Origin: a virus
IMG/VR virus record: IMGVR_UViG_3300011113_000316
Location: 1-48,689 of that record
Length of the DNA: 48,689 bases
Reading direction: 5' to 3' (one strand)
Shown: piece by piece, positions 1 to 48,689 of the stretch
How positions within the stretch are numbered: the first letter of the stretch is position 1
Layout of the letters: the number at the start of each line of letters is the position of its first letter
Notes under the pieces: model-generated
Told to the model about the DNA's origin: nothing
The model's input: the letters and a program-made list of their open reading frames with translations, nothing else
The model's database searches: none
Position numbers and translations under genes: made by a program

Positions 1-220
1 GAATTCTACCATTTTTAAATCCAGATAGATTGTCTGCTACAAACTCCATTCCTCTGCCACCAATGGTTACCGCTTGTACTGGATAAAATGATGAAGAGTC
101 TACATGAGCTGCTGGAGCAGCCGGAAGATTTATAAAACCAATATCGAAACGATTTGTCCTTTGCAAACCCTTATGACGAGAAAAATAATCTTTAATATCT
201 TTTATACTATTATTTGGCAT
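1..220 (-). CDS. Baseplate tail-tube initiator-like protein (gp54/gp19 fold), 3' end outside window
   Basis: The reading frame starts at an ATG that overlaps the end of the gp4 gene and runs leftward off the window, so only about 73 N-terminal residues are visible. Its opening (DYFSRHKGLQRTNRFDIGF) has the pattern typical of T4-family tube proteins: a short helix, then GL.R.NRF and a beta strand. This also resembles residues 5-20 of the two gp19-like proteins in this window. Position next to gp4 and gp48 favours gp54, which starts tube polymerisation on the baseplate; another tube paralogue is possible. The coupled start suggests co-transcription with gp4. Confidence 0.55.
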   Translation of the reverse strand, partial: MPNNSIKDIKDYFSRHKGLQRTNRFDIGFINLPAAPAAHVDSSSFYPVQAVTIGGRGMEFVADNLSGFKNGRI

Positions 221-632
221 TGTTAAATAATTCTTTTTCTGTTATGATTTTAAATGTTATATTATTTTTCACGCAATATTTATTCGCCGCATCCCATTTT
301 GATGAGTTGACTGCCCATATCATTTTTTCATTTTTTGTAGAATTTTCTCTCAAATAAGTCTGTTTTTTTGGTTTTACTTCTAGTATCCATGTATGTATTC
401 CGTCACTATTTTTAAACTGCACCATAAAATCTGGATAGTAGTTATGCATTTTTTGTTTTATTGGATGCATATAAGGTATCGCAATCTCTTCAGATGACCA
501 TTTTAAAATACTAGAATTTTCATCAAAAAACTTACAAATACGCCTTTCCCATAAAGAACGACATACTATATTTTGGCAATCACCAATATATTTTTTTGGA
601 TTTATTGGTTTGTACACTGTTTTATATGCCAT
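210..632 (-). CDS. gp4: Head completion protein gp4 (nuclease-like)
   Basis: This 140-aa protein matches the T4 gp4 (gp50/65) family, needed to finish the DNA-filled head before tail joining. It carries a PD-(D/E)XK nuclease-like core: WER at 28-30, the motif YYPDF with Asp68, and LEVK with Glu85 and Lys87, followed by KWDAANKYC. The length is close to the T4 protein (about 150 aa). The start codon lies 5 nt after a CATAAATA late-promoter box on the - strand, with no Shine-Dalgarno. It is divergent from the gp48 gene. The product should act late, on the packaged head; its exact substrate is unknown in the family. Confidence 0.88.
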   Translation of the reverse strand: MAYKTVYKPINPKKYIGDCQNIVCRSLWERRICKFFDENSSILKWSSEEIAIPYMHPIKQKMHNYYPDFMVQFKNSDGIHTWILEVKPKKQTYLRENSTKNEKMIWAVNSSKWDAANKYCVKNNITFKIITEKELFNNAK

Positions 633-637
633 ATGAT

Positions 638-645
638 TATTTATG
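638..645 (-). promoter_or_regulatory. Late promoter box CATAAATA for gp4
   Basis: Read on the - strand the box is CATAAATA, one mismatch from the T4 late consensus TATAAATA. It ends 5 nt before the gp4 ATG. A second - strand box (TATAAATA, 657-664) lies further upstream. gp55, the late sigma factor, is encoded in this window. Confidence 0.6.
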
Positions 646-650
646 AAAAA

Positions 651-658
651 GATAAATA
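651..658 (+). promoter_or_regulatory. Late promoter box GATAAATA for gp48
   Basis: GATAAATA ends 5 nt before the ATG at 664. It overlaps a - strand TATAAATA by two bases, making a back-to-back divergent late-promoter pair between gp4 and gp48. Confidence 0.6.
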
Positions 659-663
659 TTTAT

Positions 664-1464
664 ATGCTTGTTCAAACAAATTATTCATATCCTCTTCCAC
701 CATACGACAAAGAACAGCCTTATAAATTATTGTTTTATACGGCACCATATTCTTTGTTAAAGGGATATAGGACTAGAGCTGGCGTGAAAATGAGAGCAAA
801 TAATATTATAACTCTGCCTTTGCCATATGAGCCTGGATATGATATCATGCACGAATACGCAATAAGCAATGATAATCCAGTATCTCCTGTGTTAACAAGA
901 GCCGGAGTGCTTAACAGCGGAGGCCCATTGGCTTTATTTAATAGGTTAATACAACCAGCCTTTGCGACTTTTGAAAAAACCTTCGCCACATCAACATATA
1001 GAAGATTTAGTAATATTGGTGAAATGAGTATGGTTGCAGAAGGAAGAAAAGCATACAAGTTTAGTTATATTTTTACTCCAAAATCAGCAGCAGAATCAGC
1101 ACAAGTAGATGCCATTTGTGGTACTTTTAGAAAGCGTTCTTATCCAACAGCTGCGCTTCCATATCCAGAAAGATCATTTCCACAAAATTTATGGGTCATA
1201 CAGGCAATAAAGGGAAATCAACCAGATTTTGGAGGTACGGATAATATAGGAGCTGAAATATTTGGTGATCCTTTGGTTTGTGTATTAAAGAGCATGGAAG
1301 TAAAGAGAGCAGATAGAGATGATCCTATAATAAGATATTTACCAAATGGAAGTTCCAATGTGACACTACTAGGTTTGATATTCCAAGAATTTGAAACTGG
1401 AACATATGATCCATTCAGAAATGCTGTAAGATCAAAATCAGAAATAGCAAATGACTATCTATGA
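664..1464 (+). CDS. gp48: Baseplate tail tube cap gp48
   Basis: A 266-aa protein of the gp48 family, which caps the tube-baseplate junction. The C-terminal half shows the family order: FSYIFTPKSAAESAQVD, an NLWVIQA strand, an EIFGDPLVC segment and a RYLPNG...QEF ending, paralleling T4 gp48 (FTWDLTPRS... W... EIFG... PNLPS). T4 gp48 is longer (364 aa), so this is a shortened version. An ATG at 643 is in frame, but I prefer 664 because the late box ends 5 nt before it, the same spacing as at gp4 and at the gene starting at 20386. It overlaps gp53 by 4 nt. Confidence 0.75.
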   Translation: MLVQTNYSYPLPPYDKEQPYKLLFYTAPYSLLKGYRTRAGVKMRANNIITLPLPYEPGYDIMHEYAISNDNPVSPVLTRAGVLNSGGPLALFNRLIQPAFATFEKTFATSTYRRFSNIGEMSMVAEGRKAYKFSYIFTPKSAAESAQVDAICGTFRKRSYPTAALPYPERSFPQNLWVIQAIKGNQPDFGGTDNIGAEIFGDPLVCVLKSMEVKRADRDDPIIRYLPNGSSNVTLLGLIFQEFETGTYDPFRNAVRSKSEIANDYL

Positions 1465-2297
1465 AATATTTTTCTTCATTACCCAATGTAACTTTTAAAT
1501 CTACTATAGGAAATTTCACTATAAGTAGTTTTTTTCATTTTTATAATTTTGATATAAAAGACTTATATTTAACAAAAACTACCGTAGACAATAAAACAAC
1601 ATTAACAGAATTATCTCAAACAATATATGAAGATAATAATTCTATGTGGCTATTTTTAGTTGGAAATGAAACAACAGATCCATTTAATTTATTAGCAGAA
1701 AATTCAACATTATATAAAAACAGTATACAAAACAATATAGTTCTTGGATTAAATCCACCTGCATTGTCAACTGGAAATTACGTAAATCCTGTAGGTTCTA
1801 TAATAACACAGTACGCACCTCCATCTGGACCAGAGTGGTTATATAGTTCTGTTGGAAATTTTGATTTAGATGGTCCGTTTACTTTAATAGATTCAACAGA
1901 CTACTTTAGTGGTAAAATGACAATCAAAGAACAAAAAAACGGTTCTCCTTTTATAACAGTAAATGCAAGTATAGATAGCGTTAGTGTTATAGAAAATAAT
2001 GATCAAATTTATATAACAGATGATCAAGAATATAACACTAAAGATAAAACAACAGAGGCAGATAATGTTGTATTTATAACACAAAAAAATAGTGGTAGTA
2101 TATATCCAACAGCAACAGAATATCAGGCCATATTTGCAGCCGCAGCAGCTCCTCAGCCGTCTTATGAGAATAGTGGACCTACTTTTGCAGTTACAAATTA
2201 CTTTAAAAATTTAAGCACTAATAAAAGTATCAATGTAATTTTGCCTTCAGATGTGTCATTTTTGATTAATAATTTAAAATCGTTGAGTTATACATAA
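1461..2297 (+). CDS. gp53: Baseplate wedge subunit gp53
   Basis: This 278-aa protein has the gp53 signature. Early on it reads TTLTELSQTIYEDNNSMWLFLVG followed by TTDPFNLL; this is the LysM-like fold in which family members read 'leelA..iYgd...yW.ll..N...DPf'. The extreme C-terminus (NVILPSDVSFLINNLKSL) parallels the T4 ending (IIAKSDINSFMNDLIRIM). T4 gp53 is 196 aa; the extra residues are a low-complexity, Thr/Asn-rich middle. gp53 links wedges into the hexagonal baseplate. The start overlaps the gp48 stop (ATGA), indicating translational coupling. Confidence 0.8.
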   Translation: MKYFSSLPNVTFKSTIGNFTISSFFHFYNFDIKDLYLTKTTVDNKTTLTELSQTIYEDNNSMWLFLVGNETTDPFNLLAENSTLYKNSIQNNIVLGLNPPALSTGNYVNPVGSIITQYAPPSGPEWLYSSVGNFDLDGPFTLIDSTDYFSGKMTIKEQKNGSPFITVNASIDSVSVIENNDQIYITDDQEYNTKDKTTEADNVVFITQKNSGSIYPTATEYQAIFAAAAAPQPSYENSGPTFAVTNYFKNLSTNKSINVILPSDVSFLINNLKSLSYT

Positions 2298-2298
2298 T

Positions 2299-4302
2299 AT
2301 GTCATATACAGCAGTAATAAATCCAAATTTACCAAATTCCTATTCCACATTAAATGGTATATATTTACAAAATGATAATGCCAATGCATCTATATCTTTT
2401 AACATTCAAGCTTTAAACCCAGAATGCCAATTCGAAAGATTGGAAACTATTGAAAATATTGATGAAATGTTTCCAAATGGTAGTTTGATTGTAAGAGATA
2501 CTAGAGATATCATATCTTTTATAAGTAACAATCAAATAAATAAAATATTGTTTACTTTTTTAGATGGAACTACAAAATTAACATTCATTCATTCTACAAG
2601 TTATATAACCAACGCTGCTTCTGAAAATGAAGAGAACATGGTTTCTATTAATTTTTCAAATAGATTATACAAAGTAATGCAACAAACTGCATTAATTGAT
2701 TTGTTGCCATATCATTCTCCAAAAGTATTTCGTGTTTCCGATTTTGTTAATGATGTAGCATCCGCACTCGGAACAAGTGCAAGAGTTGTTAATGATACGT
2801 CAAATTATATGGTTTATCGTCCATATACAACATCCGATACAAGAATAGAGCATCCATGTGACAATCCATTACAATATTTAAATTATGTAACATCTTTTGC
2901 TTCAGGTTTAAACACACAAAGACCAAGATTCATGCTTTGGACTAACTGGTCAGGAGAATTGGTTTTTAAATATTTTGAAGAAAGTGTATATGATGATCCT
3001 TATTCAAGTGATGCTTATTTAACACAAAGAGGATTAAGATATAAAATATACGACTCAAATAATGAAAATTTAAGATTTACGTCACAAAACGGTAAATTTT
3101 ATAAAAAAATTTATTATATGTGTACAGATCCAGCAGATCAATTTATATCAAAAAATTATTATTATGTAAGAAAAACTCCAAAAATATTAGATAAAAATAA
3201 TTTTGGACCATCACCAGATCCATATACGCCAGATAATATGGAAGCACTATTATATCAATACCAAGATGAAGGACAAAAATATAATGTTGAAATGGTTTCA
3301 TCCAATGGTACAAATAGCATGGTTCCCGGTGCAGATGAAATTAGATATGACAAAGAATGGGGTTATTTTAATACTAGTTTAACACCAACAGATGATGGAA
3401 GAATGGCATTATTGGGTCAAGATTTTGGATCTGCTAAACAATATGACGATCTTTTAATAAATGGAAATTGCGGTTATTTTCAATATGTTGATAATACTGA
3501 AATGTGGAAGATGTTATTTGATTATACGGAAGTACATCCACACTATCCAGACACTAACTCTTTATTGGATTCATCTACTTCTGGAACATCTACAAATCTT
3601 CAAAAAATATTAGATATAAGATATGAAGCATTTAATCAGGATTTATTAAATGCAAAGGCAAGATTGGAAACATTTAGAAAAATTGAAAAAGAAAACTTTA
3701 TAATGTATGTTCTTTGTTGCATGTCAAAAGAAGAAAATTCATTTTTTGCTAAAATAACAGGATATGAAGTAGATAAAACTTTTGGAAGTGGATTGACTGG
3801 AGCATGTGGTGGTGTACCTGGACCAACTTTTATACCATACAAATATAATTGGGTTAGATTAAATTTTAATTCACCATATGGACTTACCGGACCGATTGAT
3901 CCTTCTTCTAATGGAAGCGGTGGTTCTGGGTATTACTTTAATAATATTGAATCATGGGAAGAAGATTTATATATTAAAGGAAATAGCGCACAAGATGAAA
4001 CGTGGGCTATAAATTTAAATGAGAGAGGTGTAAATTCAATTTATTTACCTCCGGGATGGATTAGTAGTCTTCCACAGGGATTTAGATGGAGACCTATTGG
4101 AGCATTGTCTGATGTAAGGACAAGTGCTGGAGCCACATCAGGATCAGCAAATCATATAGTTAAAATGTATTCAACTCCAGTGTCTGAATTCCTTTTAGAC
4201 TCAAGACAGCCAGTTCCATCAAATTATATTGGTAAATATTTGTATTATTTTAGTGCAGAAAATGTAGTTGATGGGACCTGTACTCAAACTACATTGGGAT
4301 AA
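2299..4302 (+). CDS. Putative baseplate hub protein (gp27-like, N-terminal part)
   Basis: A 667-aa protein without a match I can name with certainty. Its position between gp53 and gp25 is where T4 relatives keep the hub. The first 300 residues look like repeated beta-barrel domains (LIVRDTRDIISFI, KILFTFLDGTTKLTFIHST, NMVSINFSNRLYKVM) followed by a helical DPLQYLNYV-type segment, the layout of gp27/gpD hub proteins. The C-terminal third is Gly/Ser-rich. No lysozyme domain like that of T4 gp5 is visible. The next gene seems to carry the barrel missing from its end. The hub role is inferred from context and domain pattern. Confidence 0.5.
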   Translation: MSYTAVINPNLPNSYSTLNGIYLQNDNANASISFNIQALNPECQFERLETIENIDEMFPNGSLIVRDTRDIISFISNNQINKILFTFLDGTTKLTFIHSTSYITNAASENEENMVSINFSNRLYKVMQQTALIDLLPYHSPKVFRVSDFVNDVASALGTSARVVNDTSNYMVYRPYTTSDTRIEHPCDNPLQYLNYVTSFASGLNTQRPRFMLWTNWSGELVFKYFEESVYDDPYSSDAYLTQRGLRYKIYDSNNENLRFTSQNGKFYKKIYYMCTDPADQFISKNYYYVRKTPKILDKNNFGPSPDPYTPDNMEALLYQYQDEGQKYNVEMVSSNGTNSMVPGADEIRYDKEWGYFNTSLTPTDDGRMALLGQDFGSAKQYDDLLINGNCGYFQYVDNTEMWKMLFDYTEVHPHYPDTNSLLDSSTSGTSTNLQKILDIRYEAFNQDLLNAKARLETFRKIEKENFIMYVLCCMSKEENSFFAKITGYEVDKTFGSGLTGACGGVPGPTFIPYKYNWVRLNFNSPYGLTGPIDPSSNGSGGSGYYFNNIESWEEDLYIKGNSAQDETWAINLNERGVNSIYLPPGWISSLPQGFRWRPIGALSDVRTSAGATSGSANHIVKMYSTPVSEFLLDSRQPVPSNYIGKYLYYFSAENVVDGTCTQTTLG

Positions 4303-4322
4303 AATTTATAATAGGATAAAAA

Positions 4323-5066
4323 ATGAGACAGAAAAAAACATGGTCTTCCAATGCTTCATACGATTCATTTCTCCCAGTTTCATCTAGAGATGGATATGCA
4401 TGTGCAAATGCTAGTATAACAAAAGGATTTACATTTGCACCATTGACAATACAACAATGTTTTGAAAGATTTCCTGATATTTTAAGTATGGCTACTGCTT
4501 TAGGTGTAACTGTGGAAAAAACAATTGGTTCAGAAAATGTTTATAATTTTTGGACAGGTCCCAATGGAGGATCGGCAATAAATCAAGTAGCAAATCCACT
4601 AACTCCAATTGATTTAAATCTTCCAGAAGTGGCAACAGAATGCCAACTTGTTGAATCAATATTAGGCTCTGAGTGGTTGGGATGTCTTTGGGCTACACCA
4701 GAAGCATCTTTTAGTTGTACTTGTCCATATATTGGAAGTAAATATGAAGCATATTTAAAACATAGACTTACAGTGGCAACTTTTTGGAATACCTCAAAAT
4801 TTGTTCCAGTTCAGAGAAGAGAATTTTTAGATGAGGTTGAATTTGGAAATAAAGTTGAAATTACAGTTCCGGGAGATTATACATTACATCCGGGATTGGT
4901 AGTGGAAATTGATGTTACTGCTGCTAGCGGATATCCATATGTCTCTGGTCCTTCTGCTTTAAATGGAAAATATTGGATTTTTGAAATTAAACATGTAACT
5001 ACTAGCGGCGGTTTGCATGAAAGTAAATTAAAATTAGCAAGAATGGCAGTTACATCAGTCATATAA
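4323..5066 (+). CDS. Putative hub-associated protein with gp27/gpD-type C-terminal barrel
   Basis: This 247-aa product ends with a segment resembling the last barrel of contractile-tail hub proteins: ITVPGDYTLHPGLVVEIDV, then KYWIFEIKHV and a strand of alternating Lys/Leu (KLKLARM). That matches the general pattern 'v.G...l.pG..v.i....Y.V..i.H......t.l.l'. The N-terminal half is Cys/Trp-containing and unrecognised. Translation is likely independent, since AGGAT lies about 8 nt before the ATG. Together with the upstream gene it may make up one functional hub. Confidence 0.42.
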   Translation: MRQKKTWSSNASYDSFLPVSSRDGYACANASITKGFTFAPLTIQQCFERFPDILSMATALGVTVEKTIGSENVYNFWTGPNGGSAINQVANPLTPIDLNLPEVATECQLVESILGSEWLGCLWATPEASFSCTCPYIGSKYEAYLKHRLTVATFWNTSKFVPVQRREFLDEVEFGNKVEITVPGDYTLHPGLVVEIDVTAASGYPYVSGPSALNGKYWIFEIKHVTTSGGLHESKLKLARMAVTSVI

Positions 5067-5069
5067 ATA
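5062..5069 (+). promoter_or_regulatory. Late promoter box TATAAATA for gp25
   Basis: Perfect T4 late consensus, spanning the stop codon of the upstream gene and ending 6 nt before the gp25 ATG. No Shine-Dalgarno lies between. Confidence 0.55.
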
Positions 5070-5075
5070 TTATAA

Positions 5076-5465
5076 ATGAGATCGAAACCAAAAGATTTTT
5101 CAATTTTAATGACTAAAGTCAGTGCTGCTAATAATAAAAAAGATATTGGTATGGTATCCAATTATAATAAAATTGTACAGCAAATAGAACAAGCAGCAAA
5201 AGTCAATAAAGGAGAATTGATGGCGGATCCATTTTTTGGATCAAACTATTTTCAATTTTCTTTTGATGGCATTGCTGATGTTGCAATGATGAGAACTGTT
5301 ATAAAAGACAGTATAGAATATGCCATACCAGATTTAATAAATGTATCAGTAGAACTTTTAGAAAATACAGAAACTTCATTGATTTTTGATATTAATTTTA
5401 CTTTATCAGATTTTTTAAATACCCAAAATAACATAAATTGTGTTATAGAGGTTCCAACAGTATGA
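5076..5465 (+). CDS. gp25: Baseplate wedge subunit gp25 (GPW/gp25 family)
   Basis: A 129-aa protein, almost the same size as T4 gp25 (132 aa), the most conserved sheath-nucleating wedge component. The family hallmarks are present: an N-terminal region with NYNKIVQQIEQ, then the KGELMADPFFGSNYFQFSF motif (family 'kgEl.~~p.fG....~~lf'), and a VIKDSIEYAIPDLINVSVEL segment. It forms the wedge with gp6 and gp53. It overlaps gp6 by an ATGA junction, so the two are probably translated together. Confidence 0.88.
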   Translation: MRSKPKDFSILMTKVSAANNKKDIGMVSNYNKIVQQIEQAAKVNKGELMADPFFGSNYFQFSFDGIADVAMMRTVIKDSIEYAIPDLINVSVELLENTETSLIFDINFTLSDFLNTQNNINCVIEVPTV

Positions 5466-6547
5466 CATATAATTTAAACAATTTAAATGTGGCTTCTTTA
5501 GATTTTGATGATATTAGAGAAAGTTTATCAACATTTTTAAGTCAACAACCGGACTTAGCAGATATTGACTTTCAAGCATCTGGAAGTGCTGCTAGTATGA
5601 TACTTAATATTTTAGCTACAGCAACTGCGTATAATGGAGTTTATGCACAGTTTGCATACACAAATTCTTGGCCGTCATCGGCAAATATGAGAAATTCTAT
5701 TTTGGGATGCGCTTCTTTAGCTTCAATACTAGTTCCATATACTCAATCGGCATCAGCAAATTATACAATGACTGTAGGTGGAAGTAATACTGGAGGTATA
5801 CCAGCATATACCTCATTTAACGCAGTTGGAACAGATGGCTCTCAATTGTTGTTTTATAATGTAGAAACCATTCCTTATGCAATTGCAACATCAGTAAATT
5901 TATACTCAGGCAGTGAAGTTGTAAGTTTTACAGATTATGATTATAAAACGCAATCCATAAGTCTACCAAAAGAAATAGATCCGGCAACCATATCAATGGT
6001 AGTTACAAATAATAATACTAACACTAGTCTTACTTGGTCTAGAGTAGAAAAAGGAAGAGATGTTTCTGGAACAAATCAAACAGTTTATTGTGTTATGCAT
6101 TCTGCAGATGGGTATCGAGTAACAAATAATTTGCCAGGTGCAGCTGAAATAACTACATCGAATAGAATTACTGTTACTGCTGTAATATCGAACGGTACAT
6201 TGGGAAACGGTGCATCTATAACTATACCATCAGCAATAACTTCTTCATATTATACTGCTCCAGTTGGAGGATACGCAAGTCTTTCATTGGATCAATTAAA
6301 GGCAAAATTTAATTTTAATTTCAATGGATATCAACGGTGCGTAACTCTTCAAGATTATAAAAATGCAATTGTAGGTTCAAATATATCTGGAACAGAAAAT
6401 ATTCAAAATGTAACCGTTGTAAATTATTTGCCATCTACTATTAGAATTTATGTAAATGGATTATCTACATCAGGACAGTCACAATTGATGGGATATCTTT
6501 CTACTCTCTCTATGGCCGGAATTAATCTAATTTATTCAGAATCATGA
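5462..6547 (+). CDS. gp6: Baseplate wedge subunit gp6 (baseplate J-like)
   Basis: The N-terminus (LDFDDIRESLSTFLSQQPDLADIDFQASG) followed by a Leu/Ala-rich ILNILATATAYNGVYAQFAYTNSW segment is diagnostic of gp6, the protein that forms the inner ring of the baseplate. At 361 aa it is little more than half of T4 gp6 (660 aa); the beta-rich C-terminal core (NGYQRCVTLQDYKNAI) is kept, so the shortening seems to be in middle domains. The start was placed at the ATGA overlap with gp25 rather than at an in-frame ATG 24 nt upstream inside gp25. Confidence 0.82.
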   Translation: MTYNLNNLNVASLDFDDIRESLSTFLSQQPDLADIDFQASGSAASMILNILATATAYNGVYAQFAYTNSWPSSANMRNSILGCASLASILVPYTQSASANYTMTVGGSNTGGIPAYTSFNAVGTDGSQLLFYNVETIPYAIATSVNLYSGSEVVSFTDYDYKTQSISLPKEIDPATISMVVTNNNTNTSLTWSRVEKGRDVSGTNQTVYCVMHSADGYRVTNNLPGAAEITTSNRITVTAVISNGTLGNGASITIPSAITSSYYTAPVGGYASLSLDQLKAKFNFNFNGYQRCVTLQDYKNAIVGSNISGTENIQNVTVVNYLPSTIRIYVNGLSTSGQSQLMGYLSTLSMAGINLIYSES

Positions 6548-7158
6548 TATTATTATTCAATCACATTCCAGTATCTATTGAAGTAAAAGTAGAAAAATTA
6601 CTTCAAAAAGCAAAACAACTTTATGGTTCTGATTTTTATAATTTACAGGGATCTAGATGGAAGGGAGATCAACTAACAGTTGAATCTCTATTTCCAGACT
6701 GGGTTATAAGAGAAGCGTCTGCGGATCAAAGCAACAATGTAATACTTGTATTGATAAAAAATTATTTAAGATGGTTGATGAGTGCAAAATATGGTTATGG
6801 AGCAAATCCAGAATGGTCTACAATACGAGATCCCATTCAAATGGATGATATATTTTTAGAAGCACTTGCAGAATATTACTTTCCAAATGCAGATTTTGGA
6901 TCTGAACCACTAAGTAATATTCTTCCAAATATAAAAAAATTTGCTATAAAAGCAGATGATAACTATTTTGTAAGAAAAGGAACACCAGAAGCAATAAAAT
7001 ATGCTCTGACAACTTTATTTAATTTAGATCCATCAACAACAAGTGTTGTGTATACAGCAATTGGAATAATAACAATAACATCTTCTTTGGATTCATCTTA
7101 TAGAGATTTTGTTAATAGTCATATAGTTCCCGGTGGTATAATAGTAATTTATAATTGA
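6544..7158 (+). CDS. Tail protein I-like baseplate wedge protein
   Basis: A 204-aa protein directly after gp6 with an ATGA overlap. The stretch YFVRKGTPEAIKYALTTLFNLD near residue 140-160 is the 'y.~KGT..ai.~ll~~lfg~' motif of tail protein I (P2 gpI) and of the wedge protein that follows gp6 in aquatic T4-like phages, where it replaces the start of the very long T4 gp7. In P2-type tails gpI pairs with gpJ just as gp7 pairs with gp6. I infer that this is the gp7 equivalent; at 204 aa versus 1032 aa in T4 it would be minimal. Confidence 0.55.
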   Translation: MILLFNHIPVSIEVKVEKLLQKAKQLYGSDFYNLQGSRWKGDQLTVESLFPDWVIREASADQSNNVILVLIKNYLRWLMSAKYGYGANPEWSTIRDPIQMDDIFLEALAEYYFPNADFGSEPLSNILPNIKKFAIKADDNYFVRKGTPEAIKYALTTLFNLDPSTTSVVYTAIGIITITSSLDSSYRDFVNSHIVPGGIIVIYN

Positions 7159-7159
7159 T

Positions 7160-7606
7160 ATGCTTAATAAAATAATGTCATTTGCTATGTCAATCGCTTC
7201 AAGAGGGTTGACAAATAAAACTATAGATATTCCAACAAAGCAATTAAGAGTTCTTTCTTGTTTTGGTTATTCGAATATAGGTCCCTGTCATAATTTAAAA
7301 AAAAGCAATTCATCCCCATATTTTTATTGTGGGGGGTGTGGTTGCGGCGATAAAGACAGAACATGGTTATTAAAAAAACCAGATGAATATGCAAAATTAG
7401 ATTATCCAGTTTTAAATTGTCCTTTAAAAATGCCAGGATTTTCTAATTATGATCCAAATTTTTATACTGATAAATGTAGAACTAGGAAAAATGAAGTAAC
7501 AAATTTTGATCCAAATAATCTACAATACATTCAAGTAACAGTTAATTCTAATCAAATGGTTGATAAAGTTATGGATGATTTGAACAAAATTACAAAGAAT
7601 TCATAA
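7160..7606 (+). CDS. Cys-rich protein of the baseplate operon, probable metal-binding
   Basis: This 148-aa product has seven cysteines, at residues 34, 43, 57, 60, 62, 87 and 106, plus His44, including the cluster FYCGGCGCGDK. The spacing suggests a Zn or Fe-S site. I recall similar hypothetical proteins beside gp6/gp13 in marine T4-like phages but know no assigned function. A C-terminal segment (YIQVTVNSNQMVDKVMDDL) looks like a strand plus amphipathic helix. It lies inside the wedge-to-neck operon, so a structural or assembly role is likely. An alternative start 15 nt downstream is possible. Confidence 0.6.
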   Translation: MLNKIMSFAMSIASRGLTNKTIDIPTKQLRVLSCFGYSNIGPCHNLKKSNSSPYFYCGGCGCGDKDRTWLLKKPDEYAKLDYPVLNCPLKMPGFSNYDPNFYTDKCRTRKNEVTNFDPNNLQYIQVTVNSNQMVDKVMDDLNKITKNS

Positions 7607-7609
7607 ATA
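7602..7609 (+). promoter_or_regulatory. Late promoter box CATAAATA for gp13
   Basis: One mismatch from TATAAATA. It overlaps the preceding stop codon and ends 8 nt before the gp13 ATG; no Shine-Dalgarno is visible. Confidence 0.45.
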
Positions 7610-7617
7610 TTTTTATC

Positions 7618-8442
7618 ATGCCCATTTCATCAAAACAAGATTTTATAGATTACGCATTCAGACAGTTGGGAGCCCCTGTTCTTCAAATAAATATTGATCA
7701 ACAACAGGCTGAAGACCGTCTTGAAGAAGCCCTGCTTTTCATGTATGAAAGACATTTTGATTTCAATCAAAGAGCTTTATTTTTAGTTCCTGTAACTTCT
7801 CAGGATAGATCTAATAGATATTTTGATATTTCAACTATTGGACATGCTTTAGGAGCCCAACTTAAAACAGATTCAAGTGGTGCAACTTATTATTGGCCTT
7901 CTGCTACAGAGATACTTTCAATATCAAAAGTTTATCCAGCAGGAAATGCAATTGGTGATTATATATTTGATATTAGATATCAATTAACCTTATACGATTT
8001 CTTTGGTTTATATTTCAATCAGGCAGGAAACCAATCTCCTTTGGCTTCATATATGGAATCTATGTCGTATTTGGAAGGCATTAATGATGTCTTCAATTAT
8101 CCTATGGCATTTACATATCAAAAAACAACTAATAGATTGTGGCTTGATGTTGATATGACAAAATTGTCAGGAACGTCTTATATTTTAATTGAGGCATATA
8201 CAAAAATTGCTGAAGACTTATATCCAAAAGTTTGGGATGATAGAATTTTTAGAAAATATTATGTAGCTTTATTGAAAAAGCAATGGGCACAAAATCTTTC
8301 AAAATTTAATGGTATCCCTTTACCTGGTGGAGCATCTATAAATTCAGCAGCAATAATGTCAGAAGCAATGAAAGAACTTCAAGAAGTAGACATAGAACTA
8401 AGAAAAGTATACGAACCACCAATCGATCCAATGATAGGATAA
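7618..8442 (+). CDS. gp13: Neck protein gp13
   Basis: 274 aa (T4 gp13: 309). The N-terminal motif FIDYAFRQLGAPVLQINIDQ followed by QAEDRLEEALLFMYERHFD is the clear gp13 signature. Near the C-terminus, WDDRIFRKYYVALLKKQWAQN, a GIPLPGGASIN loop and a helix ending in Pro-rich EPPIDP complete the family pattern. gp13 and gp14 form the neck that joins the filled head to the tail. It begins the neck operon and is followed after 1 nt by gp14. Confidence 0.88.
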   Translation: MPISSKQDFIDYAFRQLGAPVLQINIDQQQAEDRLEEALLFMYERHFDFNQRALFLVPVTSQDRSNRYFDISTIGHALGAQLKTDSSGATYYWPSATEILSISKVYPAGNAIGDYIFDIRYQLTLYDFFGLYFNQAGNQSPLASYMESMSYLEGINDVFNYPMAFTYQKTTNRLWLDVDMTKLSGTSYILIEAYTKIAEDLYPKVWDDRIFRKYYVALLKKQWAQNLSKFNGIPLPGGASINSAAIMSEAMKELQEVDIELRKVYEPPIDPMIG

Positions 8443-8443
8443 T

Positions 8444-9100
8444 ATGGCAATTAATCCATACATAAACACCACATCATATAAACCAGAGCAAGATCTGGTT
8501 GAAAGTATAACTATTGAACTTATTCAAGGTGTTGGACAGAATTGTTATTATGTTCCTAGAAATTATCTATCTTTAGACAAAGTATTTGGAGAAGATCCGG
8601 GATCTTATTTTACAAAAGCATATCAATTAGAAATGTTTATAATGTCAGTAAAGCAATTTGATGGAACTGATGTTATAACTCAATTTGGATTGGAAATAAA
8701 AGATAAAGTAACATTACTTTTTGCTAGAAAAAGATTTCAACAAGAAGTTTTAAATTATGAACCTGCCATAATAAGGCCAAGAGAGGGCGATCTTATTTAT
8801 TTTCCACTTTCAAAATCACTTTTTGAAATAAACTTTGTTGAACATGAAAATCCATTGTATCCATTGGGAAAATTGTATTCTTATATGGTTACTGCAGAGT
8901 TGTTCACATACAGTTATGAAAAACTTGCAACAAATATGAATGAAATTGATAGAGTTATGACAAACACTAGAGGGTTCTCTGGATCTACCATAATTCCATT
9001 GAACAACGGTAAGGGAACTACTGCAGGAACAAATGATGTATTAGAAACAGAAGCGGCTGGCTACACGTTTGATTCAAATAATCCATTTGGACCATGCTAA
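8444..9100 (+). CDS. gp14: Neck protein gp14
   Basis: A 218-aa protein with the gp14 pattern: EQDLVESITIELIQGVGQ, the YYVPRNYLSLDKVFGED motif, and AYQLEMFIMSVKQFDG. T4 gp14 is 256 aa. It seals the portal opening with gp13 and connects to the tail terminator gp15, which is the next gene. The C-terminal tail after the LFTYSYE segment is Thr/Gly-rich and probably flexible. Order gp13-gp14-gp15-gp16-gp17 is that of T4. Confidence 0.85.
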   Translation: MAINPYINTTSYKPEQDLVESITIELIQGVGQNCYYVPRNYLSLDKVFGEDPGSYFTKAYQLEMFIMSVKQFDGTDVITQFGLEIKDKVTLLFARKRFQQEVLNYEPAIIRPREGDLIYFPLSKSLFEINFVEHENPLYPLGKLYSYMVTAELFTYSYEKLATNMNEIDRVMTNTRGFSGSTIIPLNNGKGTTAGTNDVLETEAAGYTFDSNNPFGPC

Positions 9101-9112
9101 AAAGGATAAAAA

Positions 9113-9778
9113 ATGTACGAGTATTTTTACAATAAAAATTTAAGAAAACTTGTAGTTGCATTTGGTTCTTTGTTTAGCAACATTGAAGTTGAACATAGCA
9201 ATCCAGATGGAGGAAACAATCTTAGAATACGTGTTCCCCTATCCTATGCTCCACAAGAAAAATTTGTTCAGCGTTGGCTACAACCATCATCTATAGATGA
9301 TACTACAAGAATTGAAAAGCAATTGCCAGTAATGAGTTATATTATTAATAATATAGTTCCAGATCCTTCAAGAAGAAGGAATAAATTTTCATATTCTAAG
9401 GCATACGCTGATGTTAATGGTGTATGTCAAAACACAGGAAATCAGGTTTTTCAAGAAGTTCCGGTAAATGTTAATTTCACTTTGTACATATACACGAGGC
9501 ATATTGATGATACACTACAAATAATGGAGCAAATTATTCCATATTTTAATCCAGAACATGTTGTTTCATTAACAATGAATGAGGTGAATCAAGATGTTAA
9601 TATTCCGATCATAATGGGAAATAATTCTGTTAGCGAAAGATATGACGGTGAATTATCAAACAGAAGAATAAATATATCATCGATATCATTTACAGCAAAA
9701 TCGTATATATTTGGTATAATTAAACCAATTGTAACAATTGATGATACCAATGTTTCTTCTGGAATCATAGAAGGTTGA
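9113..9778 (+). CDS. gp15: Tail terminator / sheath stabiliser gp15
   Basis: 221 aa (T4 gp15: 272). The N-terminus FYNKNLRKLVVAFGSLFSNI, then RVPLSYAPQEKFVQRW, is diagnostic: gp15 proteins open with a helix followed by 'i.VPlsYapk.k'. The middle contains NFTLYIYTRHIDDTLQIMEQI, the terminator-fold strand and helix. gp15 forms the hexameric ring topping tube and sheath and binds the neck. An AAAGGAT Shine-Dalgarno lies about 8 nt before the ATG. Confidence 0.88.
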   Translation: MYEYFYNKNLRKLVVAFGSLFSNIEVEHSNPDGGNNLRIRVPLSYAPQEKFVQRWLQPSSIDDTTRIEKQLPVMSYIINNIVPDPSRRRNKFSYSKAYADVNGVCQNTGNQVFQEVPVNVNFTLYIYTRHIDDTLQIMEQIIPYFNPEHVVSLTMNEVNQDVNIPIIMGNNSVSERYDGELSNRRINISSISFTAKSYIFGIIKPIVTIDDTNVSSGIIEG

Positions 9779-9779
9779 A

Positions 9780-10226
9780 ATGAATATTAATAAAAATTTG
9801 GCTAATTTTTTTAACGTTGATAATAAACCAATTGAAAAACAAACAAATTCCCCAGCAGGGGGCACATTTGATTTAAATAATTTTCAAAAAGACTATGAAT
9901 TAGTACAAGACAATTTAAAAAAACTTATTGGAACTGGGGATCTTGCGCTGGAAAGCGCATTAAGGGTAGCAACTGAATCCGATTCTCCAAGAGCATTTGA
10001 AGTAGTAGCAATTTTGTTGAAAACTATGTCAGATCTAAACAATAATGTTTTAGATGTGCATAAAAAAGCAAAAGATACAACTTCGTCTAAGACGGAAGTA
10101 AAACAAACAAATAATTCTGTGTTTATTGGTTCCACTAAAGATTTGCAAAACCTCTTAAATAAAGAAAGAAGTACTGATAAAGTGATTGAAGCAGAGGTAG
10201 TTAAAGATGAGCCAAAACAACAATAA
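9780..10226 (+). CDS. gp16: Terminase small subunit gp16
   Basis: 148 aa, close to T4 gp16 (164 aa). The central helical hairpin (FQKDYELVQDNLKKLIGTGDLALESALRV, then DSPRAFEVVAILLKTM) is the conserved oligomerisation core of T4-type small terminases. The flanking tails are polar and low in complexity. gp16 regulates gp17 ATPase and nuclease action on concatemeric DNA. The gene overlaps gp17 by 20 nt, as expected for coupled terminase subunits. Confidence 0.85.
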   Translation: MNINKNLANFFNVDNKPIEKQTNSPAGGTFDLNNFQKDYELVQDNLKKLIGTGDLALESALRVATESDSPRAFEVVAILLKTMSDLNNNVLDVHKKAKDTTSSKTEVKQTNNSVFIGSTKDLQNLLNKERSTDKVIEAEVVKDEPKQQ

Positions 10227-11853
10227 TCAAGGTTATAGAAACAACCCAAAACTAAAACCTCCCGGTGTAGAAATATCGTATACAAAAGAACAGTTAGAAG
10301 AATATGTAAAATGTGCTAATGATCCGGTATATTTTTGTAGCAAATATGTAAAAGTAAAAACTCTTGATAAAGGTGTAATGCCATTTGAGTTATACGATTA
10401 TCAACAAAGATTTGTAAAAACAATCCATGAAAATAGATTTACAATTTCAAAATGGCCCCGCCAATCTGGTAAATCTACATCGGTAATTGGTTATATAACA
10501 CATTATGTAACTTTTAATCAATCTGTAAGTTGTGCTATTCTTGCCAACAAACTGAAGACAGCAAAGGACGAACTATTTGCTAAGTTGCAATTGGCTTATG
10601 AGAACCTACCGCATTTTCTGCAACAAGGGGTCGTAGAATGGAATAAGACTAGTTTTAAATTAGAAAATGGGTCTAGGGTTGTCTGCGATGCAACATCGTC
10701 CTCGGCCATTCGTGGTGGCTCCTACAACCTCCTACTATTAGATGAATACGCCTTCTTGCCTTCACATATTGCAGAAGAATTCTATTCATCCACATATCCA
10801 ACCATTTCTGCTGGTTTAACAACAAAACTTATTATTGTTTCTACTCCCAATGGAATGAATCACTTTCATAAACTTTGGGTGGATGCAAATAGACCCGAAG
10901 GACATAAACTCAAAAATAAGTTTGTGCCTATAGAAGTTAGTTGGAGAGAAGTTCCAATAACTCCGGGTGGCCCAAAAAGGGATGATGTATGGGCAGCAGA
11001 ACAGATAGCAAATACTAGTGAAGAGCAATTCCAGCAAGAATATGGTTGTAGTTTCTTAGGATCTTCAAATACCCTTATATCATCAACAAAACTAAATGTT
11101 CTTGCCCCTGAAGAATTTTTATCTGAAGATTCTGATGGTCTTAGAATCTTTGAAGAACCTAAAAAAGACAGTATATATTTTTTACAAGCAGATGTTGCTA
11201 GAGGGCAGGGATCTGATTATTCGGCATTTACTGTAATTGATGGTTCTTCTTCTCCATATAGGGTAGTTGCTTCATACAAAAACAATATTGTTAGCCCATT
11301 TAATTTTCCTATGGTAATAAAGAAAGTTGCTGAAAGATATAATAATGCCTATGTTTTGGTCGAGACAAACGACATAGGAGGACAGATATCTTCAATTTTA
11401 TACAATGATTTGGAATATGAAAATTTATTAATGACAAAGATTATGGGAAGAAAGGGTCAAGTATTATCCCAAGGATTTGCAAATGGAAAAAGTGAAATGG
11501 GTCTAAGGACCACAGCACAAACAAAAAAATTGGGGTGTTCCATATTCAAACGGTTGGTAGAAGAAGATAAAATACTACTCAATGATGAAAGAATCATTCA
11601 AGAATTGATGACATTTATATCAAAATCTAATACATATAAGGCAGACGATGGCCACCATGATGACTTAGTAATGACACTTGTATTCTTTTCTTGGCTATCT
11701 CGACAAGAATATTATACTGATTTAATTGAGACTGCTAAGTTAAATCATAACGCAGAGCCACAAGAAGATGAAAATTATACATTTATGTTATCAAATACAG
11801 AAAACGATGATGATAAATTTTCAGATGGATCAGTTATATGGTATCCCGCATAA
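10207..11853 (+). CDS. gp17: Terminase large subunit gp17 (packaging ATPase and nuclease)
   Basis: 548 aa (T4: 610), mainly lacking N-terminal residues. ATPase domain: Walker A RQSGKST at 85-91, Walker B NLLLLDEYAF at 174-183 with catalytic Glu180, coupling motif VSTPNG at 211-216. RNase H-like nuclease domain: Asp329 in QADVARGQGSDYSAF, Glu386 in VETND and Asp485/486 in GHHDD, equivalent to the T4 catalytic triad. It powers DNA translocation through the gp20 portal and makes headful cuts. Confidence 0.95.
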   Translation: MSQNNNNQGYRNNPKLKPPGVEISYTKEQLEEYVKCANDPVYFCSKYVKVKTLDKGVMPFELYDYQQRFVKTIHENRFTISKWPRQSGKSTSVIGYITHYVTFNQSVSCAILANKLKTAKDELFAKLQLAYENLPHFLQQGVVEWNKTSFKLENGSRVVCDATSSSAIRGGSYNLLLLDEYAFLPSHIAEEFYSSTYPTISAGLTTKLIIVSTPNGMNHFHKLWVDANRPEGHKLKNKFVPIEVSWREVPITPGGPKRDDVWAAEQIANTSEEQFQQEYGCSFLGSSNTLISSTKLNVLAPEEFLSEDSDGLRIFEEPKKDSIYFLQADVARGQGSDYSAFTVIDGSSSPYRVVASYKNNIVSPFNFPMVIKKVAERYNNAYVLVETNDIGGQISSILYNDLEYENLLMTKIMGRKGQVLSQGFANGKSEMGLRTTAQTKKLGCSIFKRLVEEDKILLNDERIIQELMTFISKSNTYKADDGHHDDLVMTLVFFSWLSRQEYYTDLIETAKLNHNAEPQEDENYTFMLSNTENDDDKFSDGSVIWYPA

Positions 11854-11857
11854 AAAT

Positions 11858-11865
11858 TATAAATA
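11858..11865 (+). promoter_or_regulatory. Late promoter box TATAAATA for the tail sheath gene
   Basis: Perfect T4 late consensus in the short gap after the terminase gene, 24 nt before the gp18 ATG. An AAAGGG Shine-Dalgarno lies in between (about 11878-11884), so this is a conventional late promoter with a leader. Confidence 0.8.
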
Positions 11866-11889
11866 AATTAGCAGATATAAAGGGTAAAT

Positions 11890-13248
11890 ATGCCAAATCC
11901 AAGTTTATCATCTTTCGTAGCACCAACAGCTTACAATAAGCTACCAACACAATCATTGCCATTTGTAACAGGATTTATTCCGGGTGTCAATGGGGGTCAA
12001 ACTTATTATAATTATAGCGCACCAATTTTTTCAGGAGATGCTGGAGCCGCATCAAATGATCCTGGTGGTTTATTTGGATGGCTTTTATATGCGAGGTATT
12101 TAAATGGAAGTGGTGCAACTACAGATACCTATATTGAATATATAAATTCTAGAAGTCTTGTATCGGATTTAAATTTACTTGGTGGAGGATTTAAAGTTGT
12201 AAATGGAGTTGTTACAGCATTTTCAGGCACAACTTATGCTTTAGTTTCAACACCATCCCAGGGTGGTACTTATGGGTTTTTCTTAAATACAAATAATATT
12301 GTGTCTGGAAAAACCTATGGAAATGATTTTTTACTTGCTTTGGATTATTTGGCATACGGAAGTCCGCTAGTAATAGCAGGAACAACAGCAGGTCTAAATG
12401 ATTATCAATTAGAAAATAATACCACAATAGATGCATTAATTGGAAGCACTGCAAATCCAGTTTTATGTTCCTGGCTACAAAATAATCCATATGCATTTGG
12501 AATATTCCCAACTATTCCTGATTCTACCGGACAAATTGGTGCAGGCAACACCATGGCAAATTATACAAGTTTTGTTGGCGCAACCCTAGCATCCTCTGGA
12601 AGTACTTTTTCTACTAGAATTATAAATGTACGTGGTGTAAAAGGATTTTATGAAGTATCAACAGAATCGCTAGTTCCAAATACTAGTATTACACAATATT
12701 TTTTACCAAGTGTGGCTGATGTTGCAGGATTTATGTCTAAAGCAAAAAACTCTAATACTTTATATACCAGCCCAGCAGGAAGTGAAAATGCAGTTCCGTT
12801 AAATGGAATGGTTTTAAACGGTGTAGAATGGACAAATGACTCATTAAAAACTATTTTAACAAATAATAGAGTAAATTATTTTTTAAATTATATAAACACA
12901 TTCTTAGGAAAAGATTTAGTAGGTGCAACTGCAAATTCGTCTGCTTCTACAAGTCTTGATAGAATTGGTCCAAACAGTCTAAAAATTCAAATACAAAAAG
13001 ATGTATCGGACATTGCTTTGAAATATTTGTTTACTATAAACAATGCATCAACAAGAGGTTTAGTACTTACGGATGTTCAAAGTTATCTTAATAAATTGAC
13101 TACTTTTATAGATCCAGCATCTACCCAAATTGTTTGTGATGAAACAAATGGCAATGTAGATAATACAAATGCCCTATATATAACAGTTATTGTCAAACCA
13201 ATAGCGTCTGTGGATACCTTCACAGTAAATGTATCTCTGGTAGCATAA
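11890..13248 (+). CDS. gp18: Contractile tail sheath protein gp18
   Basis: 452 aa, recognisable as a sheath subunit from the C-terminal domain: DVSDIALKYLFTINNASTRG, QSYLNKLTTFIDPAST, VCDETNGNVDNTNALYITVIVKP. That is the conserved 'R...i......~l~fe.N.......v...v..~L..l...G.l....V.cD..nN' core. T4 gp18 is 659 aa; the variable outer domains are reduced here. It leads the sheath-tube operon under its own late promoter, consistent with the high copy number needed. Confidence 0.85.
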   Translation: MPNPSLSSFVAPTAYNKLPTQSLPFVTGFIPGVNGGQTYYNYSAPIFSGDAGAASNDPGGLFGWLLYARYLNGSGATTDTYIEYINSRSLVSDLNLLGGGFKVVNGVVTAFSGTTYALVSTPSQGGTYGFFLNTNNIVSGKTYGNDFLLALDYLAYGSPLVIAGTTAGLNDYQLENNTTIDALIGSTANPVLCSWLQNNPYAFGIFPTIPDSTGQIGAGNTMANYTSFVGATLASSGSTFSTRIINVRGVKGFYEVSTESLVPNTSITQYFLPSVADVAGFMSKAKNSNTLYTSPAGSENAVPLNGMVLNGVEWTNDSLKTILTNNRVNYFLNYINTFLGKDLVGATANSSASTSLDRIGPNSLKIQIQKDVSDIALKYLFTINNASTRGLVLTDVQSYLNKLTTFIDPASTQIVCDETNGNVDNTNALYITVIVKPIASVDTFTVNVSLVA

Positions 13249-13249
13249 T

Positions 13250-13846
13250 ATGAGTAACTTTAATAGCATAGGCACTTTTAAAACAAATTTTAAAGGCGGA
13301 ACCCGCCCAAACAGATTTAGTGTCATTGCAACATGGCCTCCAAATATTGGTGCTTCAAATGTTTTGGCTATGAATAAAGTAACAACATTTAAAATTTCTT
13401 CTGCAGAATTTCCAGAATCGACCGTTAACAGTATAAATACGTTTTATAGAGGAAGAAAAATAAATTTTGCAGGAGACAGACAATATAGTCCATGGACGAT
13501 AACAGTGTTGGACGATACTGATGATTATTCTTTATGGAAAATATTTCATAAATGGATAGAAAAAATTGATGGACACCAATCACATTTGTATGCAGGTACT
13601 CCAGATTTTGATTATTCATCCCATCAGACAACATTTACTTTAAACCAATATGGATTAAATGGTGGAGCAAATAATGGTATAGAGGGAGATAGCGGAATAA
13701 GAACAATAAAATTATGGAATGTTTGGCCAATAAGTGTAGAACCATTTCCATTAAATATGGGTGACGGATCATATGTGGAATTTTCAGTAAGATTGGTGTT
13801 TGATTACATTTCCTTTGAGGGCGACACAATTACTTCTCTTACATAA
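13250..13846 (+). CDS. gp19: Tail tube protein gp19 (first copy)
   Basis: 198 aa. The N-terminus has FKTNFKGGTRPNRFSVIAT, typical of gp19. The middle reads INTFYRGRKINFAGDRQYSPWTITVLDD, in which 'R....~~GdR....w~~tv~nD' is conserved in T4-type tubes. It forms the inner tube inside the sheath and starts 1 nt after gp18 stops. A second, related protein follows immediately (FKNNFSGGTRKNRF), so tube duty may be shared or one copy may be a specialised ring. Confidence 0.87.
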   Translation: MSNFNSIGTFKTNFKGGTRPNRFSVIATWPPNIGASNVLAMNKVTTFKISSAEFPESTVNSINTFYRGRKINFAGDRQYSPWTITVLDDTDDYSLWKIFHKWIEKIDGHQSHLYAGTPDFDYSSHQTTFTLNQYGLNGGANNGIEGDSGIRTIKLWNVWPISVEPFPLNMGDGSYVEFSVRLVFDYISFEGDTITSLT

Positions 13847-13870
13847 GCCAATATAAATTGGAGATAAAAA

Positions 13871-14455
13871 ATGTCTTTAACAGATTTTAAAAACAATTTT
13901 AGTGGCGGAACCAGAAAAAACAGATTTTATATTTCTGGAAGTTTTCCTGGTGGAAGTTTTACAAAAGTTCACGTAACATCAACTTCAATGCCTTCAGTAG
14001 TTTCTATTTCTACAGAATATAACCATTTTGGTCGTGTTTGGAGATACCCCGGAGAAAAGGACTATACACACAACTGGTCTTTTACAGTATTAGATGATTA
14101 TCAGCAAGGAAATAATACAGTAAATTTGTGGAGACAATTTCAAAGTTGGCAAAATTTGATAAATGATCACGAAACAAATAAATCTAAAATGATAACAGCA
14201 ACGGGTACTTATAAACAAGATAATATTACAATTTATCAATTAGGTATTAATGGTGAGGAATCTGGAAAACCCATTAAAAAATTTATTTTAAATGGATGCT
14301 GGCCCGTAAAAATAAACCCAATTAAATTTAGAATGTCAAATGCAAGCGCACTTAATGAATTTATTGTAACCCTTCAATGGGATAGTATAGAAATAGGTGG
14401 AGTTACCGCACCATTTGCAGGTGGAGACTCCACAACCCCCTTGGATTTTAGTTGA
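13871..14455 (+). CDS. Second gp19-like tail tube protein
   Basis: 194 aa, clearly paralogous to the preceding tube protein: FKNNFSGGTRKNRFYISGSF at the N-terminus, then YNHFGRVWRYPGEKDYTHNWSFTVLDD and a NLWRQFQSWQNLINDHETNKS helix. A GGAG Shine-Dalgarno lies about 10 nt before the ATG, with a weak late-box-like ATATAAAT just before it. Tandem gp19-like genes are known in some T4-like phages. This copy may be the main tube subunit or a minor component at one tube end. Confidence 0.8.
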   Translation: MSLTDFKNNFSGGTRKNRFYISGSFPGGSFTKVHVTSTSMPSVVSISTEYNHFGRVWRYPGEKDYTHNWSFTVLDDYQQGNNTVNLWRQFQSWQNLINDHETNKSKMITATGTYKQDNITIYQLGINGEESGKPIKKFILNGCWPVKINPIKFRMSNASALNEFIVTLQWDSIEIGGVTAPFAGGDSTTPLDFS

Positions 14456-14475
14456 TTTTTAATTAGAAAGATAAT

Positions 14476-16056
14476 ATGGAAATTGATATTTTTGGATTTC
14501 AGTTCGGAAAAAAGAAGCCCACAAAGCAAGAAAAAGAAAATCTAGCTTTACAAGCATTTACTGCACCTGAACAATTTGATGGTACAACCACCATTGAAGC
14601 GGGGGGTATATTTGGAACCTCTTGGGATTATTCAAATCCAAGAGATGAGTCTAGTTATACAGTTCAATACAGAAATATGTCTATGTATCCTGAAATGGAC
14701 AATGCCATAGACGAAATTACAAATGCTTCAGTAGTTCCGGGAACAGATGGAAAGCCCGTTAAAATAGATTTGGAAAGTCTTCCTTTATCTCCAAATATTA
14801 AAACAAAAATTTATAGAGAGTTTGATATTATTTTACATCTTTTAGATTTTAAACACAAGAGTTATGAAATTTTTAGAAGATGGTATATTGACTCAAAATT
14901 ATTTTATAATCTAGTAATAGACCGAGACCTACCAAACGAGGGAATAAAAGAAATCATTCCTTTAGATCCGTTAAAAGTTAAAAAAGTAAGAAAAGTAACA
15001 AAACAAATGGAACGCGTTGAAGGAATGCATGTTCCATTAATTAAAGATGTAGAAGAATACTTTTTGTATACAAATACAGATAAAGATTCATATATCTCAA
15101 CTGGTCCCGGTGGATTAAAACTCAGCACAGACAGCGTTGTTTATGTGCCATCTGGAATTATAGATTTGAATTCAAAACGTGTTTTGGGCTATATGCACAA
15201 AGCAATTCGTCCAATGAATATGTTAAGACAACTAGAAGATGCTCTTCTAGTTTACCGCATTGCTCGCGCACCTGAACGTAGAATCTTTTATGTAGACGTA
15301 GGATCAATGCCAAAGCAAAAGGCAGAGCAATACATGCGGGACATGATGAGTCGTTTCCGCAATCAGATTAGTTATAATCAAGCAACTGGCGAAATTCGTG
15401 ACCAAAAGAATCATCTTTCAGTTCTTGAAGATTATTGGTTACCAAGAAGAGAAGGATCAAAAGGAACTGAGATTGCAACTCTTGCAGGAGCTCAATCAAC
15501 TTCACAAATTGAAGACGTAGAATATTTTAAGAAAAAGTTATACAGTGCATTAAATGTGCCTATGAGTAGATTGCAATCAGAATCTACCGGATTTAATATG
15601 GGAAGAAGCACTGAAATATCAAGAGAAGAAATAAAATTCTACAAGTTTGTGGAAAGAATTCGTCATCAGTTTTCAAAATTATTTTTGGATATTTTGAGAG
15701 TACAGCTAATTCTAAAAGGTGTAATTACCGAGGAAGATTGGAAAGAACTAAGAAACGAAATTAATATAAAGTTCAATACCGACAATTATTTCTGGGATCT
15801 AAAGGAATCAGAAATTCTTGCAGAAAGACTAAAAGCAATTAGTATAGTCGAACCATATATTGGAAAGTATTTCTCAACAAACTACATCAGAAAAAATATT
15901 TTGAAAAATACTGATGATGAAATACAAACTATTAACAGAGAGATGGAAGTTGATAAAGCAAGAATGCAGCAAGAACAAATGCAACAGATGATGATGCAAC
16001 AGGCCGCTCAAATGGGCGGTCAACAGCCACCACCTGAAGGGGCTCCACCACAATGA
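14476..16056 (+). CDS. gp20: Portal protein gp20
   Basis: 526 aa, the same size as T4 gp20 (524). Diagnostic stretches include SSYTVQYRNMSMYPEMDNAI near residue 60, DPLKVKKVRKV, a LRQLEDALLVYRIARAPERR helix, FYVDVGSMPKQKAEQYM, and NVPMSRLQSES. The C-terminus is Gln/Met/Pro-rich. The dodecameric portal nucleates the head, conducts DNA and binds the gp17 motor. The order gp20-core-gp21-gp22-gp23 is the T4 head operon. Confidence 0.95.
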   Translation: MEIDIFGFQFGKKKPTKQEKENLALQAFTAPEQFDGTTTIEAGGIFGTSWDYSNPRDESSYTVQYRNMSMYPEMDNAIDEITNASVVPGTDGKPVKIDLESLPLSPNIKTKIYREFDIILHLLDFKHKSYEIFRRWYIDSKLFYNLVIDRDLPNEGIKEIIPLDPLKVKKVRKVTKQMERVEGMHVPLIKDVEEYFLYTNTDKDSYISTGPGGLKLSTDSVVYVPSGIIDLNSKRVLGYMHKAIRPMNMLRQLEDALLVYRIARAPERRIFYVDVGSMPKQKAEQYMRDMMSRFRNQISYNQATGEIRDQKNHLSVLEDYWLPRREGSKGTEIATLAGAQSTSQIEDVEYFKKKLYSALNVPMSRLQSESTGFNMGRSTEISREEIKFYKFVERIRHQFSKLFLDILRVQLILKGVITEEDWKELRNEINIKFNTDNYFWDLKESEILAERLKAISIVEPYIGKYFSTNYIRKNILKNTDDEIQTINREMEVDKARMQQEQMQQMMMQQAAQMGGQQPPPEGAPPQ

Positions 16057-16469
16057 CAACTACAATAAAAAATTTATTGGAAAATGGAATTAGAGGTCTA
16101 GCAAATTTAGATGAGGATTATTTTAAAGAAAATATAACTCACGCCATTGCTTTTAAATTAAATGAAAGTTTAAAAGAAACATACGCAGAAACTTTAAAAA
16201 ATTTATTTCATAAAACAGAAAATACCAATTATACTAAAGATATTGTTGAATTTATAGATTTTGTTGAAAATTTTAGAGATGGAAAATATAAATTTAAAAA
16301 TAATAGTGTACTAAATATAAATGAGTCTCAAATGCAGACAATAAAGGAGCTTTTTGATTTTTTATCTCCAAAAAACAGAGAAACAATGGCAAGAGAAGTT
16401 CTAGAAGACTGCAATAATTTTAAAAATCACATAGAATTCTACAATAAAGTAAAAGGTTTAATAAAATGA
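16053..16469 (+). CDS. Putative prohead core protein (gp67/gp68 position)
   Basis: 138 aa, helical and charged (e.g. HAIAFKLNESLKETYAETLKNLF, MQTIKELFDFLSPKNRETM). I do not recognise the family with confidence. It lies between portal and prohead protease, coupled by ATGA to both neighbours, exactly where T4 has the small internal core proteins gp67 and gp68. A scaffold-core role is an inference from position and helical composition. Confidence 0.5.
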   Translation: MTTTIKNLLENGIRGLANLDEDYFKENITHAIAFKLNESLKETYAETLKNLFHKTENTNYTKDIVEFIDFVENFRDGKYKFKNNSVLNINESQMQTIKELFDFLSPKNRETMAREVLEDCNNFKNHIEFYNKVKGLIK

Positions 16470-16627
16470 AGAACAGAACAAGACAAATGATAAAAGATGT
16501 AATTCAAGAAAATGCAGTTGCTTTCAAGGAAAGCACTGCAAAAGCATTGTATTGCAAAATTGCAAAAAGACTTGATGAGCAATACAAAGCAATTTCTCAA
16601 AATGTTTTCAAGAGCAATAAACAATGA
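16466..16627 (+). CDS. Small basic prohead core-like protein (53 aa)
   Basis: A 53-aa frame linked by ATGA overlaps to both the gene before it and gp21. It is helical and basic (FKESTAKALYCKIAKRLDEQ, then ISQNVFK). Small proteins of this type between gp20 and gp21 in T4-like phages are prohead core components; T4 gp67 or gp68 would be the functional counterpart. The perfect coupling on both sides argues it is real despite its size. Confidence 0.6.
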   Translation: MKNRTRQMIKDVIQENAVAFKESTAKALYCKIAKRLDEQYKAISQNVFKSNKQ

Positions 16628-17268
16628 AACTAATAACAGAATTAACTGAAGACATCAAATATATCAAAGAAAATATTGGAAATGGTGAAAAAACCTACTT
16701 TATTGAAGGTGTTTTCATGCAATCCGATACAAAGAATAAAAATGGTCGTATATATCCCCAAGGAACTCTCTTAAAAGAGTGCAAGAGATATATAAACGAA
16801 TATGTAAATAAAGGCCGTGCTTTGGGTGAATTAAACCATCCAACTGGCCCTACAGTAAACCTTGATCGTGTTTCTCACATTGTAAAAGAACTCTATGAAG
16901 ATGGTAAAAATGTATATGGAAAAGCTAAAGTCCTTGACACTCCAATGGGCAAAATTGTTAAAAACCTCATTGATGAAGGTGCTCAATTGGGCGTATCAAC
17001 TCGTGGAATGGGTTCTCTCAAAGCTAAAAACGGGTATCAAGAAGTTCAAGAAGACTTCATGTTAGCAGCAATTGATATTGTTGCTGACCCATCAGCACCA
17101 AATGCCTTTGTAAACGGAATCATGGAAGGTCGCGAATGGGTTTTCCAAAATGGTCTGTGGTCGGAAAGACAACTTGAAAATTCTAGAAGAATGATCCATA
17201 ATTCTTCAAAAAGAAAATTAAATGAAAATATTGTAAAAGTATTCAATGAATACTTTAAAAATCTATGA
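16624..17268 (+). CDS. gp21: Prohead core scaffold protease gp21
   Basis: 214 aa (T4: 212). The S78-type serine protease signature is visible: catalytic His72 in LGELNHPTGP and Ser125 in QLGVSTRGMG, with FIEGVFMQSDTKNKNGRIYP near the N-terminus. gp21 matures the prohead by cutting gp22, core proteins and the major capsid protein after (L/I)-X-Glu sites. It overlaps both neighbours by 4 nt. Confidence 0.93.
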   Translation: MKLITELTEDIKYIKENIGNGEKTYFIEGVFMQSDTKNKNGRIYPQGTLLKECKRYINEYVNKGRALGELNHPTGPTVNLDRVSHIVKELYEDGKNVYGKAKVLDTPMGKIVKNLIDEGAQLGVSTRGMGSLKAKNGYQEVQEDFMLAAIDIVADPSAPNAFVNGIMEGREWVFQNGLWSERQLENSRRMIHNSSKRKLNENIVKVFNEYFKNL

Positions 17269-17762
17269 TAGAAGATAAAGTTAAAAATATTCTTATAGAA
17301 TGCCTCAATGAAAACATTAAAATTGAAGGCATGATTATGAAATATAATTTGTATGAGCAAACTGTAGGAACCGGAGGTACTGGTGGTCCTGCTGGCTCAA
17401 CTGGCGGTCCTGCCGGAGGTACGGGTGGTAGTGGACGCACAGGCGGAAGCAACCCCACCGGCCCATCAAATTATAAAAAACCAAGAGTAATTCCTAAAGC
17501 AAAACCATTTATTCCAAATCCCATGGAAGAATTAACATACAAGGCTTTAAATGCAGTCTCAGATGCTGGGGAATTGGGATTATCTTTAGGTATGGTAAAT
17601 CAGTTTAGTAATATGTTCAGTAGAGCTCTTGAAGTTACTGGGTTAGAAAATTCATACTTAATGCAAACAATAAAGAAAAATTTAGAAAATATTGTTCCCA
17701 ATCAAGAGGCTTTAAGAAAAGAAGGTATGGGATATACAAAAGGCCCAAATAAAATAGTTTAA
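17265..17762 (+). CDS. Unknown head-operon protein with Gly/Thr/Pro-rich linker
   Basis: 165 aa, not recognised. Three parts: a short acidic/hydrophobic N-terminus; a linker at about residues 35-70 made of Gly, Thr, Pro, Ala and Ser; and a predicted helical C-terminal half (ELTYKALNAVSDAGELGLSL, SRALEVTGLENSYLMQTI). It is coupled to gp21 by ATGA and precedes the scaffold gene, so it may be a core or internal head protein. An alternative start at Met23 would leave out the first helix. Confidence 0.55.
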   Translation: MIEDKVKNILIECLNENIKIEGMIMKYNLYEQTVGTGGTGGPAGSTGGPAGGTGGSGRTGGSNPTGPSNYKKPRVIPKAKPFIPNPMEELTYKALNAVSDAGELGLSLGMVNQFSNMFSRALEVTGLENSYLMQTIKKNLENIVPNQEALRKEGMGYTKGPNKIV

Positions 17763-17774
17763 AATTTATTTTAC

Positions 17775-17782
17775 ACTAAATA
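17775..17782 (+). promoter_or_regulatory. Late promoter-like box ACTAAATA for gp22
   Basis: ACTAAATA differs from TATAAATA at the first three positions but recurs, as ACTAAATAAT, in the same place before gp23. An AAGGAT Shine-Dalgarno follows about 10 nt before the gp22 ATG. Confidence 0.5.
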
Positions 17783-17806
17783 ATAAAGATCCAAGGATTA
17801 AACAAA

Positions 17807-18826
17807 ATGCAAAAGAAAAACAAAAAAGTAATTAAAGAAAATATGGGAATGCCTGCACCAGCGGTCATGGACCAATTAGGTCTTTCAGACAATGATGGAA
17901 CTGGAAGAGGCTCAATGTTACCACAAGCAGTTCTCGCTGGTATGCCCGCCGTAATGGCAAACATGGGTAAGCCAGGAATCCCTGCTACCATGTCAGCAAT
18001 GACAGGAATGCAAGCACAAGTTCCTCAAGGCGAAAATGAGGAAGAAACTGAAGAAGAAGAAACCGAGGAGGAAGAAGAAATGCAAGAAGAAGTTTCAAAC
18101 AAACTTCGTTCTGCTTTAATTCAACTTTTGGGTGAAGATAATGCTTCAGAAGAACTATTAGGTAATCTTGAAGCAGTCTTTGAAGCCGCAGTAACCGAAA
18201 GAGTCGAAAACAAACTAACAAATATTTTGGTAGAACTAGATGAAGGTGTCAAGACACAATTTAATGTAATCACCGAATCACTAGTTGAAAAGGTTGATGA
18301 TTATCTAGATTACGTTGTAGAAGAGTGGATGCAAGAAAACGCTGTTGCTGTTGAACAAGGCATTAAGACTCAAATTGCCGAAAACTTCATCAGTGGACTA
18401 AAGAATCTCTTTGAGAACCACTACATCGATGTACCAAATGAGAAGTACAATGTTCTGGACGAACTATACGCTCAAAACAGAGATCTTCAAGAACAATTGA
18501 ATAGAACAGTAAATGAGTCTATCAATGTCAAGAAGGAGCTTGCTTTGACTGAGTGCGCTGGAATCTTTGTAGCAGAAACAAGAGATTTGGCTGACACTCA
18601 AGTTGCCAAGTTACAAGGTCTAATGGAGAATGTAAATTTTGCATCTCCAGAAGAGTATCGTCACAAATTGGTAGCAATCAAGGAAAATTACTTGAAGAAG
18701 CCAATTACACAAGTTTCCAGAGCAATTGAACCAGAGGAAACTTTCACCAAACCACAATTTACACAACCAACAACTCTAGTTGAAGGTTATGTAAATGCGC
18801 TCGGAAGACTTAATAAAAAGGTCTAA
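17807..18826 (+). CDS. gp22: Prohead scaffold (core) protein gp22
   Basis: 339 aa. The N-terminus is Met/Pro/Ala-rich, followed by a run dominated by Glu at about residues 76-95, then long amphipathic helices (DDYLDYVVEEWMQENAVAVE, AENFISGLKNLFENHYIDVP). The latter segment, with 'W~~eN~~~~E~~lk~e~~e~F~~gl~~lf~eh~i~vP', is the hallmark of gp22. It forms the core around which gp23 assembles and is destroyed by gp21 during maturation. Confidence 0.9.
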   Translation: MQKKNKKVIKENMGMPAPAVMDQLGLSDNDGTGRGSMLPQAVLAGMPAVMANMGKPGIPATMSAMTGMQAQVPQGENEEETEEEETEEEEEMQEEVSNKLRSALIQLLGEDNASEELLGNLEAVFEAAVTERVENKLTNILVELDEGVKTQFNVITESLVEKVDDYLDYVVEEWMQENAVAVEQGIKTQIAENFISGLKNLFENHYIDVPNEKYNVLDELYAQNRDLQEQLNRTVNESINVKKELALTECAGIFVAETRDLADTQVAKLQGLMENVNFASPEEYRHKLVAIKENYLKKPITQVSRAIEPEETFTKPQFTQPTTLVEGYVNALGRLNKKV

Positions 18827-18837
18827 TTTCAAATTTT

Positions 18838-18845
18838 ACTAAATA
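18838..18845 (+). promoter_or_regulatory. Late promoter-like box ACTAAATA for gp23
   Basis: Same ACTAAATAAT sequence as before gp22, in the gp22-gp23 gap, followed by a strong ATAGGAGAG Shine-Dalgarno and the capsid ATG. A strong late promoter is expected here. Confidence 0.55.
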
Positions 18846-18875
18846 ATTTTAACTCAATAGGAGAGTAATACTAAA

Positions 18876-20315
18876 ATGCAATTTAACGAAAATACCCCAT
18901 ATGATGTTTTAACAGAGAAATGGGATCCCGTCCTAAATCACGACGCACTCCCATCAATCGCTGATGATTACCGTAAGAAGGTTACTGCCGTTCTTTTAGA
19001 GAACCAAGAGCAAGCCCTTCGTCAACAACACCTAGTAGAAGACATGGGTTCCAACAACCTTGGAATGCCTATGTCATACACCAACACTGGTTCAGTTGCT
19101 GGTTACGACCCAGTACTTATCAGCCTAGTTCGTCGTTCCATGCCAAATCTAATGGCATACGACATTTGCGGCGTTCAACCAATGACCGCCCCAACTGGTT
19201 TGATCTTTGCAATGCGTTCTAACTATTCACCAGCAGGTGTTTCAGCATCTTATAGCAGCGCAGGATATGCTGAAGCCATGTTCCAAGAGGCTCAACCAAC
19301 CTACGGTGGTTCTGGTTGGACCCTCGGAAACTTTGGTATCTCTGGCTCAGGTTTGAGCGCAGGCTATAGCTCAGTCAGCGGTGGTATCACTGCAACTGCT
19401 GCTCAGTTGGCCTCACTACGCGGTATCCTAACCAACTTCGGTGAAGGTATCGGCAACAACCCACTAAACTTCAGCGCCGGTGGTACAGGTGGTTATACCA
19501 ACCCAACTTATGGTACTTGGAACCAAATGTCCTTCTCAATCGACCGCGTTGCTGTCCAAGCCCGTACACGCGCTCTAAGCAGCAACTACACCGTCGAATT
19601 GGCACAAGATCTCAAGGCCGTTCACGGACTAGATGCCGAAGCAGAGTTGGCTAACCTACTCAGCACAGAAATTCTTGCCGAAATCAACCGTGAAATCGTC
19701 AAGACCATTTACTATGTTGCAAGACCAGGATCACAACAAAGCGATCTCGGTGCTAGAGGCAGCTACGATCTAGACAATGACTCAGATGGTCGTTGGTCTG
19801 CTGAAAGATTCCGTGGCCTCGCTTTCCAAATTGAGCGCGAGTGCAACGCAATCGCTAAGGAAACTCGTCGTGGTAAGGGCAACTTCATCATCTGCGATAG
19901 CGATACCGCAGCAGCCCTAGCCATGTCAGGCTTCCTCAGCCTCAGCCCAGCCATCCAACCACAAATCAATGCTGATGATACTCAAAGCACATTTGCTGGT
20001 ATTCTAGCTGGTAAGATCAAGGTCTACATCGATCCATATTCACCACTTGGCATCAACTTCTTCGTTGCTGGCTATAAGGGTGAAAGTGCATACGACGCAG
20101 GTCTCTTCTACTGCCCATACGTTCCTCTACAAATGGTACGTGCAGTTGATCCTAACACTTTCCAACCACGCATCGCATTCAAGACCCGTTACGGAGTTGT
20201 TGCTAACCCATTCGTTATCAACAGCAGCAAGGTTCCTGATGGCGAAACATTGACCGCTGGTTTGAACCAATACTACCGCCTAACCTCGGTAACAAACCTC
20301 CACGGCAACACCTAA
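18876..20315 (+). CDS. gp23: Major capsid protein gp23
   Basis: 479 aa. The family is clear from ISLVRRSMPNLMAYDICGVQPM, then PTGLIFAMR, and from the C-terminal YCPYVPLQMVRAVDPNTFQP and TRYGVVANPF. A gp21 cleavage site of the (L/I)-X-E type is present as LVE at 53-55, where T4 gp23 is cut near residue 65. Codon choice is conspicuously different from neighbours: many C-ending codons and a much higher G+C by eye, as expected for the most abundant phage protein. It stops with TAA TAG and is followed by the terminator. Confidence 0.97.
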   Translation: MQFNENTPYDVLTEKWDPVLNHDALPSIADDYRKKVTAVLLENQEQALRQQHLVEDMGSNNLGMPMSYTNTGSVAGYDPVLISLVRRSMPNLMAYDICGVQPMTAPTGLIFAMRSNYSPAGVSASYSSAGYAEAMFQEAQPTYGGSGWTLGNFGISGSGLSAGYSSVSGGITATAAQLASLRGILTNFGEGIGNNPLNFSAGGTGGYTNPTYGTWNQMSFSIDRVAVQARTRALSSNYTVELAQDLKAVHGLDAEAELANLLSTEILAEINREIVKTIYYVARPGSQQSDLGARGSYDLDNDSDGRWSAERFRGLAFQIERECNAIAKETRRGKGNFIICDSDTAAALAMSGFLSLSPAIQPQINADDTQSTFAGILAGKIKVYIDPYSPLGINFFVAGYKGESAYDAGLFYCPYVPLQMVRAVDPNTFQPRIAFKTRYGVVANPFVINSSKVPDGETLTAGLNQYYRLTSVTNLHGNT

Positions 20316-20339
20316 TAGGTAACCGTGTGCTAAACGAAG

Positions 20340-20370
20340 ACCTCCCCAGAAATGGGGAGGTTTTTCTTTT
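20340..20370 (+). terminator. Intrinsic terminator after gp23
   Basis: Perfect 8-bp stem ACCTCCCC/GGGGAGGT with loop AGAAAT, followed directly by TTTTCTTTTT. It is the only strong Rho-independent terminator seen in the window. It would end the head-gene transcript after the capsid gene. Confidence 0.92.
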
Positions 20371-20372
20371 TG

Positions 20373-20380
20373 GATAAATA
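20373..20380 (+). promoter_or_regulatory. Late promoter box GATAAATA after the gp23 terminator
   Basis: GATAAATA begins right after the terminator T-tract and ends 5 nt before the ATG at 20386. It allows fresh late transcription of the next gene; no Shine-Dalgarno is present. Confidence 0.65.
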
Positions 20381-20385
20381 ATTTT

Positions 20386-20979
20386 ATGACAACATGTTAT
20401 GATAGCATAGATCCACTATATAACAATCCTTTTTCTTTTACTTTGAATAGAAAAAGTTACGATTCAACCAGTACAAAAACAAGTACTATTGAGTTAATGG
20501 TTCAACAAGTAAATTTGCCAGGAATAACAATTCCAGATCAACCTCAACCAACAATTTTAGGAACAACAATTCCAATTCCAACGATGATGGTCACTTTTGA
20601 ACCATTGAACATAGAATTTATTGTTGATTCAAATCTTACAAATTGGCAATCTATTTTTACTTGGATGCGTCAAATGACAAATATTGAGAATGATTACGAA
20701 CATAATCTTGATTATCAAAACTGGCATATAAATACAGGTACTTTAAAAATTTATAAACAAAATACAAAATATCCAACACAAGACACAACTGCGTGCAGTG
20801 ATTTAGTTTTGTCTACAATTCAATTTTATAATCTTATTCCAATTGCTTTGAGCGGATTAAAATTTCAATCAGATTCTACAGATTTGATAATACAAAAAGC
20901 CACTTGTAGATTTAAATATTCATACTATACAATGGACCCAATTGTAGATGATGTAAATTTTCCACCCTCACCAATTTAA
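20386..20979 (+). CDS. Tail-tube-like virion structural protein
   Basis: 197 aa. It belongs to the tube-like structural family of aquatic T4-type phages: NPFSFTLNR near the N-terminus, IELMVQQVNLPGITIPD, a proline-bounded strand pair TIPIPTMMVTFEPLNIEFIVD, and SNLTNWQSIFTWMRQM. Family members read 'P.p~~.l.fepl.v.F~vde.l.N~.~i~~Wm'. The exact place in the virion is unknown to me. Its stop codon overlaps that of the convergent gene on the other strand. Confidence 0.65.
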   Translation: MTTCYDSIDPLYNNPFSFTLNRKSYDSTSTKTSTIELMVQQVNLPGITIPDQPQPTILGTTIPIPTMMVTFEPLNIEFIVDSNLTNWQSIFTWMRQMTNIENDYEHNLDYQNWHINTGTLKIYKQNTKYPTQDTTACSDLVLSTIQFYNLIPIALSGLKFQSDSTDLIIQKATCRFKYSYYTMDPIVDDVNFPPSPI

Positions 20980-21635
20980 TTCAAATAATCGTTGGGGTTG
21001 TCAGACCAGCCCTCTGCGCTGTTTGGGTTTGCTTCTGGGTTATAAGGTAGTTTTTTGGCCTCAGGATTCATTGTACGGCGTTTCTTGGGCTTGGATGGCT
21101 TGGGAGTCTCTTCTTTAGCAGGCTCAATAACGGGCTTTTCTGGCTCCTCCTCAGCCTCTTCCTCATCATCTAGTACAATTTCGGCACCTTCAAAATTTTC
21201 AATAAGATCATTTACAAAATTTACAAAATCTTCATTATTGAATAATTCATTTAAAAGTTGAAGGCCATTTTCAGAAGATTGTTGATCTACTTCACCAGAT
21301 GTGATTACAACTTTTGGATCTTGTTGCATAGCAATAATATAAGTTTCATACATTTTTTCAAGATCTGGATTTGGTGATCCACTGTAAATTACAACATCTC
21401 TTGGCAAACTAATTTCAAATCCTTTAATATTTGAAAGATAGTTTGTTAATTTTACATATTCTAATAACTCGCCATTTAAATCTCTACCATAAAAGGTATC
21501 AAGACGAGCAGGCAATTTAATTGAGTACTTTTCAGGGCTAGCGTCAGAAACCAAGGCAATTACTTCTTCGCCTGATGTGAGCTTAAGAACTCTAATTATG
21601 CCTGAGAAAGGATTCTCAGGAAGTGAATCGGACAT
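20976..21635 (-). CDS. LSm/Hfq-like acidic phage protein
   Basis: 219 aa. The N-terminal 75 residues (IIRVLKLTSGEEVIALVSD, then YSIKLPARLDTFYG and LSNIKGFEISLPRDVVI) look like an Sm-type five-strand barrel, where 'v.l.sGe.iia.V.......~~l..P' is usual. A helical segment follows, then a strongly acidic run (EEEAEEEPE) and a basic, Pro/Lys-rich tail. I recall conserved proteins of this type in marine T4-like phages with no firm function. RNA binding is inferred only from the fold impression. It has a strong AGGGAGGA Shine-Dalgarno and a late-type box upstream. Confidence 0.55.
   Translation of the reverse strand: MSDSLPENPFSGIIRVLKLTSGEEVIALVSDASPEKYSIKLPARLDTFYGRDLNGELLEYVKLTNYLSNIKGFEISLPRDVVIYSGSPNPDLEKMYETYIIAMQQDPKVVITSGEVDQQSSENGLQLLNELFNNEDFVNFVNDLIENFEGAEIVLDDEEEAEEEPEKPVIEPAKEETPKPSKPKKRRTMNPEAKKLPYNPEANPNSAEGWSDNPNDYLN
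21601..21620 (-). repeat. Perfect 8-bp hairpin just inside the LSm-like gene
   Basis: CCTGAGAA and TTCTCAGG are separated by 4 nt, 15 nt after the start codon on the - strand. A hairpin this close to an initiation site could affect ribosome loading. Confidence 0.6.
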
Positions 21636-21656
21636 GTGAATGTCCTCCCTTCACTA

Positions 21657-23165
21657 TTATTTATCTTTTGAGTCCTGCTTAAAAGGTAATGAGTATATCT
21701 TGTAATCAAATTTTTCTTTCTTGTAAATCTTCAAGCGTTCTTCAAAATGTCTGAAGACATGGTTCTTGTAAGATTTATAACAAAGATCATCAATTATATC
21801 GTATACCTTGAGCGCTTTTTTCTTCTGTGAGACTCGTAGCCCTCTACCAATGCTCTGTAGCAACCTAATAACAGACTTAGTGGGAGAAGCAAAAACAATA
21901 TTGTCGAGGTTAACAATATTAATGCCAGCACTCGTAGTCCCGTAGCTAGCAACGAGGATTGCGTTTGACTCAGAATCCACAATCTTTCTAATATACTCAC
22001 GGGTTTCTGCTTCCGTTTTTCCATCGATGAAATATACTGGTCTATCCTTTGCCTCTGCTTTGAGGAGAGCCGCGAGTGGCTTTCCCTGTAGTTCGACATA
22101 GTTGAAGAGGACGAGGGTGTTGCCTTTGGTGCTGTAGACGAGTTTCTTGATGAACTCGTTGCGCTCTGGGTTGCTGACAAGCCATTTGATTTCATCTGCG
22201 TATCTCTGTTTCTTCCAGTTGTTTTTATCTTGTTCCGAGTATTTGAGTAGTATACAGTCTATTCCCAAAGTGGCAAGCAATCCCTTGTTCATTAAGTTCT
22301 TTGTCTGAATGAACTGAATCGCAGGACCAAGAATACCTTCGATGCTGAGACGATGTGCTTCTGTTTGTTGCAGCGTACCAGTTGTCCCGATGCGAAACCA
22401 AGCCTTTGATAACTTCTGACCAATCATATTTATTGATTCGGCTTTTGCTTGATGACATTCATCAAAGAATATGCCATCAAATTGATCAAACCATTGCTTG
22501 GGCAACTTATAGATTGATTGCCAAGTGGATATGACAACTTGCTTGTTTGTGTCTTTATCTTGTCCCGCGCTGATCTTGTGTATCATGCGTTTGCACGACC
22601 ATGACTTGTCCTGCATGGAGTAATCAAAAAAGTCAGACTCCATTTGGTTGACAAGTCCGACTGTTGGAACAAGAACTAATATTTTTCTATCTGAGGGGAT
22701 TACGGAGAGAAGAAAACGGATCAAAACGTATATAATTAAACTTTTGCCAGACCCGGTAGGAGAAATGATAACGCATCGCTGATTGTTGATAGCGTGAATA
22801 ACTGCCTGCGATTGATGTGTATGCATCTGAACTGGTTGTTTCTTGACAGAAACATTCAGTGTCTTGTAGAACTCCTGCAGTTTCTCCTCCGTGATGCATA
22901 ACGGATTCCTGCTCTCTTTAATATTTATGGAGTACTTCCGATCCTCTGCAAATTTTTGCAGATAGGTTTTCAATCCTCTTGGAAGTGTGGATGAAAGGAT
23001 ATCAAACAGACGTATTTTGCCATCCCATATTCTGGCTTTGAACATGGGCATGAACTTAGCACCGGGGACTAAAAATGAAAAATAGTCCCTAAGTTCTTGC
23101 TTTATTCCTTTTTCTGTTTTGATGTAGTACCGAACTTCATCTACAGATTCAACTTCTATATCCAC
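21657..23165 (-). CDS. uvsW: UvsW RNA-DNA/DNA helicase
   Basis: 502 aa, the size of T4 UvsW (503). It has an N-terminal DNA-binding domain (FMPMFKARIWDGKIRLFD), Walker A SPTGSGKS at 135-142, DECH box at 235-238 and the SF2 motif VI LLQSIGRGLR near residue 430. UvsW unwinds R-loops and branched DNA and helps the switch from origin-dependent to recombination-dependent replication. The start is GTG, chosen because it lies in a hairpin with a late-type box and gives the canonical N-terminus. It follows uvsY by 27 nt. Confidence 0.95.
   Translation of the reverse strand: MDIEVESVDEVRYYIKTEKGIKQELRDYFSFLVPGAKFMPMFKARIWDGKIRLFDILSSTLPRGLKTYLQKFAEDRKYSINIKESRNPLCITEEKLQEFYKTLNVSVKKQPVQMHTHQSQAVIHAINNQRCVIISPTGSGKSLIIYVLIRFLLSVIPSDRKILVLVPTVGLVNQMESDFFDYSMQDKSWSCKRMIHKISAGQDKDTNKQVVISTWQSIYKLPKQWFDQFDGIFFDECHQAKAESINMIGQKLSKAWFRIGTTGTLQQTEAHRLSIEGILGPAIQFIQTKNLMNKGLLATLGIDCILLKYSEQDKNNWKKQRYADEIKWLVSNPERNEFIKKLVYSTKGNTLVLFNYVELQGKPLAALLKAEAKDRPVYFIDGKTEAETREYIRKIVDSESNAILVASYGTTSAGINIVNLDNIVFASPTKSVIRLLQSIGRGLRVSQKKKALKVYDIIDDLCYKSYKNHVFRHFEERLKIYKKEKFDYKIYSLPFKQDSKDK
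21658..21665 (-). promoter_or_regulatory. Late promoter box GATAAATA for the LSm-like gene
   Basis: GATAAATA read on the - strand, 22 nt before the ATG, with the Shine-Dalgarno AGGGAGGA (21642-21649) in between. It overlaps the end of uvsW. Confidence 0.6.
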
Positions 23166-23179
23166 CTAATATTTAGGTG
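23163..23179 (-). promoter_or_regulatory. Start-codon hairpin with embedded late box (CCTAAATA) at uvsW
   Basis: CACCTAA and TTAGGTG pair around a 3-nt loop, and the right arm contains the GTG start. The box CCTAAATA (23170-23177) occupies the left arm and loop. A transcript reading through from uvsY would hide the start; a late transcript would begin past the left arm. This mirrors the known T4 control of genes such as e and 49. Confidence 0.5.
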
Positions 23180-23192
23180 TCGTCAGAAAATG

Positions 23193-23630
23193 TTAGACAA
23201 TGCCCTGACTCATCTTAAACCAATCAATAGCAGACTTTATGATGAAGTTTCTATTGTTTAGAGCCTTGATAAATTCTTCAATCATTTTAACCTTAGTCTC
23301 ATTCAACAAAATTTTAGACTTAAGTTCAATGACTTTTGGATCACCGTCAATAAACTTATCAACATCGGTCTTAAGCAAAGTGAAATCAGAAGGCTCTTCG
23401 CCCCATGCTTCCAGTTCTTCTTGACTGGCCTTTCCCGTATAGATCTTCCACTTACGAAGCCTAAGAACAGCCATATCGTTCATCTGCTTGCCTAGAGTCA
23501 ATTTAAGGTCTGCCAGTAGATTTAGATACTTGGCATGCAACTGAGGGGTTCTAGTGGCTTCTTTACCTAGTTCCGTATCGTCTACTATAGAATCTTTAGT
23601 AATATTGTTCTTGAGGTCTTCTAGATTCAT
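23193..23630 (-). CDS. uvsY: UvsY recombination mediator
   Basis: 145 aa (T4 UvsY: 137). The N-terminus MNLEDLKNNITKDSIVDDTEL followed by a Lys/Leu-rich helix (KYLNLLADLKLTLGKQMND) matches UvsY (MRLEDLQEELKKDVFIDSTKL). Later features are the RKWKIYTGK segment (family 'rr.YY.Gk'), DVDKFIDGD and a C-terminal RNFIIKSAIDW helix. UvsY loads UvsX recombinase onto gp32-covered ssDNA. It sits upstream of uvsW as in T4, and divergent from the sugar island. Confidence 0.9.
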   Translation of the reverse strand: MNLEDLKNNITKDSIVDDTELGKEATRTPQLHAKYLNLLADLKLTLGKQMNDMAVLRLRKWKIYTGKASQEELEAWGEEPSDFTLLKTDVDKFIDGDPKVIELKSKILLNETKVKMIEEFIKALNNRNFIIKSAIDWFKMSQGIV

Positions 23631-23636
23631 AGACCC

Positions 23637-23664
23637 ATTATGGATTGTACCTCCAAAAAGTCAA
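23637..23664 (-). promoter_or_regulatory. Sigma70-like promoter for uvsY-uvsW
   Basis: On the - strand TTGACT, 16 nt, CATAAT. The -10 ends 6 nt before the uvsY ATG, so the expected +1 falls at or next to the start codon. A GGAGG lies upstream of the -10 and too far from the ATG to serve it. Confidence 0.5.
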
Positions 23665-23672
23665 CTAAATAC

Positions 23673-23700
23673 TTGACAAATCGATTGTATAATTTATACT
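23673..23700 (+). promoter_or_regulatory. Sigma70-like promoter of the sugar island
   Basis: Consensus -35 TTGACA, 16-nt spacer and -10 TATACT. A GCGAGG Shine-Dalgarno follows, 5 nt from the ATG of the GT25 gene. It implies transcription of the island by host RNA polymerase, early or middle in infection. Confidence 0.7.
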
Positions 23701-23715
23701 TGTTGCGAGGTTTTT

Positions 23716-24366
23716 ATGAAGATTGATTTAAGAGAAATACCAGTTGTTTGGATTAATTTAGATAAAGACACAAACAACGCCGAAAAAATGGTAAAACAAT
23801 TCAACGATTATGGTTTCAAGAACCATATTCGTTTTTCTGGTTTAACACCAGATAAAATTCAACCACCACCACCATCTAATTGGTACGGGTTTGGTTGTGG
23901 TATGTCACATGTAAAATTACTTGAACAGTACAAAGATTTGCCTCTTCTAGTATTGGAAGATGATGCAAAGATTACAGATGATTTCAATCCAGTAATCGAT
24001 ATACCAGATAATATTGATGGAGTTTATTTAGGAACATCTGCTGGAAATCCTCATTATATGGCAAAGACATATAACAAAGATTTTCTTAGAATAGGAAATG
24101 TACTTAGTACCCATGCAATACTATATCTAAATGAAGTATTTAAACAAAGTGTAATAGATGTCACAAAGTTTTTTGTTTATAATTTGCAGCGCCCGGTAGA
24201 TATTGGCGTTGCTAGTGTACTGCAGCATTTCAAGATACTGGCACCAAATAAGCCATTTTTTATTCAAGCGGATGAAAGAGATAGCAACAATAAATGGGAA
24301 CAGATTACTGCTAAAGCATTGGAAAATAAAAACAGTGTTTTTCCAGATGAAATGAACATATCATGA
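23716..24366 (+). CDS. GT25-like glycosyltransferase
   Basis: 216 aa. GT25 (LPS/collagen galactosyltransferase-type) hallmarks: VVWINLDKDTNNAEKM at the N-terminus ('~~iNLd.r..R...~'), GCGMSH at 60-65 (family 'G..GC~.SH') and LEDDA at 80-84, the acidic nucleotide-sugar/metal site. GT25 enzymes transfer hexoses to LPS cores or, in eukaryotes and giant viruses, to collagen hydroxylysine. That is notable because this phage makes collagen-like fibres. It is the first gene after the island promoter and overlaps the next by ATGA. Confidence 0.78.
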   Translation: MKIDLREIPVVWINLDKDTNNAEKMVKQFNDYGFKNHIRFSGLTPDKIQPPPPSNWYGFGCGMSHVKLLEQYKDLPLLVLEDDAKITDDFNPVIDIPDNIDGVYLGTSAGNPHYMAKTYNKDFLRIGNVLSTHAILYLNEVFKQSVIDVTKFFVYNLQRPVDIGVASVLQHFKILAPNKPFFIQADERDSNNKWEQITAKALENKNSVFPDEMNIS

Positions 24367-25154
24367 TTACATTTAATAGAATTGGTTCATATGGAAGATT
24401 TGGAAATCAACTTTTTCAGTATGCCACTTTATTTGGTATTGGAAAAAAGAAAAAATGTGATATAGGTGTTCCATATGAAAAGCAAAATTTAACAGACGAA
24501 TACAATAGATTTTGTTTGCCTGATTGTTTTTCAAATTTATCTGCTAAAAATTCTAGTAGAGTATTACCACAATACTTTGCAGAGGAAAAAACTTTTAATT
24601 ATGAGCCCGGGTTTTATGGAATTTCTGATGGGACTGACTTAATTGGTTATTTTCAAACAGAAAAATATTTTGTAGATTACAGAGATCAATTATTGAAAGA
24701 ATTCAGCTTTAAAGAAGAGATATATTCCAAGGCACTTGATGCCAGATCTCTTACCAAAGAGCCAGTAATATCGTTACACATCAGACTTGGTGATTATGTA
24801 AAATTGCAAAACACACATCCTGTGTGCAGTATAGAGTATTATAAAGAAGCTCTTGAAAATCTTCCAGATGATTTGCTGATTTACATTTTCAGTGATGAGC
24901 CACAAAAAGCACAAGAAATATTTTCAGATCTAAACAGAAAGTTTGTTTTCCCAGAAATGAAATCAAACTATGAAGATATGTGTCTCATGACTATGTGCGA
25001 TTATCATGTAATTGCAAATAGTTCATTTAGTTGGTGGGGATCTTGGTTAAGCAATTCAAAGAAAACAATAGCGCCATCAAAGTGGTTCGGTCCAGATCCC
25101 AATGCTCCAAAAAATTGGTCCGATGTATATGCAGATGGATGGGTTGTGATATGA
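24363..25154 (+). CDS. GT11-family glycosyltransferase (alpha-1,2-fucosyltransferase-like)
   Basis: 263 aa. GT11 motifs: GRFGNQLFQYA at residues 11-21 (family 'GglGNQlFqya'), HIRLGD at 139-144 (family HxRRGD, here Leu for the second Arg) and SSFSWWGSWL near 222-231. Such enzymes use GDP-fucose or a related donor; no GDP-fucose synthesis genes are in the window, so the donor may be host-made or a different deoxysugar. It overlaps the neighbours by 4 nt on both sides. Confidence 0.82.
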   Translation: MITFNRIGSYGRFGNQLFQYATLFGIGKKKKCDIGVPYEKQNLTDEYNRFCLPDCFSNLSAKNSSRVLPQYFAEEKTFNYEPGFYGISDGTDLIGYFQTEKYFVDYRDQLLKEFSFKEEIYSKALDARSLTKEPVISLHIRLGDYVKLQNTHPVCSIEYYKEALENLPDDLLIYIFSDEPQKAQEIFSDLNRKFVFPEMKSNYEDMCLMTMCDYHVIANSSFSWWGSWLSNSKKTIAPSKWFGPDPNAPKNWSDVYADGWVVI

Positions 25155-26089
25155 TTACAGTACGATGTCCTGTTAGAATTTCTCTTGTTGGTGGTTCTAG
25201 TGATTTGGATGCTTATATAGAAAAGCATCAAAAAGGATCTGTAATATCTTTTACACCAAAAATTTATACTTATGTTTCTATATACAAAGATAAATTGGGA
25301 AGAAATAGCCTAGACCGAAAATACATAGTAAACTATTCAAATAGAGAAGAAGTAGATAATATTTTTGAAATAAAAAATGATCTTGTTAGATTAATATTTG
25401 ATAAAGAACAAATGTCTCCATGTTCTGTTCATATGACAAGTGATGTATTTTCTCATGGTTCTGGTTTAGCAGTATCTTCATCATACTCATGTGGATTATT
25501 AAAAGCAGTATCAGAAGCAAATGGAAAAAATATATCTGATATAGAATGTGCGGCAAAAGCACACATGTTAGAAAAACTAATGAATCCTTTATTAGGTCAG
25601 CAGGATATATTTGGTTGTGCAGTTGGTGGTTTTAAAAAGATAGAATTTACATCTAACGGATTACCAAAATATACTTTTTTACCAACATCTTTATTTGATT
25701 ATTACACTCCATATCTTGTATACACTGGTATAACTAGAAATTCTACATCAGTTCTAAAATCAGTGAGTATACCAAATAATGATACATTTAATCCACTTGT
25801 AGCAGAATCAGAAGAAATGATTTTAAACGGAAAATTTGATAAGTTTATGAAATTGATAAAAGATGGATGGATGGAAAAGAAAAGAACATCAAAAAATGTT
25901 TTAGAAGATAATTCTCTAAAAGAACTTGATGAATATCTTGATAAATATCCAGGATGCATTTCCCATAAACTATGTGGTGCAGGAAATGGTGGATTTTTTC
26001 TTTGTTTTTTTGAAAAGCACAAAACTCCTCTTAATGATAGATTTTTTAAAGTAGAGTTGAGTAACAGTGGAATAGAAAGAGTTATATGA
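25151..26089 (+). CDS. hddA: GHMP kinase, heptose-7-phosphate kinase-like (HddA)
   Basis: 312 aa from the ATGA-coupled start; an in-frame start 120 nt earlier inside the GT11 gene is not needed. It has the GHMP order: RCPVRISLVGGSSDLDAY at 5-22 (family 'R~PlRisf~GGgtDl~~y'), the ATP loop FSHGSGLAVSSSYSCG at about 100-115, and KLCGAGNGGFFLCF near 280. This arrangement is closest to D-glycero-D-manno-heptose-7-phosphate kinase and sugar-1-kinases such as fucokinase. A GmhA-like isomerase and a HAD-nucleotidyltransferase in the same operon favour the heptose reading. Confidence 0.72.
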   Translation: MITVRCPVRISLVGGSSDLDAYIEKHQKGSVISFTPKIYTYVSIYKDKLGRNSLDRKYIVNYSNREEVDNIFEIKNDLVRLIFDKEQMSPCSVHMTSDVFSHGSGLAVSSSYSCGLLKAVSEANGKNISDIECAAKAHMLEKLMNPLLGQQDIFGCAVGGFKKIEFTSNGLPKYTFLPTSLFDYYTPYLVYTGITRNSTSVLKSVSIPNNDTFNPLVAESEEMILNGKFDKFMKLIKDGWMEKKRTSKNVLEDNSLKELDEYLDKYPGCISHKLCGAGNGGFFLCFFEKHKTPLNDRFFKVELSNSGIERVI

Positions 26090-26724
26090 TACAAGTTATA
26101 ACAGATAAACCAATTGCATATGATAGTCTTGACCATATAAATCCATATGGTTGTGTGAATGACAATAATAGTTCGTGTTTTTATATTAATGAAGTTAAAA
26201 AATATTTTAATAACAACAAAATAAATGTATTAGATTTGGGATGCGCTGGGGGGAGAATAATAGTAGATCATATTCTTTGGGGTGATTTAGCAGTTGGTCT
26301 TGAGGGAAGTGATAATGCTTTAAATGGTGCAGGTGCACATAATTGGAGACAATATAAAGATAAAAATTTATTTTTTTGTGACATAACCGAACCATTTAAA
26401 ATTGTAGATGAAAATGGTAATTTAATAAAATTTGATTATATTCAAATGTGGGAAGTTTTAGAACATATTCCTGAAGATAAATTGCCAGTGTTATTTAAAA
26501 ATATTAAAGATCATTTAAAAGATTATGGGTTATTTGCTGGCAGTGTTGCGACTTATCACTGTGAGTCTGGAACACACGTATCAGTGTTTCCAAAAGATAA
26601 ATGGTATACTATTATGAAAGATAATGGTATAATAGTAAATGATTATCCATTTACTTGTGTACCAAGAGGAGTTGCTGGTGGAGATCACGGATTTGTGTTT
26701 TCTGCAAAAAAGGAAATATTTTGA
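26086..26724 (+). CDS. Class I SAM-dependent methyltransferase
   Basis: 212 aa. Motif I is NVLDLGCAGGRII at about 48-59; an acidic residue follows the next strand (AVGLEGSD). DYIQMWEVLEHIPED is motif II/III of the Methyltransf_11/23 group, and the protein ends with a DHGFVFSAKK strand. Its substrate cannot be read from sequence; its place between a sugar kinase and a sugar isomerase suggests sugar O-methylation or methylation of an acidic sugar. ATGA overlap before, TTGA overlap after. Confidence 0.75.
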   Translation: MIQVITDKPIAYDSLDHINPYGCVNDNNSSCFYINEVKKYFNNNKINVLDLGCAGGRIIVDHILWGDLAVGLEGSDNALNGAGAHNWRQYKDKNLFFCDITEPFKIVDENGNLIKFDYIQMWEVLEHIPEDKLPVLFKNIKDHLKDYGLFAGSVATYHCESGTHVSVFPKDKWYTIMKDNGIIVNDYPFTCVPRGVAGGDHGFVFSAKKEIF

Positions 26725-27230
26725 ATACATTTATTAATAATATCCAAACGGCTTTAAATGAATTGAATATTTCTGATTTAGATTACCTTAAAAAAATAAT
26801 TTTAAGAAATAATTCAGAAATTATAATTTTGGGTAATGGTGGAAGCAATGCAATTTCAGCTCATATGGCCGAAGATTATACAAAAACTTTAAAGAAAAAA
26901 TCAATATCATTTACTGATGCTGCTAGGCTTACATGCTATGCAAATGATTACGGATATGAAAACTCTTTTAAACAGTATCTATCAGAATTTTCAACTTCTA
27001 ATAGTCTTGTAATTTTAATAAGTTCTTCTGGGAATTCAAAAAATATTTTGAATTGTGCACAATACTGTGTTGAAAATAATCTTGATTTTATTACTTTATC
27101 AGGATTTAATACAAGCAATTCACTAAGACTTCTTTATAAAGATAAAGCCTTAATTGATTTTTGGGTAAACTCCAAAGATTATGGTGTAGTTGAATGTGTT
27201 CATGAAATAATTTTACACTCGGTGATATAA
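26721..27230 (+). CDS. gmhA: Phosphoheptose isomerase-like SIS protein (GmhA)
   Basis: 169 aa from a TTG start that overlaps the preceding stop (TTGA), with AAGGAAAT about 7 nt upstream; no ATG fits. SIS/GmhA signatures: IIILGNGGSNAISAHMAEDY at about 34-53, YANDYGYENSF near 73-83, VILISSSGNSKNIL near 97-110 and a C-terminal CVHEIILH, matching the GmhA 'E..H...H' end. The family turns sedoheptulose 7-phosphate into D-glycero-D-manno-heptose 7-phosphate, the substrate of the kinase two genes upstream. The phage copy is slightly short (usual about 190 aa). Confidence 0.75.
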   Translation: MNTFINNIQTALNELNISDLDYLKKIILRNNSEIIILGNGGSNAISAHMAEDYTKTLKKKSISFTDAARLTCYANDYGYENSFKQYLSEFSTSNSLVILISSSGNSKNILNCAQYCVENNLDFITLSGFNTSNSLRLLYKDKALIDFWVNSKDYGVVECVHEIILHSVI

Positions 27231-27946
27231 TGATATATTGTTTTGATCTTGATGAAACTCTTTGCACTAAAGCAATAGATGGTGATTATGCTACGGCAGA
27301 ACCAATAAGAGAAGCCATAGTAAAAGTTAACACATTATGGTTGATGGGAAATAAGATACTTATCTTTACTGGAAGAGGGTCCAGCAGCGGTAAAGATTGG
27401 ACCGATCTTACCACTAAGCAATTAAAGGACTGGGGAATTAGATACGATGAGCTTATAATGAATCGTAAACCCACCTACGATGTAATTATAGACGACAAAG
27501 CAATCAACGCGGTTGATTGGAGAAAGACCTTCTGCAAAACACGAGGAGTGGTTGCTGGTGCCTTTGATTTGATTCATCCAGGTTATTGCAAATTATTTAA
27601 ATTTTGCAAAGACAATTGTACTCATCTTACAGTTCTTCTTCACGATGATCCTTCTATTGAAAGAAATAAGATGAAACCTGTACATTCTTTAGAAGAACGA
27701 ATAGAAATATTAAAATCTATTAGATATATTGATGATGTGATAACATACAAAGATGAATCGGATCTGTCAGTCAAATTAGAATTGGGACATTATGATGTAA
27801 GATTTTTGGGAGATGATTATAGAAACAAACAAATAACTGGAGATTATCTTCCTATAAAGATCATATATACTGATAGATCACATGGTTATTCTACCACAGA
27901 TCTAAAAAAGAAAATAGCAGAATCTTATATGGAGTTTGTGAAATGA
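27230..27946 (+). CDS. Bifunctional HAD phosphatase - nucleotidyltransferase (heptose activation)
   Basis: 238 aa in two domains. Residues 1-100: HAD phosphatase with DLDET (Asp6, Asp8), IFTGRG (Thr47), Lys80 and IDDK (Asp88/89). Residues 105-238: a cytidylyltransferase-fold domain, VVAGAFDLIHPGYCKLFKF, then SIERNKMKPVHSLEERIEIL and a terminal HGYSTTDLKKKI. The active-site HxGH appears as HPGY (116-119), the second His replaced by Tyr. With GmhA and the kinase it would give phosphate removal at C7 and nucleotide activation of heptose. Coupled by TAATG to gmhA. Confidence 0.75.
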   Translation: MIYCFDLDETLCTKAIDGDYATAEPIREAIVKVNTLWLMGNKILIFTGRGSSSGKDWTDLTTKQLKDWGIRYDELIMNRKPTYDVIIDDKAINAVDWRKTFCKTRGVVAGAFDLIHPGYCKLFKFCKDNCTHLTVLLHDDPSIERNKMKPVHSLEERIEILKSIRYIDDVITYKDESDLSVKLELGHYDVRFLGDDYRNKQITGDYLPIKIIYTDRSHGYSTTDLKKKIAESYMEFVK

Positions 27947-28842
27947 AAGTATTGGTAACTGGTGGTTGTGGTTTTATTGGAAGCCATTTAGTTGATGCGC
28001 TAGTCGATAAAGGGCATCAAGTAATTGTTGTAGATGATTGCTCTGCTAACAATGAAAAATTTTATTTTAATGATAAAGCAGTTTATCATAAAGTTAGCAT
28101 CTGTGAAGCAGATAAATTGACAAAATTATTTAAAAATTGTGAATTTGTATTTCATCTTGCTGCGGAGTCTAGATTACAAGATTCAATAAATAACCCTCGC
28201 AGGACAGTGGCCGTCAATGTTATGGGTACTTTGAATGTTTTAGAGGCATGTGTAGAAAATAAAGTAAAGGGGATTTTATTTTCTTCCACATCTTCTGTTT
28301 ATGGACTCACAGAAGAGTTGCCAATAAAAGAAACTTTAAAAGAAGATTGTCTCAATCCGTATGCAGCAACAAAGTATTCTGCTGAATTGCTGATAAGAAA
28401 TTATACAAAACTTTATAAATTAAAGAGTTGTATATTCAGATATTTTAATGTTTTTGGTGAAAGAGCCCCAACTACAGGCCAATATGCTCTTGTTACTGGT
28501 ATTTTTCTACGTCAAATTAAAAATAACCAACCACTAACAATAGTGGGAAATGGTTTGCAGGAAAGAGATTTTATATACGTAAAAGATATTGTAGATGCAA
28601 ATATAATATCGATGGAAAATTGGGATAAAACAGAGGAATTGACACAAGCAAATATTTTTAATATTGGTAGTGGATATACAGTAAATATAATAACATTGGC
28701 AAAAGCAATTAGTGATAATTATGTTTTTATACCGGAAAGAAAAGGAGAAGCAAAAAATAATCTCTCCTGTTCTAAAAAATTTATGGAATTGACTGGATGG
28801 AAACCAAAAACAAAAATACTGGAATGGATTAAAAATTTTTGA
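27943..28842 (+). CDS. NAD-dependent sugar epimerase/dehydratase (GalE-like SDR)
   Basis: 299 aa extended SDR. GGCGFIGSH at 7-15 binds NAD(P); FHLAAES at 70-76; SSTSSVYG at 114-121; catalytic Tyr140 and Lys144 in NPYAATKYSAE; and RYFNVFGERAP, typical of UDP-hexose 4-epimerases and WbpP-like enzymes. It probably epimerises a nucleotide-sugar for one of the transferases. Substrate (UDP-Glc, UDP-GlcNAc or activated heptose) is not decided by sequence. Overlaps the preceding gene by ATGA. Confidence 0.8.
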   Translation: MKVLVTGGCGFIGSHLVDALVDKGHQVIVVDDCSANNEKFYFNDKAVYHKVSICEADKLTKLFKNCEFVFHLAAESRLQDSINNPRRTVAVNVMGTLNVLEACVENKVKGILFSSTSSVYGLTEELPIKETLKEDCLNPYAATKYSAELLIRNYTKLYKLKSCIFRYFNVFGERAPTTGQYALVTGIFLRQIKNNQPLTIVGNGLQERDFIYVKDIVDANIISMENWDKTEELTQANIFNIGSGYTVNIITLAKAISDNYVFIPERKGEAKNNLSCSKKFMELTGWKPKTKILEWIKNF

Positions 28843-28851
28843 GATATTTAT

Positions 28852-29757
28852 ATGATTATTACAGAAATATATAATGGCCAAGGTTTAGGGAATCAAATAG
28901 CATGTTATGTTACAACAAGAGTTGTTGCAAAAGATAAAGGCTGTGATTTTGGAATAATGAATCCCCATAAATTTAAGGGTAGTTCATTTATGAACTTGGA
29001 TATGGGTTTGCCAGTAATTGGCGGAGAGGGTCCCGAAGGAGGTCCACCAACAAGACTACCGGAAGGTATTAAGTATTATTTTAGAGAATGGTGGGAAAAG
29101 CACAGGCTTCCTGATGGTTCTAACATCATGTTAGATGATCCCGGCCTAGAACAAATTCAAGACAATACAAAAATCGACGGTGTACTTCAATCTGAAACAA
29201 GAATAATACATAGAAAAGATGAAATAAAAGAATGGCTTAAAGTTGATAAAGATAAGGACAATTACAATTATTCTGATGAAGATACTTGTATATTGGCTTT
29301 TAGGGGTGGAGAATACAAATATGTACCTCAATTCTTTTTAAGAAAAGAATATTGGATTGATTCTGTAAACCATATGTTAAAGATCAATCCAAAATTTAAA
29401 TTTGTAGTTGTAACAGATGATCCAGAATGTGCAAGAGCATTTTTTCCGCCTAGTTTTCATGTCACACATTCTGAAATTTGGAACGACTACACTATAATAA
29501 AAAATGCTCATTATTTAATATCATCAAATTCAAGTTTTCCATATTTTCCAACCTTGACAAGTGATACATTAAAATATGTTCTAGCACCAAAATATTGGGC
29601 AAGACACAATATATCTGATGGTTATTGGTCGTGTGGATACAACATTTATAGAGGGTACAATTATGTTGATAGGGAAGGAAAAGTGTCTTCTTATGAAGAT
29701 TGCGTAAAAGAATTTGAAGATTATAAAAAGAAAGTAAGTTATTATGAAAACGTATGA
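28852..29757 (+). CDS. Putative GT11-like glycosyltransferase
   Basis: 301 aa. The N-terminal GQGLGNQIACYVTTRVVA (residues 10-27) follows the GT11 pattern 'G~GLGNQ~~~ya~~r~~a'. A CILAFRGGEY segment takes the place of HxRRxD. HYLISSNSSFPYFPTL with a following VLAPKYWARHN matches the C-terminal donor region. The HxRxGD motif is therefore degenerate (FRGGEY), so a different donor or acceptor is likely. It begins 9 nt after the epimerase and overlaps the GT17 gene by 14 nt. Confidence 0.6.
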   Translation: MIITEIYNGQGLGNQIACYVTTRVVAKDKGCDFGIMNPHKFKGSSFMNLDMGLPVIGGEGPEGGPPTRLPEGIKYYFREWWEKHRLPDGSNIMLDDPGLEQIQDNTKIDGVLQSETRIIHRKDEIKEWLKVDKDKDNYNYSDEDTCILAFRGGEYKYVPQFFLRKEYWIDSVNHMLKINPKFKFVVVTDDPECARAFFPPSFHVTHSEIWNDYTIIKNAHYLISSNSSFPYFPTLTSDTLKYVLAPKYWARHNISDGYWSCGYNIYRGYNYVDREGKVSSYEDCVKEFEDYKKKVSYYENV

Positions 29758-30505
29758 TGCATTTATATTTTATAATGAGCTCGATGTTTTAGAAATTCGT
29801 CTTAATATTTTAAATGATTATGTTGATTATTTTGTCATAGGTGAATCAATAGAAACATTTAGGGGAAATGATAAACCTTTATTTTATCAAGAAAATAAAG
29901 AAAGATTTAAAAAATTTAATGATAAAATAATTCACTGTGTAATAGGAAAATTGGGAGAAGATCAAGAAATTTTACAAAAATCTTTGTCTAGTCCCAATAC
30001 AGGAATAACTTCAAAAGATCATTGGTGGGTTAGAGAATTTTATCAAAAAGAATATATGATAAAAGCTTTAACAAATGCAGCAGATGAAGATAATATATTT
30101 GTTTCTGATACAGATGAAATATGGAATCCAAAAATTAAAAAAACAGTAATAGATGATACTGTCTATAGACCGATACAGACTGCTTATCCTTTTTATCTTA
30201 ATAATAGATCTAATCAGCACTGCAATGCGTGGGTTGGAACTAGATTTGGAACAGTAAAAAAATTAAAACAACATGGTTTTAATCATTTTAGAACTGAGAG
30301 AGAAGTCAGAAGCATTCCAATTTTAAATGGTGGATGGCACTTTTCTTGGCAAGGACAAACAAATTGGAATAAATGGAATGATGGTCATCCAGGTAATCAA
30401 GAAAACTATTTTTTATTAAAACAAACGGACATGTGGAAAGATGAATCTGAATTGCCTGAGTATTTAATTCAAAATAAAGAAAAATGGAAGCATTTATTTT
30501 TATAA
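29744..30505 (+). CDS. GT17-family glycosyltransferase (N-acetylglucosaminyltransferase-like)
   Basis: 253 aa. GT17 signature: YDAFIFYNELDVLEIRLNIL at 4-23, VDYFVIGESIETFRGNDKPL, SDTDE at 121-125 as the metal-binding DxD, and NGGWHFSW near 200. The eukaryotic family member is the bisecting GlcNAc transferase MGAT3; phage and bacterial members are less well studied. It is the last gene of the first transcription unit: an AT-only inverted repeat covers its stop codon and a new promoter follows. Confidence 0.82.
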   Translation: MKTYDAFIFYNELDVLEIRLNILNDYVDYFVIGESIETFRGNDKPLFYQENKERFKKFNDKIIHCVIGKLGEDQEILQKSLSSPNTGITSKDHWWVREFYQKEYMIKALTNAADEDNIFVSDTDEIWNPKIKKTVIDDTVYRPIQTAYPFYLNNRSNQHCNAWVGTRFGTVKKLKQHGFNHFRTEREVRSIPILNGGWHFSWQGQTNWNKWNDGHPGNQENYFLLKQTDMWKDESELPEYLIQNKEKWKHLFL

Positions 30506-30525
30506 AAAACTTGACTTTTTTATAA
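30500..30525. repeat. 10-bp A/T inverted repeat over the GT17 stop and the next promoter
   Basis: TTATAAAAAA and TTTTTTATAA flank CTTGAC, so the -35 of the downstream promoter lies in the loop. It could be a weak bidirectional terminator or a regulator-binding site. Confidence 0.55.
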
Positions 30526-30538
30526 CACATATTATAAT
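30511..30538 (+). promoter_or_regulatory. Sigma70-like promoter of the second sugar-gene unit
   Basis: TTGACT, 16-nt spacer, perfect TATAAT. The -10 ends 11 nt before the GT2 ATG; no Shine-Dalgarno is evident. It divides the island into two transcription units. Confidence 0.72.
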
Positions 30539-30549
30539 ATATTCTTCTA

Positions 30550-31239
30550 ATGAAGTTATCAGTAGCAATACCAGTATATGAATGTCATGGTTTGGGATGG
30601 TTATACTTATCCGAACTGCTGAATAGCATATCAAAACAATCATATAAAGATATTGAAGTTGTCATCAGTGATCAAAGCACTGATGACAATATTTTTAATT
30701 TGTGTTCATGTTACAAAAATTATATGGATATAAAATATGTTTCTGGTCATAATTTAACTAGAAGCAATTCACCTAACGTAAACAATGCAATTAAGAATTG
30801 TTCAAGTGATAAAATTAAAATAATGTTCCAAGATGATTTTTTTATTGATCCAGATGCAATTAAAAAAATTGTTTTAAAATTTAATGAAGGTGCAAAATGG
30901 ATTGTATCTGGTTGCGCACACTCTAAAAATATACACCAATTGTACAATCCAATGATACCTTATTATAATCATTCTATGCTAGATGGTATAAATACAATTA
31001 GTTCACCAAGTGTTTTAGCCATAGATGGCAAAGAATTTTTTGATGAAAAATTAGTTATGATGATGGACTGTGAAATGTATCATAGATTGTATAAAAAATA
31101 CGGTGAACCTACTATAATACAAGATATACTTGTATGCAATCGCATACACGATAAACAATTACAGAACCAAAATCAAGATAAATTGTCTAGTGAAATTATT
31201 TACTGCAAAGATAAACATAAGGAGCTTCTAAATGCGTAA
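30550..31239 (+). CDS. GT2-family glycosyltransferase
   Basis: 229 aa. GT-A fold signs: LSVAIPVYE at the N-terminus, SISKQSYKDIEVVISDQSTDD at 27-46 (family 'sl~~Qty~~~Ei~VvDdgStD') and MFQDDFF at 92-98 as the metal site. It is compact, with no membrane segment, so a cytoplasmic enzyme. A perfect 12-bp inverted repeat lies about 110 nt into the gene. First gene of the second island transcript; overlaps the dehydratase gene by 8 nt. Confidence 0.78.
   Translation: MKLSVAIPVYECHGLGWLYLSELLNSISKQSYKDIEVVISDQSTDDNIFNLCSCYKNYMDIKYVSGHNLTRSNSPNVNNAIKNCSSDKIKIMFQDDFFIDPDAIKKIVLKFNEGAKWIVSGCAHSKNIHQLYNPMIPYYNHSMLDGINTISSPSVLAIDGKEFFDEKLVMMMDCEMYHRLYKKYGEPTIIQDILVCNRIHDKQLQNQNQDKLSSEIIYCKDKHKELLNA
30659..30689 (+). 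repeat. Perfect 12-bp inverted repeat inside the GT2 gene
   Basis: TTGTCATCAGTG and CACTGATGACAA with a 7-nt loop, followed by TATTTTTAA. In RNA this would be a stable hairpin before a U-rich tract within the coding sequence. Confidence 0.75.
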
Positions 31240-32230
31240 AAGAATGTTAGTTACTGGTGGTTGTGGTTTTATTGGTCATCATATGGTAGAGTACTTACTC
31301 ACTAATAGCGACCATGATATCGTAATCGTTGATAGATTGGATGTTTCAGGAAATTTAAATCGTTTAACAGAATTGCCAATTTGGCAAACAGAAAATAAAC
31401 GCGTCACATTTGTATGGCATGACATGAAGGCCGAAATGCATCAGAATGATGTATTAAAAAGCCAAATTGGACCAATAAATACAGTTCTCCACATTGGCGC
31501 ATCTTCTCACGTAGATAGATCTATCGAAGATCCACTTCTGTTTGTAATGGATAACGTAGTTGGAACTTGCAATATTTTAAACTTTGCACGTAAGCAAGAC
31601 AATTTAGAAAATTTTGTTTATTTTTCTACAGATGAAGTATTTGGTCCAGCCCCAGATGGAGTAAATTACAAAGAAAATGATAGATATAATTCTGGAAATC
31701 CATACGCTGCTAGCAAAGCGGGTGGCGAGGAGTTGTGTGTATCTTTTGAAAATACCTACAAGATGCCAATTATGATCTCTCACTGCATGAATGTATTTGG
31801 CGAAAGACAGCATCCAGAAAAGTTTATTCCAATGTGTATCAAGAATTCTTATACTGGGGCAAAAACCTACATTCATTCAAATAAAACTCTTACCAGAGCA
31901 GGAAGCAGATTCTATATCCACGCAAAGAATGTGTGCAGTGCCGTAGACTTCCTACTAAAGAATGGAAAGAGTGGAGAAAAATACAATATTGTTGGTGAAA
32001 AAGAAGTAGATAATCTAACTCTTGCAAAAATGATTAGCCAATTTGTTGGAAAAGATCTAAATTATGAGTTAGTAGATTTTCATAGCAGCCGTCCGGGCCA
32101 TGATTTAAGATATGGTCTAGATGGAACCAAGATGGCAGAACTGGGATGGGTTCCAAAAAATAACTTGGAACAATCTTTACAGAATTTGGTCGAATGGTCT
32201 TTGCAAAATAAAAAGTGGATTGGTCTATGA
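31232..32230 (+). CDS. Nucleotide-sugar 4,6-dehydratase (RmlB-like)
   Basis: 332 aa extended SDR. GGCGFIGHH at 9-17; ASSHVDRSI at 90-98; the dehydratase hallmark FSTDEVFG at 131-138 with Asp134 and Glu135 (absent from simple epimerases); Tyr158 and Lys162 in NPYAASKAGGEE; and SRPGHDLRYG near 290, a stretch typical of dTDP-glucose 4,6-dehydratase. The product would be a 4-keto-6-deoxy sugar nucleotide, the substrate of the aminotransferase encoded next. AAGGAG lies 7 nt before the ATG. Confidence 0.88.
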   Translation: MRKRMLVTGGCGFIGHHMVEYLLTNSDHDIVIVDRLDVSGNLNRLTELPIWQTENKRVTFVWHDMKAEMHQNDVLKSQIGPINTVLHIGASSHVDRSIEDPLLFVMDNVVGTCNILNFARKQDNLENFVYFSTDEVFGPAPDGVNYKENDRYNSGNPYAASKAGGEELCVSFENTYKMPIMISHCMNVFGERQHPEKFIPMCIKNSYTGAKTYIHSNKTLTRAGSRFYIHAKNVCSAVDFLLKNGKSGEKYNIVGEKEVDNLTLAKMISQFVGKDLNYELVDFHSSRPGHDLRYGLDGTKMAELGWVPKNNLEQSLQNLVEWSLQNKKWIGL

Positions 32231-32233
32231 TTT

Positions 32234-33388
32234 ATGGAAAAAGCAGTAATTCCTTTATTTAAAGTTCATATGTCCCAGGCTGCAATAGATGAAACAGCCA
32301 AAACATTAGCCTCTGGATTTGTTACTCAAGGGCCTAAAGTAGATTTATTTGAAAAAGATTTGTGCAATTATTTAAATTGCACAAATCTTTTAACTACTAA
32401 TACGGGAACTTCGGCTTTACACTTGGCCATACATTTGCTAAAAACACCCAATAAAGATAATGGATGGCCTGGAATAAATCCAGATGATGAGATTTTAACA
32501 ACACCTCTTACATGCACTGCTTCAAATTTTCCAATTTTAGCAAACAATGTAAAACTAAAATGGGTGGATATAGACCCGAGTACATTAAATATGGATTTAG
32601 TTGACTTGGAAAGAAAAATAACAAGTAAAACTAAAGCAATATTAGCAGTGCATTGGGGAGGATATCCATTAGACTTAAATGCACTAAAAGAAATTCAAAA
32701 AAGATGTAAAGAAAAATATGGATACGCACCAATCATAATTGAAGATGGTGCACATTCATTTGGTACAAAGTATCATGGACAATTTCTTGGAAACCATGGA
32801 AACATGGTAATGTACAGCTTCCAAGCAATTAAACATCTTACATCAGTTGATGGGGGGGCGCTTGTCGTTCCAGATACTGAGTTGTTTAATAGAGCAAAAT
32901 TGCTTCGTTGGTATGGTATCGACAGAACAACAAATAGAAAAGATTTTAGATGTGAAGATGATATCCCAGAATGGGGATACAAGTTTCACATGAACGATGT
33001 AAATGCCACAATTGGTATTGAAAATCTAAAAGTAGTTGATTCTGTAATAAATAAACACCAATCGAATGGAAAATACTATGATACAAATTTATGTAATGTA
33101 AATGGTGTTAAAACTTTGACACGACATGAAGGACACGATTCCGCATTTTGGATTTATAGTATGTTGGTGGAAGATAGAGATAATTTTATGAAGCATATGA
33201 AGTCGTGTGGGGTTATTGTATCTCAAGTGCACGAAAGAAATGATAAACATAGTTGTTTAAAAGAATACAAGACTTTCTTGCCAACTTTAGACTCTACAAT
33301 AGGTAAAGTAGTTTCAATACCAGTTGGCTGGTGGGTAAATGATGAAGATCGATCCTATATCGTGGATTGCATCAAAAAGGGGTGGTAA
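32234..33388 (+). CDS. DegT/DnrJ/EryC1-type sugar aminotransferase (PLP)
   Basis: 384 aa. PLP-fold features: TNTGTSALHLAIHLL at 55-69 (phosphate loop), TTPLTCTASNFPIL, VDIDPSTLNMD, IIEDGAHSFGTKY with Asp171, and SFQAIKHLTSVDGG, whose Lys200 should form the internal aldimine. Such enzymes aminate the 4-keto (or 3-keto) position of dTDP/GDP/UDP-6-deoxyhexoses, e.g. VioA or perosamine synthase types. Dehydratase before and acetyltransferase after make a three-step route to an N-acylated amino-dideoxy sugar. A perfect 17-bp inverted repeat lies within the first 160 nt. Confidence 0.9.
   Translation: MEKAVIPLFKVHMSQAAIDETAKTLASGFVTQGPKVDLFEKDLCNYLNCTNLLTTNTGTSALHLAIHLLKTPNKDNGWPGINPDDEILTTPLTCTASNFPILANNVKLKWVDIDPSTLNMDLVDLERKITSKTKAILAVHWGGYPLDLNALKEIQKRCKEKYGYAPIIIEDGAHSFGTKYHGQFLGNHGNMVMYSFQAIKHLTSVDGGALVVPDTELFNRAKLLRWYGIDRTTNRKDFRCEDDIPEWGYKFHMNDVNATIGIENLKVVDSVINKHQSNGKYYDTNLCNVNGVKTLTRHEGHDSAFWIYSMLVEDRDNFMKHMKSCGVIVSQVHERNDKHSCLKEYKTFLPTLDSTIGKVVSIPVGWWVNDEDRSYIVDCIKKGW
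32353..32391 (+). repeat. Perfect 17-bp inverted repeat inside the aminotransferase gene
   Basis: AAAAGATTTGTGCAATT and AATTGCACAAATCTTTT with the 5-nt loop ATTTA. It is fully within coding sequence (residues about 40-53). A perfect match of this length is very unlikely by chance. Confidence 0.88.
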
Positions 33389-33391
33389 TAA

Positions 33392-33952
33392 GTGAAGCAT
33401 GATATTCATTCTATAATTGAAAAAGGTATAGATCAGTCTTTGATTTGTATAAAAAAGATTGATACACAAAATGATAATTTTATAGATGAAATAAAATTTA
33501 TAAATTTAATTAGAAATGAATATGCTGAAGATTATCTTCATAGTAGTAAAAAATATTCTGTAAATGAAACTTTTAAATGGTTTTTTAAAAACTTTCCAGA
33601 ATACTACATAATTTATTATTCACAAATTCCCGTTGGATATTTTAGAACATCAAATTATTCAACAGAAAACAATAACATTTATATTGGGGCAGATATACAT
33701 CCAGATTACTGTGGATTAAAATTAAGTTATAAATCATATATTAAATTTATTGATCAATTGTTTGAAGAAAAAAAATTACACAAAATATCACTGGAAGTTT
33801 TATCCTCAAATACAAGAGCTTTAAATTTATATAAAAAACTTGGTTTTGTAATCGAAGGAACACGAAGACAAGAAGTATTAAAAAAAGATGAATACGTTGA
33901 TTCTATAATAATGTCAGTTTTAAAATCGGAATGGAAAGAAAGGCAGATTTAA
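33392..33952 (+). CDS. GNAT-family N-acetyltransferase
   Basis: 186 aa from a GTG start preceded by AAGGGGTGG. GNAT features: IPVGYFR near 79-85, a degenerate acetyl-CoA loop HPDYCGLKLSYKSY at 103-116, and LEVLSSNTRALNLYKKLGF at 134-152, the conserved motif B. It resembles RimJ/RimL-type and sugar N-acetyltransferases. Directly after the aminotransferase it would acetylate the new amino group, as in the VioB or FdtC steps, although those are often left-handed beta-helix enzymes. The 3' end overlaps the next gene by 22 nt. Confidence 0.78.
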   Translation: MKHDIHSIIEKGIDQSLICIKKIDTQNDNFIDEIKFINLIRNEYAEDYLHSSKKYSVNETFKWFFKNFPEYYIIYYSQIPVGYFRTSNYSTENNNIYIGADIHPDYCGLKLSYKSYIKFIDQLFEEKKLHKISLEVLSSNTRALNLYKKLGFVIEGTRRQEVLKKDEYVDSIIMSVLKSEWKERQI

Positions 33953-34725
33953 CTGTGGAAGAAAAAAAATTTTTAATTTTATTGTTTTATTATAATCGTC
34001 CAGAGATGGTTAAGAATGCTCTTCAAACAATAATTGATTTAAAATATTCAAATTATGAAGTAGCATTTATTGATGATAGTAGTCAAGTGTGTGGTAAAGA
34101 AGTATGTAAACAATTTTTGCCGGAACACATCTTCAAAAAGTTTAAATTTTATAATACAAATCAAACAATAGAACAAAAAAGACAACAAAGCATTGGTAGA
34201 AAATATGGAGGTAGCATTTTTGGAAAATGCGCAAATGACGCGATAGTGGAATCCGATGCTGATTATGGGATAATGTTATGCGACGACGATGCAATAATAG
34301 ATGATTATCTATTTAATCTAAACAATTACTTTTTACATAATCCAGATGTAAATTATTGTTACAGCAAAGTCTTATTTTTTGATCCATCTAAAGAACATTA
34401 TAAAAATGGAAGAGATAATAGCAACTTCTTTGATGGTGGTGGCTACACGGCAATAAACACAAGAGTTGGAGCAATATATCCGGTTGCATCTGTAGATGCT
34501 TCTCAAGTATGTTGGAAACTTTCTTGCAATAAAGAAGGTGGTGTGTGGTTCCCTTATCCAAGAACAGTATCATTGGATATGGTTTTATTTGAACAACTGT
34601 ATTATAAATATGGTGCATGTCAGCCAACAAATTTTTTTGGTGAATATAAAGCCTTGTTTTGTGACTCTTTGGGAAGCAGATGGTCAAATTCAAGAGAAAA
34701 TGAATATGTTGTTTCTATAAAATAA
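33931..34725 (+). CDS. GT2-like glycosyltransferase (GT-A fold)
   Basis: 264 aa. LILLFYYNRPEMVKNALQTI at about 15-34 followed by YEVAFIDDSS, and IMLCDDDAIID near 114-124 as the DxD-type metal site. The C-terminal part (GVWFPYPRTVSLDMVLFEQL) is like other phage GT2 proteins. The listed ATG lies inside the acetyltransferase gene; an in-frame GTG at 33955 just after that gene's stop, with GAAAGG upstream, is an equally good start. Acceptor unknown. Confidence 0.7.
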   Translation: MERKADLTVEEKKFLILLFYYNRPEMVKNALQTIIDLKYSNYEVAFIDDSSQVCGKEVCKQFLPEHIFKKFKFYNTNQTIEQKRQQSIGRKYGGSIFGKCANDAIVESDADYGIMLCDDDAIIDDYLFNLNNYFLHNPDVNYCYSKVLFFDPSKEHYKNGRDNSNFFDGGGYTAINTRVGAIYPVASVDASQVCWKLSCNKEGGVWFPYPRTVSLDMVLFEQLYYKYGACQPTNFFGEYKALFCDSLGSRWSNSRENEYVVSIK

Positions 34726-34736
34726 ATGAGAGAAAT

Positions 34737-35327
34737 ATGAATATAATTGAATCTTTTTATAATTCTTTGTCCGCACACCCATCAGATATCAATGAACATT
34801 TGCCGACTTTGAAAAAGTACGCAGAAAAATGTGATCATGTAACTGAAATGGGAGTAAGGTATGTTGTTTCAACAATAGCATTGGTTTGTGGAAAACCAAA
34901 AACTTTAATTTCTATAGATTTATTTCATCCATCACACTATGGTGATATGGGAAGATTGAATCTTGTTCAAGAGTATTCAAAAAACAACAATATAGATTTT
35001 AAATTTGTGTTAGGTAATACTCTTGAAATAGATATTGAACCCACAGATCTTTTATTCATTGATACTCTGCACAAATACGGCCAATTAAAGAAAGAATTGG
35101 AAAGACATGCAAAAAATGTAAAGAAGTATATTGTCTTCCATGATACTACTACGTTTGAATATAAAGATGAAGGCGAATACTATGAAACAGACGGTCTCAG
35201 CAATGAAAAGGTAGGACTGTGGCCAGCCATTCAAGAATTTATTGAAGCAAATCCAGAATGGTCTATTTTAGAGCGTTTTACTAATAATAATGGGCTTACA
35301 ATACTTCACAAACAAGAAAACGTGTGA
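34737..35327 (+). CDS. Methyltransferase-like protein (Methyltransf_24 / CmcI type)
   Basis: 196 aa Rossmann-type fold: VTEMGVRYVVSTIALV (motif I, 'vvEiGv..G.St'), KTLISIDLFHP (acidic end of strand 2), NTLEIDIEPTDLLFIDTLHKYGQLKKEL with the IDTLHKYGQ segment ('fIDg.H.Y..~~~Dl'), and YIVFHDTTTF. These are the marks of macrocin/rhamnosyl O-methyltransferase-like enzymes. Sugar O-methylation fits its position at the end of the island. A GAGAG precedes the ATG by 5 nt. Confidence 0.68.
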   Translation: MNIIESFYNSLSAHPSDINEHLPTLKKYAEKCDHVTEMGVRYVVSTIALVCGKPKTLISIDLFHPSHYGDMGRLNLVQEYSKNNNIDFKFVLGNTLEIDIEPTDLLFIDTLHKYGQLKKELERHAKNVKKYIVFHDTTTFEYKDEGEYYETDGLSNEKVGLWPAIQEFIEANPEWSILERFTNNNGLTILHKQENV

Positions 35328-35333
35328 TATATT
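35305..35333 (+). promoter_or_regulatory. Possible sigma70-like promoter for the gp55 operon
   Basis: TTCACA, 17 nt, TATATT; the -10 ends 12 nt before the gp55 ATG. It is weaker than the island promoters and partly inside the methyltransferase gene, so read-through may also serve gp55. Confidence 0.35.
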
Positions 35334-35345
35334 GTAGTACATATT

Positions 35346-35909
35346 ATGAAAAAACCAAAGAAGAAAAAGAAAGCATCTGACAATGATTATGTAAGTAATC
35401 AAGAATTACTTGATGCTTTAATAGAATACAAGAAGAAAAAAGATGAAGCTGAAGATGCTGGCCGTAAAAAGCCAAAACTTCCAGACTTTATTGGCGAGTG
35501 CATTCTTAAGATTGCATCTCGCCTTTCTTATAGACCAAATTTTGCAAATTATCCATATAGAGAAGAAATGGTATCCGATGCAGTATTGAACTGCATAACA
35601 TATATTGATAACTTTGATCCGAGCAAATCCAGCAGCCCTTTCGGTTACCTAACCCAAATCTGCTGGTTTTCTTTTGTTCGTATAATCAATAAGGAAAAGC
35701 GTGAAAAGTATACGCAATATAAATTTGCGGAACAACAAAATGATAAAGATTTTCATGCATGGTTTAATGAAACATATGCAGGAATTGATATTGGTCGCAG
35801 AGACTTTTTCGGTTTGACTGATCTGGATATGGAACGATTTGATATTATGCTTACTCCTAAAAAGTCCAAGAGGAAGCGTAAATCCAAAAAAGATACTTTA
35901 GATATATGA
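35346..35909 (+). CDS. gp55: Late sigma factor gp55
   Basis: 187 aa (T4 gp55: 185). A Lys-rich N-terminus is followed by the conserved region FIGECILKIASRLSYRPNFANYPYREEM, then AVLNCITYIDNFDPSKSSSPFGYLTQICW and FSFVRIINKEKREKY. This corresponds to the sigma region 2-like core that reads the late -10 TATAAATA. The C-terminal tail (MERFDIMLTPKKSK) is where gp55 binds the gp45 clamp. It overlaps gp47 by ATGA and should control all the late boxes noted here. Confidence 0.93.
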   Translation: MKKPKKKKKASDNDYVSNQELLDALIEYKKKKDEAEDAGRKKPKLPDFIGECILKIASRLSYRPNFANYPYREEMVSDAVLNCITYIDNFDPSKSSSPFGYLTQICWFSFVRIINKEKREKYTQYKFAEQQNDKDFHAWFNETYAGIDIGRRDFFGLTDLDMERFDIMLTPKKSKRKRKSKKDTLDI

Positions 35910-36952
35910 AAGCAATAATTCTTAACGACACACATTTCGGCTACAAAGCCGACTCAGTTATTGTTCTAGAATATTTTTTACAGTTCTTTGAACAACAACT
36001 ATTCCCATATATCAAAGAAAACAACATCAAAACAATCTTCCATCTGGGAGATGTTTTTGATAGACGTAAATACATAAACTTCAAGACTCTTTATGAAGTT
36101 CGTAAAAGATTCTTTGAACCTCTTCAGGAAATGGGTGTTAAGGTTATTGCTATATGTGGCAACCACGATACCTATTTCAGAAACAACAACAATGTTAACT
36201 CTCTTGAAGAGATTGCATCTAAATACTCAAACTGGGAGATCTATTCTGAACCCACAGAGATCCAATTATCAACAGGTTGTGTTGCCCTTCTTCCCTGGAT
36301 TAATCCTGAGAATGAAGATCAAGCAGCGAAGTTCCTATCGGAGACTTCGTGTTCGATTCTGCTCGGCCATCTTGAATTATTTGGATTCCAAAGCATTCGT
36401 GGGATATTTATAGACCAAGGACATGACCCCAAACACTTTGATAAGTTTGAATTTGTTCTTTCTGGTCATTATCATATTAAGTCTAGCCGTGACAACATAC
36501 ATTATCTCGGCACGCAATACGAAATGGCTTTCTCAGATGTTGAGGAATCAAAAGGGTTCCATACATTCGATTTTGCGTCGAGAACGCTTGAATTTATTAA
36601 AAATCCAAAGAAACTTTTCTATACGTTTGACTATTACGAAGATAAACCGGAAGTCTTAGATTATAGTAAGTTTAAGGATTGTTATGTTAAGATCTTTATC
36701 AAGAATAGAACTAAGGCAGCTCCGTTTGAAAAATATATGGACAAGTTTTATGAGGCAGGAGTTGCGGAGTTGGCTGTAACCGAAGAAGTTTCCACAAATC
36801 CTGAAGTTGTTGCTGTAGACATACATAAGGATACCTTGGAGCTTCTACATGAAGAGATTTGTCTGATTGAAGACAATTCAGTTAGCAAGAATACACTTGC
36901 CAACATCATAAACGCAGCGTATAATTCAGCATTATCAAAGGATGAAGAGTGA
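35906..36952 (+). CDS. gp47: Recombination endonuclease subunit gp47 (Mre11-like)
   Basis: 348 aa (T4: 339). Metallophosphoesterase motifs: Asp8 and His10 in ILNDTHFGY, Asp49 in HLGDVFDRR, GNHD at 85-88, GHLELFG, and GHYH. With gp46 it forms the Mre11-Rad50-type nuclease that resects DNA ends for recombination-dependent replication and degrades host DNA. It is coupled by overlaps to gp55 and gp46. Confidence 0.95.
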   Translation: MKAIILNDTHFGYKADSVIVLEYFLQFFEQQLFPYIKENNIKTIFHLGDVFDRRKYINFKTLYEVRKRFFEPLQEMGVKVIAICGNHDTYFRNNNNVNSLEEIASKYSNWEIYSEPTEIQLSTGCVALLPWINPENEDQAAKFLSETSCSILLGHLELFGFQSIRGIFIDQGHDPKHFDKFEFVLSGHYHIKSSRDNIHYLGTQYEMAFSDVEESKGFHTFDFASRTLEFIKNPKKLFYTFDYYEDKPEVLDYSKFKDCYVKIFIKNRTKAAPFEKYMDKFYEAGVAELAVTEEVSTNPEVVAVDIHKDTLELLHEEICLIEDNSVSKNTLANIINAAYNSALSKDEE

Positions 36953-38670
36953 TTGAATTTTTAAAGGTCCGATTCAAAAATTTTGGATCGTTTGGAAACA
37001 ATTTTTCAGAGATCGATTTAAACACCAAGAAGACTACGCTGGTCACAGGAACAAATGGACATGGAAAGTCGTTTGCTTTGTTGGATTCGCTCTGCTTTGC
37101 TCTCTTTGGCAAGCCATTCAGACCAATCAATATCCCTCAGTTGGTCAACTCGGTTAATGGTAAACAATGCTTGGTTGAAATTGAATTCAACAAGGCAAAC
37201 TCCCACTACCTGATTCGCCGTGGCCTAAGCCCTAAAATTTTTGAAATTATCAAAGACGGGGAACTTATTGACCAGAATGCCAAGTCCAAGGACTACCAAG
37301 ATTACCTAGAAGAACACATTCTAGGATTCGATTATGCAGCTTTTAAACAGGTTGTAATCCTAGGTAAATCTAACTTCATCCCGTTCATGCAATTGACCCC
37401 TGCAGAGCGCCGTAAGATCATTGAGGGGCTTCTGGACCTTGATATCCTAGCAGACATGGGTGTTTATGTCAAAGGGCAACTGGCGTCTTTAAAGGTCTCT
37501 ATTGCCGAACACGATAGCCTACTAAAAATTGCCCATGAAAAGATTAAGTCCCAAAAGGAATTTATTGATCAGGTCAAGAACAACAACGCAGGCGACATCA
37601 AAATTTTAGATGATCGTATTCAAGAATATTATAAGCAAATTGATGAAGATTCTTTAAAATTAAAAGATGCCCTTTCAGAACATAAAGATCTGGGAGACAA
37701 GGTTAAAAAGATTGAAAAGAAGATTGATTCCTTGAAAGATGTGCCTATGATGATTGTAAAGGCAGAAGCGCTCAAGGAAACTCTTTTGGAAGAAATGAAA
37801 GCATTGGAAGAAAATGCAACTTGTAAATGCTGCTTACAAGTTCTTCCACCAGATCAAAAACAAAAGCATATCCAGGAAAAGCGAAGAAAAGCAGAAGAAT
37901 GTTTTGAGGCTTTGAAGATTGCTCGTAAAAAATCTACTGAGTTGGATGAACTAAAGAAAGAACATAAGATTCTTTCAGTCGAAGTTTCTACAAAAATTGA
38001 TGACATCAAAGGATTCAATTATAGAATTGGAAATGCAGAATCAAATATTAAACAACTGCAAAAAGATAAAAAGGACAAAGAAGCTGCTAACAATCTGACT
38101 GCACTTCTAAATAGTCTAAAGGAATCTGAGGAAAAGAAGAGTGATATTTCTAAAAAATTGGAAGCATTTATTCAACAACAGATTCACCACGATGTTGTAT
38201 ACGACATTCTCAAAGACGGTGGACTCAAGAGCAGGATTATCAAACACTACGTTCCCATCATCAATGGGCTCGTCAACAAATTCCTCGGGAAACTCAATTT
38301 GTATGTCGATTTCACAATCGATGAAGAGTTCAAAGAGACCATACGATCCAGATACAGAGATGCATTTTCATATTCCAGTTTCTCTGAGGGTGAGAAACAG
38401 CGTATCGATTTGGCCATATTGCTGACTTGGCGAGAAATTGCTAAGATGAAGAATAGCCTTAACTGCAATCTTTTGATTTTTGATGAGATATTGGATTCAT
38501 CCTTGGATGCAACTGGAACAGAATCGTTTCTTAAGATATTGAATAAAATGAAGAACAAATGCTCCATTTACATCATAAGCCATAAAGCAGATTCTTTAGT
38601 TGACAAGTTTGATCAAACTTTGCAGTTTGAGAAAAAGAACAATTTTTCCAAGATTAAAACTCAAGTATAA
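36949..38670 (+). CDS. gp46: Recombination endonuclease subunit gp46 (Rad50-like ATPase)
   Basis: 573 aa (T4: 560). Walker A GTNGHGKS at 34-41, a coiled-coil middle with zinc-hook CKCC at 292-295 followed by a second coil, ABC signature FSEGEKQRIDLA near 478-489 and Walker B LLIFDE near 508-513. It uses a GTG start in a GTGA overlap with gp47. It bridges and remodels DNA ends for the gp47 nuclease. Confidence 0.95.
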   Translation: MIEFLKVRFKNFGSFGNNFSEIDLNTKKTTLVTGTNGHGKSFALLDSLCFALFGKPFRPINIPQLVNSVNGKQCLVEIEFNKANSHYLIRRGLSPKIFEIIKDGELIDQNAKSKDYQDYLEEHILGFDYAAFKQVVILGKSNFIPFMQLTPAERRKIIEGLLDLDILADMGVYVKGQLASLKVSIAEHDSLLKIAHEKIKSQKEFIDQVKNNNAGDIKILDDRIQEYYKQIDEDSLKLKDALSEHKDLGDKVKKIEKKIDSLKDVPMMIVKAEALKETLLEEMKALEENATCKCCLQVLPPDQKQKHIQEKRRKAEECFEALKIARKKSTELDELKKEHKILSVEVSTKIDDIKGFNYRIGNAESNIKQLQKDKKDKEAANNLTALLNSLKESEEKKSDISKKLEAFIQQQIHHDVVYDILKDGGLKSRIIKHYVPIINGLVNKFLGKLNLYVDFTIDEEFKETIRSRYRDAFSYSSFSEGEKQRIDLAILLTWREIAKMKNSLNCNLLIFDEILDSSLDATGTESFLKILNKMKNKCSIYIISHKADSLVDKFDQTLQFEKKNNFSKIKTQV

Positions 38671-38673
38671 ATA
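38666..38673 (+). promoter_or_regulatory. Late promoter box TATAAATA within the replication block
   Basis: Perfect late consensus overlapping the gp46 stop codon and ending 7 nt before the next ATG. It marks the following small gene as late, unlike its replication-gene neighbours. Confidence 0.6.
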
Positions 38674-38680
38674 TTTGTAA

Positions 38681-38965
38681 ATGTTCAGAGGAAAATTTAA
38701 ATTTAAATCTGCTACTGGAATACCTTTTACCTATTCCAATGGAGATGTGGTATTATACGAAGGTAAAGTTTATAAAGCAAATAATACAACACAAAATAGT
38801 CCAATACAGTCAGCAAAGGACTGGGATTATCTTAGTTTAAGTGAGCCATATAGAGGAACATATCCTCCGGTGAATCCAAAAGAAAATCAAATTTGGATTT
38901 CTGATGACGGTATATCGTATATTTATTTTTATGATGGAAATTCATATCAATGGATTTCTACTTGA
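38681..38965 (+). CDS. Small virion-type protein with CBM5/12-like domain
   Basis: 94 aa. SNGDVVLYEGKVYKANNTTQ then KDWDYL is the pattern of chitin-binding CBM5/12 modules ('Y~~Gd~V~y~gk~y~a~~~t~~~~P~~~~~W~~l'), common at the ends of phage fibres. The C-terminal ENQIWISDDGISYIYFYDG repeats an aromatic strand motif. With its own late box, it is probably a virion decoration or fibre-associated protein inserted between gp46 and gp45. Carbohydrate binding is inferred. Confidence 0.6.
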   Translation: MFRGKFKFKSATGIPFTYSNGDVVLYEGKVYKANNTTQNSPIQSAKDWDYLSLSEPYRGTYPPVNPKENQIWISDDGISYIYFYDGNSYQWIST

Positions 38966-38989
38966 TTTTACTTTTATTGGAGTTATAAT
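38962..38989 (+). promoter_or_regulatory. Sigma70-like promoter before the 50-aa basic ORF
   Basis: TTGATT, 16-nt spacer, TATAAT. The -10 ends 6 nt before the ATG, so +1 should fall at the start codon. Likely also feeds gp45-gp44-gp62-regA. Confidence 0.55.
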
Positions 38990-38995
38990 GTAACC

Positions 38996-39148
38996 ATGAA
39001 TGAAGATAGTTTTGAAAAGTTTACGAATCGTCGCAAGAATAAGCCTTCCGGGTTTAGCAAGAAGCAGCAAAAGCGCAACAAGCGCGGAAATCGACATGAA
39101 CAGAAGCAGCAATTGAACGACTCTATCTATCGTAAAGAAGTAGATTAA
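38996..39148 (+). CDS. Small basic protein (50 aa) between gp46 and gp45
   Basis: A 50-aa frame with 15 Lys/Arg and many Gln residues (NKPSGFSKKQQKRNKRGNRH), probably nucleic-acid- or RNA-polymerase-binding. T4 has small genes at this place, including rpbA (RNA polymerase-binding), but the sequence is too short and biased for me to claim homology. Support for being real: a good sigma70-like promoter directly upstream, and the frame fills the gap before gp45. Confidence 0.5.
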   Translation: MNEDSFEKFTNRRKNKPSGFSKKQQKRNKRGNRHEQKQQLNDSIYRKEVD

Positions 39149-39165
39149 TTTATAGAAAGATTTAT

Positions 39166-39837
39166 ATGACAACTGTGACTAAAATGCGTCTATCCAAAGA
39201 CACTTATAACATTCTAAAGAATTTTGCAGCAATTAACTCAAATATTCTTATTCAGCCCGGTAATGTCCTAAAGACTGTATCGGCTGGAAAGAACATCTAT
39301 GTTGAGGCAAAAGTGGCCGAAGATTTTGATATTCAAGTTCCAATCTGGGATCTAAACAAGTTCCTAGGTGTTGTGAGCATGTTTAACAATCCAGATCTAG
39401 AGTTTCATGAAAGCCATGTAGTTATCACTAACGGCCGCTCAAGCGTTACCTATTACTACTCTGAGCCTAGTCTTCTAACAGTTCCAACAAGACAACTCAA
39501 GATGCCCAACACCAAGGTCAGTTTTGATCTTGATGAGAAGGATCTTAACGAGATTCTTAAAGCTGCTAGCATTCTTCAGGTTAATGATCTGAAGATGGTT
39601 GGTGCCAATGGACAGTTTAAGATTATGGTTGATGATGCCAGCCAGAGCACGGCTAATAGTTTTGAAATCATTCTTGATGAAAACTATAGTGGAAGTGACT
39701 TTGAAGGAACAATCAATGTTTCAGAGATCAAGTTCATTCCCGGCTCATATACTGTAGAACTTACCGATACCATTATCTCCAAGTTCAAGCATAAGACTCT
39801 GGATCTATCATACTACATCGCTATCAAGCGAGGCTAA
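39166..39837 (+). CDS. gp45: DNA sliding clamp gp45
   Basis: 223 aa (T4: 228). Recognisable segments: MRLSKDTYNILKNFAAINSNILIQPGN at the N-terminus, DFDIQVPIWDLNKFLGVVSMF, RSSVTYYYSEPSLLTVP, and the C-terminal YTVELTD...LSYYIAIKRG. The trimeric clamp tethers the polymerase and also activates late promoters through gp55 and gp33. Codon use is richer in G+C than in the sugar island. Confidence 0.95.
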   Translation: MTTVTKMRLSKDTYNILKNFAAINSNILIQPGNVLKTVSAGKNIYVEAKVAEDFDIQVPIWDLNKFLGVVSMFNNPDLEFHESHVVITNGRSSVTYYYSEPSLLTVPTRQLKMPNTKVSFDLDEKDLNEILKAASILQVNDLKMVGANGQFKIMVDDASQSTANSFEIILDENYSGSDFEGTINVSEIKFIPGSYTVELTDTIISKFKHKTLDLSYYIAIKRG

Positions 39838-39838
39838 A

Positions 39839-40783
39839 TTGACCGACATTAATAATCTGCTCTGGGTCGAAAAGTATCGTCCCAAGACGCTATCCGATTG
39901 CATCCTTCCCATTGACCTTACCACAGTTTTTAAGGGTATGGTCAAGGAAGGTACAATTCCCAACATGATGTTCTATGGCACCGCTGGTACTGGCAAAACC
40001 ACGGTAGCCAGAGCATTGTCCAAGGACATTGGTGCAGATAGCATCCTAATCAACTGCTCCGAAGAGAACGGTATTGATGTTCTTCGTACAAAGATTCGTA
40101 ACTATGCATCTACAGTATCTTTGAGTGGTGGATTGAAGGTAGTTATTCTAGATGAGTTTGATTATGCAAATACAAACTCAACACAACCAGCTCTTCGTGG
40201 CTTCATTGAGGAGTTTGCAGCCAACTGCAGATTCATCATTACATGCAACTACAAGAGTCGTGTAATTGACCCACTACATTCTCGTTGCACTGGCATAGAT
40301 TTTACTATTCCAAACTCCGAGAAGGCACAGGCTGCTGCAAGTATCCTCAAGCGTATTGAGTTTATCCTTAAGCAGGAAAACATTCCTTATGAGGTTCCAG
40401 TTCTTGCCAATCTTATCAAGAAGCATTTTCCTGACATTCGTCGTATCATTAACGAGTTGCAGCGTTATTCTTCTTCTGGCAAGATTGATGTTGGAATCTT
40501 GGCACAGGGAAGCAGTGAGTCCTATAAAGAACTTCTAGGATATATGAAGGGTAAGGATTTTGCAGCCTGCCGTAAGTGGGTAGTACAGAATCTAGATCTT
40601 AATACAGCAGAGTTTTATAAGCGACTTTACACCGAACTATATACTGCTCTGAAACAAAGTTCTATTCCGCAGGCAATCCTGATCATTGCGGAGTATCAAT
40701 ACAAGTCAGCGTTTGCGGCTGATCAGGAAATCAATACAATGGCTCTTATTGTCCAACTAATGATGGATTGTGAGTTCAACTGA
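39839..40783 (+). CDS. gp44: Clamp loader large subunit gp44
   Basis: 314 aa (T4: 319), from a TTG start one base after the gp45 stop, with GAGG nearby. AAA+ features: LLWVEKYRPKTLSDC at 7-21, Walker A GTAGTGKT at 47-54, Walker B VVILDEFD at 101-108 and the SRC arginine-finger motif at 148-150. Four gp44 and one gp62 load the gp45 clamp. The weak TTG start may limit its level relative to gp45. Confidence 0.95.
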   Translation: MTDINNLLWVEKYRPKTLSDCILPIDLTTVFKGMVKEGTIPNMMFYGTAGTGKTTVARALSKDIGADSILINCSEENGIDVLRTKIRNYASTVSLSGGLKVVILDEFDYANTNSTQPALRGFIEEFAANCRFIITCNYKSRVIDPLHSRCTGIDFTIPNSEKAQAAASILKRIEFILKQENIPYEVPVLANLIKKHFPDIRRIINELQRYSSSGKIDVGILAQGSSESYKELLGYMKGKDFAACRKWVVQNLDLNTAEFYKRLYTELYTALKQSSIPQAILIIAEYQYKSAFAADQEINTMALIVQLMMDCEFN

Positions 40784-41166
40784 TGAAACTGGGAGATTTT
40801 TTAGCCAGTATCAATTACGACAAGAAACCCCTGCTGGATAAGGACGAATCCGCTACTCGCCTTTATCCACCATTTGTCGTCAATAGATGTCTATCATATT
40901 TTGTGGATACAATCTTTCATTCGAACGAAATGAATTGTGTCCCGTGGTTGGACAATAAGAGCCAGTTTGATTTTCATCGCCTTTCTATTCGTAAAAAAAG
41001 GCGTTTTTCTAACTGGGTTAAAAAAGAGGTAGAAGACGATATTGATCTGATAAAACAGGCTTATGGATACTCAGACCGCAAGGCTAGAGAAGTCCTAAAT
41101 ATACTGGGACCGCAAGATTTGGACCAAATAAGAAGGTCGCTATATAAAGGCGGGACCGATAAGTAA
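40783..41166 (+). CDS. gp62: Clamp loader small subunit gp62
   Basis: 127 aa, shorter than T4 gp62 (187). The conserved N-terminal part LGDFLASINYDKKPLL, the LYPPFVVNRCLSYFVDTIFHSNEMN block and a basic RKKRRFSNWVKK helix are diagnostic. It overlaps gp44 (TGATG), so translation is coupled as in T4, where it sets the 4:1 subunit ratio. Confidence 0.9.
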   Translation: MKLGDFLASINYDKKPLLDKDESATRLYPPFVVNRCLSYFVDTIFHSNEMNCVPWLDNKSQFDFHRLSIRKKRRFSNWVKKEVEDDIDLIKQAYGYSDRKAREVLNILGPQDLDQIRRSLYKGGTDK

Positions 41167-41172
41167 ATAAGG

Positions 41173-41185
41173 ATTTGTTATGTCT
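41173..41185 (+). promoter_or_regulatory. RegA-type translational operator over the regA start
   Basis: The initiation region contains TTGTTATGT, identical over nine bases to the core of the RNA selected by T4 RegA (UUGUUAUGU), placed across the ATG. It implies autoregulation of regA as in T4. Confidence 0.55.
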
Positions 41186-41605
41186 GATGCTTCTAAGCGT
41201 GTTTTTAATGATGTTGGAGTACATATAAAATTATTTGACGACGAAGATTTTATGGTCGTCAGAGAGACCCTAACAAGAATGGGTGTCTCGCCAAAAGGCA
41301 AAAATATATTGTACCAGTCCTGCCACCTTGTTCACAAAGATGGCGTTTATGTCGTTGCACACTTTAAAGAACTATTTGCGTTGGATGGTCTTCCATCAAA
41401 TGTTTCGACAGAGGACATTCAACGTAGAAATTCTATTGTAAAATTATTGGAAGACTGGGATTTGCTTGAGGTCATTGATAAAGAAAAAATCAAGGACCAA
41501 ATGCCACTCACAGGAATGAAGATAATTAAGTATGGAGAAAAGGATAATTGGGAATTGATTCCCAAGTTTAATCCGGGAACTTTGCGTAAATTTTTTAATT
41601 CATAA
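41180..41605 (+). CDS. regA: RegA translational repressor
   Basis: 141 aa (T4 RegA: 122). VGVHIKLFDDEDFMVVRETLTRMGVS, then NILYQSCHLVHKDGVYVVAHFKELFALDG, is the characteristic RegA core; the VV.HFKELF..DG stretch is nearly invariant. RegA binds ribosome-initiation regions of early mRNAs. It follows gp62 in T4 order, with an AAGGAT Shine-Dalgarno and a RegA-like site on its own start. Confidence 0.92.
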   Translation: MSDASKRVFNDVGVHIKLFDDEDFMVVRETLTRMGVSPKGKNILYQSCHLVHKDGVYVVAHFKELFALDGLPSNVSTEDIQRRNSIVKLLEDWDLLEVIDKEKIKDQMPLTGMKIIKYGEKDNWELIPKFNPGTLRKFFNS

Positions 41606-41613
41606 GGATGACT

Positions 41614-42852
41614 ATGTATAATTTGACTTTGAGTATGATTGTTAAGAATGAGGCTCCAAATATTCAAACTTGTTTAGAGTCTGTCGCACCGTATATTGAT
41701 TATTATATTATTTGTGATACTGGATCAACCGATAATACTAAAGAGATAATCAAAAACTTTTTTGATTCTAAAGGAATTCCCGGAGAAATCCATGATCAGG
41801 AGTGGGAAGACTTTGGAACAAATAGATCCAAAGCATTGAAATTATGCCACGGAAAAACACAGTGGGCATTGATGATTGATGCTGATGACTTCATTACAGG
41901 TAAATTGCCAGTAGAAAAGTTTGATAAAAATGTAGATGGATACGTTGTTCAAATTAAAAGAGGATCTTTTTCTTGGGCACGAGCACAAATATTCAACTTA
42001 GGTAAAAAACTTTGGTGGTATGAAGAGCCATTGCATGAATATGCAATTTGCGAACAGCCTATGAATATTTTAAAACTTGAGGGAGATTATGCATGGGAAG
42101 TTAGAACAGCAGGATGTCGCTCAAGACAATTTGCAGACGATATAGAAAAGTATAAAAACGATTATGCTGTATTAAAAAAGCATCTTGAAAAAGATCCAAA
42201 TTCACATAGAAAACAATTTTATGCAGCACAATCAGCATTTGATGCCAGAATGTTTGATGTTGCAGAAAAAGAATATTTAAGAAGAATTGAAATGGGTGGG
42301 TGGGATGAAGAAGTTTTCTTCTCTTGGCTTAGAATTGGAATTTGCAGAGAACTTCTTGAAAGGTCATTAACAGAAGTCTCAGATGCATTTATGATGGCAT
42401 ACGAAGTCAAACCAAATAGGGCTGAACCACTATATCATTTATCCTGTATTTATAGAAAACACAATAGAAATAGAAACGCATTTTTGGTAGCATCACATGC
42501 ACTATCAATACCCGTTCCACAAAATGAAATTTTATTTGTTGATCATGGAAATTATAATTGGGGCATTTTAGATGAAATAGCAACTACAGCATTTTATGCT
42601 GGAAGAATCCATATGGGATTAGCAGCATGTGAAAAATTGTTATCAGAGCCCTACTTACCAGATGATCAAAGACAACGGGTTCATTCAAATAGAATGTCTT
42701 ATATGAAAGCCGTTGAACAGATACAAAGTCAATTAAATAATCAACAATTTAATTCACTAAAAATTGTCCAAGAGGCTGCAAAAAAGGTAGAAAATACAAA
42801 AGTTAAGACTACTTTAGACATTGATCCCGAAAAAATTGCTGTAAAACTATAA
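41614..42852 (+). CDS. GT2 glycosyltransferase with TPR-like helical C-terminal half
   Basis: 412 aa. N-terminal GT-A domain: LTLSMIVKNEAPNIQTCLES, DTGSTDNT at 35-42, ALMIDADDF at 85-93. The second half is helical repeats (HRKQFYAAQSAFDARMFDVAEKEYLRR, then EPLYHLSCIYRKHNRNRNAFLVASHAL), like the TPR portions of protein glycosyltransferases of the SunS type. The ATG at 41614 was chosen over 41608 because AAGGA lies 6 nt before it. It stands directly upstream of the late fibre operon, suggesting a fibre or virion protein as acceptor (inference). Confidence 0.72.
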   Translation: MYNLTLSMIVKNEAPNIQTCLESVAPYIDYYIICDTGSTDNTKEIIKNFFDSKGIPGEIHDQEWEDFGTNRSKALKLCHGKTQWALMIDADDFITGKLPVEKFDKNVDGYVVQIKRGSFSWARAQIFNLGKKLWWYEEPLHEYAICEQPMNILKLEGDYAWEVRTAGCRSRQFADDIEKYKNDYAVLKKHLEKDPNSHRKQFYAAQSAFDARMFDVAEKEYLRRIEMGGWDEEVFFSWLRIGICRELLERSLTEVSDAFMMAYEVKPNRAEPLYHLSCIYRKHNRNRNAFLVASHALSIPVPQNEILFVDHGNYNWGILDEIATTAFYAGRIHMGLAACEKLLSEPYLPDDQRQRVHSNRMSYMKAVEQIQSQLNNQQFNSLKIVQEAAKKVENTKVKTTLDIDPEKIAVKL

Positions 42853-42864
42853 GTTAATTTTTAG

Positions 42865-42872
42865 CCTAAATA
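42865..42872 (+). promoter_or_regulatory. Late promoter-like box CCTAAATA for the fibre operon
   Basis: CCTAAATA ends 6 nt before the ATG at 42879. The context TAAATATTTGTAA.ATG resembles that at the late box at 38666. Confidence 0.45.
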
Positions 42873-42878
42873 TTTGTA

Positions 42879-43274
42879 ATGGCTAAAGAGCAGGACATTA
42901 TAGTTGTAAAAGGAGATACTGCCAGATGGTCGTCATTTATATATGACGAAACCACTGGCAGTACTTTTAATTTTACTGATTGTAATATTTACATGCAAGT
43001 TAGAAATGGTTATTATCAATCTCCTTTAGTTGCAGATTATTCAGTTGCAGGTGTGACATACTCTGGAGTAGCAAATATTAATGGTGTAACGGGGGGAATA
43101 TCCGTTTCCAGCAGTGGTTTATTGTCTATGTGTATAGGTTCATCCCAGTCAAACGAATTGTCATTGAATCGTGTATGTAAATATGATGTAAGAGTTCATA
43201 ATAAAAATACTGATGATTATATAACAATATTAAAAGGAAACATACAAGTATTACCTGAAATAACAGATACCTAA
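42879..43274 (+). CDS. Putative fibre-module structural protein (upper-baseplate-like domain)
   Basis: 131 aa. [21 protein letters not shown] at the start, [17 protein letters not shown], and [28 protein letters not shown] at the end are the pattern of short beta-sandwich domains ('i~v~kGDT~~~~~~i.d..G~~~dlt~~~~~~~vr', 'Y~v~~~~~~~~~~l~G~~~v') found in phage baseplate and fibre-attachment proteins. Overlaps the collagen-like gene by 1 nt. The role in fibre attachment is inferred from context. Confidence 0.5.
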
Positions 43275-45403
43275 TGTTTTTTGGAAAGAATAAAAATTCT
43301 CTTAAACTAATAAAGCAACACCCAGAATTGCTGATGGGTGCGACTTATCATATTACAGATCCAACACCGGATGCTAAAAGAGTAAAAATTGGTGCTGGTA
43401 TCACAGAACTTTATGTTCGTAATGATGACGGTGAAGTATATCTCATAGAAGGAAATGCAACAAAAATTAAAGATATGTTCCAAGCAGTATTGCTGTTTGA
43501 GAATATGGAAGGTGAAATCTATAAATTAAAACGGCCTGTTGGATCTTTGTTGCAAAATGTTCTTCTAAAAGAAATAAATGCTCTAACAGCGGATGAAAAA
43601 ATTTATGTTGGAAATGGTATTACTGAGAGATACTTTATAGAAAAGTCCAACAGCAGAGTCATTAAGTTTATAGGTAACTCTACCCAAATAAAGAATCTTG
43701 TAGAAAAAGTAGAACTACCAAAACCAATAGAACCAAAACCAGTTGTAAAAATTATTGAAAAGCCTGTAGTACAATTACAGGAAAAAATAATTATAAAAGA
43801 GACCACGCCAGTTGTTGGAGCGCAAGGTCTTCGTGGCGAGAAAGGTGAGCAAGGTCCGCAAGGTGAACGCGGCCCAATGGGTCCACAGGGTCCAAAGGGT
43901 GAAAGAGGTCTCCAAGGTGAGCGCGGTGAACAGGGCCCACAAGGCCCCAAAGGCGATCACGGTGAACCCGGTTTGCAGGGCATTCGGGGCCCGAAAGGAG
44001 ACAGAGGTGATAAAGGAGATCAAGGAATTGCTGGTCCACAAGGTCCTATGGGCTCTCAAGGTCCTCAAGGACAACAGGGAGAAAAGGGCGAAGATGGAAG
44101 CCCGGGTGAGATTGGTCCGCAAGGTCCAATGGGCCCTAGAGGAGATGAAGGCCCGCAAGGCCCTGAGGGACCACAAGGACCACAAGGATTAAGAGGATTT
44201 AATGGTCTTCAAGGACCTCCGGGACCACAGGGCCCCCAAGGATTGCAAGGACCAGAGGGTCCAGCTGGCGAATCTCCAGTAGTAGAAGCACAATATCCTT
44301 TAAAATTAGAGGATGGAATTCTGTCATTTGATTCGGAACAAGTATCAAAAGTTCTTGATAAATTCAAAAATGATGATATTCAAAAAGCCATAAATCAAAT
44401 GGCTCAAATGACAACTCCTGCTGGCGGTGGAGCAGTTGATGTTGCATTGAACGGCAATAAAATTATTCGCTCAGTAAATACAATGAACTTTATTGGTGAT
44501 AATATTACAATCACCAGAAGAAGAAAAAATGTAGATATTTCAATAGCAGGCGGTTCGGGTGGTTCAGGTGGTGGTACTGGTGGCATTTCCTCGGTAAACG
44601 GTATTTCTGGTGATACTTTTGGAAATGTAAATGTAAAAAGTTTAATCAATGGAACTTCTGTACTTAGTCTTGGAGCAACAGGAAGCGTATTTCTACCCAA
44701 TGGTAGTAGGATTGCTGATGCTTATGGTGATGGTGGTATAAGTCTAGTTGGTCTAGTTGGGGCAACTGGTAACTACGCAGGAATAGTCAGCGGTGATTTG
44801 AATCAATTTGTTGTTTCTACTCCCGATTTCGTTCAAATTGGAACAGACTATACTGGTATTGGTTATAGTTGGAACTTTGATAAGAATGGCGTGTTATCGT
44901 TACCGGGTTATATTACATTTCCAGATGGCAGTACTCAAGGAACTGCTCCTTCAAAGTTCTTTTATAGGGCAACCTCTCCTTCTGGTGTGACTCAAGGTGA
45001 TCGTTGGATGGATTCTGATACTGGTAAGGAATATGTTTACATTAATGATGGAAACAGTACTCAATGGGTGCAACCTACTAGTGGAGGTGCAGTTCCATCT
45101 AATATTTCAATATTAAATACAACATCTGTCACTGGTTCTACTTATTATGCTCTTGCAACGGATTACTACATCGGAGTTAGTTATGCTGGACCAGTTACAA
45201 TAACTCTTCCAACAAACCCAGAAACAGGTCGTGAGATTGTTGTAAAAGATGAATCTGGAAATGCTGGAAACGGAGTCAACAGACAAATTACGATCACCGG
45301 AGCCACCGCATCAGACAAAATTGACAATCAAAGTTCTGCAATAATAAATCTAGACAATGCCGGGTTGCATTTCATTTATAGAAATGGATGGAGAATAATA
45401 TAA
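43274..45403 (+). CDS. Collagen-like fibre protein
   Basis: 709 aa. Residues 1-150: two related beta units ([20 protein letters not shown] and [21 protein letters not shown]). Residues about 182-334: uninterrupted Gly-X-Y repeats rich in GPQ, GPK, GER and GEK, predicted to form a trimeric collagen helix. Then a Ser/Gly-rich middle and a C-terminal beta domain ([24 protein letters not shown] ... IYRNGWRII) seen at the tips of many phage fibres. The triplets here are Pro/Gln/charged rather than Thr-rich, unlike the second collagen-like gene. Stop overlaps the next start (TAATG). Confidence 0.82.
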
Positions 45404-46638
45404 TGTCATACTTATTCAATGATTTAGTAGGTTTCAAGGGAAATGCCGTAGATGCATTTAATCGTCTTAAAGTTAGTAATCCCTTTACATTGTTTGATAG
45501 CCAACAACGATATGTCTTGAGTGATAAGTGGGATTATGTAGGTCTTAGCGGTGGTACATATTCTTTTAATCCTACAGAAAGTACCGTATCGCTTACATCA
45601 GGTCTTACGAATGGTTCAAAGATGTATGTGGAAACAAAGAAAGTATTTCCATACCAACCCGGAAAATCTTTGACGATTGTAGATACATTTGCGATGGCTC
45701 AACCAAAAACTGGTTTACGCCAGAGGGTTGGTTACTTTGGAATAACTGGCGGTGTTACAGCGGCCACACCATATAACGGTGTGTACCTGCAACAAGACGG
45801 CCTGACATTATCAATATGCTTGGCTTCCGCTTCACTTAACACAACTCAAACAATACCACAGTCAAGTTGGAATGCCGACCCATTTGATGGATCTGGACCG
45901 TCTGGAGTAACAATTAATGTAACAAAAGGAAATATTTTTTGGATGGATGTAGAATGGCTTGGTGTCGGTGATGTAAGAACTGGATTTTTTATAGATGGCA
46001 GACCCGTTGTTGCACATACATTTTATAATGCTAATAAAAATTCCACAACTTACATGACAACGGCATGTCTACCTTTACGATATGAAATTGAAAATACTGC
46101 TGGTCAAACAGGCAGCAGCACAATGCGGCAAATTTGTTCTACAATATTGTCCGAAGGCGGATATGAAGGATTTACCAGAAGATACAATATAACTCATAGC
46201 GGAGCCACTTTTGACAATCTGGCACTTACAGGAGTACAATATCCAATAACGGCCATAAGACTAGCTTCAGATAGATTGGACAGCATCATTGTACCATCAA
46301 ATATCAGCGTAGCAGTAGAGCCGGGAATAAACAACAAACCGCAAGTTGTGCAGTACAGAATTTTATTAAATCCGACTTTGACCGGAAATACTTGGACAAC
46401 ACACTACAACGGAAATGTTCAATACAATGTTACCGCCACTGCAGTAACAGGTGGAACTGATATTATTGGTGGTTATATCAGCAGCAGCGGAACTTTGGAT
46501 TTGTCAAGCGTAAATGATTTTAATTTTCAGTTAGGCAGAACACAGTTGGGAGTTAGCGATACCTTTGTACTGACTATGGTTCCTACGGTAGATGATACAA
46601 AGGTTTATGCAGATCTTTCTTGGTTCGAAATCATATAA
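45403..46638 (+). CDS. Putative fibre-associated virion structural protein
   Basis: 411 aa from an ATG overlapping the previous stop, with GGAG upstream (an in-frame ATG 15 nt earlier is less likely). It opens with FKGNAVDAFNRLKVSNPFTLFDSQQRY, a motif I know from structural proteins of marine phages. The body is beta-rich with Gly/Thr repeats (GNIFWMDVEWLGVGDVRTGFFIDGR). The function is unassigned; its position between collagen-like fibres points to a fibre or adhesin component. Confidence 0.6.
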   Translation: MSYLFNDLVGFKGNAVDAFNRLKVSNPFTLFDSQQRYVLSDKWDYVGLSGGTYSFNPTESTVSLTSGLTNGSKMYVETKKVFPYQPGKSLTIVDTFAMAQPKTGLRQRVGYFGITGGVTAATPYNGVYLQQDGLTLSICLASASLNTTQTIPQSSWNADPFDGSGPSGVTINVTKGNIFWMDVEWLGVGDVRTGFFIDGRPVVAHTFYNANKNSTTYMTTACLPLRYEIENTAGQTGSSTMRQICSTILSEGGYEGFTRRYNITHSGATFDNLALTGVQYPITAIRLASDRLDSIIVPSNISVAVEPGINNKPQVVQYRILLNPTLTGNTWTTHYNGNVQYNVTATAVTGGTDIIGGYISSSGTLDLSSVNDFNFQLGRTQLGVSDTFVLTMVPTVDDTKVYADLSWFEII

Positions 46639-46641
46639 ATA
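46634..46641 (+). promoter_or_regulatory. Late promoter box TATAAATA in the fibre module
   Basis: Perfect late consensus spanning the previous stop codon; a CGGAG Shine-Dalgarno and the ATG follow after 18 nt in all. Confidence 0.65.
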
Positions 46642-46659
46642 ATAAGTACGGAGATTATA

Positions 46660-47001
46660 ATGGCACTTCAAAAAGCGTTTACACATACAGCAGGAATCAC
46701 TATGGACTATTGGAGGATTGTAAAGGTTGATACCGATTATAATATCCAAAGTGGAACAATTTTAGTATATGGATATCTGAATCAAGCATCGAGAGATGCT
46801 GGTAATGGTCATCTCGGATACAAGACTGTTCGTTTTAACAACAATGAAAATGCAGAAGTTCCAGCACTTGACAAAGTTTTTGATAACTATTTTGCCATTA
46901 CGAAAATTAATGAAAATGATAAAAATCCAGTAAAGAATGCTTATGAATTTTTAAAATCAATACCAGATGGAGAATTTTTAGGGGCATTAGACGTAATATA
47001 A
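46660..47001 (+). CDS. Small fibre-module protein of unknown function
   Basis: 113 aa, not recognised with confidence. Beta-rich N-terminus ([25 protein letters not shown]) and a helical C-terminal part ending in [18 protein letters not shown]. Similar small proteins accompany fibre genes in T4-like aquatic phages. Starts a late transcript that should also carry the second collagen-like gene. Confidence 0.55.
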
Positions 47002-47005
47002 TAAA

Positions 47006-48689
47006 ATGGCATTAGATTTTCCAACATCACCATCTGTAAATCAGGTCTACACATACAATGGGTATTCGTGGATTTGGGATGGTTTCTCTTGGAATTCATA
47101 TACACCAGCTGTAACTAATCTTGTAAATACAATAAATGGAATTACTGGTGATATTGGTCTAGCCGCCGGTACTAGTATTTCTATAACTCCATCTGGGAAT
47201 ACATTTACAATTGCTTACACTGGTGGTGGCGGTGGTGGTTCTGGAGGAATTGGAAATACGGGAGCCACTGGAGCAACCGGAGCAACTGGTCCTCAAGGTC
47301 CTCAAGGAAATACTGGAGCGACTGGTGCCCAAGGCCCTCAAGGAAACACTGGTGCCACTGGTGCCCAAGGCCCTCAAGGAAACACTGGTGCCACTGGTGC
47401 CCAAGGCCCTCAAGGAAACACTGGTGCAACTGGAGCACAAGGTTTACAAGGAAATACAGGACCGGTCGGAAATTATATTATTTCTCTAAACGGCCTTACT
47501 GGAAGTTTGGGTTTATCTGCAGGATCAAATATTCAAGTATTTTCTTCTGGAAATACTTTAATAGTATCAGCATTAGCATCTGGTGTTAGTGGGTCAATTC
47601 AATATAAAGATTTTAATGGCGGATTTAGTGGATCGCCTTCATTTTTATACGGATCTTATGGACTCACATTAACATTTTTTGATCCAAACGATCCATATAA
47701 TCTTGGAACAAATTTTTCAATATTAACAGCAAACACAACTAGTCCATCTGCAACTGTTGTATTAAAAACTGGTAATACTTATGGAAATCAAGGCAGTGCT
47801 CTCCAAATAGATAGCGGAAATATATCTATAGGAGATCTTTATAATTCTTGGTTAAAGCCTTCCTCTTGGCAAGTATATTTGAGCCCAGAAGAAAATTTTG
47901 CAGGAATTTATACTTCCGGTGGAAATTTTGATTTTGTTACAGCAAACTTTAATGTAGGTGCTTCTCCAAATATTGGTGCGGGACTTCTTGGAACTATAAT
48001 ATTAACATCAAATACGGGTGGTATACAGTTAAACCAAAACAATGCCGGAAATATTGAAATAAATCAATATGGTGTAGATGATATCTACATCAATAAATTC
48101 ACAACAGGAGGGTATCTATCATTAACCAATCCTCAATCAGAACTTAGAATGGGTGATTGGGATGGATGTTGTGATGGAATGTTTGTTAAACTTCATGATT
48201 CATCTTTAGTCCAACCACACTTAGGTAGTTTCAGAGTTGGTGATTGGTATTCTGGAAATGTATTAGAAATAACAAACACTGCAGGAGCATCCGGGTCTTA
48301 TGTATATCTTAGACCTGCCAGCGGTGTGATTGTAGAATCGGGAGCAACCTTCATAGGAAACATAAATGCTCCAAATATTGTAAATTATGTAAATGGACTT
48401 ACGGGGTCATTAAATTTTGTTGGTGGAACAGCCATAGGAATAACCTATTCTGGTAAGACTTTTACTTTTTATTATACGGGATCTGGTATAGTCGGAGCTA
48501 CTGGAGCCACTGGTGCCCAAGGCCCTCAAGGAAACACTGGTGCCACTGGTGCCCAAGGCCCTCAAGGAAACACTGGTGCCACTGGTGCCCAAGGCATCCA
48601 AGGAAACACTGGTGCCACTGGTGCCCAAGGCATCCAAGGAAACACTGGTGCCACTGGTGCAACTGGTGCCCAAGGCATCCAAGGAAACA
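47006..48689 (+). CDS. Thr-rich collagen-like fibre protein, 3' end outside window
   Basis: At least 561 residues with no stop before the right edge. A short N-terminal beta unit ([18 protein letters not shown]) is followed by a [13 protein letters not shown] segment and a first Gly-X-Y block built of [12 protein letters not shown] units. A beta-rich region of about 350 residues follows, then another NGLTGSLNF segment and a second Gly-X-Y block continuing past the end. Thr occupies the Y position in GAT and GNT triplets, as in bacterial collagen-like glycoproteins. The modular order beta-NGxTG-collagen is thus repeated twice. Likely a trimeric receptor-binding or decorating fibre. Confidence 0.8.
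47315..47458 (+). repeat. 36-bp coding tandem repeats, first block
   Basis: Four 36-bp units encoding [12 protein letters not shown] or close variants; the second and third are identical at DNA level. Preceded by one more diverged unit. Confidence 0.9.
48503..48689 (+). repeat. 36-bp coding tandem repeats, second block (continues off window)
   Basis: At least five units of the same 36-bp family. One is identical in DNA to units of the first block 1.1 kb upstream; later units read GIQ in place of GPQ, and one has an extra GAT triplet. Confidence 0.9.

Follow-up and report, generated by a model that had tools for sequence, protein, structure and literature searches.

In BclA of Bacillus anthracis, threonines of the collagen-like region are the acceptors in anthrose glycosylation. 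In C. difficile, the glycosyltransferase SgtA (358 aa, a GT-A domain followed by four TPRs) is encoded immediately 5′ of bclA3; it puts beta-O-GlcNAc on Thr of collagen-region peptides in vitro, needs only UDP-GlcNAc, and is required for the glycoprotein signal that is lost from sgtA mutant spores (PMC7157674). Viral examples are also described. Mimivirus has collagen-like proteins and a GT25-related enzyme, as does the phage considered here, and makes its own O-methylated 4-amino-4,6-dideoxy sugar, although the acceptor of its L230 collagen glucosyltransferase is hydroxylysine and the virus is a eukaryotic one (PMC9614988). Mycobacteriophages carry glycans on virion proteins, which in the account cited are capsid and tail tube subunits rather than collagen fibres (Freeman 2023, cited in PMC12619734).

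Many aquatic T4-like phages carry sugar islands, and these are usually taken as tools acting on host LPS. Pelagimyophages, for example, have glycosyltransferases beside tail-fibre genes in a host-recognition region where they are read as modifying the host O-chain, and a link between a GT2-TPR gene and collagen is absent from that part of the account (PMC7029224). Here, we analyse a stretch of 48,689 nucleotides from an uncultured T4-like phage (IMG/VR record IMGVR_UViG_3300011113_000316; the window), whose gp23 is ~52% identical to cyanophage capsids. An earlier note had proposed that this phage glycosylates its own Thr-rich collagen-like fibres. We consider this the best explanation for the genes described below, at a probability of about 0.6.

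The GT2-TPR gene and its transcription unit

The proposed initiating collagen-fibre O-glycosyltransferase, GT2-TPR, is a 414 aa protein encoded at 41608-42852 on the plus strand, a role suggested by its Pfam match (PF00535, 52 bits), AlphaFold2 model, Foldseek search and synteny. The start at 41614 given in the earlier note is the second ATG of this open reading frame. The model (pLDDT 93) predicts a GT-A domain followed by helical repeats and has SunS/ThuS as its best fold match over the whole length (E 1.6e-15), with 15-18% identity in the structure alignments; sequence matches in the PDB are GmaR, SunS and ThuS. D91 of a DXD-type motif is invariant among 36 homologues, and A92 and D93 are nearly so. 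The architecture is thus that of SunS, GmaR and SgtA – a GT2 GT-A domain with a DXD-type motif, then TPR-like helices – and by sequence and predicted fold the nearest solved relatives are protein or peptide glycosyltransferases. Their acceptors differ from the one proposed here, being glycocin cysteines for the S-glycosyltransferases SunS and ThuS, and flagellin for the GlcNAc transferase GmaR. Membership of the SunS family itself (TIGR04195) was rejected at 38 bits against an NCBIfam cut-off of 350, so that the fold is related only.

GT2-TPR is a core gene in about 65 related loci, where it lies between RegA and the collagen fibre genes. The RegA translation repressor (41180-41605, plus strand; phrog_242, E 3e-46) ends 2 nt upstream of GT2-TPR in the window; it directly precedes GT2-TPR in 64 of the 65 clade loci, in 55 of them with the same 2 nt gap. 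GT2-TPR does lie directly upstream of the fibre operon, as had been claimed, but it belongs to the RegA unit and is not a member of that operon, from which it is separated by a late-type promoter and, in relatives, additionally by a hairpin.

The late-type motif is CTAAATA, the late promoter of Aeh1 (PMC1524935). One copy (42866-42872, plus strand) is 13 nt 5′ of the fibre operon, and a late-type motif precedes the small first gene of that operon in 30 of 33 relatives. A second copy (41095-41101, plus strand), proposed as the late promoter of the RegA-GT2TPR unit, is located inside gp62, 85 nt 5′ of that unit. At this site the Leu codon is CTA and the Asn codon AAT in all 54 distinct gp62 genes, against 13% and 67%, respectively, elsewhere in gp62; the motif is fixed at synonymous sites. 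Frequency as such was rejected as proof of promoter function, with 10 copies in the window and 14 expected by chance, and only the conserved places are therefore counted.

Collagen-like fibres and their threonines

The fibre operon begins with a small protein (42879-43274; phrog_1084) that is 3′ of GT2-TPR in nearly all relatives, and all of its genes are on the plus strand. It continues with COL1 (43274-45403), a Thr-poor collagen-like fibre (PF01391; PHROG tail fibre) with a GXY stretch at 43817-44275 and Thr in none of its 51 triplets; tblastn found no COL1 homologues in named phages. A virion structural protein (45388-46638; phrog_1645, E 5e-95) and a small protein (46660-47001; PHROG match, phrog_5084) precede COL2 (47006-48689; PF01391, E 1.6e-17), the Thr-rich fibre, which is incomplete at the contig end. 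Both fibres are above the Pfam collagen cut-off, and the first 49 aa of COL2 resemble cyanophage tail fibre proteins. COL2 has GXY stretches at 47225-47476 and 48485-48682, with 28 and 22 triplets. Thr occupies Y in 24 of these 50 (48%) and X in none, and the Gly-Ala-Thr and Gly-Asn-Thr triplets pointed out earlier number 14 and 10. As with SgtA and BclA3, which we compare by architecture and gene order, a GT-A/TPR transferase gene thus stands 5′ of Thr-rich collagen-like gene(s), directly so in C. difficile and with four genes between GT2-TPR and COL2 here. The systems differ in that BclA3 is a bacterial spore protein receiving GlcNAc from the cell pool, whereas the phage enzyme is behind RegA and is accompanied by a large sugar island.

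The association extends across the clade. Collagen genes are 3′ of GT2-TPR in 42 of the 43 clade loci that have 5 kb or more of sequence beyond it, and the remaining locus has Pfam collagen matches. Thr is in Y in 3185 of 8389 clade triplets (38%), against 164 of 3275 (~5%) in sugar-island phages that lack GT2-TPR. Among phages with a DegT island, 3 of the 8 records that have GT2-TPR contained collagen, against 4 of the 40 that lack it, a co-occurrence that is suggestive only. Two observations count against fibre glycosylation: a single lineage (L286, L287, L291 and L292) has GT2-TPR behind RegA but lacks collagen genes on contigs of up to 46 kb, and single-copy GT2-TPR also occurs beside giant fibres with few GXT triplets (21/674 and 3/476). 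Tandem GT2-TPR genes accompany fibres with 90% GXT in three phage loci (L229, L230 and L238); these are apparently near relatives and are counted once, and a dependence of Thr content on glycosyltransferase copy number was rejected because they amount to one event.

Cellular homologues show a similar neighbourhood. A collagen gene is within 1.5 kb of the GT2-TPR homologue in 12 of 33 cellular genomes surveyed (Bacillaceae and Actinomycetota), and in none of 17 random 20-kb stretches from some of the same genomes; Gly repeats of the PGRS type in Mycolicibacter were left out of these counts as false collagens. The collagen neighbours are mostly Thr-rich (GXT in, for example, 70/90, 63/64, 91/101, 91/100 and 38/38 triplets), some only moderately so (16/45 and 29/67); the majority of cellular homologues lack a collagen neighbour. 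The collagen-neighbour label is scattered on the homologue tree, forcing at least six changes.

The sugar island

The island (23716-35327) contains 15 genes, all on the plus strand. It starts with a GT25-like glycosyltransferase (23716-24366), followed by a GT11 glycosyltransferase (24363-25154; PF01531, 77 bits), an HddA-like GHMP sugar kinase (25151-26089; PF00288, with NCBIfam HddA at 72 bits, below cut-off), a SAM methyltransferase (26086-26724; PF13489, 52 bits), a GmhA-like SIS isomerase (26724-27230; PF13580, with TIGR00441 at 70 bits, below cut-off), and a HAD-type phosphatase fused to a heptose-1-P/glycerol-P nucleotidyltransferase-like domain (27230-27946; PF01467, phrog_7878 and phrog_1238). 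Next are a nucleotide-sugar epimerase/dehydratase (27943-28842; PF01370, 203 bits), a second GT11-related glycosyltransferase (28852-29757; phrog_2644, E 1e-9), a GT17 glycosyltransferase (29744-30505; PF04724, 76 bits) and a GT2 glycosyltransferase (30550-31239; PF00535, 52 bits). The remaining genes encode a sugar-nucleotide 4,6-dehydratase of the dTDP-glucose type (31232-32230; TIGR01181, 274 bits, below the cut-off of 365), with copies 79-81% identical in several relatives, a PseC-like DegT sugar aminotransferase (32234-33388; PF01041, 245 bits; PseC 210 bits, below cut-off), a PseH-like GNAT N-acyltransferase (33392-33952; PF00583; PseH 47 bits, below cut-off), another GT2 glycosyltransferase (33931-34725; PF00535, 31 bits), and a possible methyltransferase (34737-35327; PF13578, E 0.003, below cut-off). 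Of the sugar methyltransferases previously noted, one is therefore clear and the other doubtful.

The GT25 assignment holds by predicted fold, with Mimivirus R655, human COLGALT1 and a bacterial b1,4-GalT as best Foldseek matches, and by an E81-D82-D83 motif invariant in 20 homologues, but the Pfam match (PF01755, 21.9 bits over 36 residues) is below the cut-off of 24. GT25 also includes LPS enzymes, so this protein does not discriminate between action on fibres and on LPS. Enzymes of the classes expected for an anthrose-type pathway (4,6-dehydratase, 4-aminotransferase, and transferases for N-acyl and O-methyl groups) are present, giving a likeness to B. anthracis in enzyme class as well as in the proposed Thr acceptor, but none scores above the curated cut-offs. 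Anthrose as the specific sugar is not upheld: the PseC-like aminotransferase and the acyltransferase are not conserved among relatives, the DegT gene occurring in only some related records, and the GmhA-like, HddA-like and heptose-1-P nucleotidyltransferase-like genes – a branch unmentioned in the earlier note – make a heptose as likely as an anthrose-like sugar.

Upstream of the island is a composite promoter (23665-23705, plus strand) identified by motif conservation, in which CTAAATA is followed by TTGACA-N16-TATACT; among 26 distinct island starts in relatives, 25 have both the late-type motif and the sigma-70 hexamers. Transmembrane segments were found in none of the 15 island proteins and in 2 of 162 island proteins in relatives. 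The only link between the island and the fibres is synteny: in more distant relatives (L007/G032, L278, L282-285 and L290), sugar genes are immediately 5′ of GT2-TPR and contiguous with collagen fibres.

Alternative explanations and implications

In the mechanism we propose, GT2-TPR would act in the cytosol, its TPR domain holding the unfolded fibre chain while a first sugar is transferred to Thr in Y of Gly-X-Thr triplets (GAT and GNT in COL2), a transfer like that by SgtA to BclA3. Soluble enzymes encoded in the island (glycosyltransferases, sugar-nucleotide enzymes and the methyltransferase) would extend and cap this sugar with unusual deoxy-amino and/or heptose residues, and the coat may benefit the phage through fibre stiffness, masking or altered adsorption.

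A rather unlikely alternative is that the island alters the LPS core or O-antigen of the host envelope against superinfection, with GT2-TPR an envelope glycosyltransferase near the fibres by accident. Such genes are read in this way in the host-recognition account of pelagimyophages (PMC7029224); LPS synthesis typically involves GT25, GT11, GT17 and heptose genes, the content of the island is hypervariable like that of O-antigen loci, soluble LPS-core transferases need no membrane spans, and the conserved sigma-70-like promoter at the start of the island is compatible with early action on the host. However, the late-type motif is likewise conserved there, the island encodes no membrane protein of any kind, be it a flippase, a polymerase or a Gtr-type membrane transferase, and GT2-TPR resembles protein glycosyltransferases and adjoins collagens across phyla. 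Gtr-type O-antigen conversion (a GtrA flippase with a polytopic Gtr) was rejected, there being no transmembrane segments and no such Pfam family. A division of labour, in which GT2-TPR glycosylates the fibres with a host sugar such as GlcNAc and the variable island acts on the host envelope, is a somewhat stronger possibility, although still doubtful. GT2-TPR is core and the island variable, the island is ~6 kb away in the clade beyond gp55, gp47/46 and clamp genes, and UDP-GlcNAc suffices for SgtA (PMC7157674); against this, the sugar genes of the more distant relatives adjoin GT2-TPR and the fibres.

It is also improbable, to about the same degree as pure envelope remodelling, that Thr in Y merely stabilises a triple helix lacking hydroxyproline and that the fibres are unmodified. 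Thr in Y also stabilises unmodified bacterial collagens (PMC8968730), and for the majority of prokaryotic collagens no glycosylation is known (PMC8968730, PMC3368898). The COL2 value is ~5x the published mean for viral collagens (8.9%) but equal to that of Gram-positive collagens (48.3%; PMC3368898). The low viral mean and the ~5% in sugar-island phages without GT2-TPR argue against stabilisation as the sole role, which would also leave the conserved GT2-TPR unexplained. Glycosylation of hydroxymethylated bases in the phage genome is known from T4-like phages and could occupy many glycosyltransferases, but is very improbable here: among 20 related records (fragmentary, several of 117-157 kb), none has a member of the thymidylate-synthase/hydroxymethylase family or a Tet/JBP dioxygenase above cut-off.

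Fibre glycosylation thus draws on several independent supports – the synteny of GT2-TPR and fibres, the collagen neighbourhood in two bacterial phyla, the SgtA/BclA3 precedent, folds of protein glycosyltransferases, Thr-Y enrichment relative to phages without the enzyme, late-type promoters and an island without membrane proteins – and the original proposal is upheld in part, in its core idea but not as regards anthrose or a fibre operon containing GT2-TPR. These uncultured aquatic T4-like phages probably glycosylate their own fibres, either instead of modifying the host surface or in addition to it. Because island contents are swapped among relatives while the GT2-TPR and fibre site is constant, related phages would have different fibre coats. 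More tentatively, a large uncultured T4-like clade may possess a dedicated two-layer system, with a core initiating collagen-Thr enzyme and swappable sugar cassettes giving each phage its own coat (a 'virion serotype'), such that many aquatic-phage genes listed as LPS auxiliary genes really decorate virions. Since the same genomes have a core protein glycosyltransferase linked to collagen fibres, and its bacterial analogue is proven, sugar islands can be read in another, testable way, as coating the phage's own fibres. If true, this would explain both the abundance and the hypervariability of phage sugar genes, extend virion glycosylation to fibres, and add a new family of enzymes that glycosylate collagen Thr, common to phages, Bacillaceae and Actinomycetota.

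The GT2-TPR protein and its gene neighbourhood

The window is a linear IMG/VR contig of 48,689 bases with the gene order gp25, gp6, gp17-gp23, UvsW, UvsY, gp55, gp47, gp46, gp45, gp44, gp62, RegA, which is the order of a T4-like myophage; for genes without a PHROG match, the names are ones that we assume from sequence order and general knowledge. The gp23 protein is ~52% identical to capsid proteins of cyanophages, and 74-86% to many uncultured contigs. The most informative component of the system is GT2-TPR (41608-42852, + strand; 414 aa), which has a GT2 GT-A domain and TPR-like helices and is followed by two collagen-like fibre genes, COL1 (43274-45403) and COL2 (47006 to the contig end), the latter incomplete because the fibre genes extend past the contig end. 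The earlier note had described this gene and an island of sugar genes (23716-35327), and both are present as described, with reservations.

A PDB sequence search with GT2-TPR returned GmaR – a GlcNAc transferase acting on flagellin (PMC9638930) – together with SunS and ThuS, which are peptide S-glycosyltransferases. The AlphaFold2 model (pLDDT 93) matches SunS/ThuS over its full length (E 1.6e-15, versus 2e-7 for the next other enzyme), and on these sequence matches and the predicted fold its kin are protein glycosyltransferases; for SunS family membership itself it scores below the NCBIfam cut-off (38 vs 350 bits). The layout resembles in outline that of C. difficile, in which bclA3 lies directly downstream of sgtA, SgtA combines a GT-A domain with four TPRs and places beta-O-GlcNAc on Thr of collagen-region peptides in vitro, and the spore glycoprotein signal is gone in an sgtA mutant (PMC7157674). 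Judged by this published description, the phage system may by analogy work as SgtA/BclA3 does, and it is a candidate member of that pair's family.

Scanning with a GT2-TPR alignment recovered 79 phage loci. Within the window's clade (63-85% identity) RegA immediately precedes GT2-TPR in 64 of 65 cases, usually with a 2-nt gap, and the sugar island is located between UvsY and gp55, the late sigma factor. In 43 loci the contig continues for 5 kb or more beyond GT2-TPR, and collagen fibre genes are downstream in 42 of these, collagen in the 43rd being recognised through Pfam matches. A second group (45-50% identity) has sugar genes directly upstream of GT2-TPR – between it and RegA where RegA is visible (G032, L290) – and, in most, collagen fibres downstream; island, transferase and fibres are therefore neighbours in two arrangements. 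No collagen was seen in one lineage with GT2-TPR after RegA (L286, L287, L291, L292), on contigs of at most 46 kb, in which dUTPase-like, methyltransferase-like and DNA-polymerase-like genes follow GT2-TPR.

Cellular homologues came from 33 genomes altogether, gathered by one scan of bacterial genomes and profile searches, and 12 of these have a collagen-like gene within 1.5 kb, compared with none in 17 random 20-kb control stretches taken from part of this genome set. These collagens are mostly rich in Gly-X-Thr (GXT) triplets, as in Bacillus and relatives (70/90, 63/64, 91/101), Mycobacterium (38/38), and Actinomycetota (91/100, 35/57, 25/49, 52/95 and others); Neobacillus L304 is a further case, with a collagen-type C-terminal domain truncated by the contig end. 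On the homologue tree, six or more switches of the collagen-neighbour label fall on well-supported branches, so the association has been gained or lost repeatedly. Within this survey the Chlamydiae, one planctomycete, most mycobacteria, and seven Bacillaceae genomes have no collagen neighbour, and the family therefore has further acceptors. A Chlamydiae-like MAG (L301) and a Mycobacterium genome (L312) carry at least two adjoining GT2-TPR-like genes or parts.

Threonine in the collagen triplets

The Gly-Ala-Thr and Gly-Asn-Thr triplets that the earlier note reported in the second fibre are there: COL2 has 50 Gly-X-Y triplets with 24 Thr, every one in Y (14 GAT, 10 GNT; 48%), and none of the 51 triplets of COL1 contains Thr. 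A published table puts Thr in Y at 8.9% in viral collagens and at 48.3% in Gram-positive ones (PMC3368898). Among 8389 triplets of clade collagens downstream of GT2-TPR, 3185 have Thr in Y and 364 in X, and records with a distant GT2-TPR give 110/275, 39/54, and 9/65 for Y. Phages that have a sugar island but no GT2-TPR give a summed 164/3275 for their proteins with collagen-like or Gly-Ser/Thr-Ser repeats (~8% once the Gly-Ser/Thr-Ser repeats are omitted), all these numbers coming from few independent lineages. Tandem GT2-TPR genes accompany fibres of 90% GXT (272/301, 294/323, 597/657), in cases apparently confined to near relatives.

Three of the sugar-island phages without GT2-TPR (L381, L382, L395) encode giant Gly-Ser-Ser/Gly-Thr-Ser repeat proteins of up to 2642 aa adjoining GPI-rich collagen-like proteins; the repeat proteins are possibly another type of glycosylated fibre. 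Homologues of a small window gene (38681-38965) are joined to collagen repeats in some relatives (213 triplets, 101 GXT), namely L256 (w45 homologue, 1148 aa) and L187 (11923-12432), which suggests that its product may be a fibre domain recruiting new shafts.

Late-type promoter motifs

CTAAATA serves as late promoter in the T4-like phage Aeh1 (PMC1524935). It is not enriched in the window by count alone; copies stand ahead of the island and the fibre operon as well as of gp22, gp23, and UvsW. Of 33 relatives, 30 have a late-type motif upstream of the fibre operon. In relatives such as L232, L263, and L250 a hairpin and T-run lie between this motif and the operon, just 3′ of the motif, and would therefore fall in the leader of late transcripts; both are missing from the window's 26-nt gap upstream of the operon. 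At the window's island start (23665-23705) CTAAATA lies directly upstream of TTGACA-N16-TATACT, and the composite is conserved, with 25 of 26 distinct island starts having a late-type motif and then TTGACA/T-N16-TATATT/TATAAT; early and late promoters also overlap in RB49 and S-PM2 (PMC2984593).

Another CTAAATA lies inside the gp62 coding sequence (41095-41101), usually 84-86 nt upstream of RegA-GT2TPR. Its Leu-Asn codons are CTA AAT in 54 of 54 distinct genes, and are thus fixed at synonymous sites, compared with 13% CTA and 67% AAT at the remaining gp62 positions, and the preceding Val codon varies freely. This codon pattern points strongly to a functional DNA signal, the simplest candidate being a late promoter through which RegA-GT2TPR would be expressed at the time of virion assembly.

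The sugar island and its possible targets

Island gene content differs widely among relatives, with GT25-like genes at the head in 14 and GT11 in 13 of 22 distinct starts, although one of the 22 is no genuine island start. For the GT25-like protein the predicted fold is that of GT25 enzymes; its best matches are Mimivirus R655 and human collagen galactosyltransferase, with a bacterial galactosyltransferase next, which would fit a collagen role without proving it. As predicted from sequence, a 4-amino-4,6-dideoxy N-acyl sugar is suggested by the dehydratase, PseC-like, and PseH-like enzymes, and a heptose by the GmhA-, HddA-, and RfaE-C-like ones; to call the sugar anthrose-like is a guess.

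For the island, modification of the host envelope is the chief rival explanation. A simple hydropathy scan found no membrane protein in the island, which argues against O-antigen conversion of the Gtr type and is compatible with soluble LPS-core transferases acting on the host. GT2-TPR could also modify the fibres with a host sugar while the island serves the host envelope, and because this shares its first step with self-glycosylation of the fibres, the confidence in the rivals overlaps that in the preferred explanation. We infer, with good support, that GT2-TPR attaches sugar to Thr residues of the collagen fibre; provision of the sugars by the island is less well supported. Fibre glycosylation and host-envelope modification may coexist.
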